From the NCBI GenBank assembly GCA_009700025.1, contig WLMW01000004.1, positions 1-44,836 of the forward strand: 44,836 nt of DNA, written 5' to 3'. This stretch comes from Actinomycetota bacterium (GTDB lineage: Bacteria; Actinomycetota; Actinomycetes; Nanopelagicales; Nanopelagicaceae). Made by a program: the position numbers and the translations under genes. Within the stretch, counting starts at the first letter, position 1. Each line of letters starts with the position of its first letter. Positions 1 to 44,836 of this stretch are shown one piece after another. The notes beneath the pieces are model-generated. The model had not been told where the DNA came from, searched no databases, and worked only from the letters and a program-made list of their open reading frames with translations.

Positions 1-1328
1 AGAGTGGTCACACGGACGTAAGTGAGTATCGTGCTATCGCTGATAAACATGGAAAGAGTGAATTCTGCGGCTATACATCTGTTACAAGTGAGACAAAAGT
101 CGCTGGGATTTTATTGGACGGAGTTTCATCACAAAACGCTAACACCGGTGATGAAGTGGAGATTATCTTGCAGAGAACTCCATTCTATGCAGAAGGCGGC
201 GGACAATTAGCCGATGCCGGAACAATTACCTTAGCAAATGGCGCAGTTATAGAAATTGATGATGTGCAAACTCCCGTACCAGGTATTTTTGTGCATCGTG
301 GTCGTGTTCTTCAAGGATCTTTTGAAATTGGTAATGAAGCGTTTGCATCAATTGATATTGAACGAAGAGATGCAATATCTCGCGCACATACTGCAACACA
401 TATGGTGCACAAAGCTTTTCGAGAGGTGCTAGGCGAAACTGCGACTCAAGCTGGTTCTGAAAACTCGCCTGGTCGTTTTCGTTTTGATTTTCCATCAACA
501 AGCGCCGTTCCAGATAGCGTGATTAACGAAGTCGAATCGCGCGTTAATACCCTTCTCTTGGATAATTTAGAGGTAACAGCGCAGACAATGACACAGTCAC
601 AGGCCAAAGAAATTGGTGCAATGGCGCTGTTCGGTGAAAAATATGGTGATCAAGTACGTGTTGTCAGTGTGGGTGATTGGGCACGGGAATTATGTGGCGG
701 AACGCACGTGACGCGCTCGGGCCAGCTGGGTGTAGTGAAATTGCTCAATGAATCATCGATTGGGGCAGGCGTTCGGCGTGTGGAAGCACTTGTCGGAGTA
801 GACGCATACAAATTCCTAGCTCGAGAGCATATTCTTCTGAACTCCTTAACAACGATTATCAAAGGTTCAAGAGTGGAAGAGTTGCCGGAACGAATTTCAG
901 AGCTACTCATAAAAATAAGAGACATCGAAAAAGAGTTAGGTGCTGTGCGTTCTGCAGCTGCTTTTGCTCAGGTGGACGAAATTGCAAAGACCTCGAAAAT
1001 GTTTAACAAAATTTCAGCAACAGCAGCAATTTTGAGTGATGGTATCTCTGGAGATGACTTGCGAAAGATAGCTTTAGAACTGCGATCAAAGGCTACCAAC
1101 TCAGTAGTTGCTCTTATTAGTGTTAACGATGGAAAACCCGTGTTAGTAGTTGCTGCCAGTGATGCGGCAAGAGCTCAGGGAATAAAAGCTGGGGCATTAG
1201 TCAAGATTGGTTCAACAATTCTGGGCGGTGGGGGTGGCGGGAAAGATGATTTCGCTCAAGGCGGTGGGACTGATGCTTCGCAATCTGAACAGGCTTTGTT
1301 GGCAATAACCTCTGCGCTTCTAGGGTAA
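1..1328 (+). CDS. alaS: Alanine--tRNA ligase, C-terminal part (5' truncated by window edge)
   Basis: Charges tRNA-Ala with alanine and edits mischarged Ser or Gly in the cytosol. The reading frame is open back to base 1, so the catalytic N-terminal half lies outside the window and about 441 residues remain. Visible parts are the start of the editing domain (TPFYAEGGGQ near bases 180-210), the zinc and editing motifs HTATH (about base 390) and CGGTH (about base 693), and the C-Ala domain with its glycine-rich end GGGGGGKDDFAQGGG. ruvX follows after 7 bp, as in other Actinobacteria. Any start codon seen inside the window, such as the TTG at 114, is internal and not the true start. Confidence 0.97.
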   Translation, partial: SGHTDVSEYRAIADKHGKSEFCGYTSVTSETKVAGILLDGVSSQNANTGDEVEIILQRTPFYAEGGGQLADAGTITLANGAVIEIDDVQTPVPGIFVHRGRVLQGSFEIGNEAFASIDIERRDAISRAHTATHMVHKAFREVLGETATQAGSENSPGRFRFDFPSTSAVPDSVINEVESRVNTLLLDNLEVTAQTMTQSQAKEIGAMALFGEKYGDQVRVVSVGDWARELCGGTHVTRSGQLGVVKLLNESSIGAGVRRVEALVGVDAYKFLAREHILLNSLTTIIKGSRVEELPERISELLIKIRDIEKELGAVRSAAAFAQVDEIAKTSKMFNKISATAAILSDGISGDDLRKIALELRSKATNSVVALISVNDGKPVLVVAASDAARAQGIKAGALVKIGSTILGGGGGGKDDFAQGGGTDASQSEQALLAITSALLG

Positions 1329-1335
1329 ACGTCTC

Positions 1336-1761
1336 ATGCAACGAGGTCGCCGAATTGCCTTTGACTACGGCGATGCACGAATTGGGGTTGCAGTCTCTGA
1401 CCCAGATTCAATTCTCGCCTCGCCACTTACAACTTTAGCGTCGGGGGATCGAAAACTTGAGAGAGCTATTGCAGAAATTCTCGCAGAGTATGAACCAGTT
1501 GCCATTTATGTGGGAAAGCCCACCAATATGGATGGAAGTTTAGGGATAGCTGTCGATAAATCAACGGCTTTCTGTGCCATGTTGGCAACAATAAGTTCGG
1601 TACCAATAATCGAAATTGATGAGCGTTTATCAACCGTGACGGCTGCAAAGGGATTAAAGCAGTCTGGGGTGAGTGTTAAAGATGCTAAGAAACACATCGA
1701 TGAGATGGCTGCTGTAGCGATTTTGGAGTTTGCGATAGCGATTGAAAAGAGTCAATCATGA
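1336..1761 (+). CDS. ruvX: Putative pre-16S rRNA nuclease / Holliday junction resolvase-like YqgF (RuvX)
   Basis: An RNase H-fold protein of 141 residues, the usual family size. The N-terminal FDYGDARIGVAVSDP carries the first catalytic Asp. DERLSTVTA (about residue 95) and the C-terminal KKHIDEMAAVAIL (D-x-x-A-A) supply the other acidic residues. In E. coli the family matures the 5' end of 16S rRNA; the resolvase role is less certain. It starts at ATG 7 bp after alaS and overlaps mltG by 4 bp (ATGA), so it is probably translated in one operon with both. Confidence 0.93.
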   Translation: MQRGRRIAFDYGDARIGVAVSDPDSILASPLTTLASGDRKLERAIAEILAEYEPVAIYVGKPTNMDGSLGIAVDKSTAFCAMLATISSVPIIEIDERLSTVTAAKGLKQSGVSVKDAKKHIDEMAAVAILEFAIAIEKSQS

Positions 1762-2774
1762 GAGTCAAATTGCTAGCCCTTGCTCTTGCGGTATTTTTAC
1801 TGCTTACCGCAACCCTTCATTCCTTAAATAGCAGAGTATCGGTAGCACCTGATTTTCCAACAGTTTCAAACATAAAAAACATGGAAGAAATCGTGATTGA
1901 AATACCCATAGGAGCATCCGGTTCAGAAGTTGCTTCTTTGCTCTTTAGTAACAATATTGTGAAATCCTCTGCTGCTTTCTTTCGTATTGCTGTAGGAGAT
2001 AAGAAATCTGAGAGAATTTCACCAGGCGCGCATCGCCTGACTCTAGGTATTTCAGCCAAGCAAGCATTGGAGCAACTTCTAGATCCAACGAGAATTCCAA
2101 ACCTGCTAAAGATTTTTGAAGGCGCTTGGAAGAGTGAAGTGATTGAAATGTTGCGTGCCTATGGTTTTTCTCAGACGCAAATAGATCGGGCATTTAAAGA
2201 CGTTACTCTGCCTAAAGGTTTCACAAGCTCGGAAGGGCTATTATTTCCGGCTCAATATAGTTTTGCTAAAGGAACTACGGCTCTTGAAGCAGTCCAAGCG
2301 ATGATAAACCGATTCACAAGTGAAGAAACTGGACAAAATATTCTGGCAGCGTCCAGTCGGTATACACCATTACAGCTTCTGACCATAGCGTCGATTGTTC
2401 AGGCAGAGGGTGACACTAAAGATTTCTCTCAAGTGGCTCGTGTAGTGCTCAACCGCTTGAAAATTTCAATGCCACTAGAAATGGATTCTACAGTTCATTA
2501 CATTAAAAGGGTTCGGGGGCAAATATTTTTGAGCACCTCATCAACGCTGATCAAATCGCCGTACAATACCTATGAGAATAGCGGCCTCCCACCAACTCCA
2601 ATAGGAAATCCTGGTGTAGATGCAATGCAGGCAGTCCTAAGTCCTGCCGTTGGCGATTGGCTCTATTTGATAACTGTCGCGCCAGGAGATACGCGCTTTA
2701 CATCTTCGTATTCAGAGTTTTTAAGTTGGAAGCGCTTATACGAAAAAAATCGAAAAGCGGGAGCTTTTAAATGA
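1758..2774 (+). CDS. mltG: Endolytic murein transglycosylase MltG (YceG-like)
   Basis: A membrane-anchored lytic transglycosylase that cuts nascent glycan strands outside the membrane and helps set peptidoglycan chain length. The 338 residues begin with a single hydrophobic anchor (about residues 4-22), followed by a LysM-like region and the YceG domain. The catalytic glutamate is E217 in ASIVQAEG. The family signature YNTY...GLPPTPIGNPG lies near residues 270-290. It overlaps ruvX and aroE by 4 bp on each side. The order ruvX-mltG-aroE is conserved in Actinobacteria. The extracytoplasmic orientation is inferred from the anchor. Confidence 0.94.
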   Translation: MRVKLLALALAVFLLLTATLHSLNSRVSVAPDFPTVSNIKNMEEIVIEIPIGASGSEVASLLFSNNIVKSSAAFFRIAVGDKKSERISPGAHRLTLGISAKQALEQLLDPTRIPNLLKIFEGAWKSEVIEMLRAYGFSQTQIDRAFKDVTLPKGFTSSEGLLFPAQYSFAKGTTALEAVQAMINRFTSEETGQNILAASSRYTPLQLLTIASIVQAEGDTKDFSQVARVVLNRLKISMPLEMDSTVHYIKRVRGQIFLSTSSTLIKSPYNTYENSGLPPTPIGNPGVDAMQAVLSPAVGDWLYLITVAPGDTRFTSSYSEFLSWKRLYEKNRKAGAFK

Positions 2775-3589
2775 TTAAGGCGGCGGTATTAGGTTCGCCC
2801 ATCTCTCATTCGCTCAGTCCATTGTTACATACTGTTGCCTATAACGAATTAGGAATGAAGAGTAATTATTCACCCATCGAAGTTAAGAGTGGTGAGTTGG
2901 CTACTTTTCTATCAACCTGTGATGATAGTTGGACGGGTTTTTCACTGACCATGCCGTTGAAAGAAGAAGTCATTCCACTGGCCCACAAAGTATCCGATCT
3001 CGCACGCACCATTAAAAGTGCGAATACATTGCTAAGAGATAACGGTAATTGGCACGCGACATCTACGGATGTCCCTGGGTTTGTTAATGCTATAGAGGCT
3101 AATGGCAAAAAAATTTCAGGTGAAGTTTTAATCATAGGTGCAGGCGCAACGGCCAGAGCTGCTGCAGCGGCAACGGATGGTTTAGCAGAGTCCATAACTG
3201 TCATGATGAGGCCTTCTTCTCGGGAAAGGGATATGAGAGATTGCGTAAAAACATCAAGATTGAATTTTGTTTCTTGGGGTGATTCACCGAGTTTTCTATC
3301 AGCAGATTTGATAATTTCTGCTACTCCGGCGGGAGCAAGTGATTCTCTCCTCGACTACTTCCCCAAAAAGCCTAAATCAGTTTTATTTGATGTGCTCTAT
3401 CACCCTTGGCCAACTATGGCTTTAGTCAATTGGAAGGCCAATGGCGGAGACATTATTGATGGTTTAGATCTTCTCATCCATCAAGCAATTGACCAGATTC
3501 AACTATTCTCGGGAGCTCCTCTTGATAGAAAGGACATGTCAGGTCTCTTGCGCTCCAGAAGTCTTACTGTCTTAAAGTCATCCACATAG
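2771..3589 (+). CDS. aroE: Shikimate dehydrogenase
   Basis: Reduces 3-dehydroshikimate to shikimate with NADPH. The shikimate-binding loop is SPISHSLSPLLH (residues 9-20), the catalytic lysine is K64 in TMPLK, and the dinucleotide-binding loop is GAGATARAAAAA near residue 122. At 272 residues it is of normal length. It is coupled to mltG by an ATGA overlap. The Rossmann loop reads GAGATAR rather than the commoner GAGGAAR, a minor variation. The remaining shikimate genes in this block are aroC, aroK, aroB and aroQ. Confidence 0.94.
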   Translation: MIKAAVLGSPISHSLSPLLHTVAYNELGMKSNYSPIEVKSGELATFLSTCDDSWTGFSLTMPLKEEVIPLAHKVSDLARTIKSANTLLRDNGNWHATSTDVPGFVNAIEANGKKISGEVLIIGAGATARAAAAATDGLAESITVMMRPSSRERDMRDCVKTSRLNFVSWGDSPSFLSADLIISATPAGASDSLLDYFPKKPKSVLFDVLYHPWPTMALVNWKANGGDIIDGLDLLIHQAIDQIQLFSGAPLDRKDMSGLLRSRSLTVLKSST

Positions 3590-3626
3590 TTTTTTAGATT
3601 CAAATTTCCTTGATTACCATGGTGGG

Positions 3627-4076
3627 ATGTTGTCAATAGCAGTGTTTGCTCTTCCGATAGCGATTGCAGATTGGAAATATCGGAAAATCCCCAATATATA
3701 TTTACTCTTCATTCTTTATTGGGTTGGCATGTCACGCCTTTTTAGTGGAGTTCGGTCGCCTGTGACTATTGCTCTAGCAATTCTTTTAGCTATGACAGCG
3801 GTGGTTTTTCTGGGCATGGGAATGGGGGATGCAAAATATTTCATCCTGATTTGCCTGGCTTTGAACGTATCCCACGCAACTCAACTAGTGATTCTAATTG
3901 TTGGGATCTATATCGCATCAGCCGGTGGAATCTGTATATCTTGGCTAGCTGGCCACAAATTTCCTGACAGTATTCCGCTGGCCGCTCCAATTGTTATGGG
4001 AACCACGCTCTATTTGGCTGCGAGTAGCTCTATACCTCTGCAACAATACGCAGATGCGTTGGTTAACAGCTGGTGA
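3627..4076 (+). CDS. Minimal A24-family prepilin peptidase (catalytic domain only)
   Basis: An integral membrane aspartyl peptidase of 149 residues with about five to six hydrophobic segments. The two expected catalytic aspartates are present: D15 in [11 protein letters not shown] and D68 in the GxGD motif (MGMGDAK). The N-terminal N-methyltransferase domain and its zinc cysteines, found in long PilD enzymes, are absent, so it resembles short FppA/TadV/CpaA-type enzymes. The place between aroE and aroC matches mycobacteria (Rv2551c beside aroE), so it is an inherited neighbour and not an insertion. Its end overlaps the aroC start by 23 bp. The substrate, Flp/Tad-type or type IV-like pilins, is inferred; no pilin gene is in the window. 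Confidence 0.85.
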
Positions 4077-5235
4077 ATCTCACGGTCAGGCCCTCAGTGC
4101 AATAATCGAGGGGATACCTGCTAGCGTCGAAATCACGACAGCAGATATTGATATGCATTTGAGCCGTAGGCGATTAGGTGTAGGCCGAGGCGCCCGACAG
4201 AGTTTCGAAGCTGACAAGGTCACAATTCTTGGGGGCGTGCGATTGGGTTTAACTCAAGGCGGTCCTATTTCTGTGCAGGTTGCAAACTCTGAGTGGCCCA
4301 AGTGGGAAAAAGTTATGTCAGCAGATCCCATTGAGGCAAGTGAAATTGAAAACCTGGCACGTAATGCACCGTTAACACGGCCAAGACCGGGGCATGCCGA
4401 TCTTGTCGGAATGCAGAAATATAATCTCGACGATGCTCGGCCGATTCTTGAACGCGCAAGTGCACGAGAAACTGCTTCACGGGTTGCTCTCGGAGCAGTT
4501 GCTCGAAAGTTTTTGGAGCAAAGTATTGGCATCACGATTCTTAGCCATGTTCTCTCCATTGGTGCGGTACGAGTTCCGATGAATGCGCCGCTGCCTCAAC
4601 AGGGCGACATGGAACGTATTGATTCTGACCCAGTCCGTTGTGCTGATACTGCAACTAGCGAATTAATGATTACTGAGATTGAAGCCGCCCATTCAGATGG
4701 AGATACTTTGGGCGGAGTTGTAGAAGTTTTGGCTTTTAATATGCCTCCTGGTTTAGGATCGCACGTTCATTGGGATCGTAGGTTGGATGCCCGTTTAGCA
4801 TCAGCGATCATGGGTATTCAAGCGATTAAAGGCGTTGAACTGGGAGATGGTTTTGAAACAGCTACTCGCAGAGGAAGCGTCGCTCATGATGAAATTGAAA
4901 AGTCACCGAATGGCAACATAGTGCGCAGAACCGATCGTGCGGGTGGCACTGAGGGTGGCATGTCTAACGGGGAGATTCTTCGCGTAAGAGCGGCAATGAA
5001 ACCAATTTCGACTGTTCCGAAAGCACTAGACACCGTCGATGTGTCTACAGGTCTGCCAGCGAAGGCTATCAATCAACGTTCAGATGTATGCGCCGTTCCT
5101 GCAGCTGGAGTAGTAGCAGAGGCTATGGTGGCTTTAGTTTTAGCTGAAGCTGTTTTGGAAAAATTTGGCGGAGACAGCGTCAGCGAAACTAAACGTAATT
5201 TTCAAAGCTATATGGACAATTTGAATTTTAAGTGA
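4054..5235 (+). CDS. aroC: Chorismate synthase
   Basis: Converts EPSP to chorismate using reduced FMN. The start is set at ATG 4054 because it yields [12 protein letters not shown], the usual family N-terminus; an upstream in-frame ATG at 3991 would add residues that belong to the peptidase gene in another frame. The protein has 393 residues. Signatures are GESHG (residues 7-11), GRGARQSFE near residue 45, and [16 protein letters not shown] near residue 295. The 23-bp overlap with the peptidase gene and the lack of a clear Shine-Dalgarno suggest translational coupling. Confidence 0.96.
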
Positions 5236-5244
5236 GTCGTACTG

Positions 5245-5760
5245 ATGCCACTATTAGTGTTAATCGGTCCACCCGGTAGTGGTAAGTCGACGGTTGGCAA
5301 AGCGCTTGCAAAGTTTTTAGCCGTTTCCTTTATCGACACCGATAGTTCTGTTGAGAGAACTAGTGGAAGAAAAATTGCAGATATCTTTGTCGATCAAGGA
5401 GAAGAGTTCTTCAGAGTTTTGGAATACCAAGCTCTTACCAAGGCTCTTGAAAATGAAAAAGCTGTTGTATCACTGGGTGGAGGGGCACCGATTCCAGAAC
5501 GAGCGCAGTTACTTCTTCAGGAAATTGAATCCCCAATTGTTTTTCTCGACATTTCACTTTCTGCCGCTGCGCCGCGCGTGGGGTTTAAGCGCGATCGTCC
5601 TCTTCTTTTAGGCAATCCAAGAGCGCAATGGCAGGCTCTTTATGAAGTCCGAAGACCCATATATGAGAAGTTGGCTACAACGGTGGTTAAAGTTGATTCG
5701 TTGACTACCGATCAAGTGATACAGGAGATTCTGAGAGGTGCTGGCATTGAAAAACATTAG
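5245..5760 (+). CDS. aroK: Shikimate kinase
   Basis: Phosphorylates shikimate at the 3-OH with ATP. The Walker A loop is GPPGSGKST (residues 8-16). DTDSSVE (31-37) is the metal and shikimate region, R57 (FRVLE) and GGGAP are the shikimate-binding parts, and the lid follows with KRDRPLL. The 171 residues are normal for the family. It starts 9 bp after aroC and overlaps aroB by 23 bp, in the common actinobacterial order aroC-aroK-aroB-aroQ. Confidence 0.96.
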   Translation: MPLLVLIGPPGSGKSTVGKALAKFLAVSFIDTDSSVERTSGRKIADIFVDQGEEFFRVLEYQALTKALENEKAVVSLGGGAPIPERAQLLLQEIESPIVFLDISLSAAAPRVGFKRDRPLLLGNPRAQWQALYEVRRPIYEKLATTVVKVDSLTTDQVIQEILRGAGIEKH

Positions 5761-6802
5761 CGTCCAAGCTGAAAGAGATTACTTAGTAAGTGTTGGTTGT
5801 GACTGGGTTTCGGAAATTTTACGGATTACAAATGGAAGATCACGTGTTGGAATCATTCATACCAAGGAGATGCGTCCCAGAGTTCAATTAGATTCATCTT
5901 CTGGTACTCAATTCTTTTATTTTGAAGTTCCTGATGGTGAGGGTGCGAAGAGTTTCGTGAATATTTCGCGCCTTTGGAATTTGTTGGGTGAGGCTGGGTT
6001 TACTCGTACAGACCTCATTGTCGGTATAGGCGGGGGAGCTGTGACCGACGTTGCGGGTTTTGCAGCAGCATCTTGGTTGCGAGGCATTGATTGGATTGCG
6101 GTACCTACAAGTGTCGCCGGAATGGTTGATGCCTCTATCGGGGGAAAGACTGGTATTAATAGTGAATTCGGTAAGAATTTGATTGGAGCATTTCATTCAC
6201 CATCAGCGGTTTTAATTGACACATCGTGGTTGGTCACACTTTCAGATCGTGATTTTGCGGCGGGTATGGCCGAAGTTATCAAATGCGGTTTTATATCCGA
6301 GAGTAATATTATTGAATTACTTCAGGGGAAAAGCATTCAGACACTGAGAGCAGATTCTCCTCGAACCCTTGCTTTGATTGAAGCTGCCGTAACGATTAAA
6401 GCACAAGTGGTCTCAACTGACTTCAAGGAAAGTTTTGCTCGAGAGGTTCTTAATTATGGTCATACGCTTGGCCATGCGATTGAAATACACAGCAGGTATT
6501 CACTGCGTCATGGTGAAGCGGTTGCGATTGGCTTAGTTTTTGCGGCTGAAATCGCGTGTATCAACGGCGATCTCGATTCGAAAATTGTTGCACTACATCG
6601 GCAGTTACTTGCCTCACTTGAACTACCAATTACATACCCTCGTGCATTTTGGGACGAACTACTGCCACTTCTATATTTAGATAAAAAAACTCGCGGGTCT
6701 ACTCTTCGTCTCGTAGCGATATCTTCAATCGGAGAAACTCATCGAATCGAAGGCTTAACTCCAGCCCAACTTGCACTTGCATATGAGAGAATATCCTCAT
6801 GA
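5738..6802 (+). CDS. aroB: 3-Dehydroquinate synthase
   Basis: Cyclises DAHP to 3-dehydroquinate, dependent on NAD and a divalent metal. Seen are GIGGGAVTDVAGFAAASWLRG, PTSVAGMVDASIGGKTGIN, the metal-site AEVIKCGF and NYGHTLGHAIE. The start is uncertain: GTG 5738 has AGGAGA 9-10 bases upstream, while TTG 5747 has GAGGTG 6 bases upstream and gives a slightly shorter N-terminus. The first is reported. The start lies inside aroK and the end overlaps aroQ by ATGA. Confidence 0.95.
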   Translation: MLALKNISVQAERDYLVSVGCDWVSEILRITNGRSRVGIIHTKEMRPRVQLDSSSGTQFFYFEVPDGEGAKSFVNISRLWNLLGEAGFTRTDLIVGIGGGAVTDVAGFAAASWLRGIDWIAVPTSVAGMVDASIGGKTGINSEFGKNLIGAFHSPSAVLIDTSWLVTLSDRDFAAGMAEVIKCGFISESNIIELLQGKSIQTLRADSPRTLALIEAAVTIKAQVVSTDFKESFAREVLNYGHTLGHAIEIHSRYSLRHGEAVAIGLVFAAEIACINGDLDSKIVALHRQLLASLELPITYPRAFWDELLPLLYLDKKTRGSTLRLVAISSIGETHRIEGLTPAQLALAYERISS

Positions 6803-7230
6803 AGATCTTAGTTCTTAACGGCCCAAATTTGGCTCGATTGGATATTCGGGACTCTTCTATATACGGAGATCTCAATTATGGGGAACTTAAAAATTTGATT
6901 ATCAGTGCTTCCATTACTCATGGTTTTGACGCTGATGTTAGACAAAGTGATGATGAGTCAACCATCATCGGATGGTTGCATGAAGCCGCCGATGAAAAAT
7001 TACCTGTCATTATTAATCCTGCAGCTTTCACCCATTACTCGATTGCTATTCGAGATGCAGCTGAGTTGCTAACAATGCCGTTAATCGAAGTTCATCTTTC
7101 GAATCCAATGGCAAGGGAGGATTTTCGACACACATCAGTAATTGCTGGAGTCGCACAGGGTTCAATCGCAGGTTTTGGTCCGAATTCTTATGTATTGGCG
7201 TTAATTGCCCTTAAAAACCTCCTCCAATAA
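6799..7230 (+). CDS. aroQ: Type II 3-dehydroquinate dehydratase
   Basis: Dehydrates 3-dehydroquinate to 3-dehydroshikimate. It is the short type II fold of 143 residues. Visible are LNGPNL at the N-terminus, the catalytic tyrosine region SSIYGD, NPAAFTHYSIAIRDA carrying the catalytic Asn and His, and EVHLSNPMAREDFRHTS. The loop NLARLDIRD differs from the usual NLNLLGxRxP, a divergence in the flexible lid region. It is the last gene of the aro block; an 89-bp gap separates it from efp. Confidence 0.93.
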   Translation: MKILVLNGPNLARLDIRDSSIYGDLNYGELKNLIISASITHGFDADVRQSDDESTIIGWLHEAADEKLPVIINPAAFTHYSIAIRDAAELLTMPLIEVHLSNPMAREDFRHTSVIAGVAQGSIAGFGPNSYVLALIALKNLLQ

Positions 7231-7319
7231 GCGAACAAATCACTATCTCGGAGCAGGTATCCTTACTACCTTGCTATCACAACCGGTAGCCGAACTAATG
7301 TAACGAGTGGAGCTCAACC
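7231..7319 (+). promoter_or_regulatory. Intergenic region before efp with possible promoter
   Basis: This is one of the longer gene-free gaps. It probably holds the promoter for efp-nusB. Candidates are a -10-like TATCCT at 7258-7263, or TTGCTA (7271-7276) with TAATGT (7296-7301) at a 19-bp spacer. A short inverted repeat CTACC/GGTAG lies at 7266-7270 and 7285-7289. GTGGAG at 7307-7312 is a ribosome-binding site 7 bases before the GTG start of efp. There is no clear terminator after aroQ. None of the promoter calls is strong. Confidence 0.3.
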
Positions 7320-7880
7320 GTGGCAACTACAGCAGATATGAAGAATGGAATTACCCTAGATATTGAAGGTCAGCTTTGGAACGTAGTTGACTTTCAACAT
7401 GTCAAACCAGGCAAGGGTCCAGCATTCGTTCGCACGAAATTGAAATCTGTTTTAACCGGAAAAGTGATTGATCGAACTTTTAACTCAGGCGTTAAAATAG
7501 ATATCGAAATCTTGGAAAAGCGCGATATGCAGTTCCTCTACAAAGAGGGCGAAGACTTTGTTTTCATGGATGCCAAGACGTATGATCAGATAACAATTTC
7601 TATGGCAACCGTCGGCGCGATGGCAAATTACATGCTAGAAAATACAGATGCTGTTGTGGCGGTTCATGATGGAAATCCTCTCTATATCGAACTGGCTGCA
7701 TCGGTTCCTTTGAGAATCACTTACACAGAGCCGGGTATTCAAGGAGATCGTTCATCAGGTGGAACCAAACCTGCAACAGTTGAAACAGGAATTGAAATTC
7801 AGGTTCCGCTCTTCATAAAACAGGACGAAATTGTGATGGTAGATACTCGTGATGGTTCTTACCAAGGCCGCGCCAACTAG
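7320..7880 (+). CDS. efp: Elongation factor P, PGKGP-loop subfamily
   Basis: Relieves ribosome stalling at consecutive prolines. The 186 residues have the three-domain EF-P layout. The tip loop of domain I is P30-G31-K32-G33-P34, the palindromic PGKGP loop described for an actinobacterial EF-P subfamily that works with an unmodified lysine. No EpmA-like modifier is in the window. The start is GTG 7320, preceded by GTGGAG at a 7-base spacing. The stop overlaps the GTG start of nusB by one base. Confidence 0.96.
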
Positions 7881-8308
7881 TGTCCGCACGCAGCAAAGCC
7901 CGCAAAGCGGCCCTCGATTTACTTTTTGAGGCCGATATTAGGGGAACAAGTGCTGTTGAAACCCTCACAAGCCGCAATGTGATTGAAGAAGGTCCAGACG
8001 CTCGACCCATACGCGATTACACGCGTGAACTAGTTGTGGGAGTCGGAGATAATTTCCGTAAGATAGATGAATTGATTTCAACGTATGCCCAAGGGTGGGA
8101 TATGGATCGACTACCTACTGTTGATAGGAATATATTGCGCATTGGAATATATGAAATTCTTTGGTCACAAAATATCCCAGATGGTGTAGCTATTGACGAA
8201 TCTCTTACTCTAGCCAAAGAACTCTCAACAGATGGCTCCGCAGCATTTATTCATGGAGTGCTTGGACGCATATCCTCAATCAAAGATAGTCTGGCTATCG
8301 ATTATTAA
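7880..8308 (+). CDS. nusB: Transcription antitermination factor NusB
   Basis: Binds boxA RNA with S10 in rRNA antitermination complexes. The 142 residues start at GTG 7880 within TAGTG, overlapping the efp stop by one base. The N-terminal SKARKAALDLLFEADIRG and the C-terminal DGVAIDESLTLAKELSTDGSAAFIHGVLGRI are typical of NusB. Its 3' end overlaps the 3' end of the convergent bldD gene by 14 bp, an unusual tail-to-tail arrangement that leaves no room for a terminator between them. Confidence 0.95.
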   Translation: MSARSKARKAALDLLFEADIRGTSAVETLTSRNVIEEGPDARPIRDYTRELVVGVGDNFRKIDELISTYAQGWDMDRLPTVDRNILRIGIYEILWSQNIPDGVAIDESLTLAKELSTDGSAAFIHGVLGRISSIKDSLAIDY

Positions 8309-8783
8309 GGACTAAATCAAGCTCGCCCAGAAGTTGAAGTAATGCTTGAGGATTTTTACCTAATGTCATCGCTAAAGTTGAGATGTCGATTGCCCGAATT
8401 GATAAAACTTCTCCGTTGTAGTCATTTCGTTGTTTGACCACACCACTGATGAATGTAGTGATAGCCCGAATTTCAAAGGAAAGAAGTCCTTTTTGATCTA
8501 GATTCTTTACTAGTTTCTTTATTTCCCGTAAGTCGATTACCGCGGCGAAGGTAGAGAATGCACAATTTTTGGGCTCTTCTAAAAGATACGAGAGCGGCAC
8601 GCCATAGAATTGGGCGATTGATAATGCTTTTTTAATGCTCAGTGAGCGATCGCCGCGCTCATATGAACCTAGAACTACAGCTCGAATTGCCCGGTTACTC
8701 GCCCTCTCAACGTCCCCCAGTGAATAACCCCTCGAGGTTCTGATGGCTCTTAGGCGATCGCAGATACTCTGGTTCGTAGTCAT
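8295..8783 (-). CDS. bldD: BldD-family transcriptional regulator with c-di-GMP-binding signature
   Basis: A DNA-binding regulator of 162 residues counted from ATG 8783. The N-terminal XRE-type helix-turn-helix (residues 8-68, LRAIRTSRGYSLGDVE...VVLGSYERGDRSLSI...FYGVPLSYLL) closely follows Streptomyces BldD as I remember it. The C-terminal part keeps R119-x-D121-(8 residues)-R130-x-x-D133, the RxD-X8-RxxD motif by which BldD binds a cyclic-di-GMP tetramer. The position between nusB and pyrR is the bldD position of Streptomyces (SCO1489). In-frame ATGs at 8813 and 8831 would lengthen it, but 8783 best fits the family start. A -10-like TAGTCT lies 7 bases before this ATG on its strand, so the mRNA may be leaderless. 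Confidence 0.9.
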   Translation of the reverse strand: MTTNQSICDRLRAIRTSRGYSLGDVERASNRAIRAVVLGSYERGDRSLSIKKALSIAQFYGVPLSYLLEEPKNCAFSTFAAVIDLREIKKLVKNLDQKGLLSFEIRAITTFISGVVKQRNDYNGEVLSIRAIDISTLAMTLGKNPQALLQLLGELDLVLNNR

Positions 8784-8842
8784 GACCGACAGACTAATCC
8801 GGTCGTGGCTCATCAGTAATGGCTTATCCACAGCGACATTGG

Positions 8843-8860
8843 CGTGATGATATAGTCACC
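8843..8860. promoter_or_regulatory. Inverted repeat GTGA-N8-TCAC, candidate BldD operator
   Basis: GTGA (8844-8847) and TCACC (8856-8860) form an inverted repeat separated by 8 bases in the bldD/pyrR divergent region. The published BldD site is of the form AGTGA(n)TCACC; here only the first A differs. The repeat covers the best -10 hexamer for the pyr operon (8851-8856), so a bound protein would be expected to repress it. Assignment to BldD is inference from consensus and position. Confidence 0.45.
8851..8856 (+). promoter_or_regulatory. Probable -10 box of the pyr operon promoter
   Basis: TATAGT matches five of six bases of the -10 consensus. A weak -35 candidate, TCCACA, lies at 8827-8832 with an 18-bp spacer. 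Transcription would start near 8862 and give a leader of about 47 nucleotides that contains the hairpin at 8878-8895. Confidence 0.5.
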
Positions 8861-8877
8861 CCAGCATCCTTTAACGA

Positions 8878-8902
8878 CCCATCCAGAGAGATGGGGAAGG
8901 AG
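8878..8902 (+). promoter_or_regulatory. PyrR-binding RNA hairpin next to the pyrR Shine-Dalgarno
   Basis: CCCATC (8878-8883) pairs with GATGGG (8890-8895) around the loop CAGAGA. The segment ATCCAGAGAGAT closely fits the PyrR-binding consensus known from pyr leaders (roughly A-R-U-C-C-N-G-N-G-A-G-G-Y-U). The Shine-Dalgarno AAGGAG (8897-8902) begins one base after the stem, 6 bases before the pyrR ATG. There is no terminator or antiterminator partner in the short leader. This fits translational repression by PyrR, as reported for Mycobacterium smegmatis, and not attenuation. Confidence 0.75.
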
Positions 8903-8908
8903 ATTTAA

Positions 8909-9439
8909 ATGAGTTCTGCCCTGTCTGCACCAGAAATTGCGCGTGCATTGATTCGTATTTCCCATGAAATTCTTGAAGCTAATCCTGATTCGTCGAAAAT
9001 AACACTTCTTGGAATCCCCACTCGAGGGGCACATCTTGCTCATCGAATAGGTGTACACATGCGTGAGTTCGCAGGCCATGAAATCGCGGTAGGCACACTC
9101 GACATAACTATGCACCGCGACGATTTAAGAATGCGCCCACCGAGACCTATCATGCCGACGTCAATTCCTCATCAAGGAGTTGAAGGGCGGGAAGTGATTT
9201 TAATTGATGACGTTCTTTTTTCTGGTAGAACTATTCGCTCGGCATTAGATGCTTTAGGAGAAATCGGACGTCCCCGCAGAGTGCAGTTGGCGGTTTTAGT
9301 AGATCGAGGTCACCGAGAACTTCCTATTAGAGCTGATTTCGTGGGAAAAAATATTCCCACTTCAATTACACAGTCTGTAAAGCTGCATCTGACTGAGATT
9401 GATTCAGTCGATGAAGTAATGCTGGAGGATCAAAGATGA
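8909..9439 (+). CDS. pyrR: Bifunctional pyr operon regulator / uracil phosphoribosyltransferase PyrR
   Basis: An RNA-binding regulator with a phosphoribosyltransferase fold; with UMP or UTP it binds pyr mRNA leaders. The 176 residues include the PRPP-binding motif [17 protein letters not shown] near residue 100, and [13 protein letters not shown], typical of PyrR. It is the first gene of the pyrimidine operon and follows its own candidate binding hairpin. Its stop overlaps the pyrB ATG (ATGA). Confidence 0.96.
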
Positions 9440-10383
9440 GACATTTACTCTCAATCGCAGATCTCTCAAAAACTGAAGCTATCTCAATTCTAGACACTGC
9501 GGTGGAATTGGCTCGAATAAGTGATGGCACTGTTAAAAAACTTCCCACTCTTCGTGGTCGCACAATTGTCAATTTGTTTGCAGAGGATTCGACACGAACA
9601 CGCATTTCGTTCGAAGCTGCAGCCAAACGCTTGTCAGCAGATGTGATTAATTTCTCTGCTAAAGGATCTAGTTTAAGTAAAGGCGAATCCCTCAAAGATA
9701 CCGCGTTGACACTTCAGGCGATGGGTGCTGACGCAGTCGTGATACGTCATGGCGCTTCGGGTGCACCGCAACGTCTTGCAGATTCGGAATGGATGCAAGG
9801 AAGTGTCATCAATGCTGGTGATGGAACACACGAGCACCCAAGTCAGGCGCTGCTGGATGCGTTCACAATTCGTAAACATTTAGGAAAGGGTGCACCAGAT
9901 TTACATGGAATTAAAGTAGCCATAGTTGGGGATGTATTACATTCAAGAGTTGCACGTTCTAATGTTTTACTTCTCAACCTTTTGGGCGCAAAAGTTACTC
10001 TAGTGGCACCTCCGACATTGCTTCCGGTCGGCGTAGATAGTTGGCCAGTTAATATCTCATATAACTTTGATGAAGTAGTAGCTTCCGTTGATGTAGTGAT
10101 GATGTTGCGAGTGCAGCAAGAGCGGATGACGGATCTTTTTTTCCCCAACGCACGTGAGTATTCAAGATATTTTGGCCTCAACGCTGATCGTCTCTCAACC
10201 ATGTCTCCAACATCCATAGTTATGCACCCGGGACCAATGAATCGAGGGCTTGAGATTTCAGCCGACGTGGCTGATAGTGCTCGCTCGGTTATAGTTGAAC
10301 AAGTTGCCAATGGGGTAAGTGTAAGGATGGCTATTCTGTATGTTTTACTGGCGGGTCAACCTCTAGAAGTGGGCGGTAAATAA
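9436..10383 (+). CDS. pyrB: Aspartate carbamoyltransferase catalytic subunit
   Basis: Condenses carbamoyl phosphate with aspartate. The carbamoyl-phosphate site [10 protein letters not shown] lies near residue 52. [14 protein letters not shown] holds the Ser and Lys loop, [10 protein letters not shown] and [20 protein letters not shown] follow, and the aspartate-domain HPGPMNRG is near the C-terminus. At 315 residues it is normal. No pyrI regulatory subunit is nearby, as usual in Actinobacteria. Overlaps pyrR by ATGA. Confidence 0.97.
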
Positions 10384-10384
10384 T

Positions 10385-11692
10385 TTGTCTCAGCGCTACC
10401 TACTAAAGAATGCACAATTACCAAACGGTGCTCTGACTGATGTCCTTATCGTGGACGGTGTAATAGATTCAGTTGCGGTTAATATTGCCACGAATGACGC
10501 TGAAGTTTTTGACGTGACTGATTCGGTAGTTCTTCCCGGATTAGTAGATTTACATACGCATCTTCGCCAACCTGGACGTGAAGACGCCGAGACAGTTGAT
10601 TCTGGTTCAAGAGCTGGCGCTAAGGGCGGCTTTACCGCCCTCTCTGCAATGGCAAACACTTCACCAGTAGCTGACAATGCAGGTGTTGTCGAACAAGTAT
10701 TTCGATTAGGGCAAGAGGCGGGCTTGCTCGACGTCTTTCCTATTGGGGCTGTTACACGTGGTCTCGCAGGTCAAGAACTCTCTGAAATTGGGGCTATGGC
10801 GGATTCCATTGCTCGCGTGCGCGTATTTAGTGATGATGGAAATTGTGTTTTTGATCCACTCGTCATGCGCCGGGCCCTCGAGTACGTCAAGAAATTTGAT
10901 GGTGTCATCTCTCAACATGCGCAAGAGCCACGTCTAACCATCGGATCGCAGATGAATGAAGGCAACGTCTCGTCAATTCTCGGGTTGAAAGGTTGGCCAG
11001 CAATTGCCGAAGAAGCGATTATTGCCAGAGACGTCTTACTTGTAGATCATGTGCAATCACGCTTACATATTGCTCACGTAACAACAGCTGGGGGAGTGGA
11101 AATCATTCGCTGGGCCAAGGCACGTGGGATTAATGTCACTGCCGAGGTAACTCCTCATCATTTGTTATTGACTGATGAATTGGCGCGCTCGTATGACCCA
11201 GTTTTCAAAGTTAATCCACCATTACGTTCCGAGAAAGATGTTATGGCCTTGCGTGAGGCGTTAGCCGACGGAACCATTGATATTGTTGCAACAGACCACG
11301 CGCCACACACGATGGAATCAAAAGAGTGCGAATGGTCTGAGGCGAGTTTCGGAATGATTGGGTTAGAGACTGCGCTTTCAGTTGTTCAGAAGGCAATGAT
11401 TGACACTGGAATAATGAGTTGGGAGCAAGTTGCGGATCGCTTATCTACTGCGCCCGCAAGAATTGCCGGCTATGAGTATCAAGGTAAAAATTTAGCCGTT
11501 GGCTCACGTGCAAACTTGACTGTAATTAATCCTAAAAAAACTTGGATTGTCGATAGAGATCTTGTTACATCTAAAAGTCGCAATACTCCGTTTCACGGCT
11601 ATGAGTTACCTGGAGTTATCACGCATACATTCTTCAATGGAGTTCCAACTTTACTCAATGGTGTAATTAATCAAGCAAATGGCAAAAAATGA
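10385..11692 (+). CDS. pyrC: Dihydroorotase
   Basis: Cyclises carbamoyl-aspartate to dihydroorotate. It is a class I amidohydrolase of 435 residues. The metal motif DLHTHLRQPGRED and the product-binding ATDHAPHTMESKECEW are present. The start is TTG 10385, one base after the pyrB stop, giving MSQRYLLKNAQ; no ATG fits better. The last 4 bp overlap carA. The small membrane-protein gene that lies between pyrC and carA in mycobacteria and Streptomyces is absent here. Confidence 0.96.
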   Translation: MSQRYLLKNAQLPNGALTDVLIVDGVIDSVAVNIATNDAEVFDVTDSVVLPGLVDLHTHLRQPGREDAETVDSGSRAGAKGGFTALSAMANTSPVADNAGVVEQVFRLGQEAGLLDVFPIGAVTRGLAGQELSEIGAMADSIARVRVFSDDGNCVFDPLVMRRALEYVKKFDGVISQHAQEPRLTIGSQMNEGNVSSILGLKGWPAIAEEAIIARDVLLVDHVQSRLHIAHVTTAGGVEIIRWAKARGINVTAEVTPHHLLLTDELARSYDPVFKVNPPLRSEKDVMALREALADGTIDIVATDHAPHTMESKECEWSEASFGMIGLETALSVVQKAMIDTGIMSWEQVADRLSTAPARIAGYEYQGKNLAVGSRANLTVINPKKTWIVDRDLVTSKSRNTPFHGYELPGVITHTFFNGVPTLLNGVINQANGKK

Positions 11693-12804
11693 GTGTTGCA
11701 TATTTTGTTTTAGACGACGGACGAATTTTTGAGGGAAGGTCCTGGGGCGCTGTTGGGAAAGTCTTTGGAGAGGCTGTGTTTCAAACTGGCATGACCGGAT
11801 ATCAAGAAGTTCTAACCGACCCGTCCTACCATAAACAGGTTGTTGTAATGACCGCCCCACACATTGGTAACACTGGTTTTAATCATCAAGATAACGAGTC
11901 ATCGAGGATCTGGGTTACTGGTTTTGCTGTGCGAACACCATCAACGCTGACATCGAATTGGCGAAGTGAGAAGGATTTAGAGCAAGCTTTAATTGATCAA
12001 TCAGTGGTCGGAATTCAAGGAATTGATACTCGGGCCATTACGCGTCACTTACGCGATCGTGGCTCCATGCGTGTTGGAATTTTCTCAGGACTAGAACTTT
12101 CGCGTGAAGAGATGGTGATAGAGGTTCGCAAAGTAGAATCCATGTCAGGAGCATTTTTAGTCGCCGATGTTTCAACCCCACATGCATATGTCGTACCTGC
12201 TGTAGGAGTGAAGAAATTTGTAGTGGCGGCATTGGACTTAGGTATTAAGTCTGCAACACCTCGTGCACTAGCGGCGCGAGGCGTAGAAGTTCACGTTCTT
12301 CCCTTTAACGCAACCATTGAAGAGATAAACGAACTAAATCCAGACGGCGTATTCCTTTCAAATGGTCCTGGCGATCCGGCAACAATGAACGTCATCATTG
12401 ATCTAGTTAGAGAGTTATTGCTCCAGGAAGTTCCGATCTTTGGAATATGTTTCGGCCACCAAATATTTGGACGAGCTCTTGGATTCGAAACTTACAAACT
12501 TGCTTTTGGCCACCGAGGTATTAATCAGCCGGTGATTGATAGAAGTACCGGTAAAGTAGAAATAACTTCACATAATCATGGGTTTGCGTTGAAAGCACCT
12601 GCTGATCGAGAATTTTCAACTGTGTATGGACGGGGAGAAGTCACCCACATTAGCCTCAACGATGGCGTAATAGAGGGAATTCGATTATTGGATCGTCCCG
12701 CTTTCTCAGTCCAATATCATCCAGAAGCTGCATCCGGTCCACATGATGCAGCCTATCTATTCGATAGTTTTTTAGAGTTAATGAGCAAGAAGGTCCACGG
12801 ATAA
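11689..12804 (+). CDS. carA: Carbamoyl-phosphate synthase small (glutaminase) subunit
   Basis: Releases ammonia from glutamine for CarB. The 371 residues carry the class I amidotransferase triad: the nucleophile Cys in FGICFGHQ and the His-Glu of [18 protein letters not shown] forms the oxyanion region. The N-terminal [14 protein letters not shown] is typical of CarA. It overlaps pyrC by ATGA and carB by one base (TAATG). Confidence 0.97.
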
Positions 12805-15800
12805 TGCCATTAGATCCCGCCATTAAATCCGTACTTGTAATTGGGAGCGGACCTATTGTTATTGGTCAGGCATGCGAATTTGATTACTCTGGCACGCAAG
12901 CCTGCCGAGTTTTGCGTGAAGAGGGAATTCGCGTGATCCTTGTTAATTCAAATCCTGCAACTATTATGACTGATCCTGAGTTTGCAGATGCCACATATAT
13001 TGAACCAATCACCCCTGATGTTATTGAAAAAATTATTGCAAAAGAGAAGCCAGATGCTGTCTTGGCGACTCTTGGAGGTCAAACCGCTCTGAATGCCGCA
13101 ATTCAAATGCACGATCTTGGAATCCTGGAACGATATGGAGTGCGTTTAATAGGGGCTGATGTGGATGCAATCAATAGAGGTGAGAACCGCGAACTATTTA
13201 GAGAGATAGTGGCTAAAGTCGGAGGGGAGTCCGCTCGTTCAATCATTTGTCACACGATGAACGAAATCTATTCTGGTGTCGAGTCTCTGGGTTTTCCGGT
13301 TGTTGTACGTCCCTCTTTCACTATGGGAGGACTCGGTTCAGGAATTGCTTTTAATAAAGATGAGCTTACCCAGATCGCAGGTGCAGGACTTCGCCATAGT
13401 CCAACGTCGGAAGTTCTGCTGGAAGAATCAATTATTGGTTGGAAAGAGTACGAACTAGAGGTAATGAGAGATAGAAAAGATAACGTAGTTATTGTATGTA
13501 GTATTGAAAATATTGATCCGATGGGTGTTCATACGGGTGATTCAATAACAGTTGCACCTGCAATGACGCTTACCGATGTTGAATATCAACAGTTAAGAGA
13601 CCTATCGCTAGACATCATCAGAGAAGTTGGTGTTGATACTGGGGGTTGCAACATCCAGTTCGCTGTTAACCCAGCAAATGGGCGAATTATCGTTATTGAG
13701 ATGAATCCACGAGTATCTCGATCCAGCGCTTTGGCATCGAAAGCAACAGGTTTTCCGATTGCTAAAATTGCAACAAAACTAGCTATTGGTTACACGCTAG
13801 ATGAAATCACAAATGACATCACGAAAGTCACACCGGCTTCTTTTGAACCAACCTTGGATTACGTTGTGGTAAAGGTTCCACGCTTTGCCTTCGAAAAATT
13901 TGCTGATGCGGATCCACGATTGACCACGACCATGAAAAGTGTTGGAGAGGCAATGGCTATCGGCCGTTCATTCTCAGAAGCTCTAATGAAAGCCTTGCGC
14001 TCTCTCGAGCGCAAGGAGGCAATTTTCACTTGGTCCAAAGTTGACGAGAATGAGAAAGAAAATCTCCTACTTTCCATGCAGGTGCCGACTGAGTACCGAC
14101 TTCAACAAGTTCAACGAGCTATGTGGGCTGGCGCCTCTATTGACGAAGTAAACAGAGCGTGCGCAATTGACCCATGGTATTTAAGACAGATAGAAATCAT
14201 AAATGATGAGGTGTCCCTGATTGGCGAACTCGGTGAACTAAGTCTTGAAGTCTTGAAGCGAGCGAAAAACGTTGGCTTTTCTGATGCACAAATTGGCGCG
14301 ATTCGGGGGATACCTGAAGATGAGGTGAGACGAGTACGACACCATCTAGGAATACGTCCTGTTTATAAAACTGTAGACACGTGTGCCGCTGAGTTTGAGG
14401 CTTTTACTCCTTATCATTATTCAAGTTATGAAGAGGAGACAGAAGTTCGACCTCGCACAACTCCTGCAGTAATTATTCTTGGTAGTGGACCAAACAGAAT
14501 TGGGCAGGGGATTGAATTCGATTATTCCTGTGTGCATGCATCATTTGCACTGCGCGCAGCTGGATTTGAAACTGTCATGATAAATTGTAATCCTGAAACG
14601 GTTTCAACCGATTATGACACAAGTGATCGTTTATATTTTGAACCACTCACTCTAGAAGATGTTTTAGAAGTTATTCATGCGGAAAGTCTGGTAGGTCCAG
14701 TTCTAGGTGTAGTTACACAGCTGGGAGGACAAACGCCTCTTGGGCTAGCAGCTGGATTGGAAGCAAATGGTGTTGTCATTCTGGGAACTAGTCCTCAAGC
14801 TATTCATTTGGCCGAAGAACGTGGTGCATTCGGTGAAATATTGGCAAAGGAAGGTTTGAATGCTCCCGAATTCGGTATGGCTGCATCAGAGCTCGAAGCA
14901 ATTTCTATTGCCTCACGAATTGGATATCCAGTCCTTGTTAGACCTTCTTTCGTTTTGGGCGGAAGGGGTATGGAGATTGTCTACGATGACAAAGCTTTAG
15001 CTGGTTTTATTTCGCGAGCGACAGATATAACACCTGATCGTCCCGTTCTCGTTGATAGATTTTTAGATAGCGCGATAGAGATAGATGTTGATGCCCTTTA
15101 TGACGGTACTGAACTCTTTCTGGGTGGCGTTATGGAACACATCGAGGAAGCGGGAATTCATAGTGGTGATAGTGCATGTGTACTGCCATCAATGACAGTC
15201 TCAGATAATCAACTTGTGCTAATAAAAGAGGCGACACAAAAAATTGCAGATTCTGTTGGAGTACTTGGATTAATCAATATTCAATTCGCAATTGAGTCCG
15301 ATATCCTTTATGTTCTTGAGGCAAATCCACGCGCCTCGCGCACGGTTCCTTTTGTTAGTAAGGCCACCGGAGTACCTTTAGCCAAGGCGGCGGCAAGAAT
15401 ATCTCTAGGCGCTTCGATTAATTCACTTCGACAAGAGGGTTTATTACCCGAGTCGGGCGATGCGATAGCGAGAGGAATTTCGGTGAAAGAGGCTGTATTG
15501 CCATGGAATAGGTTTCGACGGAGTGATGGCCGCGGGGTAGATTCAATTCTTGGACCAGAGATGCGCTCTACCGGAGAAGTGATGGGAATTTCCCCCAGCT
15601 TTGGAGAAAGTTATGCGAAGTCCCAAATAGCCGCATTTGGTCCGCTACCGAAGAAAGGCGTTGTTTTTATATCCCTAGCGGATAAAGATAAAGCTTCAGG
15701 TACTCTCGCCGCTGCGGGCTTAGTAAACTTGGGTTTTTCTATTTTGGCAACATCAGGAACATGCAAGTATCTGGCAGAGCACGGCGTAACTGCTTTTCCT

Positions 15801-16070
15801 GTTCGCAAAAACTCAGATGGAACTGGTCCGTTGGGTGAGCCTACTATTGTAGACATAATAAATTCTGGAGAAATTGACTTGGTAATCAATACACCCGTTG
15901 GAAGAGGTACGCGTGCTGATGGATGGCTTATTCGTACCGCATCTGTTCAACGCTCAATACCAATTATTACGACAACTGCGGGTTTCCACGCGGCAGTTGA
16001 AGGCATTCGCTTCATTCAATCAAATGAACTTTCAATTAAATCTTTGCAGCAGTGGTTAGGAAAATTATGA
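12804..16070 (+). CDS. carB: Carbamoyl-phosphate synthase large subunit
   Basis: Makes carbamoyl phosphate from bicarbonate, ammonia and two ATP. The 1088 residues hold two homologous ATP-grasp halves; [17 protein letters not shown] and [17 protein letters not shown] begin each half, and [18 protein letters not shown] and [18 protein letters not shown] end each ATP site. The C-terminal MGS-like allosteric domain (from about residue 945) contains [12 protein letters not shown] and VINTPVGRG. It serves both pyrimidine and arginine synthesis. Confidence 0.98.
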
Positions 16071-16903
16071 CCCAAATCAATAAAAGTGCAGCACAGTTGA
16101 ATGCAATGATTGTTAGCAATAAACGTGTTGGCCAGTATCATCAGATTATTTTCAACGTGGGTGACAACGCAGATAAGTGCAAGCCAGGTAATTTTGTCGC
16201 AATTAATGTAGGTGGTGATACCTCGCGGATGGTATTGCGCAGAGCCTTTGCCATATCTCGGGTAACGAAGAGTCAATCTTTTGGAGGTACGATTGAATTA
16301 ATCGTCGCACCACACGGACAGGGAAGTAAATGGCTTTGTGCGCAGGAAGAAGGAGCGATAATCGATGTTGTTACTCCGTTAGGAACGGCTTTCGGAATTC
16401 CCACTGAACCAGTTCAAGTTTTACTTGTTGGCGGAGGATATGGCTCTGCACCATTGTTTGGTCTGGCAGAAGTTCTCAACGCTCGAGGTTGCCGAGTGGA
16501 CATGCTTCTCGGAGCAAGTACTGCGAACAAGATCTATGCGCCAATGGAGGGTAAACGCTCCGTAAACTCTTTGCGCATCTACACAGAGGATGGTTCGATG
16601 GGTCAAAAGGGCCGCGTTACCGACCCAATTCCAGCGCTTCTCAATGATTTGGATATAGCTGTTGTTTATTCATGCGGTCCTATGGCGATGCTTGCTGCAA
16701 TAAACGAGATAACAATGCAGTCAGAAGTAATCCATCAGTGTGCGGTTGAAGAGTCTATGGCTTGTGGCATTGGTATCTGCATGACCTGCGTTTTACCAGT
16801 GGCTAATAGTCAGGGTGAGATTTCTATGCTGCGATCATGCATTGATGGTCCAGTAATGGATGGAGCTTTAGTTCAGTGGGATAAAGTAGGTCACGTGTTA
16901 TGA
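16067..16903 (+). CDS. pyrK: Dihydroorotate dehydrogenase electron-transfer subunit (PyrK-like)
   Basis: Carries electrons from the class 1B dihydroorotate dehydrogenase to NAD through FAD and a 2Fe-2S cluster. The 278 residues have a ferredoxin-reductase layout: FAD-binding region RRAFAISR near residue 50, nucleotide-binding [16 protein letters not shown], and the C-terminal iron-sulfur cysteines in [17 protein letters not shown] plus RSCIDGP. The start is set at ATG 16067, which overlaps the carB stop by 4 bp and has an AGGA upstream; an earlier GTG at 16052 is less likely. Pairing with the next gene supports the assignment. Confidence 0.9.
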
Positions 16904-17841
16904 GTGAATTAGATTTTTCTACTACGTTGGGGAACGCATGGTTTCCGTCTCCTATTTTCACTGCAAGTGGTTGTGCTAGTTCCGGACGGGAGTTGGCACA
17001 ATTTTTTCCTCTCAGTGATATTGGGGGAGTAGTAACAAAATCAGTGATGTCCAAGGCTCGCAGCGGGCGACCAACTCCACGGATGGCTGAAACACCTAGT
17101 GGCATGCTTAACTCAATTGGATTGCAAGGCCCTGGGATTGATGCTTTTATTGAAAAAGATATTCCATACTTAATATCTCAGAAAGCACGCATTGTGGTCT
17201 CTATTGCAGGAGAAACCGTTGAAGAGTATTCAACGCTTGCGCGCAAGTTACGATCTGTTGCAGGGATTAGTGCAGTTGAAGTCAATATTTCATGCCCAAA
17301 CGTTGAAAATAGAGGTCTTGTTTTTGCTTGTGACCCCGAAGCCTCTCGACGTGTTATTGATGGTGTTCGACGCACTCTCGGTGGAGAGCTGCCCATCATC
17401 GCAAAACTATCACCTGATGTTACAGATTTAGTCTCGATTGCCACGGGAGTTGTTGATGCTGGCGCTGATGCTCTCGCATTGATAAACACTGTATTGGGGA
17501 TGGTTATAAATCTTGACACTATGCGCCCGCATTTAGGTGGGAAAACTGGTGGATTATCTGGGCCAGCTATAAAACCAATCGCTGTTCGCGCTGTCTATCA
17601 GGTACACGCAGCTCTACCAAAAACCCCAATTCTCGGGATGGGCGGTATCTCTAGCGGTCGTGATGCCCTAGAGATGATCGCAGCTGGAGCAAGTGGAGTG
17701 TCAATTGGTACCGCAAGTTTTGGAAATCCAACCGCTTTGATAACTATCCAAAATGAGTTGAAAGAGTTATTGCAGGTTAAAGGATTTACGTCGTTTAGAG
17801 ATGCCGTAGGTTTTGCACACCGGGATGAAGAAGGTGATTGA
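16900..17841 (+). CDS. pyrD: Dihydroorotate dehydrogenase, class 1B catalytic subunit
   Basis: Oxidises dihydroorotate to orotate with FMN. Class 1B features are a soluble protein of 313 residues with no membrane helix, VNISCPNVENRG with the catalytic cysteine (class 2 enzymes use serine), GMLNSIGLQGPG, GLSGPAIKPIAVRAVY and the phosphate loop GMGGISSGRDALEMIAAGAS. The adjacent pyrK completes a D2K2-type enzyme. Mycobacteria instead carry the quinone-linked class 2 enzyme. Confidence 0.95.
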   Translation: MSELDFSTTLGNAWFPSPIFTASGCASSGRELAQFFPLSDIGGVVTKSVMSKARSGRPTPRMAETPSGMLNSIGLQGPGIDAFIEKDIPYLISQKARIVVSIAGETVEEYSTLARKLRSVAGISAVEVNISCPNVENRGLVFACDPEASRRVIDGVRRTLGGELPIIAKLSPDVTDLVSIATGVVDAGADALALINTVLGMVINLDTMRPHLGGKTGGLSGPAIKPIAVRAVYQVHAALPKTPILGMGGISSGRDALEMIAAGASGVSIGTASFGNPTALITIQNELKELLQVKGFTSFRDAVGFAHRDEEGD

Positions 17842-17842
17842 T

Positions 17843-18547
17843 TTGAGTAAGAGTGCGCCAATTGTCTTAGCGTTAGATACATCTGATTTAGCAACAGCAT
17901 TGGATTGGATTGAGGCAACTAACGGCCTTATTCGAGTTTACAAATTAGGTCTAGAGTTTTTTCTAAATTTTGGTCATGATGGGGTTCGCGCAATCTCAAG
18001 TTCAACTGATGCAGAGATTTTTTTAGATCTTAAGCTGCATGACATTCCCCACACGGTAAAGGGGGCAGCGCTTGCGATTTCTGAGCTCAAACCACGCTAT
18101 CTCACGGTGCACGCCTCCGGTGGCGAAGCCATGGTGCGGGCGGCCGCTGAGGCACTTAAATTCACGAGCGTCACAGGAGTAACTATTCTGACTTCTTTAT
18201 CAGAGGCCGATGTGAGTGCTATTGGTTACCGCCAAAGCGCTCTCGAGAGCGCAGTGGGATTAGCTAAAATTGCAGTCTCTGGTGGAGCTAGAGCAATTGT
18301 GTGTTCGCCGCTCGAAATAGTGGAAATTCGTAAAGCTATTGGAACGCAAGTCGAGATAATCACGCCTGGTGTTAGGCCAGCCGATATTCAATCTTCTGAT
18401 GATCAAATGCGAACCATGACACCGCGACAGGCGATAGACAGAGGTGCGGATCTGGTAGTGATTGGACGACCAATCACGTCTGCTTGGATGAATGGCGCTC
18501 AGGCCATGCGTGAACGAGCTGAGCAAATCACTTCAGAAATTCTCTAA
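17843..18547 (+). CDS. pyrF: Orotidine 5'-phosphate decarboxylase
   Basis: Decarboxylates OMP to UMP, the last step of the pathway. The catalytic D-x-K-x-x-D motif is DLKLHDIPHTV; TPGVRP and VIGRPIT form the phosphate site. The start is set at TTG 17843, two bases after the pyrD stop, because AAGGTG lies 6 bases upstream and the N-terminus MSKSAPIVLALD fits; in-frame ATG 17825 and TTG 17813 lack a ribosome-binding site. The protein is of the E. coli-like type. It is the last gene of the pyr block. Confidence 0.93.
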   Translation: MSKSAPIVLALDTSDLATALDWIEATNGLIRVYKLGLEFFLNFGHDGVRAISSSTDAEIFLDLKLHDIPHTVKGAALAISELKPRYLTVHASGGEAMVRAAAEALKFTSVTGVTILTSLSEADVSAIGYRQSALESAVGLAKIAVSGGARAIVCSPLEIVEIRKAIGTQVEIITPGVRPADIQSSDDQMRTMTPRQAIDRGADLVVIGRPITSAWMNGAQAMRERAEQITSEIL

Positions 18548-18563
18548 TTCAATCTCTTTAGAC

Positions 18564-18575
18564 TAGGTTATTTTC
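18564..18575 (+). promoter_or_regulatory. Possible leaderless promoter (-10) before the mIHF-Gmk gene
   Basis: TAGGTT at 18564-18569 sits at exactly -12 to -7 from the ATG at 18576, the place expected for a leaderless actinobacterial mRNA (TANNNT). The same bases contain AGG at an 8-base spacing, which could act as a weak Shine-Dalgarno, so the sequence does not decide between the two. No good -35 is seen. Confidence 0.3.
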
Positions 18576-19448
18576 ATGGTAAACCCTCCTATTCTCTCAG
18601 CAGAACAACGTGCTACAGCACTTGTAAAAGCTTTGGAAGCAAGAAAGCGTCGAGCTGACGTTAAGGCCAAAGTGAGAAGTGGCGAATTTTCCATTGATAC
18701 GGTGTTAGAAATAGCAAGCAACGAAGAGTCAATTGCAAAAATGAGGGTTCGTGAACTATTGGAAGCTGTCAGTGGAGTTGGAAATGTTCGCGCATTGGCC
18801 TTGATGGAGCGGTTAAATATTTCACCAACGCGTAGAATTGCCGGACTTGGCCGACATCAGATGAGAGATCTACGAAGAGAGTTTATGAAAACTGCACGAG
18901 ATATTACACCTGGAAAATTATTGGTTCTTTCGGGTCCAGGTGGTGTTGGTAAAAGTACAGTCGCTTCTCGCTTGAGAGCTACGGGCGATTTTTGGGTTAG
19001 TATTTCAGCGACGACAAGAGCGCCGCGCTCCAATGAAATCGATGCCGTAGATTATTTCTTCATTACTGAGGATGAGTTCTCACGTCGTATTCGAGATGAT
19101 GAATTTTTGGAGTGGGCTGAGTTTGCTGGAAATCGCTATGGCACTCCTAGCGTTCCGGTGGAAGAGGCATTACTGGCAGGTCGCAACGTGTTGCTTGAGA
19201 TTGAAATCGATGGAGCTCGACAAGTCAAAGCCCACATGTCGAACGCGATTACGGTATTTCTGGAACCACCAACGTGGGAAGAGTTAGTAGCAAGGCTTGT
19301 CGGCCGAGGCACGGATAGCCCTGAAAGGAGAGCAGAGCGGTTGCAACTGGCGCAGGACGAGCTTGCTTCAGCGCCAAATTTTGACGTTGTTGTAGTCAAT
19401 GATCAGGTCGAACGGGTAGTTGAACAACTGATAGCATTAACCTCTTGA
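18576..19448 (+). CDS. gmk: Fusion of actinobacterial integration host factor (mIHF) and guanylate kinase
   Basis: One uninterrupted frame of 290 residues joins two proteins that are separate neighbours in other Actinobacteria. Residues 1-104 are an mIHF domain: NPPILSAEQRATAL, the helix-two-turn-helix region EAVSGVGNVRALALMERLNI, and RRIAGLGRHQMRDLRREF. Residues 108-290 are guanylate kinase, which phosphorylates GMP to GDP: P-loop GPGGVGKST (120-128, Gly where Ser is usual), GMP-binding SISATTRAPRSNE and YFFI, EWAEFAGNRYGT, LLEIEIDGARQVK, lid GRGTDSPERRAERL. The linker is only a few residues. An internal ATG at 18885 (Met104) could start a free kinase of 187 residues, with only a weak GAAGAGA upstream. 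rpoZ follows, as usual after gmk. Confidence 0.9.
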   Translation: MVNPPILSAEQRATALVKALEARKRRADVKAKVRSGEFSIDTVLEIASNEESIAKMRVRELLEAVSGVGNVRALALMERLNISPTRRIAGLGRHQMRDLRREFMKTARDITPGKLLVLSGPGGVGKSTVASRLRATGDFWVSISATTRAPRSNEIDAVDYFFITEDEFSRRIRDDEFLEWAEFAGNRYGTPSVPVEEALLAGRNVLLEIEIDGARQVKAHMSNAITVFLEPPTWEELVARLVGRGTDSPERRAERLQLAQDELASAPNFDVVVVNDQVERVVEQLIALTS

Positions 19449-19484
19449 CCAGAGGATTACATAGCAAATGAGCGGGGAATAACT

Positions 19485-19733
19485 ATGGATGGCATAACAA
19501 ATCCACCAATAGATGAGCTTCTAGATAAAAGTGGATCCAAGTACAGCTTGGTTCTTTACGCGGCAAAACGTGCCCGCCAAATTAATGCTTATTACTCCCA
19601 ACTGGGTGAAGGATTACTCGAATACGTAGGCCCATTGGTTGAGACACATGTTCATGAGAAGCCGCTATCTATTGCCTTACGTGAAATTAATGAAGGCCTA
19701 CTCACGATTGAAAATCTCGAACCAACGGCTTAA
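19485..19733 (+). CDS. rpoZ: DNA-directed RNA polymerase omega subunit
   Basis: A small subunit that helps assemble RNA polymerase. The 82 residues contain the family core [20 protein letters not shown] and the C-terminal [15 protein letters not shown]. It has a good ribosome-binding site (GGGGAA, about 7 bases upstream of ATG 19485). It lies between gmk and coaBC as in most Actinobacteria. Confidence 0.93.
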
Positions 19734-19751
19734 CTGAACTTTTCCACTCCC

Positions 19752-20936
19752 ATGTCTGCCAGTAATCGTGAGGTAGTACTTGGAGTTGGTGCAGGTATTG
19801 CTGCATATAAGTCCTGCGAATTGTTGCGCAGACTCCAAGATCGAGGATATACCGTCACGGTAGTTCCGACACCGTCCTCCTTGAACTTTGTTGGCTCGGC
19901 AACGTGGGAAGCACTTTCCGGTCGACCGGTCAGTACCGAGGTTTGGGACAACGTCCATGAGGTTTCACATATCTCCCTGGCTCAAAAAGCAGATTTTTTT
20001 GTTATCGCGCCAGCTACTGCAGATTTGATTGCACGTATAGCCATGGGGCGCGCCGATGATTTACTTACTAATTTAGTTCTGGCGTCTGAAGCACCTTTAT
20101 TGATTGTTCCTGCAATGCATCCTGCGATGTGGCTGGACCCTGCAACTATTGCAAATGTACAAACTCTTCGGTCACGTGGTTATGTTGTGATGGAGCCGGA
20201 GACTGGTCGGTTGACTGGTCGTGACTCAGGTCAGGGGAGATTTCCAGAGACTTCTTCAATTATTGAAAAGTTTGACGTAATAACTGGAAATGTTCGTGAC
20301 CTTGTAGGTAAGCGAGTTTTAATTAGTGGCGGAGGAACTCGTGAGGCAATTGACCCTGTTCGCTTTATTGGTAATCGTTCAAGTGGGAAACAGGCGGTAG
20401 CACTTGCGTCGGCGGCTTTATTACGGGGAGCTGATGTCCATTTAGTTGCAGCAAATATGTCGACTGAAGAACTTGGAGGAGTCACAGTTACTGAAGTAGA
20501 AAGCGCCCAAGAGATGCATCAAGCCTTGCTACATGAGTTCCCGCTCTGCGATGTGCTTGTTATGTGTGCGGCTGTAGCGGATGCAAAGCCGACTCAACGA
20601 TTTACTGAGAAGATCAAGAAAACTTTTTTAACCTCGATTAACCTTGAGCCAAATCCCGACATAGTGGCGGAACTTTCAAAGACCAAGCAGGGTCAGATAA
20701 TGATCGGCTTTGCGGCTGAAACTAGTCATCACACAGAGGCTGCCCGTTCCAAGTTAGTGGCTAAAGGATTAGATGCAATTTACGTAAATGACGTCAGTGA
20801 TGGTGCTATCTTTGGGAAAGATACAACGCAGGGTATGATTCTCTCACGCACTGGTGCGGACATAGCGCTCAAGGAAGTCTCCAAAGACGCTCTTGCACAT
20901 TTACTCCTTGATTATGCCGCACGGCAGTTAGGTTAA
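19752..20936 (+). CDS. coaBC: Bifunctional phosphopantothenoylcysteine decarboxylase / phosphopantothenate-cysteine ligase
   Basis: Carries out two steps of coenzyme A synthesis. The N-terminal CoaC flavoprotein half (about 1-185) shows [18 protein letters not shown], the active-site His in [15 protein letters not shown], and VPAMHPAMW (the usual PAMN is PAMH here). The C-terminal CoaB half shows [34 protein letters not shown] and IGFAAET. The 394 residues are normal for the fused enzyme. Only 15 bp separate it from rpoZ and 4 bp from metK. Confidence 0.95.
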
Positions 20937-20940
20937 ATAC

Positions 20941-22131
20941 ATGTCAAAACGTTTATTTACTTCTGAGTCTGTTACTGAAGGACATCCGGACAAGATTGCA
21001 GATGCGATTTCTGATGCAGTTCTCGATTCTTTGCTATCACAAGATGTAAAGAGTCGCGTAGCGGTAGAGACGTTAATTACTACCGGTCAAGTGCATGTTG
21101 CAGGCGAAGTAACAACTAACGGATATGCAGATGTGAATACCATTGTTCGAGATACTGTTTTGAACATCGGTTATGACTCATCGGCTAAAGGCTTTGATGG
21201 CAATAGTTGCGGAGTCTCAATTTCTATCGGTCAGCAATCTCAAGATATTGCCCAAGGTGTTAATGACTCGTATGAACACCGAGTAGCTGCCGGTGCGGAT
21301 CCATTGGATTTACAGGGTGCCGGCGACCAAGGTTTAATGTTCGGTTATGCCTGTGATGACACCAAGGAGCTTATGCCTTTACCGATTTGGCTTGCACACG
21401 CTCTAGCTCAGCAATTATCTCGGGTGCGCAAGTCAGGTGAACTGCCTTATTTACGCCCGGATGGAAAAACTCAAGTAACTATTGAATACGATGGTGATCG
21501 CGCGGTAGCACTGAACACTGTTGTCATTTCCAGCCAGCATTCAGAAGATGTTGACGTTGTGGCCAAGTTAACACCTGAAATTACGGAGTTCGTTATTGAA
21601 CCAATATTGGCAACAATCGATTTACCTCGCAAGGACCTTAAGGTCCTCATAAACCCAACGGGGCGCTTTGTCATTGGTGGACCCATGGGAGATGCGGGAT
21701 TAACTGGTCGAAAGATCATTGTTGACACCTATGGCGGCATGGCACGGCATGGTGGCGGTGCTTTTAGCGGAAAGGATCCTTCTAAAGTGGATCGCTCTGC
21801 TGCTTATGCAATGCGTTGGGTTGCCAAAAACGTAGTTGCTGCGGGTTTAGCCCGTCGCTGCGAAGTACAAGTTGCTTATGCAATTGGTAAAGCGCAACCA
21901 GTAGGGCTTTTTGTTGAAACTTTTGGCACGGAAACTGTTCCAGTTTCCAAAATTCAAGATGCAGTACTTGCAACTTTCGATTTGCGTCCCGCGGCTATTA
22001 TTCGTGATCTCGATTTACTGCGCCCAATTTATAAGCTCACCAGTTCATACGGTCATTTTGGAAGAGAATTACCTGAGTTTGCTTGGGAACGCACCGATCG
22101 TGTGAGTGCTCTTCAGAGCGCTATCAAATAG
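20941..22131 (+). CDS. metK: S-adenosylmethionine synthetase
   Basis: Makes SAM from methionine and ATP. The 396 residues start with the typical [38 protein letters not shown] (ATP/methionine signature) and [19 protein letters not shown] (second signature) are intact. It is cytosolic, and the active enzyme is a tetramer in the family. It sits between coaBC and priA. No SAM riboswitch precedes it; the 4-bp gap to coaBC points to co-transcription. Confidence 0.98.
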
Positions 22132-22134
22132 CCA

Positions 22135-24018
22135 ATGAGTACGTCGGGCCGCTTGCGCTTGAAGGCGCAGGTAATTGCTCGTGATCATATTCCTGCAAGT
22201 GATAAACCATTTGCTCGTCTCTGGGTGGATACTGGGGTTTACCATCTCGATGAAGTCTTTGACTATTCGGTTCCGGAATTCTTATCAATATTTGTCAATG
22301 TCGGTGTGCGGGTACAAGTGCCTTTCAATGGGAGGGAGGTCGAGGCGATCGTTGTAGAGCGATCGAGCGAATCGCATATAACTGGCACTATCAGACCCAT
22401 AACTAAAGTTCTCTCAAGACATCCGGTTGCAACAAAAAACTCTCTTAAGCTGATCGCTCAAGTAGCAACGCATTGGTGCACTAATCCTTTTGACATTTTA
22501 CGTAGCGCAATACCCCCACGCGTAGCACGTGTCGATAAAATTGAACTGCCTAGAAATGGCGAGATAGAGAGAGTTAATTCGGGGGCTGGGTTGCTCTCTT
22601 TCATCGCATTTACTCCACAAACTCCGCCGGATATCTCCCTTGCCTCCCTTGCTGTATCGGCGCTGGCGGCAGGCTCAGTTCTTGTTATTGCTCCAGATGA
22701 GGCTGATGTTGTCGCAATTTGTTCGGCAATCGATTCTTTAGGTTTTGCATACCTTCGTCTTGATAGTGCACAGTCTCGCGATGTTAGATATGAAAACTAT
22801 CTAAAGTCCATGACGACGGACAACATTATCGTCATTGGGGCACGATCTGCGATATTCACCCCCGTAAATAATTTGGCTACGATTTTCATCTATAAAGAGT
22901 CTTCGCATGAGCACTATGAGATTCGTAGTCCCGGTTGGAATGTACGCGACGTAGCATTCCTGCGCCATGGATTAGAGCATTTGAATCTTGTATTCACTGG
23001 CTATGTTCCATCTTTGGAAATCTCAAAGCTCATTGAAGATAAAGCGTTGAATTATATTAGTGATTCATGTCGCTTAAGAGTCAAAAACTATTCCTCGAAT
23101 GATGGAGCACTCTTACCAGGAGGAATCTTCACCGATATTAGGAAGGCTCTTAGCATTGGGCCCGTGCTTTTTCTCATTACCCGAAAAGGATATGGAAACG
23201 CAGTTGTTTGTGCGCACTGTAGAAATATGGCGATGTGCAGTTGCGGTGCACGGTTAGTCGTAAACTCTAAAACAGCATCACCAAGTTGCACGATTTGTTT
23301 GAAAACTTTCCCGGAATGGTCATGCAAATTTTGTCAGCGAAATAAACAGTACATAGCTGGACGAGGAATTGAACGTGCAGCAGAGGAAATTTCTCGGGCT
23401 TTTATGGGGTTTCCAATTTTCCTCTCATATGGTGATGTCATAAAAAAGGAGATTGCTCACAAAACCGCAATTGTTATCGCTACTCCCGGAGCAGCACCAA
23501 AAGTCTCTGGCGGTTATGGGGCAGTAGTGATTTTAGAGGGGTTAAAGTTCTTCTCTCATCCTGATTTGCGTGCGCAAGAGCGTGCTAGAGAACTTTTTTT
23601 TGAAACGGCAGCGATGGTAAGTCCAGATGGGGCGGTTCTCTTGTGCATCGATTCAGGACATCCAATAAATTCGGCCCTCATGCGTTGGAATCCAGGTTTA
23701 ATGATTCAAACTGAGCTTGCAGAGCATCAAGAGATTCCACTGCCACCCTTTGTTTCTAGCTTCGTGATAACCGGTCCCTTAGATGAATTCACAGGGCTAG
23801 TAAATGGTTTGCAGAAAGCGATGACAGATGAACGAATTCCCGCTTCCACAAAGATATTTGGTCCGATACCTGTAGGAAAGTTAAAATCCAAAATAGTTCT
23901 CTATTGTGCAACGCAAGACTCCCAGAACTTGACTGCATTTTTACATGAATTACAACGTAGACGGAGCATTGCAAAGAAAGAGCATCTCGTTATCAGGGTG
24001 GACCCTTATTCATTGTGA
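22135..24018 (+). CDS. priA: PriA-like primosomal protein N', helicase motifs lost
   Basis: A replication-restart protein homologue of 627 residues. The N-terminal DNA-binding region (RLWVDTGVYHLDEVFDYSVPE, RVQVPFNGREVEAIVVE) and the cysteine-rich zinc region (CAHCRNMAMCSCG, CTIC, CKFC, about residues 361-400) are present. No Walker A GxGKT can be found where it should be, and the DEEH box is replaced by IYKESSHEHYE, so it should not hydrolyse ATP. This loss is known for actinobacterial PriA, so it is unlikely to be a pseudogene. The frame is intact and it starts 3 bp after metK. Confidence 0.88.
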   Translation: MSTSGRLRLKAQVIARDHIPASDKPFARLWVDTGVYHLDEVFDYSVPEFLSIFVNVGVRVQVPFNGREVEAIVVERSSESHITGTIRPITKVLSRHPVATKNSLKLIAQVATHWCTNPFDILRSAIPPRVARVDKIELPRNGEIERVNSGAGLLSFIAFTPQTPPDISLASLAVSALAAGSVLVIAPDEADVVAICSAIDSLGFAYLRLDSAQSRDVRYENYLKSMTTDNIIVIGARSAIFTPVNNLATIFIYKESSHEHYEIRSPGWNVRDVAFLRHGLEHLNLVFTGYVPSLEISKLIEDKALNYISDSCRLRVKNYSSNDGALLPGGIFTDIRKALSIGPVLFLITRKGYGNAVVCAHCRNMAMCSCGARLVVNSKTASPSCTICLKTFPEWSCKFCQRNKQYIAGRGIERAAEEISRAFMGFPIFLSYGDVIKKEIAHKTAIVIATPGAAPKVSGGYGAVVILEGLKFFSHPDLRAQERARELFFETAAMVSPDGAVLLCIDSGHPINSALMRWNPGLMIQTELAEHQEIPLPPFVSSFVITGPLDEFTGLVNGLQKAMTDERIPASTKIFGPIPVGKLKSKIVLYCATQDSQNLTAFLHELQRRRSIAKKEHLVIRVDPYSL

Positions 24019-24038
24019 AGTTTTGGTAGTATTGAGCC

Positions 24039-24590
24039 ATGAGCTTGCATGAGATACGACACTTTGGGGATCCAGTCTTGTTCACCCCAGCTTCTCTCGT
24101 CGTGGATTTTGATAAAGAGTTGAGAAAATTAGTGACAGATTTGACACAGACGATGCTCGAAGCGCCGGGTGCTGGATTGGCAGCTCCGCAGATAGGAGTT
24201 TCGTTGCGAGTATTCGTATGGAATGTAGATGATGTTCTGGGCCATCTCGTAAATCCCAGCTTAGATCTAGGATCAGACATTGAAATTGATGATGAGGGTT
24301 GTTTATCTTTTCCAAACCTGTCTTACCCAACTCCACGCTCTATTCGCGCAGTGGCTAGGGGTTTTAATATGTTTGGAGAACCGATTGAAATAGAAGGAAC
24401 TGAGCTTTTAGCTCGCGCTCTGCAGCATGAGACAGACCACTTGGATGGAGTTTTGTTTATTGATCGGTTAACCCCTGAAGACCGGAAGTTGGCCATGAGA
24501 GAGATAAGAGAGTCTGAGTGGTTCAATACCTCAGAATCCAGAATTAAAATTAAAGAGTCTCCACATAGTATTTTCGGACGGATTTCCTAA
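24039..24590 (+). CDS. def: Peptide deformylase
   Basis: Removes the formyl group from nascent N-terminal methionine. All three motifs are present: GAGLAAPQIG (motif 1), EGCLSFP with the metal-binding Cys (motif 2), and QHETDHLDG as the HExxH motif (motif 3). The 183 residues are normal. Its stop overlaps the fmt start (TAATG), pairing deformylase with the formyltransferase that creates its substrate. Confidence 0.95.
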   Translation: MSLHEIRHFGDPVLFTPASLVVDFDKELRKLVTDLTQTMLEAPGAGLAAPQIGVSLRVFVWNVDDVLGHLVNPSLDLGSDIEIDDEGCLSFPNLSYPTPRSIRAVARGFNMFGEPIEIEGTELLARALQHETDHLDGVLFIDRLTPEDRKLAMREIRESEWFNTSESRIKIKESPHSIFGRIS

Positions 24591-25495
24591 TGCGCATTGG
24601 AGTAGCAGCTACTCCAGATGTTGCACTTCCAACTCTTGAATGGCTGCTTACTTCGTCACATGAAGTTTGTTGCGTTATTTCTCAACCAGATAGACCTGCC
24701 GGACGGGGCCGAGATATATCACCATCCCCAGTCAGCAAATGGGCGTTAGCTCATGAAATCACATTACTTCGACCCGAGTCCTCTGAAGAGTTAATTGGAG
24801 CTATTGATGACCTGGATCTGGTCATAACTATTGGATATGGGGTGATTCTTCCGAAAGCGGTTTTGATACTCCCGCGGTACGGCTTTATCAACCTTCACTT
24901 CTCTCTTCTGCCGGCTTACCGCGGGGCTGCGCCAGTTCAACGTGCAATCGAAAACGGTGAACATGAAACCGGTGTGAGTGTTTTTGCACTGGATGAAGGA
25001 ATGGATACCGGCCCGATGTATAGGAGTAGAAAAATTGCTATTCATGAAGATTGGAGAACCGAGGAAGTTCTTGAGGCGTTGTCACATCTTGGCCCACAAG
25101 TGATAGACGAAACCCTTTCTGATATTTCGATGAATGTACAGCCAGTTGCGCAGTCTGGCCAAACAAGTACTGCGAAAAAGATATCAAAGTTGGAAGCATT
25201 GATAGATTGGCAATTAGAGGCAGAGATTATTGTTCGAAAAGTAAGGGCGTTTCATCCTGCTCCAGGGGCATGGACTAAGTGGAGAGGTGAAAGTTTTAAG
25301 ATTAATCAGGCACACGCTGTTAACGTGCCACTGTTACCAGGTGAGATTACTTCTACTAACGATGGTGTTTATGTTGGATGTGGCAAATCAACATCAATCG
25401 CTTTAGTATCTGTTGTGCCCTCTGGAAAAAGAGAAATGAGCGCACAAGAGTGGGCGAGAGGAGCAAAACTTTCGATAGGTGCAGCTTTTGGTTGA
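24590..25495 (+). CDS. fmt: Methionyl-tRNA formyltransferase
   Basis: Formylates initiator Met-tRNA using 10-formyl-THF. The catalytic Asn-His-Asp set is in INLHFSLLPAYRGAAPVQRAI and EGMDTGPM, and VISQPDRPAGRGR is the usual loop. The C-terminal domain (about residues 200-301) holds AFHPAPGAWTKW. The 301 residues are slightly short but complete. It starts in TAATG with def and overlaps the rsmB start. Confidence 0.95.
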   Translation: MRIGVAATPDVALPTLEWLLTSSHEVCCVISQPDRPAGRGRDISPSPVSKWALAHEITLLRPESSEELIGAIDDLDLVITIGYGVILPKAVLILPRYGFINLHFSLLPAYRGAAPVQRAIENGEHETGVSVFALDEGMDTGPMYRSRKIAIHEDWRTEEVLEALSHLGPQVIDETLSDISMNVQPVAQSGQTSTAKKISKLEALIDWQLEAEIIVRKVRAFHPAPGAWTKWRGESFKINQAHAVNVPLLPGEITSTNDGVYVGCGKSTSIALVSVVPSGKREMSAQEWARGAKLSIGAAFG

Positions 25496-26840
25496 GGCGC
25501 GAAGAAATACCTTCAAAGCCCCAAAGCCTGAAGCATCGCGGTTATTAGCTTTCGACTTAATCTCAGAGGTCAATCGTAATGAGGGCTACTCAAATTTGCT
25601 TCTGCCGCAATCCCTTTCTGCGAGCCAGTTAGATGAGCGTGATCGTAATCTTGTGACTGAGCTTGTTTATGGAACACTTCGAATGCAAGGAAAACATGAT
25701 TGGGTCTTGGCTCAAATCAGTGATCGCCCCTGGTCGGAGGTTGATGCGGGGATAGTAGACGTAGCTCGGTTAGGAGTCCATCAAATTCATGAGATGCGAA
25801 TTCCCGATCACGCTGCAGTAGCATCAACGGTTGAAGTAGCAAGAAAACGATTAGGGGAGTCAAAAGCTAGTTTTGTAAATGCGCTTCTTCGCGGTGTTAC
25901 ACGCAAAAGTTTTCAAGAGTGGTTTTCACCTCTTGCAGATATTAAGGACCCGGTTACGCGTCTCTCTATTCATTACTCGCATCCGGAGTGGATTGTGTCG
26001 GCCTATTTTGACTTACTCAAGGATTGGAAGGAAGTTGAAGCAACATTAATGTCTAACAACATTCCAGCTATCCCAACATTGGTTGCATGGCCTGGATTCT
26101 CTACACAAGAACAACTGATTGAAATCGGGGCAGAAGCTACTCGTTATTCCCCTTACGGCGCACAATGGAAAGGCAATCCGGGAGAACTCGAACTGGTGCG
26201 ACATAGATTGGCCGGGGTGCAAGATGAAGGCTCCCAATTGGTTGCAAGTATTTTTGCCGCTGCCGCCCAGGGTCAATCTTGGTTAGATCTATGTGCTGGA
26301 CCAGGCGGGAAAGCGGCTCTCTTATCTTCAATAGCAACTTCACGGGGTATCAATTTCACCGCAAATGAAATCTCTACTCCACGTTCAGAATTAGTAAAAC
26401 GGGTGGTTCACGGGGCTCGCGTTTGGACTGGAGACGGTAGGCATATTGATGCTCATGGTGAAACTTTTGATGCGATTTTAGTTGATGCACCGTGTACTGG
26501 CCTTGGCGCTTTACGACGCCGGCCAGAAGTGCGATGGCGTAGGACATTACAGGATTTACGCGTTCTTACGCAGCTGCAACGTGAACTTATTAGTGCTGCT
26601 ATAGGAGTTCTGGCCACTGATGGAATTCTGGGATACGCAACGTGTTCTCCTCATTTTGCTGAAACAACAGTGCAGGTAAATGATATTCTCAAAAATTACC
26701 CAGGCATGGAGTTAGTCAACATCGAACAATATATTCCAGTTCCCCTTGAGGGCTGCATACGCGCTGGTGCTCTGTCATTGTGGACGCACCGACACGGTAC
26801 TGATTCCATGTATCTAGCACTTCTGAAGAAGAGAAGTTAG
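25479..26840 (+). CDS. rsmB: 16S rRNA (cytosine-967-C5)-methyltransferase RsmB
   Basis: Methylates 16S rRNA with SAM. The N-terminal NusB-like domain (about residues 20-145) is followed by the methyltransferase domain with the SAM loop WLDLCAGPGGKAALL, motif IV DAPCTGLGALRRRPEVRW and motif VI GYATCSPHFAETT; the Cys of TCS is the catalytic nucleophile in the family. The start is uncertain: GTG 25479 or TTG 25488, the latter with AGG 8 bases upstream; both lie within fmt. Of 453 residues, the length is normal. Confidence 0.92.
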   Translation: MQLLVEARRNTFKAPKPEASRLLAFDLISEVNRNEGYSNLLLPQSLSASQLDERDRNLVTELVYGTLRMQGKHDWVLAQISDRPWSEVDAGIVDVARLGVHQIHEMRIPDHAAVASTVEVARKRLGESKASFVNALLRGVTRKSFQEWFSPLADIKDPVTRLSIHYSHPEWIVSAYFDLLKDWKEVEATLMSNNIPAIPTLVAWPGFSTQEQLIEIGAEATRYSPYGAQWKGNPGELELVRHRLAGVQDEGSQLVASIFAAAAQGQSWLDLCAGPGGKAALLSSIATSRGINFTANEISTPRSELVKRVVHGARVWTGDGRHIDAHGETFDAILVDAPCTGLGALRRRPEVRWRRTLQDLRVLTQLQRELISAAIGVLATDGILGYATCSPHFAETTVQVNDILKNYPGMELVNIEQYIPVPLEGCIRAGALSLWTHRHGTDSMYLALLKKRS

Positions 26841-26849
26841 GGTTCAGAC

Positions 26850-27515
26850 ATGTCTCGTGAAATTCGAATAACACCGAGCATTCTCAATGCGGATCTGGGC
26901 AATTTAAGTTTTGAGATTGGTCGCATAGCGGCTCAATCCGATTTGATTCATTTAGATGTTATGGATAATGTCTTCGTGCCCAATTTTACTTTTGACTTTG
27001 AGCAAGCCTCACAAATTGTTAATTCGTGTCCGATTCCTGTCGATGCACATTTAATGGTCGCAGATGTAGATGAAATAGCAGCCACATATGCTGAAATAGG
27101 GTGCGCAAGTGTGACTATCCATGCAGAGGCCGTGAAAAATGTCGGATCCACTCTTCGTTCGATACGAAATGCAGGCGCCCGAGCCGGTCTAGGGATTAAG
27201 CCAGGTACAAAGATTGATGATTACGCCGAATTTATTGATGATATAGATATGTTTTTGATTATGACGGTTGAACCCGGTTTTGGTGGTCAGAGTTTTATGC
27301 ATGAGATGATGGATAAAGTCCGTCGAACCCGTTCGATTATTGGAGATCGCCCAATCTGGTTGCAAGTTGATGGGGGTGTTTCAATAGATACTATTGCAGA
27401 AGCAGCACAAGCAGGGGCAGATGTGTTCGTTGCTGGAAGCGCCGTCTTCAAATCGGATAATCCGGCTGAGATGGTTAATTCATTACGTATTCTTGCTAAC
27501 TCGGCTGCAAATTAG
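26850..27515 (+). CDS. rpe: Ribulose-phosphate 3-epimerase
   Basis: Interconverts ribulose 5-phosphate and xylulose 5-phosphate in the pentose phosphate pathway. The TIM-barrel protein of 221 residues shows PSILNADLGNL, the metal-site HLDVMDNVFVPNFTF (the usual DGxFVPN is DNVFVPN here), VDAHLMV, MTVEPGFGGQSFM and VDGGVS. It follows rsmB by 9 bp, as in many Actinobacteria. Confidence 0.95.
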   Translation: MSREIRITPSILNADLGNLSFEIGRIAAQSDLIHLDVMDNVFVPNFTFDFEQASQIVNSCPIPVDAHLMVADVDEIAATYAEIGCASVTIHAEAVKNVGSTLRSIRNAGARAGLGIKPGTKIDDYAEFIDDIDMFLIMTVEPGFGGQSFMHEMMDKVRRTRSIIGDRPIWLQVDGGVSIDTIAEAAQAGADVFVAGSAVFKSDNPAEMVNSLRILANSAAN

Positions 27516-27533
27516 AGAGTAGACAGAGCAATC

Positions 27534-28196
27534 ATGCTGTTAATCAAATGGCTTTTTGAAACAAATATTCATTTCGGAAGTAAATCCATTGCGGTGCGGG
27601 AGCTAGTTGGCGGATTACTTGGATTAACAAGTGCGATTTTAGGGGCCCGACGAAAAGTTGCGGCCTGGCCGATCGGAATTTTGGGTGATGGTCTCCTCTT
27701 CACAGTATTTCTAGGTGCTGTCTTCGTCTACTCCGACCAACCCTCCGCAAATTTTTATGGGCAAGCAAGTCGAAATCTGTTACTCATTATTGTCAGTGTC
27801 TATGGTTGGATACGTTGGTCTCGGAATCGCAAACAGTCAGGTACAACAATGTCTCCGGTCTCACCTCGCTGGACCACAAAAAGCGAGAGAGTGATTCTGT
27901 TGCCAGTGGTAATAGTTTTCTATGTACTCTCAATGCAGATTTTTAAATTACTTGGTGAGAGCGGCACCTGGTTGCTAGTTGATACGTGGATTTTTACCGG
28001 CACTGCATTAGCTACTTATGGAATGAGTCGAGGTTATGTTGAGTTTTGGTTGGTTTGGATTGCTGTGGATTTAGTGGGAGTCCCTTTCGCGCTCAGCAAT
28101 GGGTACTATCCAACAGGTACGTTGTATGCGATTTATTGCCCTTTTGTTGTATGGGGCTTCATTTCATGGCTGCGCATCTCAAAATCTACAAACTAA
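27534..28196 (+). CDS. pnuC: PnuC-like nicotinamide riboside transporter
   Basis: An inner-membrane protein of 220 residues with about seven hydrophobic stretches. PnuC-family hallmarks are the N-terminal GLTSAILGARRKVAAWPIGILGDGLLF, the SANFYGQASRN...YGWIRW region and a repeated C-terminal segment ending YPTGTLYAIYCPFVVWGFISW. It is expected to take up nicotinamide riboside by facilitated diffusion for NAD synthesis; the exact ligand is not shown by the sequence. It lies 18 bp after rpe and 40 bp before hisE. Confidence 0.82.
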   Translation: MLLIKWLFETNIHFGSKSIAVRELVGGLLGLTSAILGARRKVAAWPIGILGDGLLFTVFLGAVFVYSDQPSANFYGQASRNLLLIIVSVYGWIRWSRNRKQSGTTMSPVSPRWTTKSERVILLPVVIVFYVLSMQIFKLLGESGTWLLVDTWIFTGTALATYGMSRGYVEFWLVWIAVDLVGVPFALSNGYYPTGTLYAIYCPFVVWGFISWLRISKSTN

Positions 28197-28236
28197 TAGG
28201 CGAACGCCAAGCAAAGCTTCATAGTAAACTTAGGGC

Positions 28237-28500
28237 ATGAAATCATTTGACACTTTGTGGGTGGAGCTCTCAGCCAAGGTATTGGCCGGTTCACAAGGTT
28301 CGGGAACAGTTTCTGCGGTCGAAGCCGGTGTCCATGAAATCGGTAAAAAGATTTTGGAAGAAGCAGGGGAAGTTTGGTTAGCGGCTGAACATGAATCGGA
28401 TGCCGCCCTGGCAGAAGAGATTAGTCAGTTGATTTATCACCTTCAGACGATGATGTTAGCCCGCGGATTAACCCCTGATGATATTTATAAATTCCTCTAA
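28237..28500 (+). CDS. hisE: Phosphoribosyl-ATP pyrophosphatase
   Basis: Second step of histidine synthesis, hydrolysing PR-ATP to PR-AMP. The 87 residues are of the MazG-like fold with acidic metal-binding motifs: [24 protein letters not shown] (E-x-x-E) and [20 protein letters not shown]. It stands alone (no HisI domain) and lies 14 bp before hisG, the usual actinobacterial pair. Confidence 0.95.
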
Positions 28501-28514
28501 GAGAGTTGGCCATA

Positions 28515-29360
28515 ATGTTGCGAATAGCTGTTCCAAATAAGGGCTCACTTGCTGATTCCTCTATTGAAATTCTTAAGGAAGCCGGCTACAGGCAACGAAG
28601 TGACTCCAGGGATTTAATACTTATCGATAATGAAAATAACGTTGAATTCTACTATTTACGGCCCAGAGATATTGCAATTTACGTAGGATCCGGAGAACTT
28701 GAATCAGGAATAACTGGCCGCGATTTGTTAATCGACTCTGGAGCCCATGCTGTGGAGTTGCTCTCATTAGATTTTGGTGCGTCCACGTTTCGCTTTGCGG
28801 CTCCGATCGATCACGTGTGGACTCTTGAGCAGATATCCGGCAAACGGGTTGCAACAGCTTATCCAGGGCTTGTCAATAATTTCCTTGCACAACACAATAT
28901 TTCAGCACAAGTGGTTCGCCTAGATGGTGCAGTCGAAAGCAGTGTGCGATTAGGTGTAGCCGATGTTATTGCCGATGTTGTAAGTACGGGTAATACGTTG
29001 CGACAGGCTGGCTTGAAAATTTTTGGTGATCCGATATTGATGAGCGAGGCAGTACTGATCGCTCGTGAAGGTTTTGAGATTCCTGCAGATTTACATGTTC
29101 TCATCCGTCGGCTACAGGGTGTAGTGACCGCGCGTAGGTACGTACTTCTTGATTACGATGTTCCAACGGACAGCGTTGATACCGCCTGTAAAATCACCCC
29201 AGGTCTAGAATCTCCAACCATTTCACCGTTACAGAAAAGCGGATGGGTTGCGGTCAGGGCCATGGTGCTTCGCAAAGATACTAATCGCTTGATGGACGAA
29301 CTATGGACTATCGGCGCACGTGGAATCTTAGTGACTGATATTCATGCTTGCCGGTTATAG
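28515..29360 (+). CDS. hisG: ATP phosphoribosyltransferase (long form)
   Basis: First, feedback-regulated step of histidine synthesis. The start is set at ATG 28515 (MLRIAVPNKGSL), with GAGAG 9 bases upstream; TTG 28506 is a weaker choice. Catalytic parts include the region GITGRDLLIDSG and the PRPP loop ADVIADVVSTGNTLRQAGL. The C-terminal ACT-like domain (about residues 210-281, PTISPLQKSGWVAVRAMVLR...) marks the long, homohexameric form that binds histidine itself and needs no HisZ. It ends 9 bp from the convergent serB stop. Confidence 0.95.
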   Translation: MLRIAVPNKGSLADSSIEILKEAGYRQRSDSRDLILIDNENNVEFYYLRPRDIAIYVGSGELESGITGRDLLIDSGAHAVELLSLDFGASTFRFAAPIDHVWTLEQISGKRVATAYPGLVNNFLAQHNISAQVVRLDGAVESSVRLGVADVIADVVSTGNTLRQAGLKIFGDPILMSEAVLIAREGFEIPADLHVLIRRLQGVVTARRYVLLDYDVPTDSVDTACKITPGLESPTISPLQKSGWVAVRAMVLRKDTNRLMDELWTIGARGILVTDIHACRL

Positions 29361-29369
29361 CGTTTAGTT

Positions 29370-30557
29370 TTAGCCCTCTTCAATGGCTTCGCGCGGAATT
29401 CCCAAGAGATATAAAACGGAGTCCAAGTAAGGGGCAGTAAGGCTGGTATCTGCCGCTGCTCTCACAGCAGGCTTGGCGTTGAAGGCTATTCCCAATCCTG
29501 CTGCTGCAATCATGTCCAGATCATTGGCTCCATCACCAATAGCAACCGTCTGCTCCATTGTTACTGACTCTAATTCTGCAAAATCACGAAGCGCCTGAGC
29601 TTTAGCAGCACGATCTATAACGGGACCTTCGAGTTCGCCTGTTAAAAACCCCTGAGAAATCGAGAGTTTATTAGCACGAAAATGAGTGATGCCCAAAGTT
29701 GTGATCATGGGAGCAATCACATCGCTGAAACCACCCGATACGATAGAAACCGTATGACCTAATTTATGAAGCGTTTTGATTAAAGTCTTTGCACCAGGTG
29801 TTAAAACTATTTCATCAGCCACTTCGGCTAATGTCGATTCAGGTAATCCTTTTAAAAGTAGGACACGTGCTCGCAGAGACTGCTCAAAATCCAATTCCCC
29901 TCGCATTGCTGCCTCTGTAATTGTCTTTACCTGTTCACCAACACCTGCTTTTTCTGCCAGCAGTTCTATCACCTCTTGGGTGATTAAAGTTGAATCTACA
30001 TCAAGTTGAACAAGTTTCTTGGCAAAACGTAAAAGCCCTCCTTTGGAAACGGAAATATCCACTCCGTGGGTGGCTGCGACCGGCGAAAGTGCGCTACTCA
30101 CTATGTCTTGACTCGAACCAGAGAGGATGAATTCGATAGCAGTTACCGGCGTCGATGCAGTTCTTGATACGCGCTCTATGTTCGCACCACATGCCGTAAT
30201 AGCTCCCGCAAGATCAGCGACTGCGGCCGGTTTGAGTTTGGTGCTCAGAATAACTACGTGAAGTAAGCCTTGTTTTATAGCGATGCTGGAGTGAGCAGTT
30301 CTAGTAAATAGCGTAGCTATATCAACATCTAGCTGTCCTGCGCAATCCATAAGATCGGCCTCGATTGCTTTCTCATGGTTTGGATTGAGACCAATCAAGA
30401 TGGTCAAAATTAGTCGACCACTAATTATTACCTGCTCAATGTCTAGAATCGTGATTGAAAATGGAGCGAGTACGGCAAATAGCTCCTGAGTAATTCCGGG
30501 TTTGTCCAGCCCGCTCAGCAGGATAAGACCGGTAAACTCCTCGTCGTCACTTTCCAT
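29370..30557 (-). CDS. serB: Phosphoserine phosphatase with tandem N-terminal ACT domains (SerB)
   Basis: Last step of serine synthesis. Of 395 residues, the first about 170 form two ACT-type regions (LILLSGLDKPGITQELFAVL; GLLHVVILSTKLKPAAVADL). The HAD phosphatase follows, with nucleophile D186 in LDVDSTL (DxDxT), VSGGFSDV, and the Mg site GDGANDLDMIAAAG. The layout matches mycobacterial SerB2. The gene is convergent with hisG and divergent from the ABC ATPase gene. Confidence 0.95.
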   Translation of the reverse strand: MESDDEEFTGLILLSGLDKPGITQELFAVLAPFSITILDIEQVIISGRLILTILIGLNPNHEKAIEADLMDCAGQLDVDIATLFTRTAHSSIAIKQGLLHVVILSTKLKPAAVADLAGAITACGANIERVSRTASTPVTAIEFILSGSSQDIVSSALSPVAATHGVDISVSKGGLLRFAKKLVQLDVDSTLITQEVIELLAEKAGVGEQVKTITEAAMRGELDFEQSLRARVLLLKGLPESTLAEVADEIVLTPGAKTLIKTLHKLGHTVSIVSGGFSDVIAPMITTLGITHFRANKLSISQGFLTGELEGPVIDRAAKAQALRDFAELESVTMEQTVAIGDGANDLDMIAAAGLGIAFNAKPAVRAAADTSLTAPYLDSVLYLLGIPREAIEEG

Positions 30558-30642
30558 AAGAGCGCAAGGTTATCGCGAATCACTAGCCCAGAATGGTCAT
30601 AATCAAAGCGGAATGACGAATTACACAGTATCTTTTTGCTCT

Positions 30643-31434
30643 ATGGCCACCGATACAGTGTTAGAAGTCAGTGGCGTTTCTGTCCGCCGAGGTAAGGAAA
30701 CAATACTTGGCCCAATAGATTTTGCAGTTAGGGCGGGGGAGCGCTGGGTAATTCTTGGTCCCAATGGGGCTGGAAAATCAACACTGCTCGAAATCCTTTC
30801 AACGAGAATTTTTCCAACCACGGGAACAGTAACAATCTTGGATAGCACTATGGGAAAAGTTGATCTCTTTGAGTTGCGAACTCGTATTGGAATCGCTTCC
30901 GCAAAAACTTCGGAAAATATTCCTGGGGAAGAAATAGTTAGAAATGTAGTTTTGACTGCGGCGTATGCGGTTCTGGGACGATGGAATGAAGATTATGATC
31001 TTTGGGATGAATCACGGGCTTTAGCGCTCCTGACCACTTTTGGGGTACGAGAACTCGGTGAACGGTTTTACGCATCTTTGAGTGAGGGTGAAAGAAAACG
31101 GGTCCAGATTGCGCGAGCTCTCATGACTGATCCAGAGCTTTTATTGCTTGATGAGCCAGCAGCCGGCTTAGATGTTGGGGGCCGTGAGGACTTACTCCGT
31201 AGATTTGCTAATTTTTCATCAGACTCAAGTGCGCCGGCAACAATTCTTGTGACACACCATATTGAGGAAATTCCGGTAGGTACTACTCATGCTTTACTTT
31301 TAAAGAATGGAGTTATTGCTGTATCTGGTCCAATCGAACAGGTTATTACCAGTGAACATATTTCTGCGGTGTTTGAGACATCCATAGAAGTCAGTGCAAT
31401 CTCGGGTAGATTTTTTGCCCGTGCAATTAACTAG
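30643..31434 (+). CDS. ABC transporter ATP-binding protein
   Basis: A single ATPase domain of 263 residues counted from ATG 30643 (MATDTVLEVSGVSVRRGKETIL). Walker A GPNGAGKST, signature LSEGERKRVQIARAL, Walker B LLLLDEPAAGLD and switch His in LVTHH are all intact. No permease gene is adjacent, so its partner is unknown; orphan ATPases of this kind beside serB occur in other Actinobacteria. Earlier in-frame ATGs (30613, 30502) run toward or into serB and are unlikely. No Shine-Dalgarno is visible; TATCTT lies at 30629-30634, so a short or absent leader is possible. Confidence 0.85.
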   Translation: MATDTVLEVSGVSVRRGKETILGPIDFAVRAGERWVILGPNGAGKSTLLEILSTRIFPTTGTVTILDSTMGKVDLFELRTRIGIASAKTSENIPGEEIVRNVVLTAAYAVLGRWNEDYDLWDESRALALLTTFGVRELGERFYASLSEGERKRVQIARALMTDPELLLLDEPAAGLDVGGREDLLRRFANFSSDSSAPATILVTHHIEEIPVGTTHALLLKNGVIAVSGPIEQVITSEHISAVFETSIEVSAISGRFFARAIN

Positions 31435-31435
31435 C

Positions 31436-32074
31436 ATGTCTTTATTTGATCAATTACACCCAAGTTGGCGCACAGAGCTTTCAGGACTTAAGGAACAGTT
31501 CAAGAATATTGATGCGAAACTAACGGGAGAAAGTATCGCGCCAGAGTATTCGAAAATTTTACGAGCATTTTCTACGCCACTTGAAGATACTAGGGTTGTC
31601 ATTATCGGTCAGGATCCATACCCTAAAAAAGGTCATGCCCATGGCCTTGCATTTTCCGTAGATTCGTCAATCCGGCCGCTTCCGGTAACCTTGCGAAATA
31701 TTTTCCACGAACTTCGCAGCGACTACGGAGGAGATATTCCAGTTAATGGAGATTTATCGGCCTGGGCCAATCAGGGAGTTTTTTTACTGAATCGGATACT
31801 GACAACCAAAGAAGGTGAATCCTTAGCGCACGAAGATTTTGGATGGCGGGAGGTAACTGACGCAGTCGCTGAAATTCTTGGCAGTCGCGAAACGATTGCA
31901 ATTCTCTGGGGTAAAAACGCTCAGGAACTTGCAGAGTATTTTCAGAGTAATTTGATTATTGCATCTGCACACCCGAGTCCATTATCTGCATATCGGGGCT
32001 TCTTTGGGTCAAAACCATTTACGCAGACAAATCAGCTACTCGCATCATTAGGCCGTACCCCAATAAATTGGTAA
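31436..32074 (+). CDS. ung: Uracil-DNA glycosylase, family 1
   Basis: Excises uracil from DNA. Starting at ATG 31436 (MSLFDQLHPSW), one base after the ABC gene stop, it has 212 residues. The catalytic motif is GQDPYPKKGHAHGLAFSV, with the general-base Asp; the usual GQDPYH His is Pro, a replacement I believe is common in Actinobacteria. The second motif is HPSPLSAYRGFFGSKPF, with the catalytic His. LLNRILT and AILWG are also typical. Confidence 0.95.
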   Translation: MSLFDQLHPSWRTELSGLKEQFKNIDAKLTGESIAPEYSKILRAFSTPLEDTRVVIIGQDPYPKKGHAHGLAFSVDSSIRPLPVTLRNIFHELRSDYGGDIPVNGDLSAWANQGVFLLNRILTTKEGESLAHEDFGWREVTDAVAEILGSRETIAILWGKNAQELAEYFQSNLIIASAHPSPLSAYRGFFGSKPFTQTNQLLASLGRTPINW

Positions 32075-32079
32075 AGGAA

Positions 32080-32113
32080 GAACGGCCATACAGATATATC
32101 TGTATGGCCGTTC
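32080..32113. terminator. Perfect 34-bp palindrome between convergent ung and NCS2 permease genes, probable bidirectional terminator
   Basis: GAACGGCCATACAGA (32080-32094) is the exact reverse complement of 32099-32113 around TATA. It lies 5 bp after the ung stop and 20 bp beyond the permease stop on the other strand. As RNA it would form a 15-bp stem in either direction. There is no long T tract: the top strand continues CTACTTCTGTTG and the bottom strand CTTCCTTT. It may act as a weak intrinsic terminator or as a 3'-end stabiliser. Confidence 0.65.
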
Positions 32114-32133
32114 CTACTTCTGTTGCTGCGAAG

Positions 32134-33579
32134 TTAGCCAATCCAAGCATTAATCGGTGATGCCAAGAAATAAACCATGAATAACCCTGATACGAGAAGA
32201 AGCAGAGGATGTACTTCCTTGCCTCGACCCTGGACTATGCGTATTACTACGTGAGTTACAAATCCAGCTCCGATACCTACAGAGATATTATAAGTAAATG
32301 GCATCAAAATAATCGTGAGGAAAGCTGGAATTCCTATACCTAAATCATCCCAATCGATTTTTTTGATCTGAGACATCATAAGGAAACCAACGATGATCAG
32401 GGCAGGAGTTGCAGCTTCGTAAGGAATTATTGCTACAAGCGGTGCCAAAAACGTTGTGAGTAGGAATGCAATTCCGGTCACAACTGAGGCAAGACCAGTA
32501 CGAGCTCCTTCACCAACACCAGCTGCTGATTCAATGTAGCTAGTATTTGATGAAATACCTGCAGCGCCGCCTGCGGCAGCTGCTATGGAGTCAACCAAAA
32601 GAATCTTCTGGATGTTGTCTACGTTGCCATCTTTGTCAGCAAGACCTGACTCATGACCGATTGCTGTAACTGTTCCAACCGTGTCGAAGAAATCAGATAA
32701 CAATAGGGTAAATAGAAGCAGGATTGCTGCGATCAGTGAAACATTGTCGACGCTGAAGGCACCCAGTAAATCAAATTGACCAGTGAAATCAAACTCTGGA
32801 ACTGCAACAATCTCAGTAGGGACTGAAGGAATATTTAACCCCCACCCGCCGTCAACGATTGTAGGAGGATTTCCAGGTGTGAATCCTGGCGCGATGTTGT
32901 ACATCTTTTGGAGAATTATCGCCAAGACGGTAGCTGCAGAGATTCCAATCAATATTGCGCCTTTGACCTTGCGAACCATTAGTCCGATTATTAAAAGTGT
33001 TCCGAAAACAAAAACAACTGTAGGCCAGCCGACAAGGTTGCCATTCACACCAAGACCAACTGGAACTGGACCGCTAGCGGTACGGCGCACGAAGCCTGCA
33101 TCGACAAGACCGATGAGCGCGATGAAAAGACCGATACCAACTGAGATTGCAATCTTGATTTGTGGTGGAACCGCCTTGAATACCGCTACGCGGAAACCTG
33201 TTAGAACCAATATCAAGATTATTAAACCTTCAAGAACAACAAGACCCATAGCGGCAGCCCACGTCATCTTTGATGCGATACCAACTGCTACAAAAGTGTT
33301 GAGACCAAGACCTGTCGCAAGAGCTAATGGGTAGTTGGCGATGGAACCCATAAGGATTGTTAGCACACCAGCAACAAGGGCCGTAGTTGCTGCAACCATT
33401 GCAGGTGCAGGTTGGGCGCCTCCGAAGAGGAACTGACCGTTAGCATCTGGTGAGTACGCCAAGATGATTGGGTTGAGAGCCACGATATAGGCCATCGTAA
33501 AGAAAGTTACGAGTCCGCCTCGAACCTCCTGGGCAATTGTTGATCCACGTTCTGAGATTTTAAAATACGAATCCAGCAT
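32134..33579 (-). CDS. NCS2-family nucleobase permease (AzgA/PbuG-like adenine/guanine/hypoxanthine type)
   Basis: A proton-coupled purine-type permease in the cytoplasmic membrane. Its 481 residues contain about 12-14 hydrophobic segments. The AzgA-branch marks are the N-terminal EVRGGLVTFFTMAYIVALNPIIL, NYPLALATGLGLNTFVA, LLLSDFFDTVGTVTAIGHESGLAD, and SSNTSYIESAAGVGEGARTGLASVV. Substrate choice (adenine, guanine or hypoxanthine) cannot be read from the sequence. With apt nearby, purine salvage is likely. The ATG at 33579 has AAAGG 8 bases upstream. A structured 96-nt leader precedes it. Confidence 0.92.
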   Translation of the reverse strand: MLDSYFKISERGSTIAQEVRGGLVTFFTMAYIVALNPIILAYSPDANGQFLFGGAQPAPAMVAATTALVAGVLTILMGSIANYPLALATGLGLNTFVAVGIASKMTWAAAMGLVVLEGLIILILVLTGFRVAVFKAVPPQIKIAISVGIGLFIALIGLVDAGFVRRTASGPVPVGLGVNGNLVGWPTVVFVFGTLLIIGLMVRKVKGAILIGISAATVLAIILQKMYNIAPGFTPGNPPTIVDGGWGLNIPSVPTEIVAVPEFDFTGQFDLLGAFSVDNVSLIAAILLLFTLLLSDFFDTVGTVTAIGHESGLADKDGNVDNIQKILLVDSIAAAAGGAAGISSNTSYIESAAGVGEGARTGLASVVTGIAFLLTTFLAPLVAIIPYEAATPALIIVGFLMMSQIKKIDWDDLGIGIPAFLTIILMPFTYNISVGIGAGFVTHVVIRIVQGRGKEVHPLLLLVSGLFMVYFLASPINAWIG

Positions 33580-33675
33580 GAGTAACGCCTTTCTGATTTT
33601 GTTAACGGGGGTGTTTGCGACCCCGTGCGAAGTAAGCGGCCTACGCAGACCGAGGGAATGCTTTTAGCGTAGTAG
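33580..33675 (-). promoter_or_regulatory. Structured leader of the NCS2 permease gene, unidentified
   Basis: The 96 bases between the YczE-type gene and the permease start can form alternative structures as RNA (minus strand). CTACGC/GCGTAG (33667-33672 with 33641-33646) competes with CGGTC/GGCCG over the same bases. A later hairpin, 33605-33626, has seven pairs with one bulged base and a 7-base loop, and lies 26 bases before the ATG, just upstream of the AAAGG site. I cannot match it to the purine, PreQ1 or PRPP riboswitches. It may be a regulatory leader or chance pairing. Confidence 0.3.
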
Positions 33676-34344
33676 TTACTTGCCCGTAACTCGGGACACG
33701 ACACCTAAGGCAATAGCTACCGATTGACCAATGAGGAGCGCAAAAAGGAGGGTCCCCAGTCCAATGGTTCCACCCAAAAGCCACCCAAGCCCGCATGCGG
33801 TGCTCTCTATCGCCAAGCGGACTCTTCCGACTCGAACTCCAGTTTTGAAGTGAAGCCCGGTCATCAATCCATCACGTGGACCAGGTCCTAGACCGCAGGT
33901 GATGTAGAGAGCTGAAGCGGCTCCGACCATTGCAATTCCTAATAAAGCGTAAAGAATTCCGATGAAATAGTTGTCCTGCATAGGAATATGTGTCACGCCT
34001 AATTCAATAGCTAAAGCGATGATGACAATGTTGGAAATAGTTCCAAATCCAGGTTTTTCGCGAAGCGGGATCCATCCTAAAAGCACCAAAGCGCTCACAC
34101 CAAAAGTAGACCAGCCCATCGTGATATCCAGATTTCTAGAAATTCCCTGAGCTAAGACAGACCAAGGGGCATTTCCAATATTGCTCTGAATCACGAAAGC
34201 ATCACCGAGACCGAAGATAAAAAGCCCTACCCATAAAATCAATACTCGCGTGAAACCTAAATCCCATTTTGATGTGGCAGTCCATGGAGTAACTGGAACT
34301 GTACGGTGAGGACGAAGAAACTCCATAAATGCATTTGATGACAT
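33676..34344 (-). CDS. YczE/YyaS/YitT-family membrane protein
   Basis: A membrane protein of 222 residues with about five to six hydrophobic segments. LFIFGLGDAFVIQSNIGNAPWSVLAQGISRNLDITMGWST and ITCGLGPGPRDGLMTGL are the hallmark repeats of the YczE-type family. The function is not known; B. subtilis YczE has been linked to antibiotic (surfactin-type) production. It is upstream of the NCS2 gene on the same strand. The ATG at 34344 has a leaderless-type promoter exactly placed upstream. Confidence 0.8.
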   Translation of the reverse strand: MSSNAFMEFLRPHRTVPVTPWTATSKWDLGFTRVLILWVGLFIFGLGDAFVIQSNIGNAPWSVLAQGISRNLDITMGWSTFGVSALVLLGWIPLREKPGFGTISNIVIIALAIELGVTHIPMQDNYFIGILYALLGIAMVGAASALYITCGLGPGPRDGLMTGLHFKTGVRVGRVRLAIESTACGLGWLLGGTIGLGTLLFALLIGQSVAIALGVVSRVTGK

Positions 34345-34350
34345 TATAGA

Positions 34351-34380
34351 AGCCTAATGCAGCGCGGTAGATGCTGTCAG
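34351..34380 (-). promoter_or_regulatory. Leaderless promoter of the YczE-type gene
   Basis: On the minus strand, CTGACA (34380-34375) matches five of six -35 bases, and TAGGCT (34356-34351) lies 18 bp further as the -10. The -10 is at -12 to -7 from the A of ATG 34344, so transcription should begin at or next to the start codon. The perfect TATAAT that overlaps this ATG (34348-34343) is an alternative that would start transcripts inside the gene, upstream of Met7 (34326). Confidence 0.45.
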
Positions 34381-34382
34381 GC

Positions 34383-34388
34383 TATTCT
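34383..34388 (+). promoter_or_regulatory. Leaderless -10 box of the DUF554 gene
   Basis: TATTCT sits at exactly -12 to -7 relative to the A of ATG 34395. No Shine-Dalgarno is present between it and the ATG (the bases are TAAACA). This fits a leaderless mRNA. No clear -35 is seen. Confidence 0.45.
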
Positions 34389-34394
34389 TAAACA

Positions 34395-35129
34395 ATGTTT
34401 CCAGGTATAGGCACGCTCATCAATGTCATTGCAATTATTGGGGGAGCAGGGCTAGGAATCTTTGTCGGACATAGATTAAGTTCAAAGACCAGAACGCTGC
34501 TAACTGATGTTTTGGGTCTAGCCACACTTCTGGGCGCTGCTTCGGCGTTGATACCCATGTGGTCTTCCCGTTATGTTGATTCATTGCCATCGGGCTGGCC
34601 ATTGTTAGTTGTCCTTGGATCACTAATTTTCGGCGGGCTGATTGGTTCAGCACTGGGACTAGAAGATCGCTTAGATCAACTTGGTGAAAATCTACGTAGG
34701 CGATTCAAGGCATCTACGGAGAGTTCTTTCGTGGAGGGATTTGTTACAGCGTCGTTGCTTTTTGCAATCGGGCCACTTGCTATTTTAGGCAGCGTTAGCG
34801 ATGGAATGTCTAATGGCATCGATCAACTTTTGCTCAAGAGCACATTAGATTTTTTCGCGGCAATGGCTTTCGCGTCATCCCTTGGTTGGGGAGTGGCGGT
34901 TGCAGCGATACCTGTAGCTGTGTATCAGGGTTTCTGGACGGTTATTGGTCTAGGCCTCGGGGAGATTTTACAAGGATATCAAGTCGATGCAATGACAATC
35001 GTCGGTGGAGTTCTCCTGCTTGGAATCGGAATGCGCTTACTCAATATCAAACATGTTGCTGTCGGTAATCTTCTTCCGGCGTTAGCAATGGCCCCGCTAG
35101 TAGCAATGCTTGTTCATTCTTTTCTCTAA
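34395..35129 (+). CDS. DUF554 (YdfK-like) membrane protein
   Basis: An uncharacterised membrane protein of 244 residues with about six to seven hydrophobic segments. Family marks are the N-terminal PGIGTLINVIAIIGGAGLGIFVGHRL, the GGLIGSALGLEDRLDQLGE loop, and SFVEGFVTASLLFAIGPLAILGSVSDGMSNGIDQLLLKSTLDFFAAMAFASSLG. A transport-like role has been suggested for such proteins, but no substrate is known. Its stop overlaps the convergent dehydrogenase stop by 4 bp. Confidence 0.85.
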   Translation: MFPGIGTLINVIAIIGGAGLGIFVGHRLSSKTRTLLTDVLGLATLLGAASALIPMWSSRYVDSLPSGWPLLVVLGSLIFGGLIGSALGLEDRLDQLGENLRRRFKASTESSFVEGFVTASLLFAIGPLAILGSVSDGMSNGIDQLLLKSTLDFFAAMAFASSLGWGVAVAAIPVAVYQGFWTVIGLGLGEILQGYQVDAMTIVGGVLLLGIGMRLLNIKHVAVGNLLPALAMAPLVAMLVHSFL

Positions 35130-36166
35130 AAAGTAGTTGCATCGATGACAAATCGATACTTAACATCACTCGCAACAGTTCGCTCGTACGCCGTGTTGAC
35201 GTACTCTGCATTGATAACTTCAACATCGCTAAGGATTGCATGTCGTCCACAGAAGTCGAGCATTTCCTGTATCTCAGGAATTCCACCAATCATTGAGCCG
35301 GCGATTCGTCGTCTTCCATCTAGCAATGAACCAACATTGACAGCATATGGTTTTCCAGGAAGTCCAATCACAACTAAAGTGCCGTCTAACTTCAAAAGTT
35401 CAAGGTAGAGATTTATATCAAGATCTGCGCTCACGGTATTGAGTATTAAATCAAAGGTTTTACGCAAGGGCTTCAAGGTGAGTGGATCTTTAGTGACGAT
35501 GAAATGATCTGCACCCATCGCACGCGCATCAGTCTCCTTTTCGGGCGAGTGGGAAAAGACTGTGGTTTCAGCCCCCATTGCGTGGGCAAACTTAAGGCCC
35601 ATGTGTCCTAAACCGCCGAGACCCATGATGCCGACTCGCATACCAGGACCCGCTTCCCAAGTTTTCAGCGGAGAGTACAAAGTGATTCCGGCGCAGAGCA
35701 GAGGTGCAACACCAGATAGTGCCAAGTTGCCGGGTATATGGACTGCATAATCTTCATTGATCACAAAGTTAGTGGAGTATCCACCAAATGCAATCGTGGT
35801 TCCGTCCCGTTCAAAAGTGTTATATGTGCCTGTCATTCCAGTTTCACAATACTGCTGCAGTCCTGCCAAACAGCTAGCGCAGGTACGACACGAGTCAATA
35901 AAGACGCCGACGCCAATTGCATCACCGACAGCGAACTTAGTTACTGCCGAACCTATGGAAGTAACCGTTCCGGCTATTTCATGTCCTGGGACCATAGGAA
36001 AGAGAGCGGGTCCCCACTCTTCGCGAGCCTGATGGATATCTGAGTGACAGATTCCCGCAAATGCTATGTCAATGCCTACATCATGGGGTCTTAATTCTCT
36101 GCGATCGAATTCAAACTGTGTCAATTCTTCGCTAGCTTTCAATGCGGCGAGACCACGAGATTTCAC
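35126..36166 (-). CDS. Zinc-dependent NAD(P)-linked alcohol dehydrogenase (YahK/cinnamyl-type)
   Basis: A medium-chain dehydrogenase that reduces aldehydes or oxidises alcohols. The start is set at GTG 36166, 4 bases after the tdk stop, giving MKSRGLAALKASEEL and 346 residues; the longer frame to 36298 lies inside tdk. The catalytic zinc site is GICHSD and GHE, the structural zinc cysteines are in SCRTCASCLAGLQQYC, and the nucleotide loop is GLGGLGHMGLKFA. FGGYSTNFVINEDYAVHIP is typical of the YahK/CAD branch. The substrate is unknown. Probably in one unit with tdk. Confidence 0.9.
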   Translation of the reverse strand: MKSRGLAALKASEELTQFEFDRRELRPHDVGIDIAFAGICHSDIHQAREEWGPALFPMVPGHEIAGTVTSIGSAVTKFAVGDAIGVGVFIDSCRTCASCLAGLQQYCETGMTGTYNTFERDGTTIAFGGYSTNFVINEDYAVHIPGNLALSGVAPLLCAGITLYSPLKTWEAGPGMRVGIMGLGGLGHMGLKFAHAMGAETTVFSHSPEKETDARAMGADHFIVTKDPLTLKPLRKTFDLILNTVSADLDINLYLELLKLDGTLVVIGLPGKPYAVNVGSLLDGRRRIAGSMIGGIPEIQEMLDFCGRHAILSDVEVINAEYVNTAYERTVASDVKYRFVIDATTF

Positions 36167-36170
36167 TGTG

Positions 36171-36815
36171 TTACTCGTTAAATGGAAGAGGTTGAGAGGA
36201 TACGTGACCAGCTCGCGATGCGCGCGCTGTAACTTGTCGCATATGGTGACGACGGCAGAGAACTTCATACGCAATTTCAGCACCCGGTGTGACATCACCG
36301 ACGACTACTTGTTCACCTTCTATAACCATCACTCCACCTTCGGTGCGAGCATTGTGAGTGGCTCGCGAGCCACACCAACATAGTGCCTCAACTTGTAAAG
36401 CCTGAACTCGATCGGCTAATTCAATTAATCGTGCAGATCCTGGAAAGAGCAAGGTTTGGAAATCGGTAAGAATTCCGAAAGCAAAGACATCGATCCCTAA
36501 TCCATCAACAATTTTTGCTAGTTGTTCAATCTGCTCTTTGGCATAAAATTGCGCTTCATCACAGATAATGTAGTCAATGCGATCGCCCGCTGATAAGTGG
36601 TCGACGACGTGTTTGTGTAGGTCCATTCCTGGACCAACTTCTATGGCGGGAGATGAAAGGCCGAGCCGAGATGAAATAACACCTGTACCCGCACGGTCTT
36701 TGTTCGTGAAAATTACTCCGCTGCGACCCCGGCTCTGATGGTTGTGAGCAGTTTGGAGCGCAAGTGTAGATTTTCCACTATCCATCGTTCCGCAGTAATA
36801 AATTAACTCAGCCAC
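36171..36815 (-). CDS. tdk: Thymidine kinase
   Basis: Phosphorylates thymidine in pyrimidine salvage. The 214 residues show the P-loop GTMDSGKSTLALQ, the catalytic region YIICDEAQFYAKEQIEQL, and the zinc and lasso part CWCGSRATHNARTEGG...GEQVVVGD, ending in the second cysteine pair near YEVLCRRHH (only one Cys is seen there, so the usual four-Cys zinc site may be incomplete). The short type II family length is normal. It lies 21 bp downstream of the acyltransferase gene on the same strand. Confidence 0.93.
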   Translation of the reverse strand: MAELIYYCGTMDSGKSTLALQTAHNHQSRGRSGVIFTNKDRAGTGVISSRLGLSSPAIEVGPGMDLHKHVVDHLSAGDRIDYIICDEAQFYAKEQIEQLAKIVDGLGIDVFAFGILTDFQTLLFPGSARLIELADRVQALQVEALCWCGSRATHNARTEGGVMVIEGEQVVVGDVTPGAEIAYEVLCRRHHMRQVTARASRAGHVSSQPLPFNE

Positions 36816-36836
36816 ATCAGCAATCTTGCCACAACA

Positions 36837-38687
36837 TTATAGAAATATTCCCAGCGCCTTAAGCGCAGCTTGGAGTTGAGGCGCTAATTGCAGCGACATC
36901 GCAACAGATATATGGGAAGCATCACGATATACGACAGTGGAGTTAACGATCGAAAAGCATTTTTCGGCGCAAAGCCAAGGCGTTGGATCTATGACCTTAA
37001 AACCTCGAACGACACTCACTGTGGAGGGAGAACTTGAGTCACAGCGGCTGATTTTTCCAGAAGACAAGCATGATGGGATATCTCTTGTTGGGTGAGGGGT
37101 GTCAGAGATATAGACGAGATTATTACTAGAGCCTGTTAACGAAGCCAGGAGTTTTTGTTGCCCATCGCTCCACCAAAGCTCTCGATCTTTTGAGCCGACC
37201 CTTGGAGCGTAATATTGAAAACTGCTTACTATGACTGCATCGGGATGGATTTTTTGAATTCGGGCGATTGAATTTTTCCTCCAGGCCTCACAGTCGCTAT
37301 TTTTGAATGCTCCCTTATCTGGTCTAGCCGCAGAAACAGATGGACAGGCAGATTTCGTAAGAGAAATTAATGTGAATCCCTTTTCTTTCGCTAAAGCATC
37401 CAGTGCTGGGAACCATTGTGCGGCATGAGAATCTCCATAAAGCACTATGGTTTTTGATGAATTTTTATCGCCATATGTGCAAGCTCCGGATTTTGTTTCA
37501 CCATAATTGACATGGCACCCATCGCCATAAACAACGGGTTTCATTACTATCTCCTTGAGATCAAAAGTGTAAGAATTCAAACCACTTGTGGTGATTGTTG
37601 ACGTAGCAGTCTGAGCTATTACGAATCCTGCACATAGTGAGGCAAGCGTGGTCGATACAGCCAGGAGATAAAGTCTTTTTGCAGGTATTTTGAAGTGTCG
37701 GAATCGCTCTTCGATATATATGTTTGTGAAGTGTGCCAAAACTATTGTTAAAGCAATACAAATTACACGTTCGTACGAATGCAAAGATCTGCCTAAAGCG
37801 CTGCTTGGTAAAACAAGTGCCGGCCAATGCCATAAGTACAGTGGATATGAAATCTTGCCTAACCATTGCGCAAGACGATTATTGGAAAGATCGTTAAATA
37901 TGGGTGGCCATACAGGGATTGAAGCAATCAATAAAGCCGTAGCTAAAACCGGGAGAAGAGCGTTCAGACCTGGGAAAGCCGTATTATCGCTAAACTTAAA
38001 CGATGCAGTTGCGAGTGCGATCAAACCCATCCAAGGAAGCATGCGATGCTTAAATAGTTTGGACGGAATGAAGAGCAATAGCGCGCCAATTCCAAGTTCC
38101 CAAGCCCGTGTTGGAAGAGAGTAGAAGGCCCAAATTGGTGAATTCTCAACTTGGTAAATGGAGAGCAAAAAAGATAAAACTGTCACAACAGAGATTCCTG
38201 TGAGTATTGCACGTTTACCTTTGCGGGCCAAGAGAATCATGAAGATAGGCCACACTAAATAGAACTGCTCTTCTACTGCCAAAGACCAATAGTGAATGAA
38301 CGGAGAAGGTGTGGCATCTAAATTTTGATAATCATTTTGCCACCAGGCAAAAAGATAATTGGAAACATAGGCAGCAGCCGCGAAAAGGTCCCTGCCTAGG
38401 GCATCTCGCGTGATTACTGGTAACACAAACCACCCAATCAAGGCGGTTACGAAGAGTACAAAAACAGATGTGGGAAGAAGACGTTTGATTCTGCGCTGAT
38501 AAAATGTGGCAAGATTGAGGCGTCCAGTACTTTTAATCTCTCTCAAAATCAATCCAGTTATTAAATAACCTGAGATAACATAGAAGATGTCAACGCCGAT
38601 AAATCCACCTGGAACCATGTGTGCATGGAAAAGAGTCACCGCTATTGCAGCAAATGCGCGCAACCCTTGAATCTGTAATATACGCAT
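36837..38687 (-). CDS. Membrane acyltransferase-3 fused to SGNH hydrolase domain (OafA-like O-acetyltransferase)
   Basis: Likely O-acylates a cell-surface sugar. The start is set at ATG 38687 (MRILQIQGLRAFAAI), 2 bases after the apt stop, giving 616 residues. Residues 1-360 are the multi-span acyltransferase-3 domain: LFHAHM, GGFIGVDIFYVISGYLIT, FYQRRIKRLLP, HYWSLAVEEQFYLVWP and YPLYLWHWP. After a hinge, the periplasmic SGNH domain has GDSH (418-421) and the catalytic pair D589/H592 in DASH. The fused architecture matches O-antigen and wall acetyltransferases such as OafA. The target polymer is unknown. No other surface-polysaccharide gene is nearby, so the setting is isolated. Confidence 0.9.
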   Translation of the reverse strand: MRILQIQGLRAFAAIAVTLFHAHMVPGGFIGVDIFYVISGYLITGLILREIKSTGRLNLATFYQRRIKRLLPTSVFVLFVTALIGWFVLPVITRDALGRDLFAAAAYVSNYLFAWWQNDYQNLDATPSPFIHYWSLAVEEQFYLVWPIFMILLARKGKRAILTGISVVTVLSFLLSIYQVENSPIWAFYSLPTRAWELGIGALLLFIPSKLFKHRMLPWMGLIALATASFKFSDNTAFPGLNALLPVLATALLIASIPVWPPIFNDLSNNRLAQWLGKISYPLYLWHWPALVLPSSALGRSLHSYERVICIALTIVLAHFTNIYIEERFRHFKIPAKRLYLLAVSTTLASLCAGFVIAQTATSTITTSGLNSYTFDLKEIVMKPVVYGDGCHVNYGETKSGACTYGDKNSSKTIVLYGDSHAAQWFPALDALAKEKGFTLISLTKSACPSVSAARPDKGAFKNSDCEAWRKNSIARIQKIHPDAVIVSSFQYYAPRVGSKDRELWWSDGQQKLLASLTGSSNNLVYISDTPHPTRDIPSCLSSGKISRCDSSSPSTVSVVRGFKVIDPTPWLCAEKCFSIVNSTVVYRDASHISVAMSLQLAPQLQAALKALGIFL

Positions 38688-38689
38688 TA

Positions 38690-39217
38690 TTAGATAAGCG
38701 CCAGCGAAGTCAGCTTGATCGCTGGGAACGAATCGGTGAGGCTCTCTCGACCAGACAGACCCGTAATCTCTAGGAGTACAAGAACATCGGTTACTGAGCC
38801 ACCACATTGATGAATCAAGTCGATGGCTGCATTCAAGGTTCCACCAGTAGCTAAAACATCGTCTACTAGGACAATGTTGTCACCTTTGTTGATTGCATCA
38901 ACATGAATCTCTAACGTAGATGCTCCATATTCGAGGCCATAACTTTGGGAGATGGACGTGTATGGGAGTTTGCCAGCTTTTCGAATGGGCACAAAACCAG
39001 ATCCAATATTGTGAGCCAATGCTGATGCAAAGATGAAACCACGGGCTTCAATTCCGGCGACCAGTGTGCCCTTGTTGATGAGTGCTGAAAACTCATGAGT
39101 GACGGCAGCAAATGCCTCGGCGTTGGCTAAAAGGGGGGTGATATCTTGAAACCGAATACCTGGTTCAGGAAAGTCCGGAATTTCGCGGATGAGGATGAGT
39201 GCATCAGCGATTTGCAT
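38690..39217 (-). CDS. apt: Adenine phosphoribosyltransferase
   Basis: Makes AMP from adenine and PRPP. The 175 residues contain IPDFPEPGIRFQDITPLL, GIEARGFIFASALAHNIGSGFVPIRKAGKLP and the PRPP motif VLVDDVLATGGTL. ATG 39217 is the only possible start: the frame meets TAG at 39244-39242, inside the upstream tRNA-Leu, and no other start codon lies between. Only one base separates this ATG from the tRNA 3' end, so no independent ribosome-binding site exists. In many Actinobacteria apt sits beside relA; here it is elsewhere. Confidence 0.96.
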   Translation of the reverse strand: MQIADALILIREIPDFPEPGIRFQDITPLLANAEAFAAVTHEFSALINKGTLVAGIEARGFIFASALAHNIGSGFVPIRKAGKLPYTSISQSYGLEYGASTLEIHVDAINKGDNIVLVDDVLATGGTLNAAIDLIHQCGGSVTDVLVLLEITGLSGRESLTDSFPAIKLTSLALI

Positions 39218-39218
39218 G

Positions 39219-39302
39219 TGTCCGAAAGGGGACTTGAACCCCTAAGCCCTTGCGGGCACTAGCACCTCAAGCTAGCGCGTCTGCCAATTCCGCCACCCGG
39301 AC
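39219..39302 (-). tRNA. tRNA-Leu (anticodon GAG)
   Basis: Read on the minus strand from 39302 to 39219, 84 bases. The acceptor stem pairs GTCCGGG with TTCGGAC (two G-U pairs), with discriminator A. The D-arm begins TGGCGGAATTGGCAGACGC. The anticodon stem CTAGC/GCTAG encloses TTGAGGT, giving anticodon GAG for CUC and CUU. A long variable arm GCCCGCAAGGGC, as expected for leucine, is followed by the T-arm GGGGTTCAAGTCCCC. CCA is not encoded; the next bases are CAT, where AT begins the apt ATG. Confidence 0.97.
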
Positions 39303-39315
39303 CGAGTGAAGCGCA

Positions 39316-39344
39316 AGGATAGCAATTGGGTGAGAGAATGCCTA
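39316..39344 (-). promoter_or_regulatory. Probable promoter of the tRNA-Leu-apt-acyltransferase unit
   Basis: On the minus strand TAGGCA (39344-39339) and TATCCT (39321-39316) are separated by 17 bp and each match four of six consensus bases. Transcription would begin near 39309, about 7 bases before the tRNA. No other promoter room exists before apt, because apt begins one base after the tRNA. Confidence 0.5.
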
Positions 39345-39345
39345 A

Positions 39346-40650
39346 ATGACTACATCAACCCTTGAGCAGGAAGCAGTTCAGATTTGTCAAGATCTCATCA
39401 GAATTCCAAGCGTTAACTTTGGTGAAGGACGTGGCGATGAAAAAGCGGTTGCCGATTATGTCGTCGCCTCATTAGCAGAAGTGAATATCGCGGCAACAAT
39501 CTATGAATCTGCTCCCGGGCGGTGCAATGTGATGGCAAGGATTCCAGGTCGTGATTCCAATCGACCAGGGTTAGTGGTGCACGGGCATCTAGATGTTGTG
39601 CCAGCTAATGCCGATGACTGGAGCGTTGATCCATTCTGTGGAGACATTATTGATGGAATGATTTGGGGCCGCGGTGCGGTCGATATGAAGAATATGGACG
39701 CGATGATTCTTGCGACTGTTAGAGATTGGGCACGAACTGGTTATGTTCCGCCGCGCGATATCGTTCTTGCGTTTTTCGCAGATGAAGAGGCTGGAAGTAT
39801 TTACGGCTCTCATTGGATGGTGGAAAAACACCCAGAGCTCTTTAGTGGTTGTACTGAAGCGATTTCAGAAGTGGGAGGGTTCTCTGTAACTGTAGCTAAC
39901 GGGAAACGTTTGTACATGATTGAAACAGCTGAAAAGGGAATTCACTGGATGAAATTAACTGCACAAGGTCGTGCAGGTCATGGATCGGTAATGAATGATG
40001 AAAATGCTCTCACTCGGTTGACTCAAGCTGTCAGTACTATCGGTACTCACCAATGGCCACAACGATATAGCACAACGGTAAAAGCACTATTCAAAAAAGT
40101 CGCAAGTGCTACAGGTAAAAATTATGATGAAGCAGATTTGCGACCTTTGCTATCAGAGGTTGGTTTCGCCGCTCGTATGATTGGTGCCACTCTACAAAAT
40201 ACTGCAAATCCCACAATGCTTGAAGCCGGTTATAAAGCAAACGTGATTCCTGGTTCTGCTAGTGCAGTTATCGATGGTCGTTTCATTCCAGGTTTTGAAA
40301 ATGAATTGAATGAAACTATTCGATTACTTATAGGTCCTGACATCACAATTGAAACTATTGCCCGTGATAAGGCGTTAGAGGTTCCATTTGAGGGAGATTT
40401 AGTGGATGCAATGTGCGCGGCGATAATGAAAGAGGATTCAGAAGCCATTCCAGTTCCTTACTTAATGAGTGGTGGAACTGACAACAAAGCCTTGGCTGAT
40501 CTTGGAATCATTGGTTACGGATTCTCACCACTTAAGTTGCACGAAGATTTTGACTTCATGGCGATGTTTCATGGAGTCGATGAGCGGGTACCTGTGGAAG
40601 GGTTAACTTTCGGAGTTCGTGTACTCAAGGACTTTTTAGAAAACGTTTAA
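39346..40650 (+). CDS. M20-family metallopeptidase / dipeptidase
   Basis: A cytosolic zinc hydrolase of 434 residues. The metal-binding motifs are VVHGHLDVVPAN, GRGAVDMKN and the general base pair in FFADEEAGS; HEDFDFMAMF near the C-terminus supplies the last His. A dimerisation insert is seen between (HGSVMNDENALTRL). It corresponds in position to mycobacterial Rv2141c (called dapE2), which is beside the DUF3090/mshC region. Substrate (dipeptides, N-acyl amino acids or succinyl-diaminopimelate) cannot be told. Confidence 0.9.
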   Translation: MTTSTLEQEAVQICQDLIRIPSVNFGEGRGDEKAVADYVVASLAEVNIAATIYESAPGRCNVMARIPGRDSNRPGLVVHGHLDVVPANADDWSVDPFCGDIIDGMIWGRGAVDMKNMDAMILATVRDWARTGYVPPRDIVLAFFADEEAGSIYGSHWMVEKHPELFSGCTEAISEVGGFSVTVANGKRLYMIETAEKGIHWMKLTAQGRAGHGSVMNDENALTRLTQAVSTIGTHQWPQRYSTTVKALFKKVASATGKNYDEADLRPLLSEVGFAARMIGATLQNTANPTMLEAGYKANVIPGSASAVIDGRFIPGFENELNETIRLLIGPDITIETIARDKALEVPFEGDLVDAMCAAIMKEDSEAIPVPYLMSGGTDNKALADLGIIGYGFSPLKLHEDFDFMAMFHGVDERVPVEGLTFGVRVLKDFLENV

Positions 40651-41591
40651 GCGCTCACATCATTGAGGGCGATACGAACTACTTCTGGCAATGAGATCTC
40701 TTCACTTTGTAATACGCCACGGAGTTGAGCGCCAGTCCGAGCACCAATGATTGAGCTAGTGACACCTGGCGCATCACGAACCCAGGCCAGTGCGACCTCT
40801 AACGGTGAGTAGCCGAGTCCAGTCGCTGCTACAGAAATAGCTTCAACGATTCGTTTACTTCTTGGACCTAGGTATGGCTCTATGTGCTTTGCAAAATGTG
40901 GGGCAGCACCTCTTGAATCACTTGGGATTCCGTTTCGATATTTGCCAGTGAGAACGCCCCTAGCAAGCGGAGCCCACGCCAAGAAACCTACTCCGCATTC
41001 ATGTGCACAGTCCAAGAGTTCAATCTCGACTTCGCGATTTAGTAACGAGTACTCGGATTGAATAGTCGTTATGGGAGCTTTCATAGAGTTCGCCTGTTGC
41101 TTAGTCGCCGCTCGTGACAACTGCCATCCAACATAATTACTAAGACCAACGTACCTAGCGCGTCCGGTTGTGTATGCATAATCAAGAGCCGCTAGTGTTT
41201 CATCCAAAGGCGTCAAAGAATCCCAAGCATGAATTTGCCACATATCGACGAAATCAGTATTTAGGCGAGCAAGTGACTTATCTAGTTCTGCGATAAGAGT
41301 ATGACGAGAAGCATCCACGCTCCGTACTCCTTCGTGAAAATTCAAACCCGACTTTGTTGCGATTATTAGATCGTCGCGATTGATGAGTACGCCGACCAAT
41401 CCGCCAATAACTCTTTCGCTATCACCATCCCCATAGGTATTTGCAGTGTCTAGAAAATTCCCACCGGCATCGAAAAACGCACGACATTGCTCTGCTGCTT
41501 CATGCTCATCAGTATCACGGCCCCACGTCATAGTGCCGAGACCTAATCGAGAGAGCGTTAGCCCACTATTGCCAGCTCGTCGCATTTCCAT
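40647..41591 (-). CDS. Aldo/keto reductase
   Basis: A TIM-barrel NADPH-dependent oxidoreductase of 314 residues. The tetrad is visible as D and Y in NFLDTANTYGDGDSE, K in IIATKSG and H in MWQIHAWD. The NADP phosphate region is SSIIGARTGAQLRG. AKR families of this type act on many aldehydes and the substrate is unknown. ATG 41591 is kept because AAGG lies 7 bases upstream; a second ATG is at 41585. Its stop overlaps the convergent M20 stop by 4 bp. Confidence 0.92.
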   Translation of the reverse strand: MEMRRAGNSGLTLSRLGLGTMTWGRDTDEHEAAEQCRAFFDAGGNFLDTANTYGDGDSERVIGGLVGVLINRDDLIIATKSGLNFHEGVRSVDASRHTLIAELDKSLARLNTDFVDMWQIHAWDSLTPLDETLAALDYAYTTGRARYVGLSNYVGWQLSRAATKQQANSMKAPITTIQSEYSLLNREVEIELLDCAHECGVGFLAWAPLARGVLTGKYRNGIPSDSRGAAPHFAKHIEPYLGPRSKRIVEAISVAATGLGYSPLEVALAWVRDAPGVTSSIIGARTGAQLRGVLQSEEISLPEVVRIALNDVSA

Positions 41592-41642
41592 GGGGCGACC
41601 TTAGCAAGGCAGTGTGCGAAAACCTGCGATAGCCTTGACTAT

Positions 41643-42320
41643 ATGCAGGTAGTTTTGATTAGACATGCCCACTCGGAGGCCAATGCCAAAGGTGTTCTTT
41701 CTGGTCGTACTTCTGGAGTTCATCTTTCAGCCAAGGGAATCGCGCAGTCAGAGGCGCTCATCACGCGCTTAGGAGCTTTAAAAATTGCCGCGATAAGAAT
41801 AAGTCCACTGGAGCGCTGCGCGGAGACAATCAATCCTTGGTGGGACTCAACTGGCAAACCCAATAATCGTAGTATTGAAATTGAAGAAGATCCACATCTA
41901 ATTGAAGTTGATTATGGAAGTTGGAGTGGAAAGAAACTTTCACAGTTGTCACGACAAAGGATGTGGAAGACGGTACAAAATAATCCGAGCGCCATGTATT
42001 TCCCTTCAGGTGAATCACTTGCTGGCATGCAATCGCGGGCCATGAAGTCGGTCCACGATGCTCTTCGTGTGCGTCGTAAAGGGTCGATAGTTTTAGTTAG
42101 CCATGGGGATGTAATCAAGTCAATCGTAGCTTCAAGTTTAGGAATGCATCTTGATGACTTTCAAAGAATCGTCATAGATCCCGCTTCGGTCACTATTTTG
42201 GATTTTAGTGAATCTAAAGCCCGCTTGACTCTGATGAATGATTCATCGGGAAATCTTGAAAACCTCATCAATGCTCCATTTCGTAAAGGTCCACTTATTG
42301 GAGGCGGAGCCGGTATATGA
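41643..42320 (+). CDS. Histidine phosphatase family protein, MSMEG_4193-type putative phosphomutase
   Basis: A phosphoglycerate mutase-like protein of 225 residues. The phosphohistidine motif is LIRHAHSEAN (residues 5-14); the second His is in VLVSHGDVIKSIV and the Arg/Glu set includes RISPLERCAETINPW. Together with the next three genes it forms the Mycobacterium Rv2135c-Rv2134c-Rv2133c/mshC-type neighbourhood. The true substrate is unknown. TAGCCT lies just upstream (41630-41635) with no Shine-Dalgarno, so the mRNA may be leaderless. Confidence 0.88.
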   Translation: MQVVLIRHAHSEANAKGVLSGRTSGVHLSAKGIAQSEALITRLGALKIAAIRISPLERCAETINPWWDSTGKPNNRSIEIEEDPHLIEVDYGSWSGKKLSQLSRQRMWKTVQNNPSAMYFPSGESLAGMQSRAMKSVHDALRVRRKGSIVLVSHGDVIKSIVASSLGMHLDDFQRIVIDPASVTILDFSESKARLTLMNDSSGNLENLINAPFRKGPLIGGGAGI

Positions 42321-42817
42321 ATTTCGAGTCAGTAGATCGGTTTGTTGCCGGAACGGTTGGGCAACCTGGTGAGAGAGCATTTTTCATTCAAGCACGACTC
42401 AAGGCTCGCCTAGTGACGGTAGCTGTAGAAAAACTTCAAGTTGCCGCTCTTGCAGAACGTCTTGAAATAGTTATTCGAGATCTACGTCGTAATGATTTCT
42501 CTCTTCGGCTAGAACGATTGCCAAAGGATGAAGCTGCATTGGAGAGTCCAATAGAACCGGATTTTGAGATTGGAGCTATATCGCTTGCTTGGGATGAAGT
42601 GTCTCACCGGATGAGCCTCGAACTATTCGAGATAGCTACTGAAGATAATGAAGCAGAAAATTCTCTCAAAGTCTCACTGACACTTGATCAATGCAACGCG
42701 TTTGTTACACGATCTAAAGCGCTCGTTAATGCAGGCAGACCTCCTTGTCCATTTTGTGGAATCGCTATAGACCCGCAAGGTCATTTGTGTCCGAGGGCAA
42801 ATGGCTACCGTCGATAA
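42317..42817 (+). CDS. DUF3090 family protein
   Basis: An uncharacterised actinobacterial protein of 166 residues. Family marks are the N-terminal FESVDRFVAGTVGQPGERAFFIQARL and the C-terminal zinc-ribbon-like CPFCGIAIDPQGHLCPRANGYRR with four cysteines or His. It starts in an ATGA overlap with the phosphatase gene and overlaps the next gene by 17 bp, so the three are tightly coupled. A role linked to mycothiol synthesis has been suspected from gene order, without proof. Confidence 0.9.
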   Translation: MNFESVDRFVAGTVGQPGERAFFIQARLKARLVTVAVEKLQVAALAERLEIVIRDLRRNDFSLRLERLPKDEAALESPIEPDFEIGAISLAWDEVSHRMSLELFEIATEDNEAENSLKVSLTLDQCNAFVTRSKALVNAGRPPCPFCGIAIDPQGHLCPRANGYRR

Positions 42818-43505
42818 TTCTCAGCTCATGATCCACGGCGAACTGACTGTAAGCGGCCGATTGATCGATGCATCTAACGCTACTTTATTTGCAACGTTGA
42901 GCTTGTCAGAGGAATCCATAAGTTGTATATATAAACCAATTGCGGGGGAGAGGCCATTGTGGGATTTTCCTGATGGAAATCTTGCGCACCGTGAATATGC
43001 AGCATATTTGGTCAGTGAGTCACTGAAGTTCAATCTCGTACCACTAACTGTGTTGAGAGATGGACCGTATGGTTTCGGCATGGTGCAGGAATGGATAAGC
43101 ATTGATGAAGAGATAAATCTTGCCGACTATTTCGCAACGGATGACCCATCACTTCGGGCCATGGCCCTCTTTGATGCGATTATAAACAACACTGATAGAA
43201 AAATTGGACATCTGTTGCCTATAAAGAATGGACAGCTCTTTGGCTGTGACCACGGAGTAACTTTCCATGTTGATGACAAGTTGCGTACTGTGTTGTGGCA
43301 GTGGTCTGGAGAGCCTTTAACTATGTTTGAAAAAGAACAACTGGAGTTTGCCCGTGAGGTTTTGCGCAAAGATTTAGATTTAACGCCGTACCTTACTTTC
43401 CAGGAGATATCGGCATTGAAAATGCGTATTGAGAGATTATTATCATCGGGCGTTATGCCCATGCCCAGTTCTGATTGGCCTGCAATTCCATGGCCGGCAT
43501 TTTGA
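42801..43505 (+). CDS. SCO1664-family protein (PI3K/PI4K-like fold)
   Basis: An uncharacterised actinobacterial protein of 234 residues. A kinase-like reading is suggested by CIYKPIAGERPLWDFPDGNLAHREYAAYLVSE (possible nucleotide-binding lysine), ALFDAIINNTDRKIGHLL (catalytic-loop-like N-x-x-D) and LFGCDHGVTFHVDDKLRT (D-x-G-like DHG). It starts at ATG 42801 inside DUF3090 and precedes mshC by 24 bp. Substrate unknown. Confidence 0.87.
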   Translation: MATVDNSQLMIHGELTVSGRLIDASNATLFATLSLSEESISCIYKPIAGERPLWDFPDGNLAHREYAAYLVSESLKFNLVPLTVLRDGPYGFGMVQEWISIDEEINLADYFATDDPSLRAMALFDAIINNTDRKIGHLLPIKNGQLFGCDHGVTFHVDDKLRTVLWQWSGEPLTMFEKEQLEFAREVLRKDLDLTPYLTFQEISALKMRIERLLSSGVMPMPSSDWPAIPWPAF

Positions 43506-43517
43506 TTGAACTCTAAC

Positions 43518-43523
43518 TAGGAT
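43518..43523 (+). promoter_or_regulatory. Possible leaderless -10 or weak Shine-Dalgarno before mshC
   Basis: TAGGAT is at -12 to -7 from ATG 43530, the position for a leaderless mRNA. It also contains AGGA with 7-base spacing, which could be an ordinary ribosome-binding site. Sequence alone cannot separate the two readings. Confidence 0.3.
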
Positions 43524-43529
43524 TATGAG

Positions 43530-44771
43530 ATGAAGCCTTGGGAAGAAGTCGATGTACCAACACTGACTAGTGGTATCCAGATACCCAACATATATTTGAC
43601 AAATTCTAGGTCTGGATCGAAGGAATTACTTCCCGAAAAATCTCTGTATCGAATCTATGTCTGCGGAATAACACCTTACGATGCAACACATCTTGGCCAT
43701 GCGGCTACTTATCTAACTTTTGATCTGATTATTCGTTTACTTCGTGCTCGTAAAGCTGAAGTTAATTACGTTCAGAATATAACCGACATTGATGATCCAT
43801 TGCTTGAAAGAGCGCAACGTGATGGAGTTGATTGGCGAGAGTTAGCACATTCACAAATCAGTCTGTTCACTAATGACATGGTCAATCTGAGAGTCATTCC
43901 ACCCACACATTATGTAGGCGCAGTAGAAGCGATTCCATTGGTTATTGATTCGATAGAAAGACTTAATGCTCAAAATTCGGTGTATGCAATTGAAGAGGAT
44001 CTCTATTTTATCAACTCATCCGAATCAGATTTTGGTGGACTATCGCATTTAAGTGAAGCACAAATGCAGACGATGTTTTCAGAACGTGGTGGAAATCCCA
44101 CGCTGACTGGAAAGGTGAATCCTTTGGATTGCTTAGTATGGATGTCCCAGCGCGAAGGCGAACCAGGTTGGCCATCACCTTTTGGAACAGGTCGACCAGG
44201 TTGGCACATTGAATGTACAGCTATTGCATTGGAATATCTGAAGCCAGCAGACGACCAGTCAGAGTTGATCGATATCCAAGGCGGGGGGAGTGACTTAATT
44301 TTTCCTCATCATGAAATGTGTAGATCGCAGAGTAGAGTTTTAACTGGCAAGGAGTTAGCTTCCAGCTATGTACATGCCGGCATGATTGGTTTAGGTGGCG
44401 AAAAGATGAGTAAAAGCAAGGGAAATCTAGTTCTAGTTTCTACTCTGGTCAGTCAAGGAGTAGACCCAATGGCTATTCGTTACGCTCTTATGAGCGATCA
44501 TTACCGACGTGATCGCATGTGGAGTGATGAATTACTCCGTGATAGTCAACTGGCCGTTCAACGTCTTCGTTTAGCGCTTTTGCAAGAACGCGTGCACGAA
44601 ACTTCCAGAGTTATTTCAGAGATTATTGCAGCGCTTTCTGATGATTTGAATACTCCGCTAGTTATTTCAGTCGTTAATTCCTGGGTGGACCTAACTCTTG
44701 AAGGATCTAGTGGTGGAGATGCAAAAGTTTTTGCAAAAACTTTGGACACCTTGTTGGGCATCAAGTTTTAA
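43530..44771 (+). CDS. mshC: L-cysteine:1D-myo-inosityl 2-amino-2-deoxy-alpha-D-glucopyranoside ligase (mycothiol synthesis)
   Basis: Joins cysteine to GlcN-inositol in mycothiol synthesis, using ATP. The 413 residues resemble cysteinyl-tRNA synthetase without its C-terminal tRNA-binding part. The MshC mark is YVCGITPYDATHLGHAATYLTFD (CysRS has a different sequence at this site). NITDIDDPLL, GWHIECTAIAL, FPHHEMCRSQS and the KMSKSKGN loop follow. It indicates that the organism uses mycothiol as a thiol buffer; the other msh genes are not in the window. It ends 4 bp into the convergent PAC2-like gene. Confidence 0.94.
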   Translation: MKPWEEVDVPTLTSGIQIPNIYLTNSRSGSKELLPEKSLYRIYVCGITPYDATHLGHAATYLTFDLIIRLLRARKAEVNYVQNITDIDDPLLERAQRDGVDWRELAHSQISLFTNDMVNLRVIPPTHYVGAVEAIPLVIDSIERLNAQNSVYAIEEDLYFINSSESDFGGLSHLSEAQMQTMFSERGGNPTLTGKVNPLDCLVWMSQREGEPGWPSPFGTGRPGWHIECTAIALEYLKPADDQSELIDIQGGGSDLIFPHHEMCRSQSRVLTGKELASSYVHAGMIGLGGEKMSKSKGNLVLVSTLVSQGVDPMAIRYALMSDHYRRDRMWSDELLRDSQLAVQRLRLALLQERVHETSRVISEIIAALSDDLNTPLVISVVNSWVDLTLEGSSGGDAKVFAKTLDTLLGIKF

Positions 44772-44836
44772 TCTTCACGTTTCCTGCGCAAGTACCGTTC
44801 AAACTCTTTGGCAATCATCTCACCCGAGGCATCTGG
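44768..44836 (-). CDS. C-terminal end of a probable PAC2-family protein (truncated by window edge)
   Basis: On the minus strand the frame from 44836 to the stop at 44768 is open and reads PDASGEMIAKEFERYLRRKRED. This looks like the C-terminal tail (DELAAEFERFLR-like) of actinobacterial PAC2 proteins, which lie near mshC in mycobacteria (Rv2125 close to Rv2130c). Only 22 residues can be seen, so the name rests on that tail and on position. It overlaps the mshC stop by 4 bp. Confidence 0.6.
   Translation of the reverse strand, partial: PDASGEMIAKEFERYLRRKRED

Follow-up and report, generated by a model that had tools for sequence, protein, structure and literature searches.

In Mycobacterium tuberculosis, mIHF binds and bends DNA, as reported in PMC3724605, and its gene, mihF, has gmk and rpoZ downstream, such that deletion of mihF is polar on both. 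The source that reports this polarity (PMC6155035) describes mIHF as essential in this organism in its abstract, and Gmk, the guanylate kinase, is termed essential in the abstract of PMC5686395. The order mihF, gmk, rpoZ given for M. tuberculosis in PMC6155035 is also the order at the locus described here, which lies in a stretch of 44,836 nucleotides that was analysed as a whole and is called the window in what follows. At this locus the first two genes form one open reading frame, and its features and immediate neighbours are as follows:

17813..18547, + strand: pyrF (OMP decarboxylase), upstream neighbour, PF00215
18576..19448, + strand: mihF-gmk fusion gene, 290 aa, one frame, no internal stop on translation
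18588..18884, + strand: mIHF (actino_IHF) domain, residues 5-103, matched by NF041260
18885..18911, + strand: junction, residues 104-112, short linker of lower model confidence
18885..18887, + strand: in-frame ATG (Met104), candidate internal start for a 187-aa kinase, from the codon counts at the junction
18912..19439, + strand: guanylate kinase domain, residues 113-288, matched by TIGR03263, with a fold match to 1s4q
18933..18956, + strand: P-loop GPGGVGKS, residues 120-127, read from the sequence
19485..19733, + strand: rpoZ (RNA polymerase omega), downstream neighbour, PF01192

The initial annotation had proposed a single-frame fusion of mIHF to guanylate kinase with no stop between the two, and this is borne out by the 290-residue translation, in which both profiles score above their curated cut-offs. 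In particular, NF041260 matches residues 5-103 with 111 bits (cut-off 60) and TIGR03263 matches residues 113-288 with 213 bits (cut-off 160.45), while Pfam places PF22525 at 34-103 and PF00625 at 114-285. The start of the fusion is well fixed, since the stop-to-stop frame spans 293 codons and is open for just 3 codons 5' of the ATG. The kinase is complete, as had been claimed, and its P-loop covers residues 120-127. G120, G125, K126, S144, R148, R151, Y160, E179, Y188 and T190 are common to all 48 fused proteins in the alignment, and P121 of the P-loop is likewise invariant; the P-loop and these conserved columns are presumably active-site residues.

The two domains had also been described as joined with no linker, a view that the predicted structure qualifies. 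In an AlphaFold2 model built with 48 fused proteins (mean pLDDT 95.3), the final mIHF helix ends at residue 104 and the first kinase strand starts at residue 115, with a mean pLDDT of 72 in the block 101-110 versus 95 and 96 in the flanking parts. The model points to a short, probably flexible joint, with a length estimated at about 8-10 residues, and the junction differs in both length and sequence among the 48 aligned proteins. Each single domain is confidently modelled, unlike the joint and the mutual orientation of the domains, the latter being of low confidence because the pTM is 0.68. A Foldseek search with the model gives M. tuberculosis Gmk (1s4q) as the best fold match, with an E of 4.0e-23 and a TMt of 0.86.

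The surroundings of the gene are those of a mostly same-strand cluster (7320-24018) with several overlaps of 1-4 bases. The cluster includes efp, nusB, pyrimidine genes, the mihF-gmk fusion, rpoZ, coaBC and priA, with carB and metK named by eye, and its pyrimidine genes comprise a phosphoribosyltransferase, a dihydroorotase-like protein, a DHODB Fe-S subunit, pyrD and pyrF. For the PriA-like protein at 22135-24018 (627 aa), the sole Pfam match at E <= 1e-5 is to a 3'DNA-binding domain, and a helicase domain is not reported. Elsewhere in the window, at 36837-38807 on the minus strand, Acyltransferase-3 and SGNH domains share one protein, a known architecture.

Whether the joined frame is conserved in Nanopelagicales and elsewhere was a question raised by the initial annotation, and sampling of related genomes shows it to be so in most of two families. 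Within the window's genus, 49 of 49 sampled genomes are fused, 13 of these being single-contig assemblies of the order sample. The order sample, 121 genomes drawn from one family throughout (the family of the window's genome, hereafter f1), contains 102 genomes with an intact fusion, 2 in which the fused gene is cut by a contig end (G060, G117) and 17 with separate adjoining genes (4 from genus g10, 6 from g17, 3 each from g6 and g11, and 1 from g13). In G060 (loci L129 and L130), the cut fused gene is accompanied by a second kinase at the start of another contig, and this bin perhaps holds two organisms. An even sample of f1 (61 genomes) has 36 intact fusions, 1 cut fusion (again G060) and 22 genomes with separate genes; in the other two, the parts share a frame with a TAG between them (G014) or the kinase part alone is detected (G058, 73% complete). 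Of the named loci that are close, two (L012 and L018) come from Ca. Planktophila, a genus of Nanopelagicaceae. A second family with fusions, f31, has 77 fused genomes among 80 sampled; it is taken to be Microbacteriaceae because the nearest named proteins of one of its fusions include Microterricola, a genus of that family, together with Leifsonia, Agromyces, Cryobacterium and others. In the third, f29, the fusion occurs in 7 of 59 sampled genomes, namely all 4 of genus g89 and 3 of the 7 of genus g175, the remainder of g175 consisting of 3 genomes with separate genes and 1 cut at the contig start. In a sample of the class, matches occur in 194 of 196 genomes and, among the rows listed, stop-free fusions are limited to these three families, f31 being fused in 9 of 10 genomes, with G270 as the remaining one. 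Outside the class (91 genomes sampled, 2 of them without any match), no stop-free join appears among the rows listed and adjoining mihF and gmk are common. Other relatives carry mihF and gmk as adjoining or overlapping genes.

The fusion also appears to stand alone in the genomes that carry it. No separate mihF or gmk was found beside it in the window's own genome (85% complete), which has one mIHF match and one fusion match, and this answers the earlier suggestion that separate copies be sought in the same genomes. The same genome has a partial HU match, and mIHF is therefore probably not its sole nucleoid protein. Scanning with NF041260 gives a single match above cut-off in each of 60 of the 61 f1 genomes, with none in G058, and two genomes with separate genes (G041, G048) have one additional fragment under the cut-off. 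Of the 80 f31 genomes, 78 are matched at E <= 0.001 and 73 above cut-off, the mIHF part of four fused genomes (G325, G339, G357, G386) scoring 52-58 bits, under the cut-off; 20-bit fragments are seen in G323, which is kinase-only, and as a second match in G317. Across these 61 f1 and 80 f31 genomes, no second mIHF above cut-off is present in any. The 7 fused f29 genomes show a single match each, to the fusion itself, while the NF041260 scan refers to f1 and f31. Three f31 genomes, G376 (L154), G321 (L155) and G323 (L156), have no mIHF above cut-off and keep the kinase alone, so the mIHF domain is dispensable in f31; in G376, a stretch rich in Ala, Pro and Thr precedes the kinase in place of mIHF. 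As a separate observation, gmk loci without detectable mihF alongside occur in genera g171 and g59 of f29 and g21 of family f5, lineages without the fusion in which mIHF has possibly been lost.

The reading that we consider probable is that one bifunctional chain is both the sole mIHF and the sole guanylate kinase of the cell, binding DNA and phosphorylating GMP. We infer that the cell makes the full-length chain, that neither activity has been lost and that the protein lies at the nucleoid. That the fusion could instead be an artefact of sequencing, assembly or gene modelling is rejected, its probability being negligible: the window does come from an 85%-complete draft genome of 69 contigs, but conservation over the genus and over a second family rules out the frameshift error that the initial annotation had allowed for, and the unanimity of the genus, with its single-contig genomes, excludes an assembly slip. 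Relatives with a stop and a restart between the domains, named in advance as a warning sign, do exist (g6, g10, g11, g13, g15, g17), but they are distinct lineages and not a sign of an error here. A more serious alternative, though still an unlikely one, is that the fused frame yields two products, either the full-length chain plus a kinase started at the ATG at 18885 or a chain cut in its linker. An in-frame junction ATG is indeed found in 25 of 30 loci of the genus, some start codon (ATG, GTG or TTG) falls in the junction of 53 of 56 f1 loci, the A content around the ATG at 18885 is high (88th percentile) and the linker is the part of lower model confidence. Outside the genus, however, only 13 of 74 other fused loci have the ATG (9 of 26 other f1 loci, 3 of 41 in f31 and 1 of 7 in f29), and a junction without any ATG, GTG or TTG occurs in 21 of 41 f31 and 3 of 7 f29 loci, next to 2 of 30 in the genus and 1 of 26 in the other f1 loci. 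At the position of the ATG at 18885, the relative L016 carries a Leu codon that cannot serve as a start, mRNA folding around that ATG is unremarkable (54th percentile), and Shine-Dalgarno pairing at 33 junction ATGs averages -2.42 kcal/mol versus -2.37 at random positions, a weak test given that annotated starts of f1 average -1.8 to -2.2 and are not distinct from random either. Regarding cleavage, no common motif is visible, as the linker varies in sequence and length. A free kinase from the internal ATG, as first suggested, is thus possible in the window's genus and family but is not a general mechanism, and with so few loci elsewhere having the ATG, the simplest reading for the fusions in general is that one chain is made.

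The single chain could also be bifunctional in name only, if the mIHF part were a decaying passenger that has lost or weakened its DNA binding after the fusion and persists as a mere N-terminal extension of Gmk. This possibility, which we regard as improbable, draws on the third Arg of the RRxR motif: a basic residue stands at position 89 in 6 of 65 fused proteins versus 54 of 63 separate ones, so that 59 of 65 fused proteins lack it, and the window protein has Ala89 (motif RRIA), from which it follows that its DNA binding may be altered, although this Arg is usual in free mIHF without defining the family. It also draws on the altered mIHF N-terminus of f31, where fused proteins score 52-83 bits with NF041260 versus a range of 83-138 bits for the pooled fused and free proteins of f1 (fragments left aside), and on the three kinase-only genomes of that family. 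The association of Arg89 loss with fusion goes in the right direction but is not significant in phylogenetically independent pairs, the supported ones being too few (3 and 5), and the free proteins of g17 have lost Arg89 as well. The other basic residues are retained: of 65 fused proteins, all have R23, R26, K30 and R72, 64 have R86 and R87, and 63 have R57, and R23, R26, K30, R72, R86 and R87 are all present in the window. The mean net charge of mIHF is +8.2 in the clade of g1, g3, g4 and g5, which includes the window's genus, versus +7.1 for free mIHF of other families. In the genus, purifying selection acts strongly on both domains, with a median dN/dS of 0.038 for mIHF and 0.019 for the kinase (17 usable of 435 pairs). 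The ratio of mIHF to kinase divergence is 1.34-1.52 in fused sets, somewhat above the free proteins of other families (1.08) and of f1 (1.19), but the free proteins of f29 reach an equally high 1.53.

With regard to origin, the fusion is presumably the derived state and the separate genes the older one, given the separate arrangement found across the phylum. On a tree of the mIHF and kinase domains (60 rows, careful search, 200 bootstrap trees), 5 changes of the fused or separate label are needed, every one of them required by starred branches, and a single change is obtained in 0% of the 200 bootstrap trees. A quick tree of 137 rows needs 6 changes when fused and separate rows are considered, or 8 for the fused label when kinase-only rows are counted, with just 3 changes of the fused label forced by its supported branches. 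Three fused clusters stand apart with separate lineages in between, and g11 and g17, which have separate genes, are nested among fused lineages. Change counts by themselves do not separate gain from loss, but because the separate state prevails elsewhere in the class and the phylum, the simplest reading is that three or more fusions took place, together with two other events, involving g11 with g17 and the mixed genus g175, which are read here as splits or additional fusions. The fusion has probably evolved repeatedly. Transfer of one fused gene is not favoured, as the fused sequences of f1 and f29 group with the separate ones of their own families, and is also disfavoured by the grouping of f31 with separate sequences of f18, f22, f26 and f37.

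How the genes came to be joined may be read from their unfused relatives. In 7 of 7 g11 and g17 loci and 9 of 9 f29 loci, the stop of mihF and the candidate start of gmk have 4 or 1 bases in common, which makes an in-frame join a small step; in the deeper separate f1 lineages g6, g10, g13 and g15, the genes do not overlap and lie 4 to 34 bases apart. A natural near-fusion is seen in G014 (L133), where the two genes share a frame, a single TAG stands between them and 30 nt separate this stop from the kinase domain. Two adjoining, co-transcribed genes, close or overlapping, would have been joined in frame when the stop was lost or a small indel occurred at their junction. The ATGA at 18885-18888 might be a relic of a stop-start overlap, which is suggestive only, the motif being absent in other subclades. 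Genome streamlining is insufficient as the sole cause, since 62 of the 77 fused f31 genomes are of at least 2.8 Mb.

A link to (p)ppGpp, also raised in the initial annotation, is not supported. According to PMC6783271, whether the Gmk of B. subtilis and E. coli is sensitive to (p)ppGpp depends on the C-terminal tail that the adjoining monomer supplies. Here this tail is short, whether the kinase is fused or free, with a median of 3 residues after the domain in f1 for both, and reaches at least 15 residues in 4 of 41 fused f31, 0 of 55 fused f1 and 0 of 7 fused f29 proteins, and among separate ones in 0 of 19 from f1, 2 of 9 from f29 and 1 of 35 others. By comparison, the S. aureus Gmk chain 4qrh has 29 residues beyond the aligned end, while most Gmks here have a short tail. 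The window's own genome has an Rsh match.

Returning to the single bifunctional chain, the N-terminal domain would still bind DNA as a nucleoid protein while the C-terminal domain would convert GMP to GDP, such that Gmk would be held to mIHF at 1:1 and much of it would be expected at the nucleoid. Provided that neither activity has been lost, how much GTP precursor is made, and where, is bound up with a chromosome protein. Going further, DNA binding could be coupled to GTP supply, which is speculation: occupancy of the mIHF domain by DNA would alter the activity or oligomeric state of a DNA-responsive, nucleoid-tethered Gmk, or binding of GMP or GDP would alter DNA bending, and such coupling would be the reason why the genes were repeatedly joined and have been kept joined across most of two families. 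We hold this extension to be doubtful. In any case, several lineages have mIHF and Gmk in a single chain and yielded no spare copy of either; Ca. Planktophila, named among the most abundant freshwater genera in PMC7527133, is one of them. These organisms thus offer a natural system for studying nucleoid structure against guanine nucleotide supply, with sister lineages carrying separate genes as controls.

Such proteins are not new to the databases. NCBI and UniRef already contain fusions of this type with both Pfam domains listed, under names that, where shown, are nearly always 'guanylate kinase' (best 120 matches of each listing), and since the records say only this, name-based surveys of mIHF would miss them. 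In the literature searched, which leaves most subscription journals outside, no functional description of an mIHF-Gmk fusion was found. The closest described proteins are known in the free form: the mIHF Rv1388 of M. tuberculosis (6tob) matches residues 1-103 in sequence (E 8.7e-19), the sIHF SCO1480 of Streptomyces (4itq, 6bek) matches residues 4-103 (4itq, E 3.4e-21), and the best fold match, the Gmk Rv1389 of M. tuberculosis (1s4q, 1znw), shows 47% identity and is a separate protein. Rv1388 and SCO1480 have chains of 109 and 107 aa with a complete RRxR, unlike the RRIA of the window protein. The nearest counterparts in architecture are the Microbacteriaceae proteins of about 300 aa called 'guanylate kinase', for instance in the four genera named above, which likewise carry PF22525 and PF00625 in this order in a single chain and, in the fused f31 rows, are 38-50% identical to the window protein; they differ from it in forming their own fused cluster on the tree, in their altered mIHF N-terminus and in the scarcity of the junction ATG. 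Collectively, the gene in the window is a real, conserved fusion of known parts, with its like already present in public databases.
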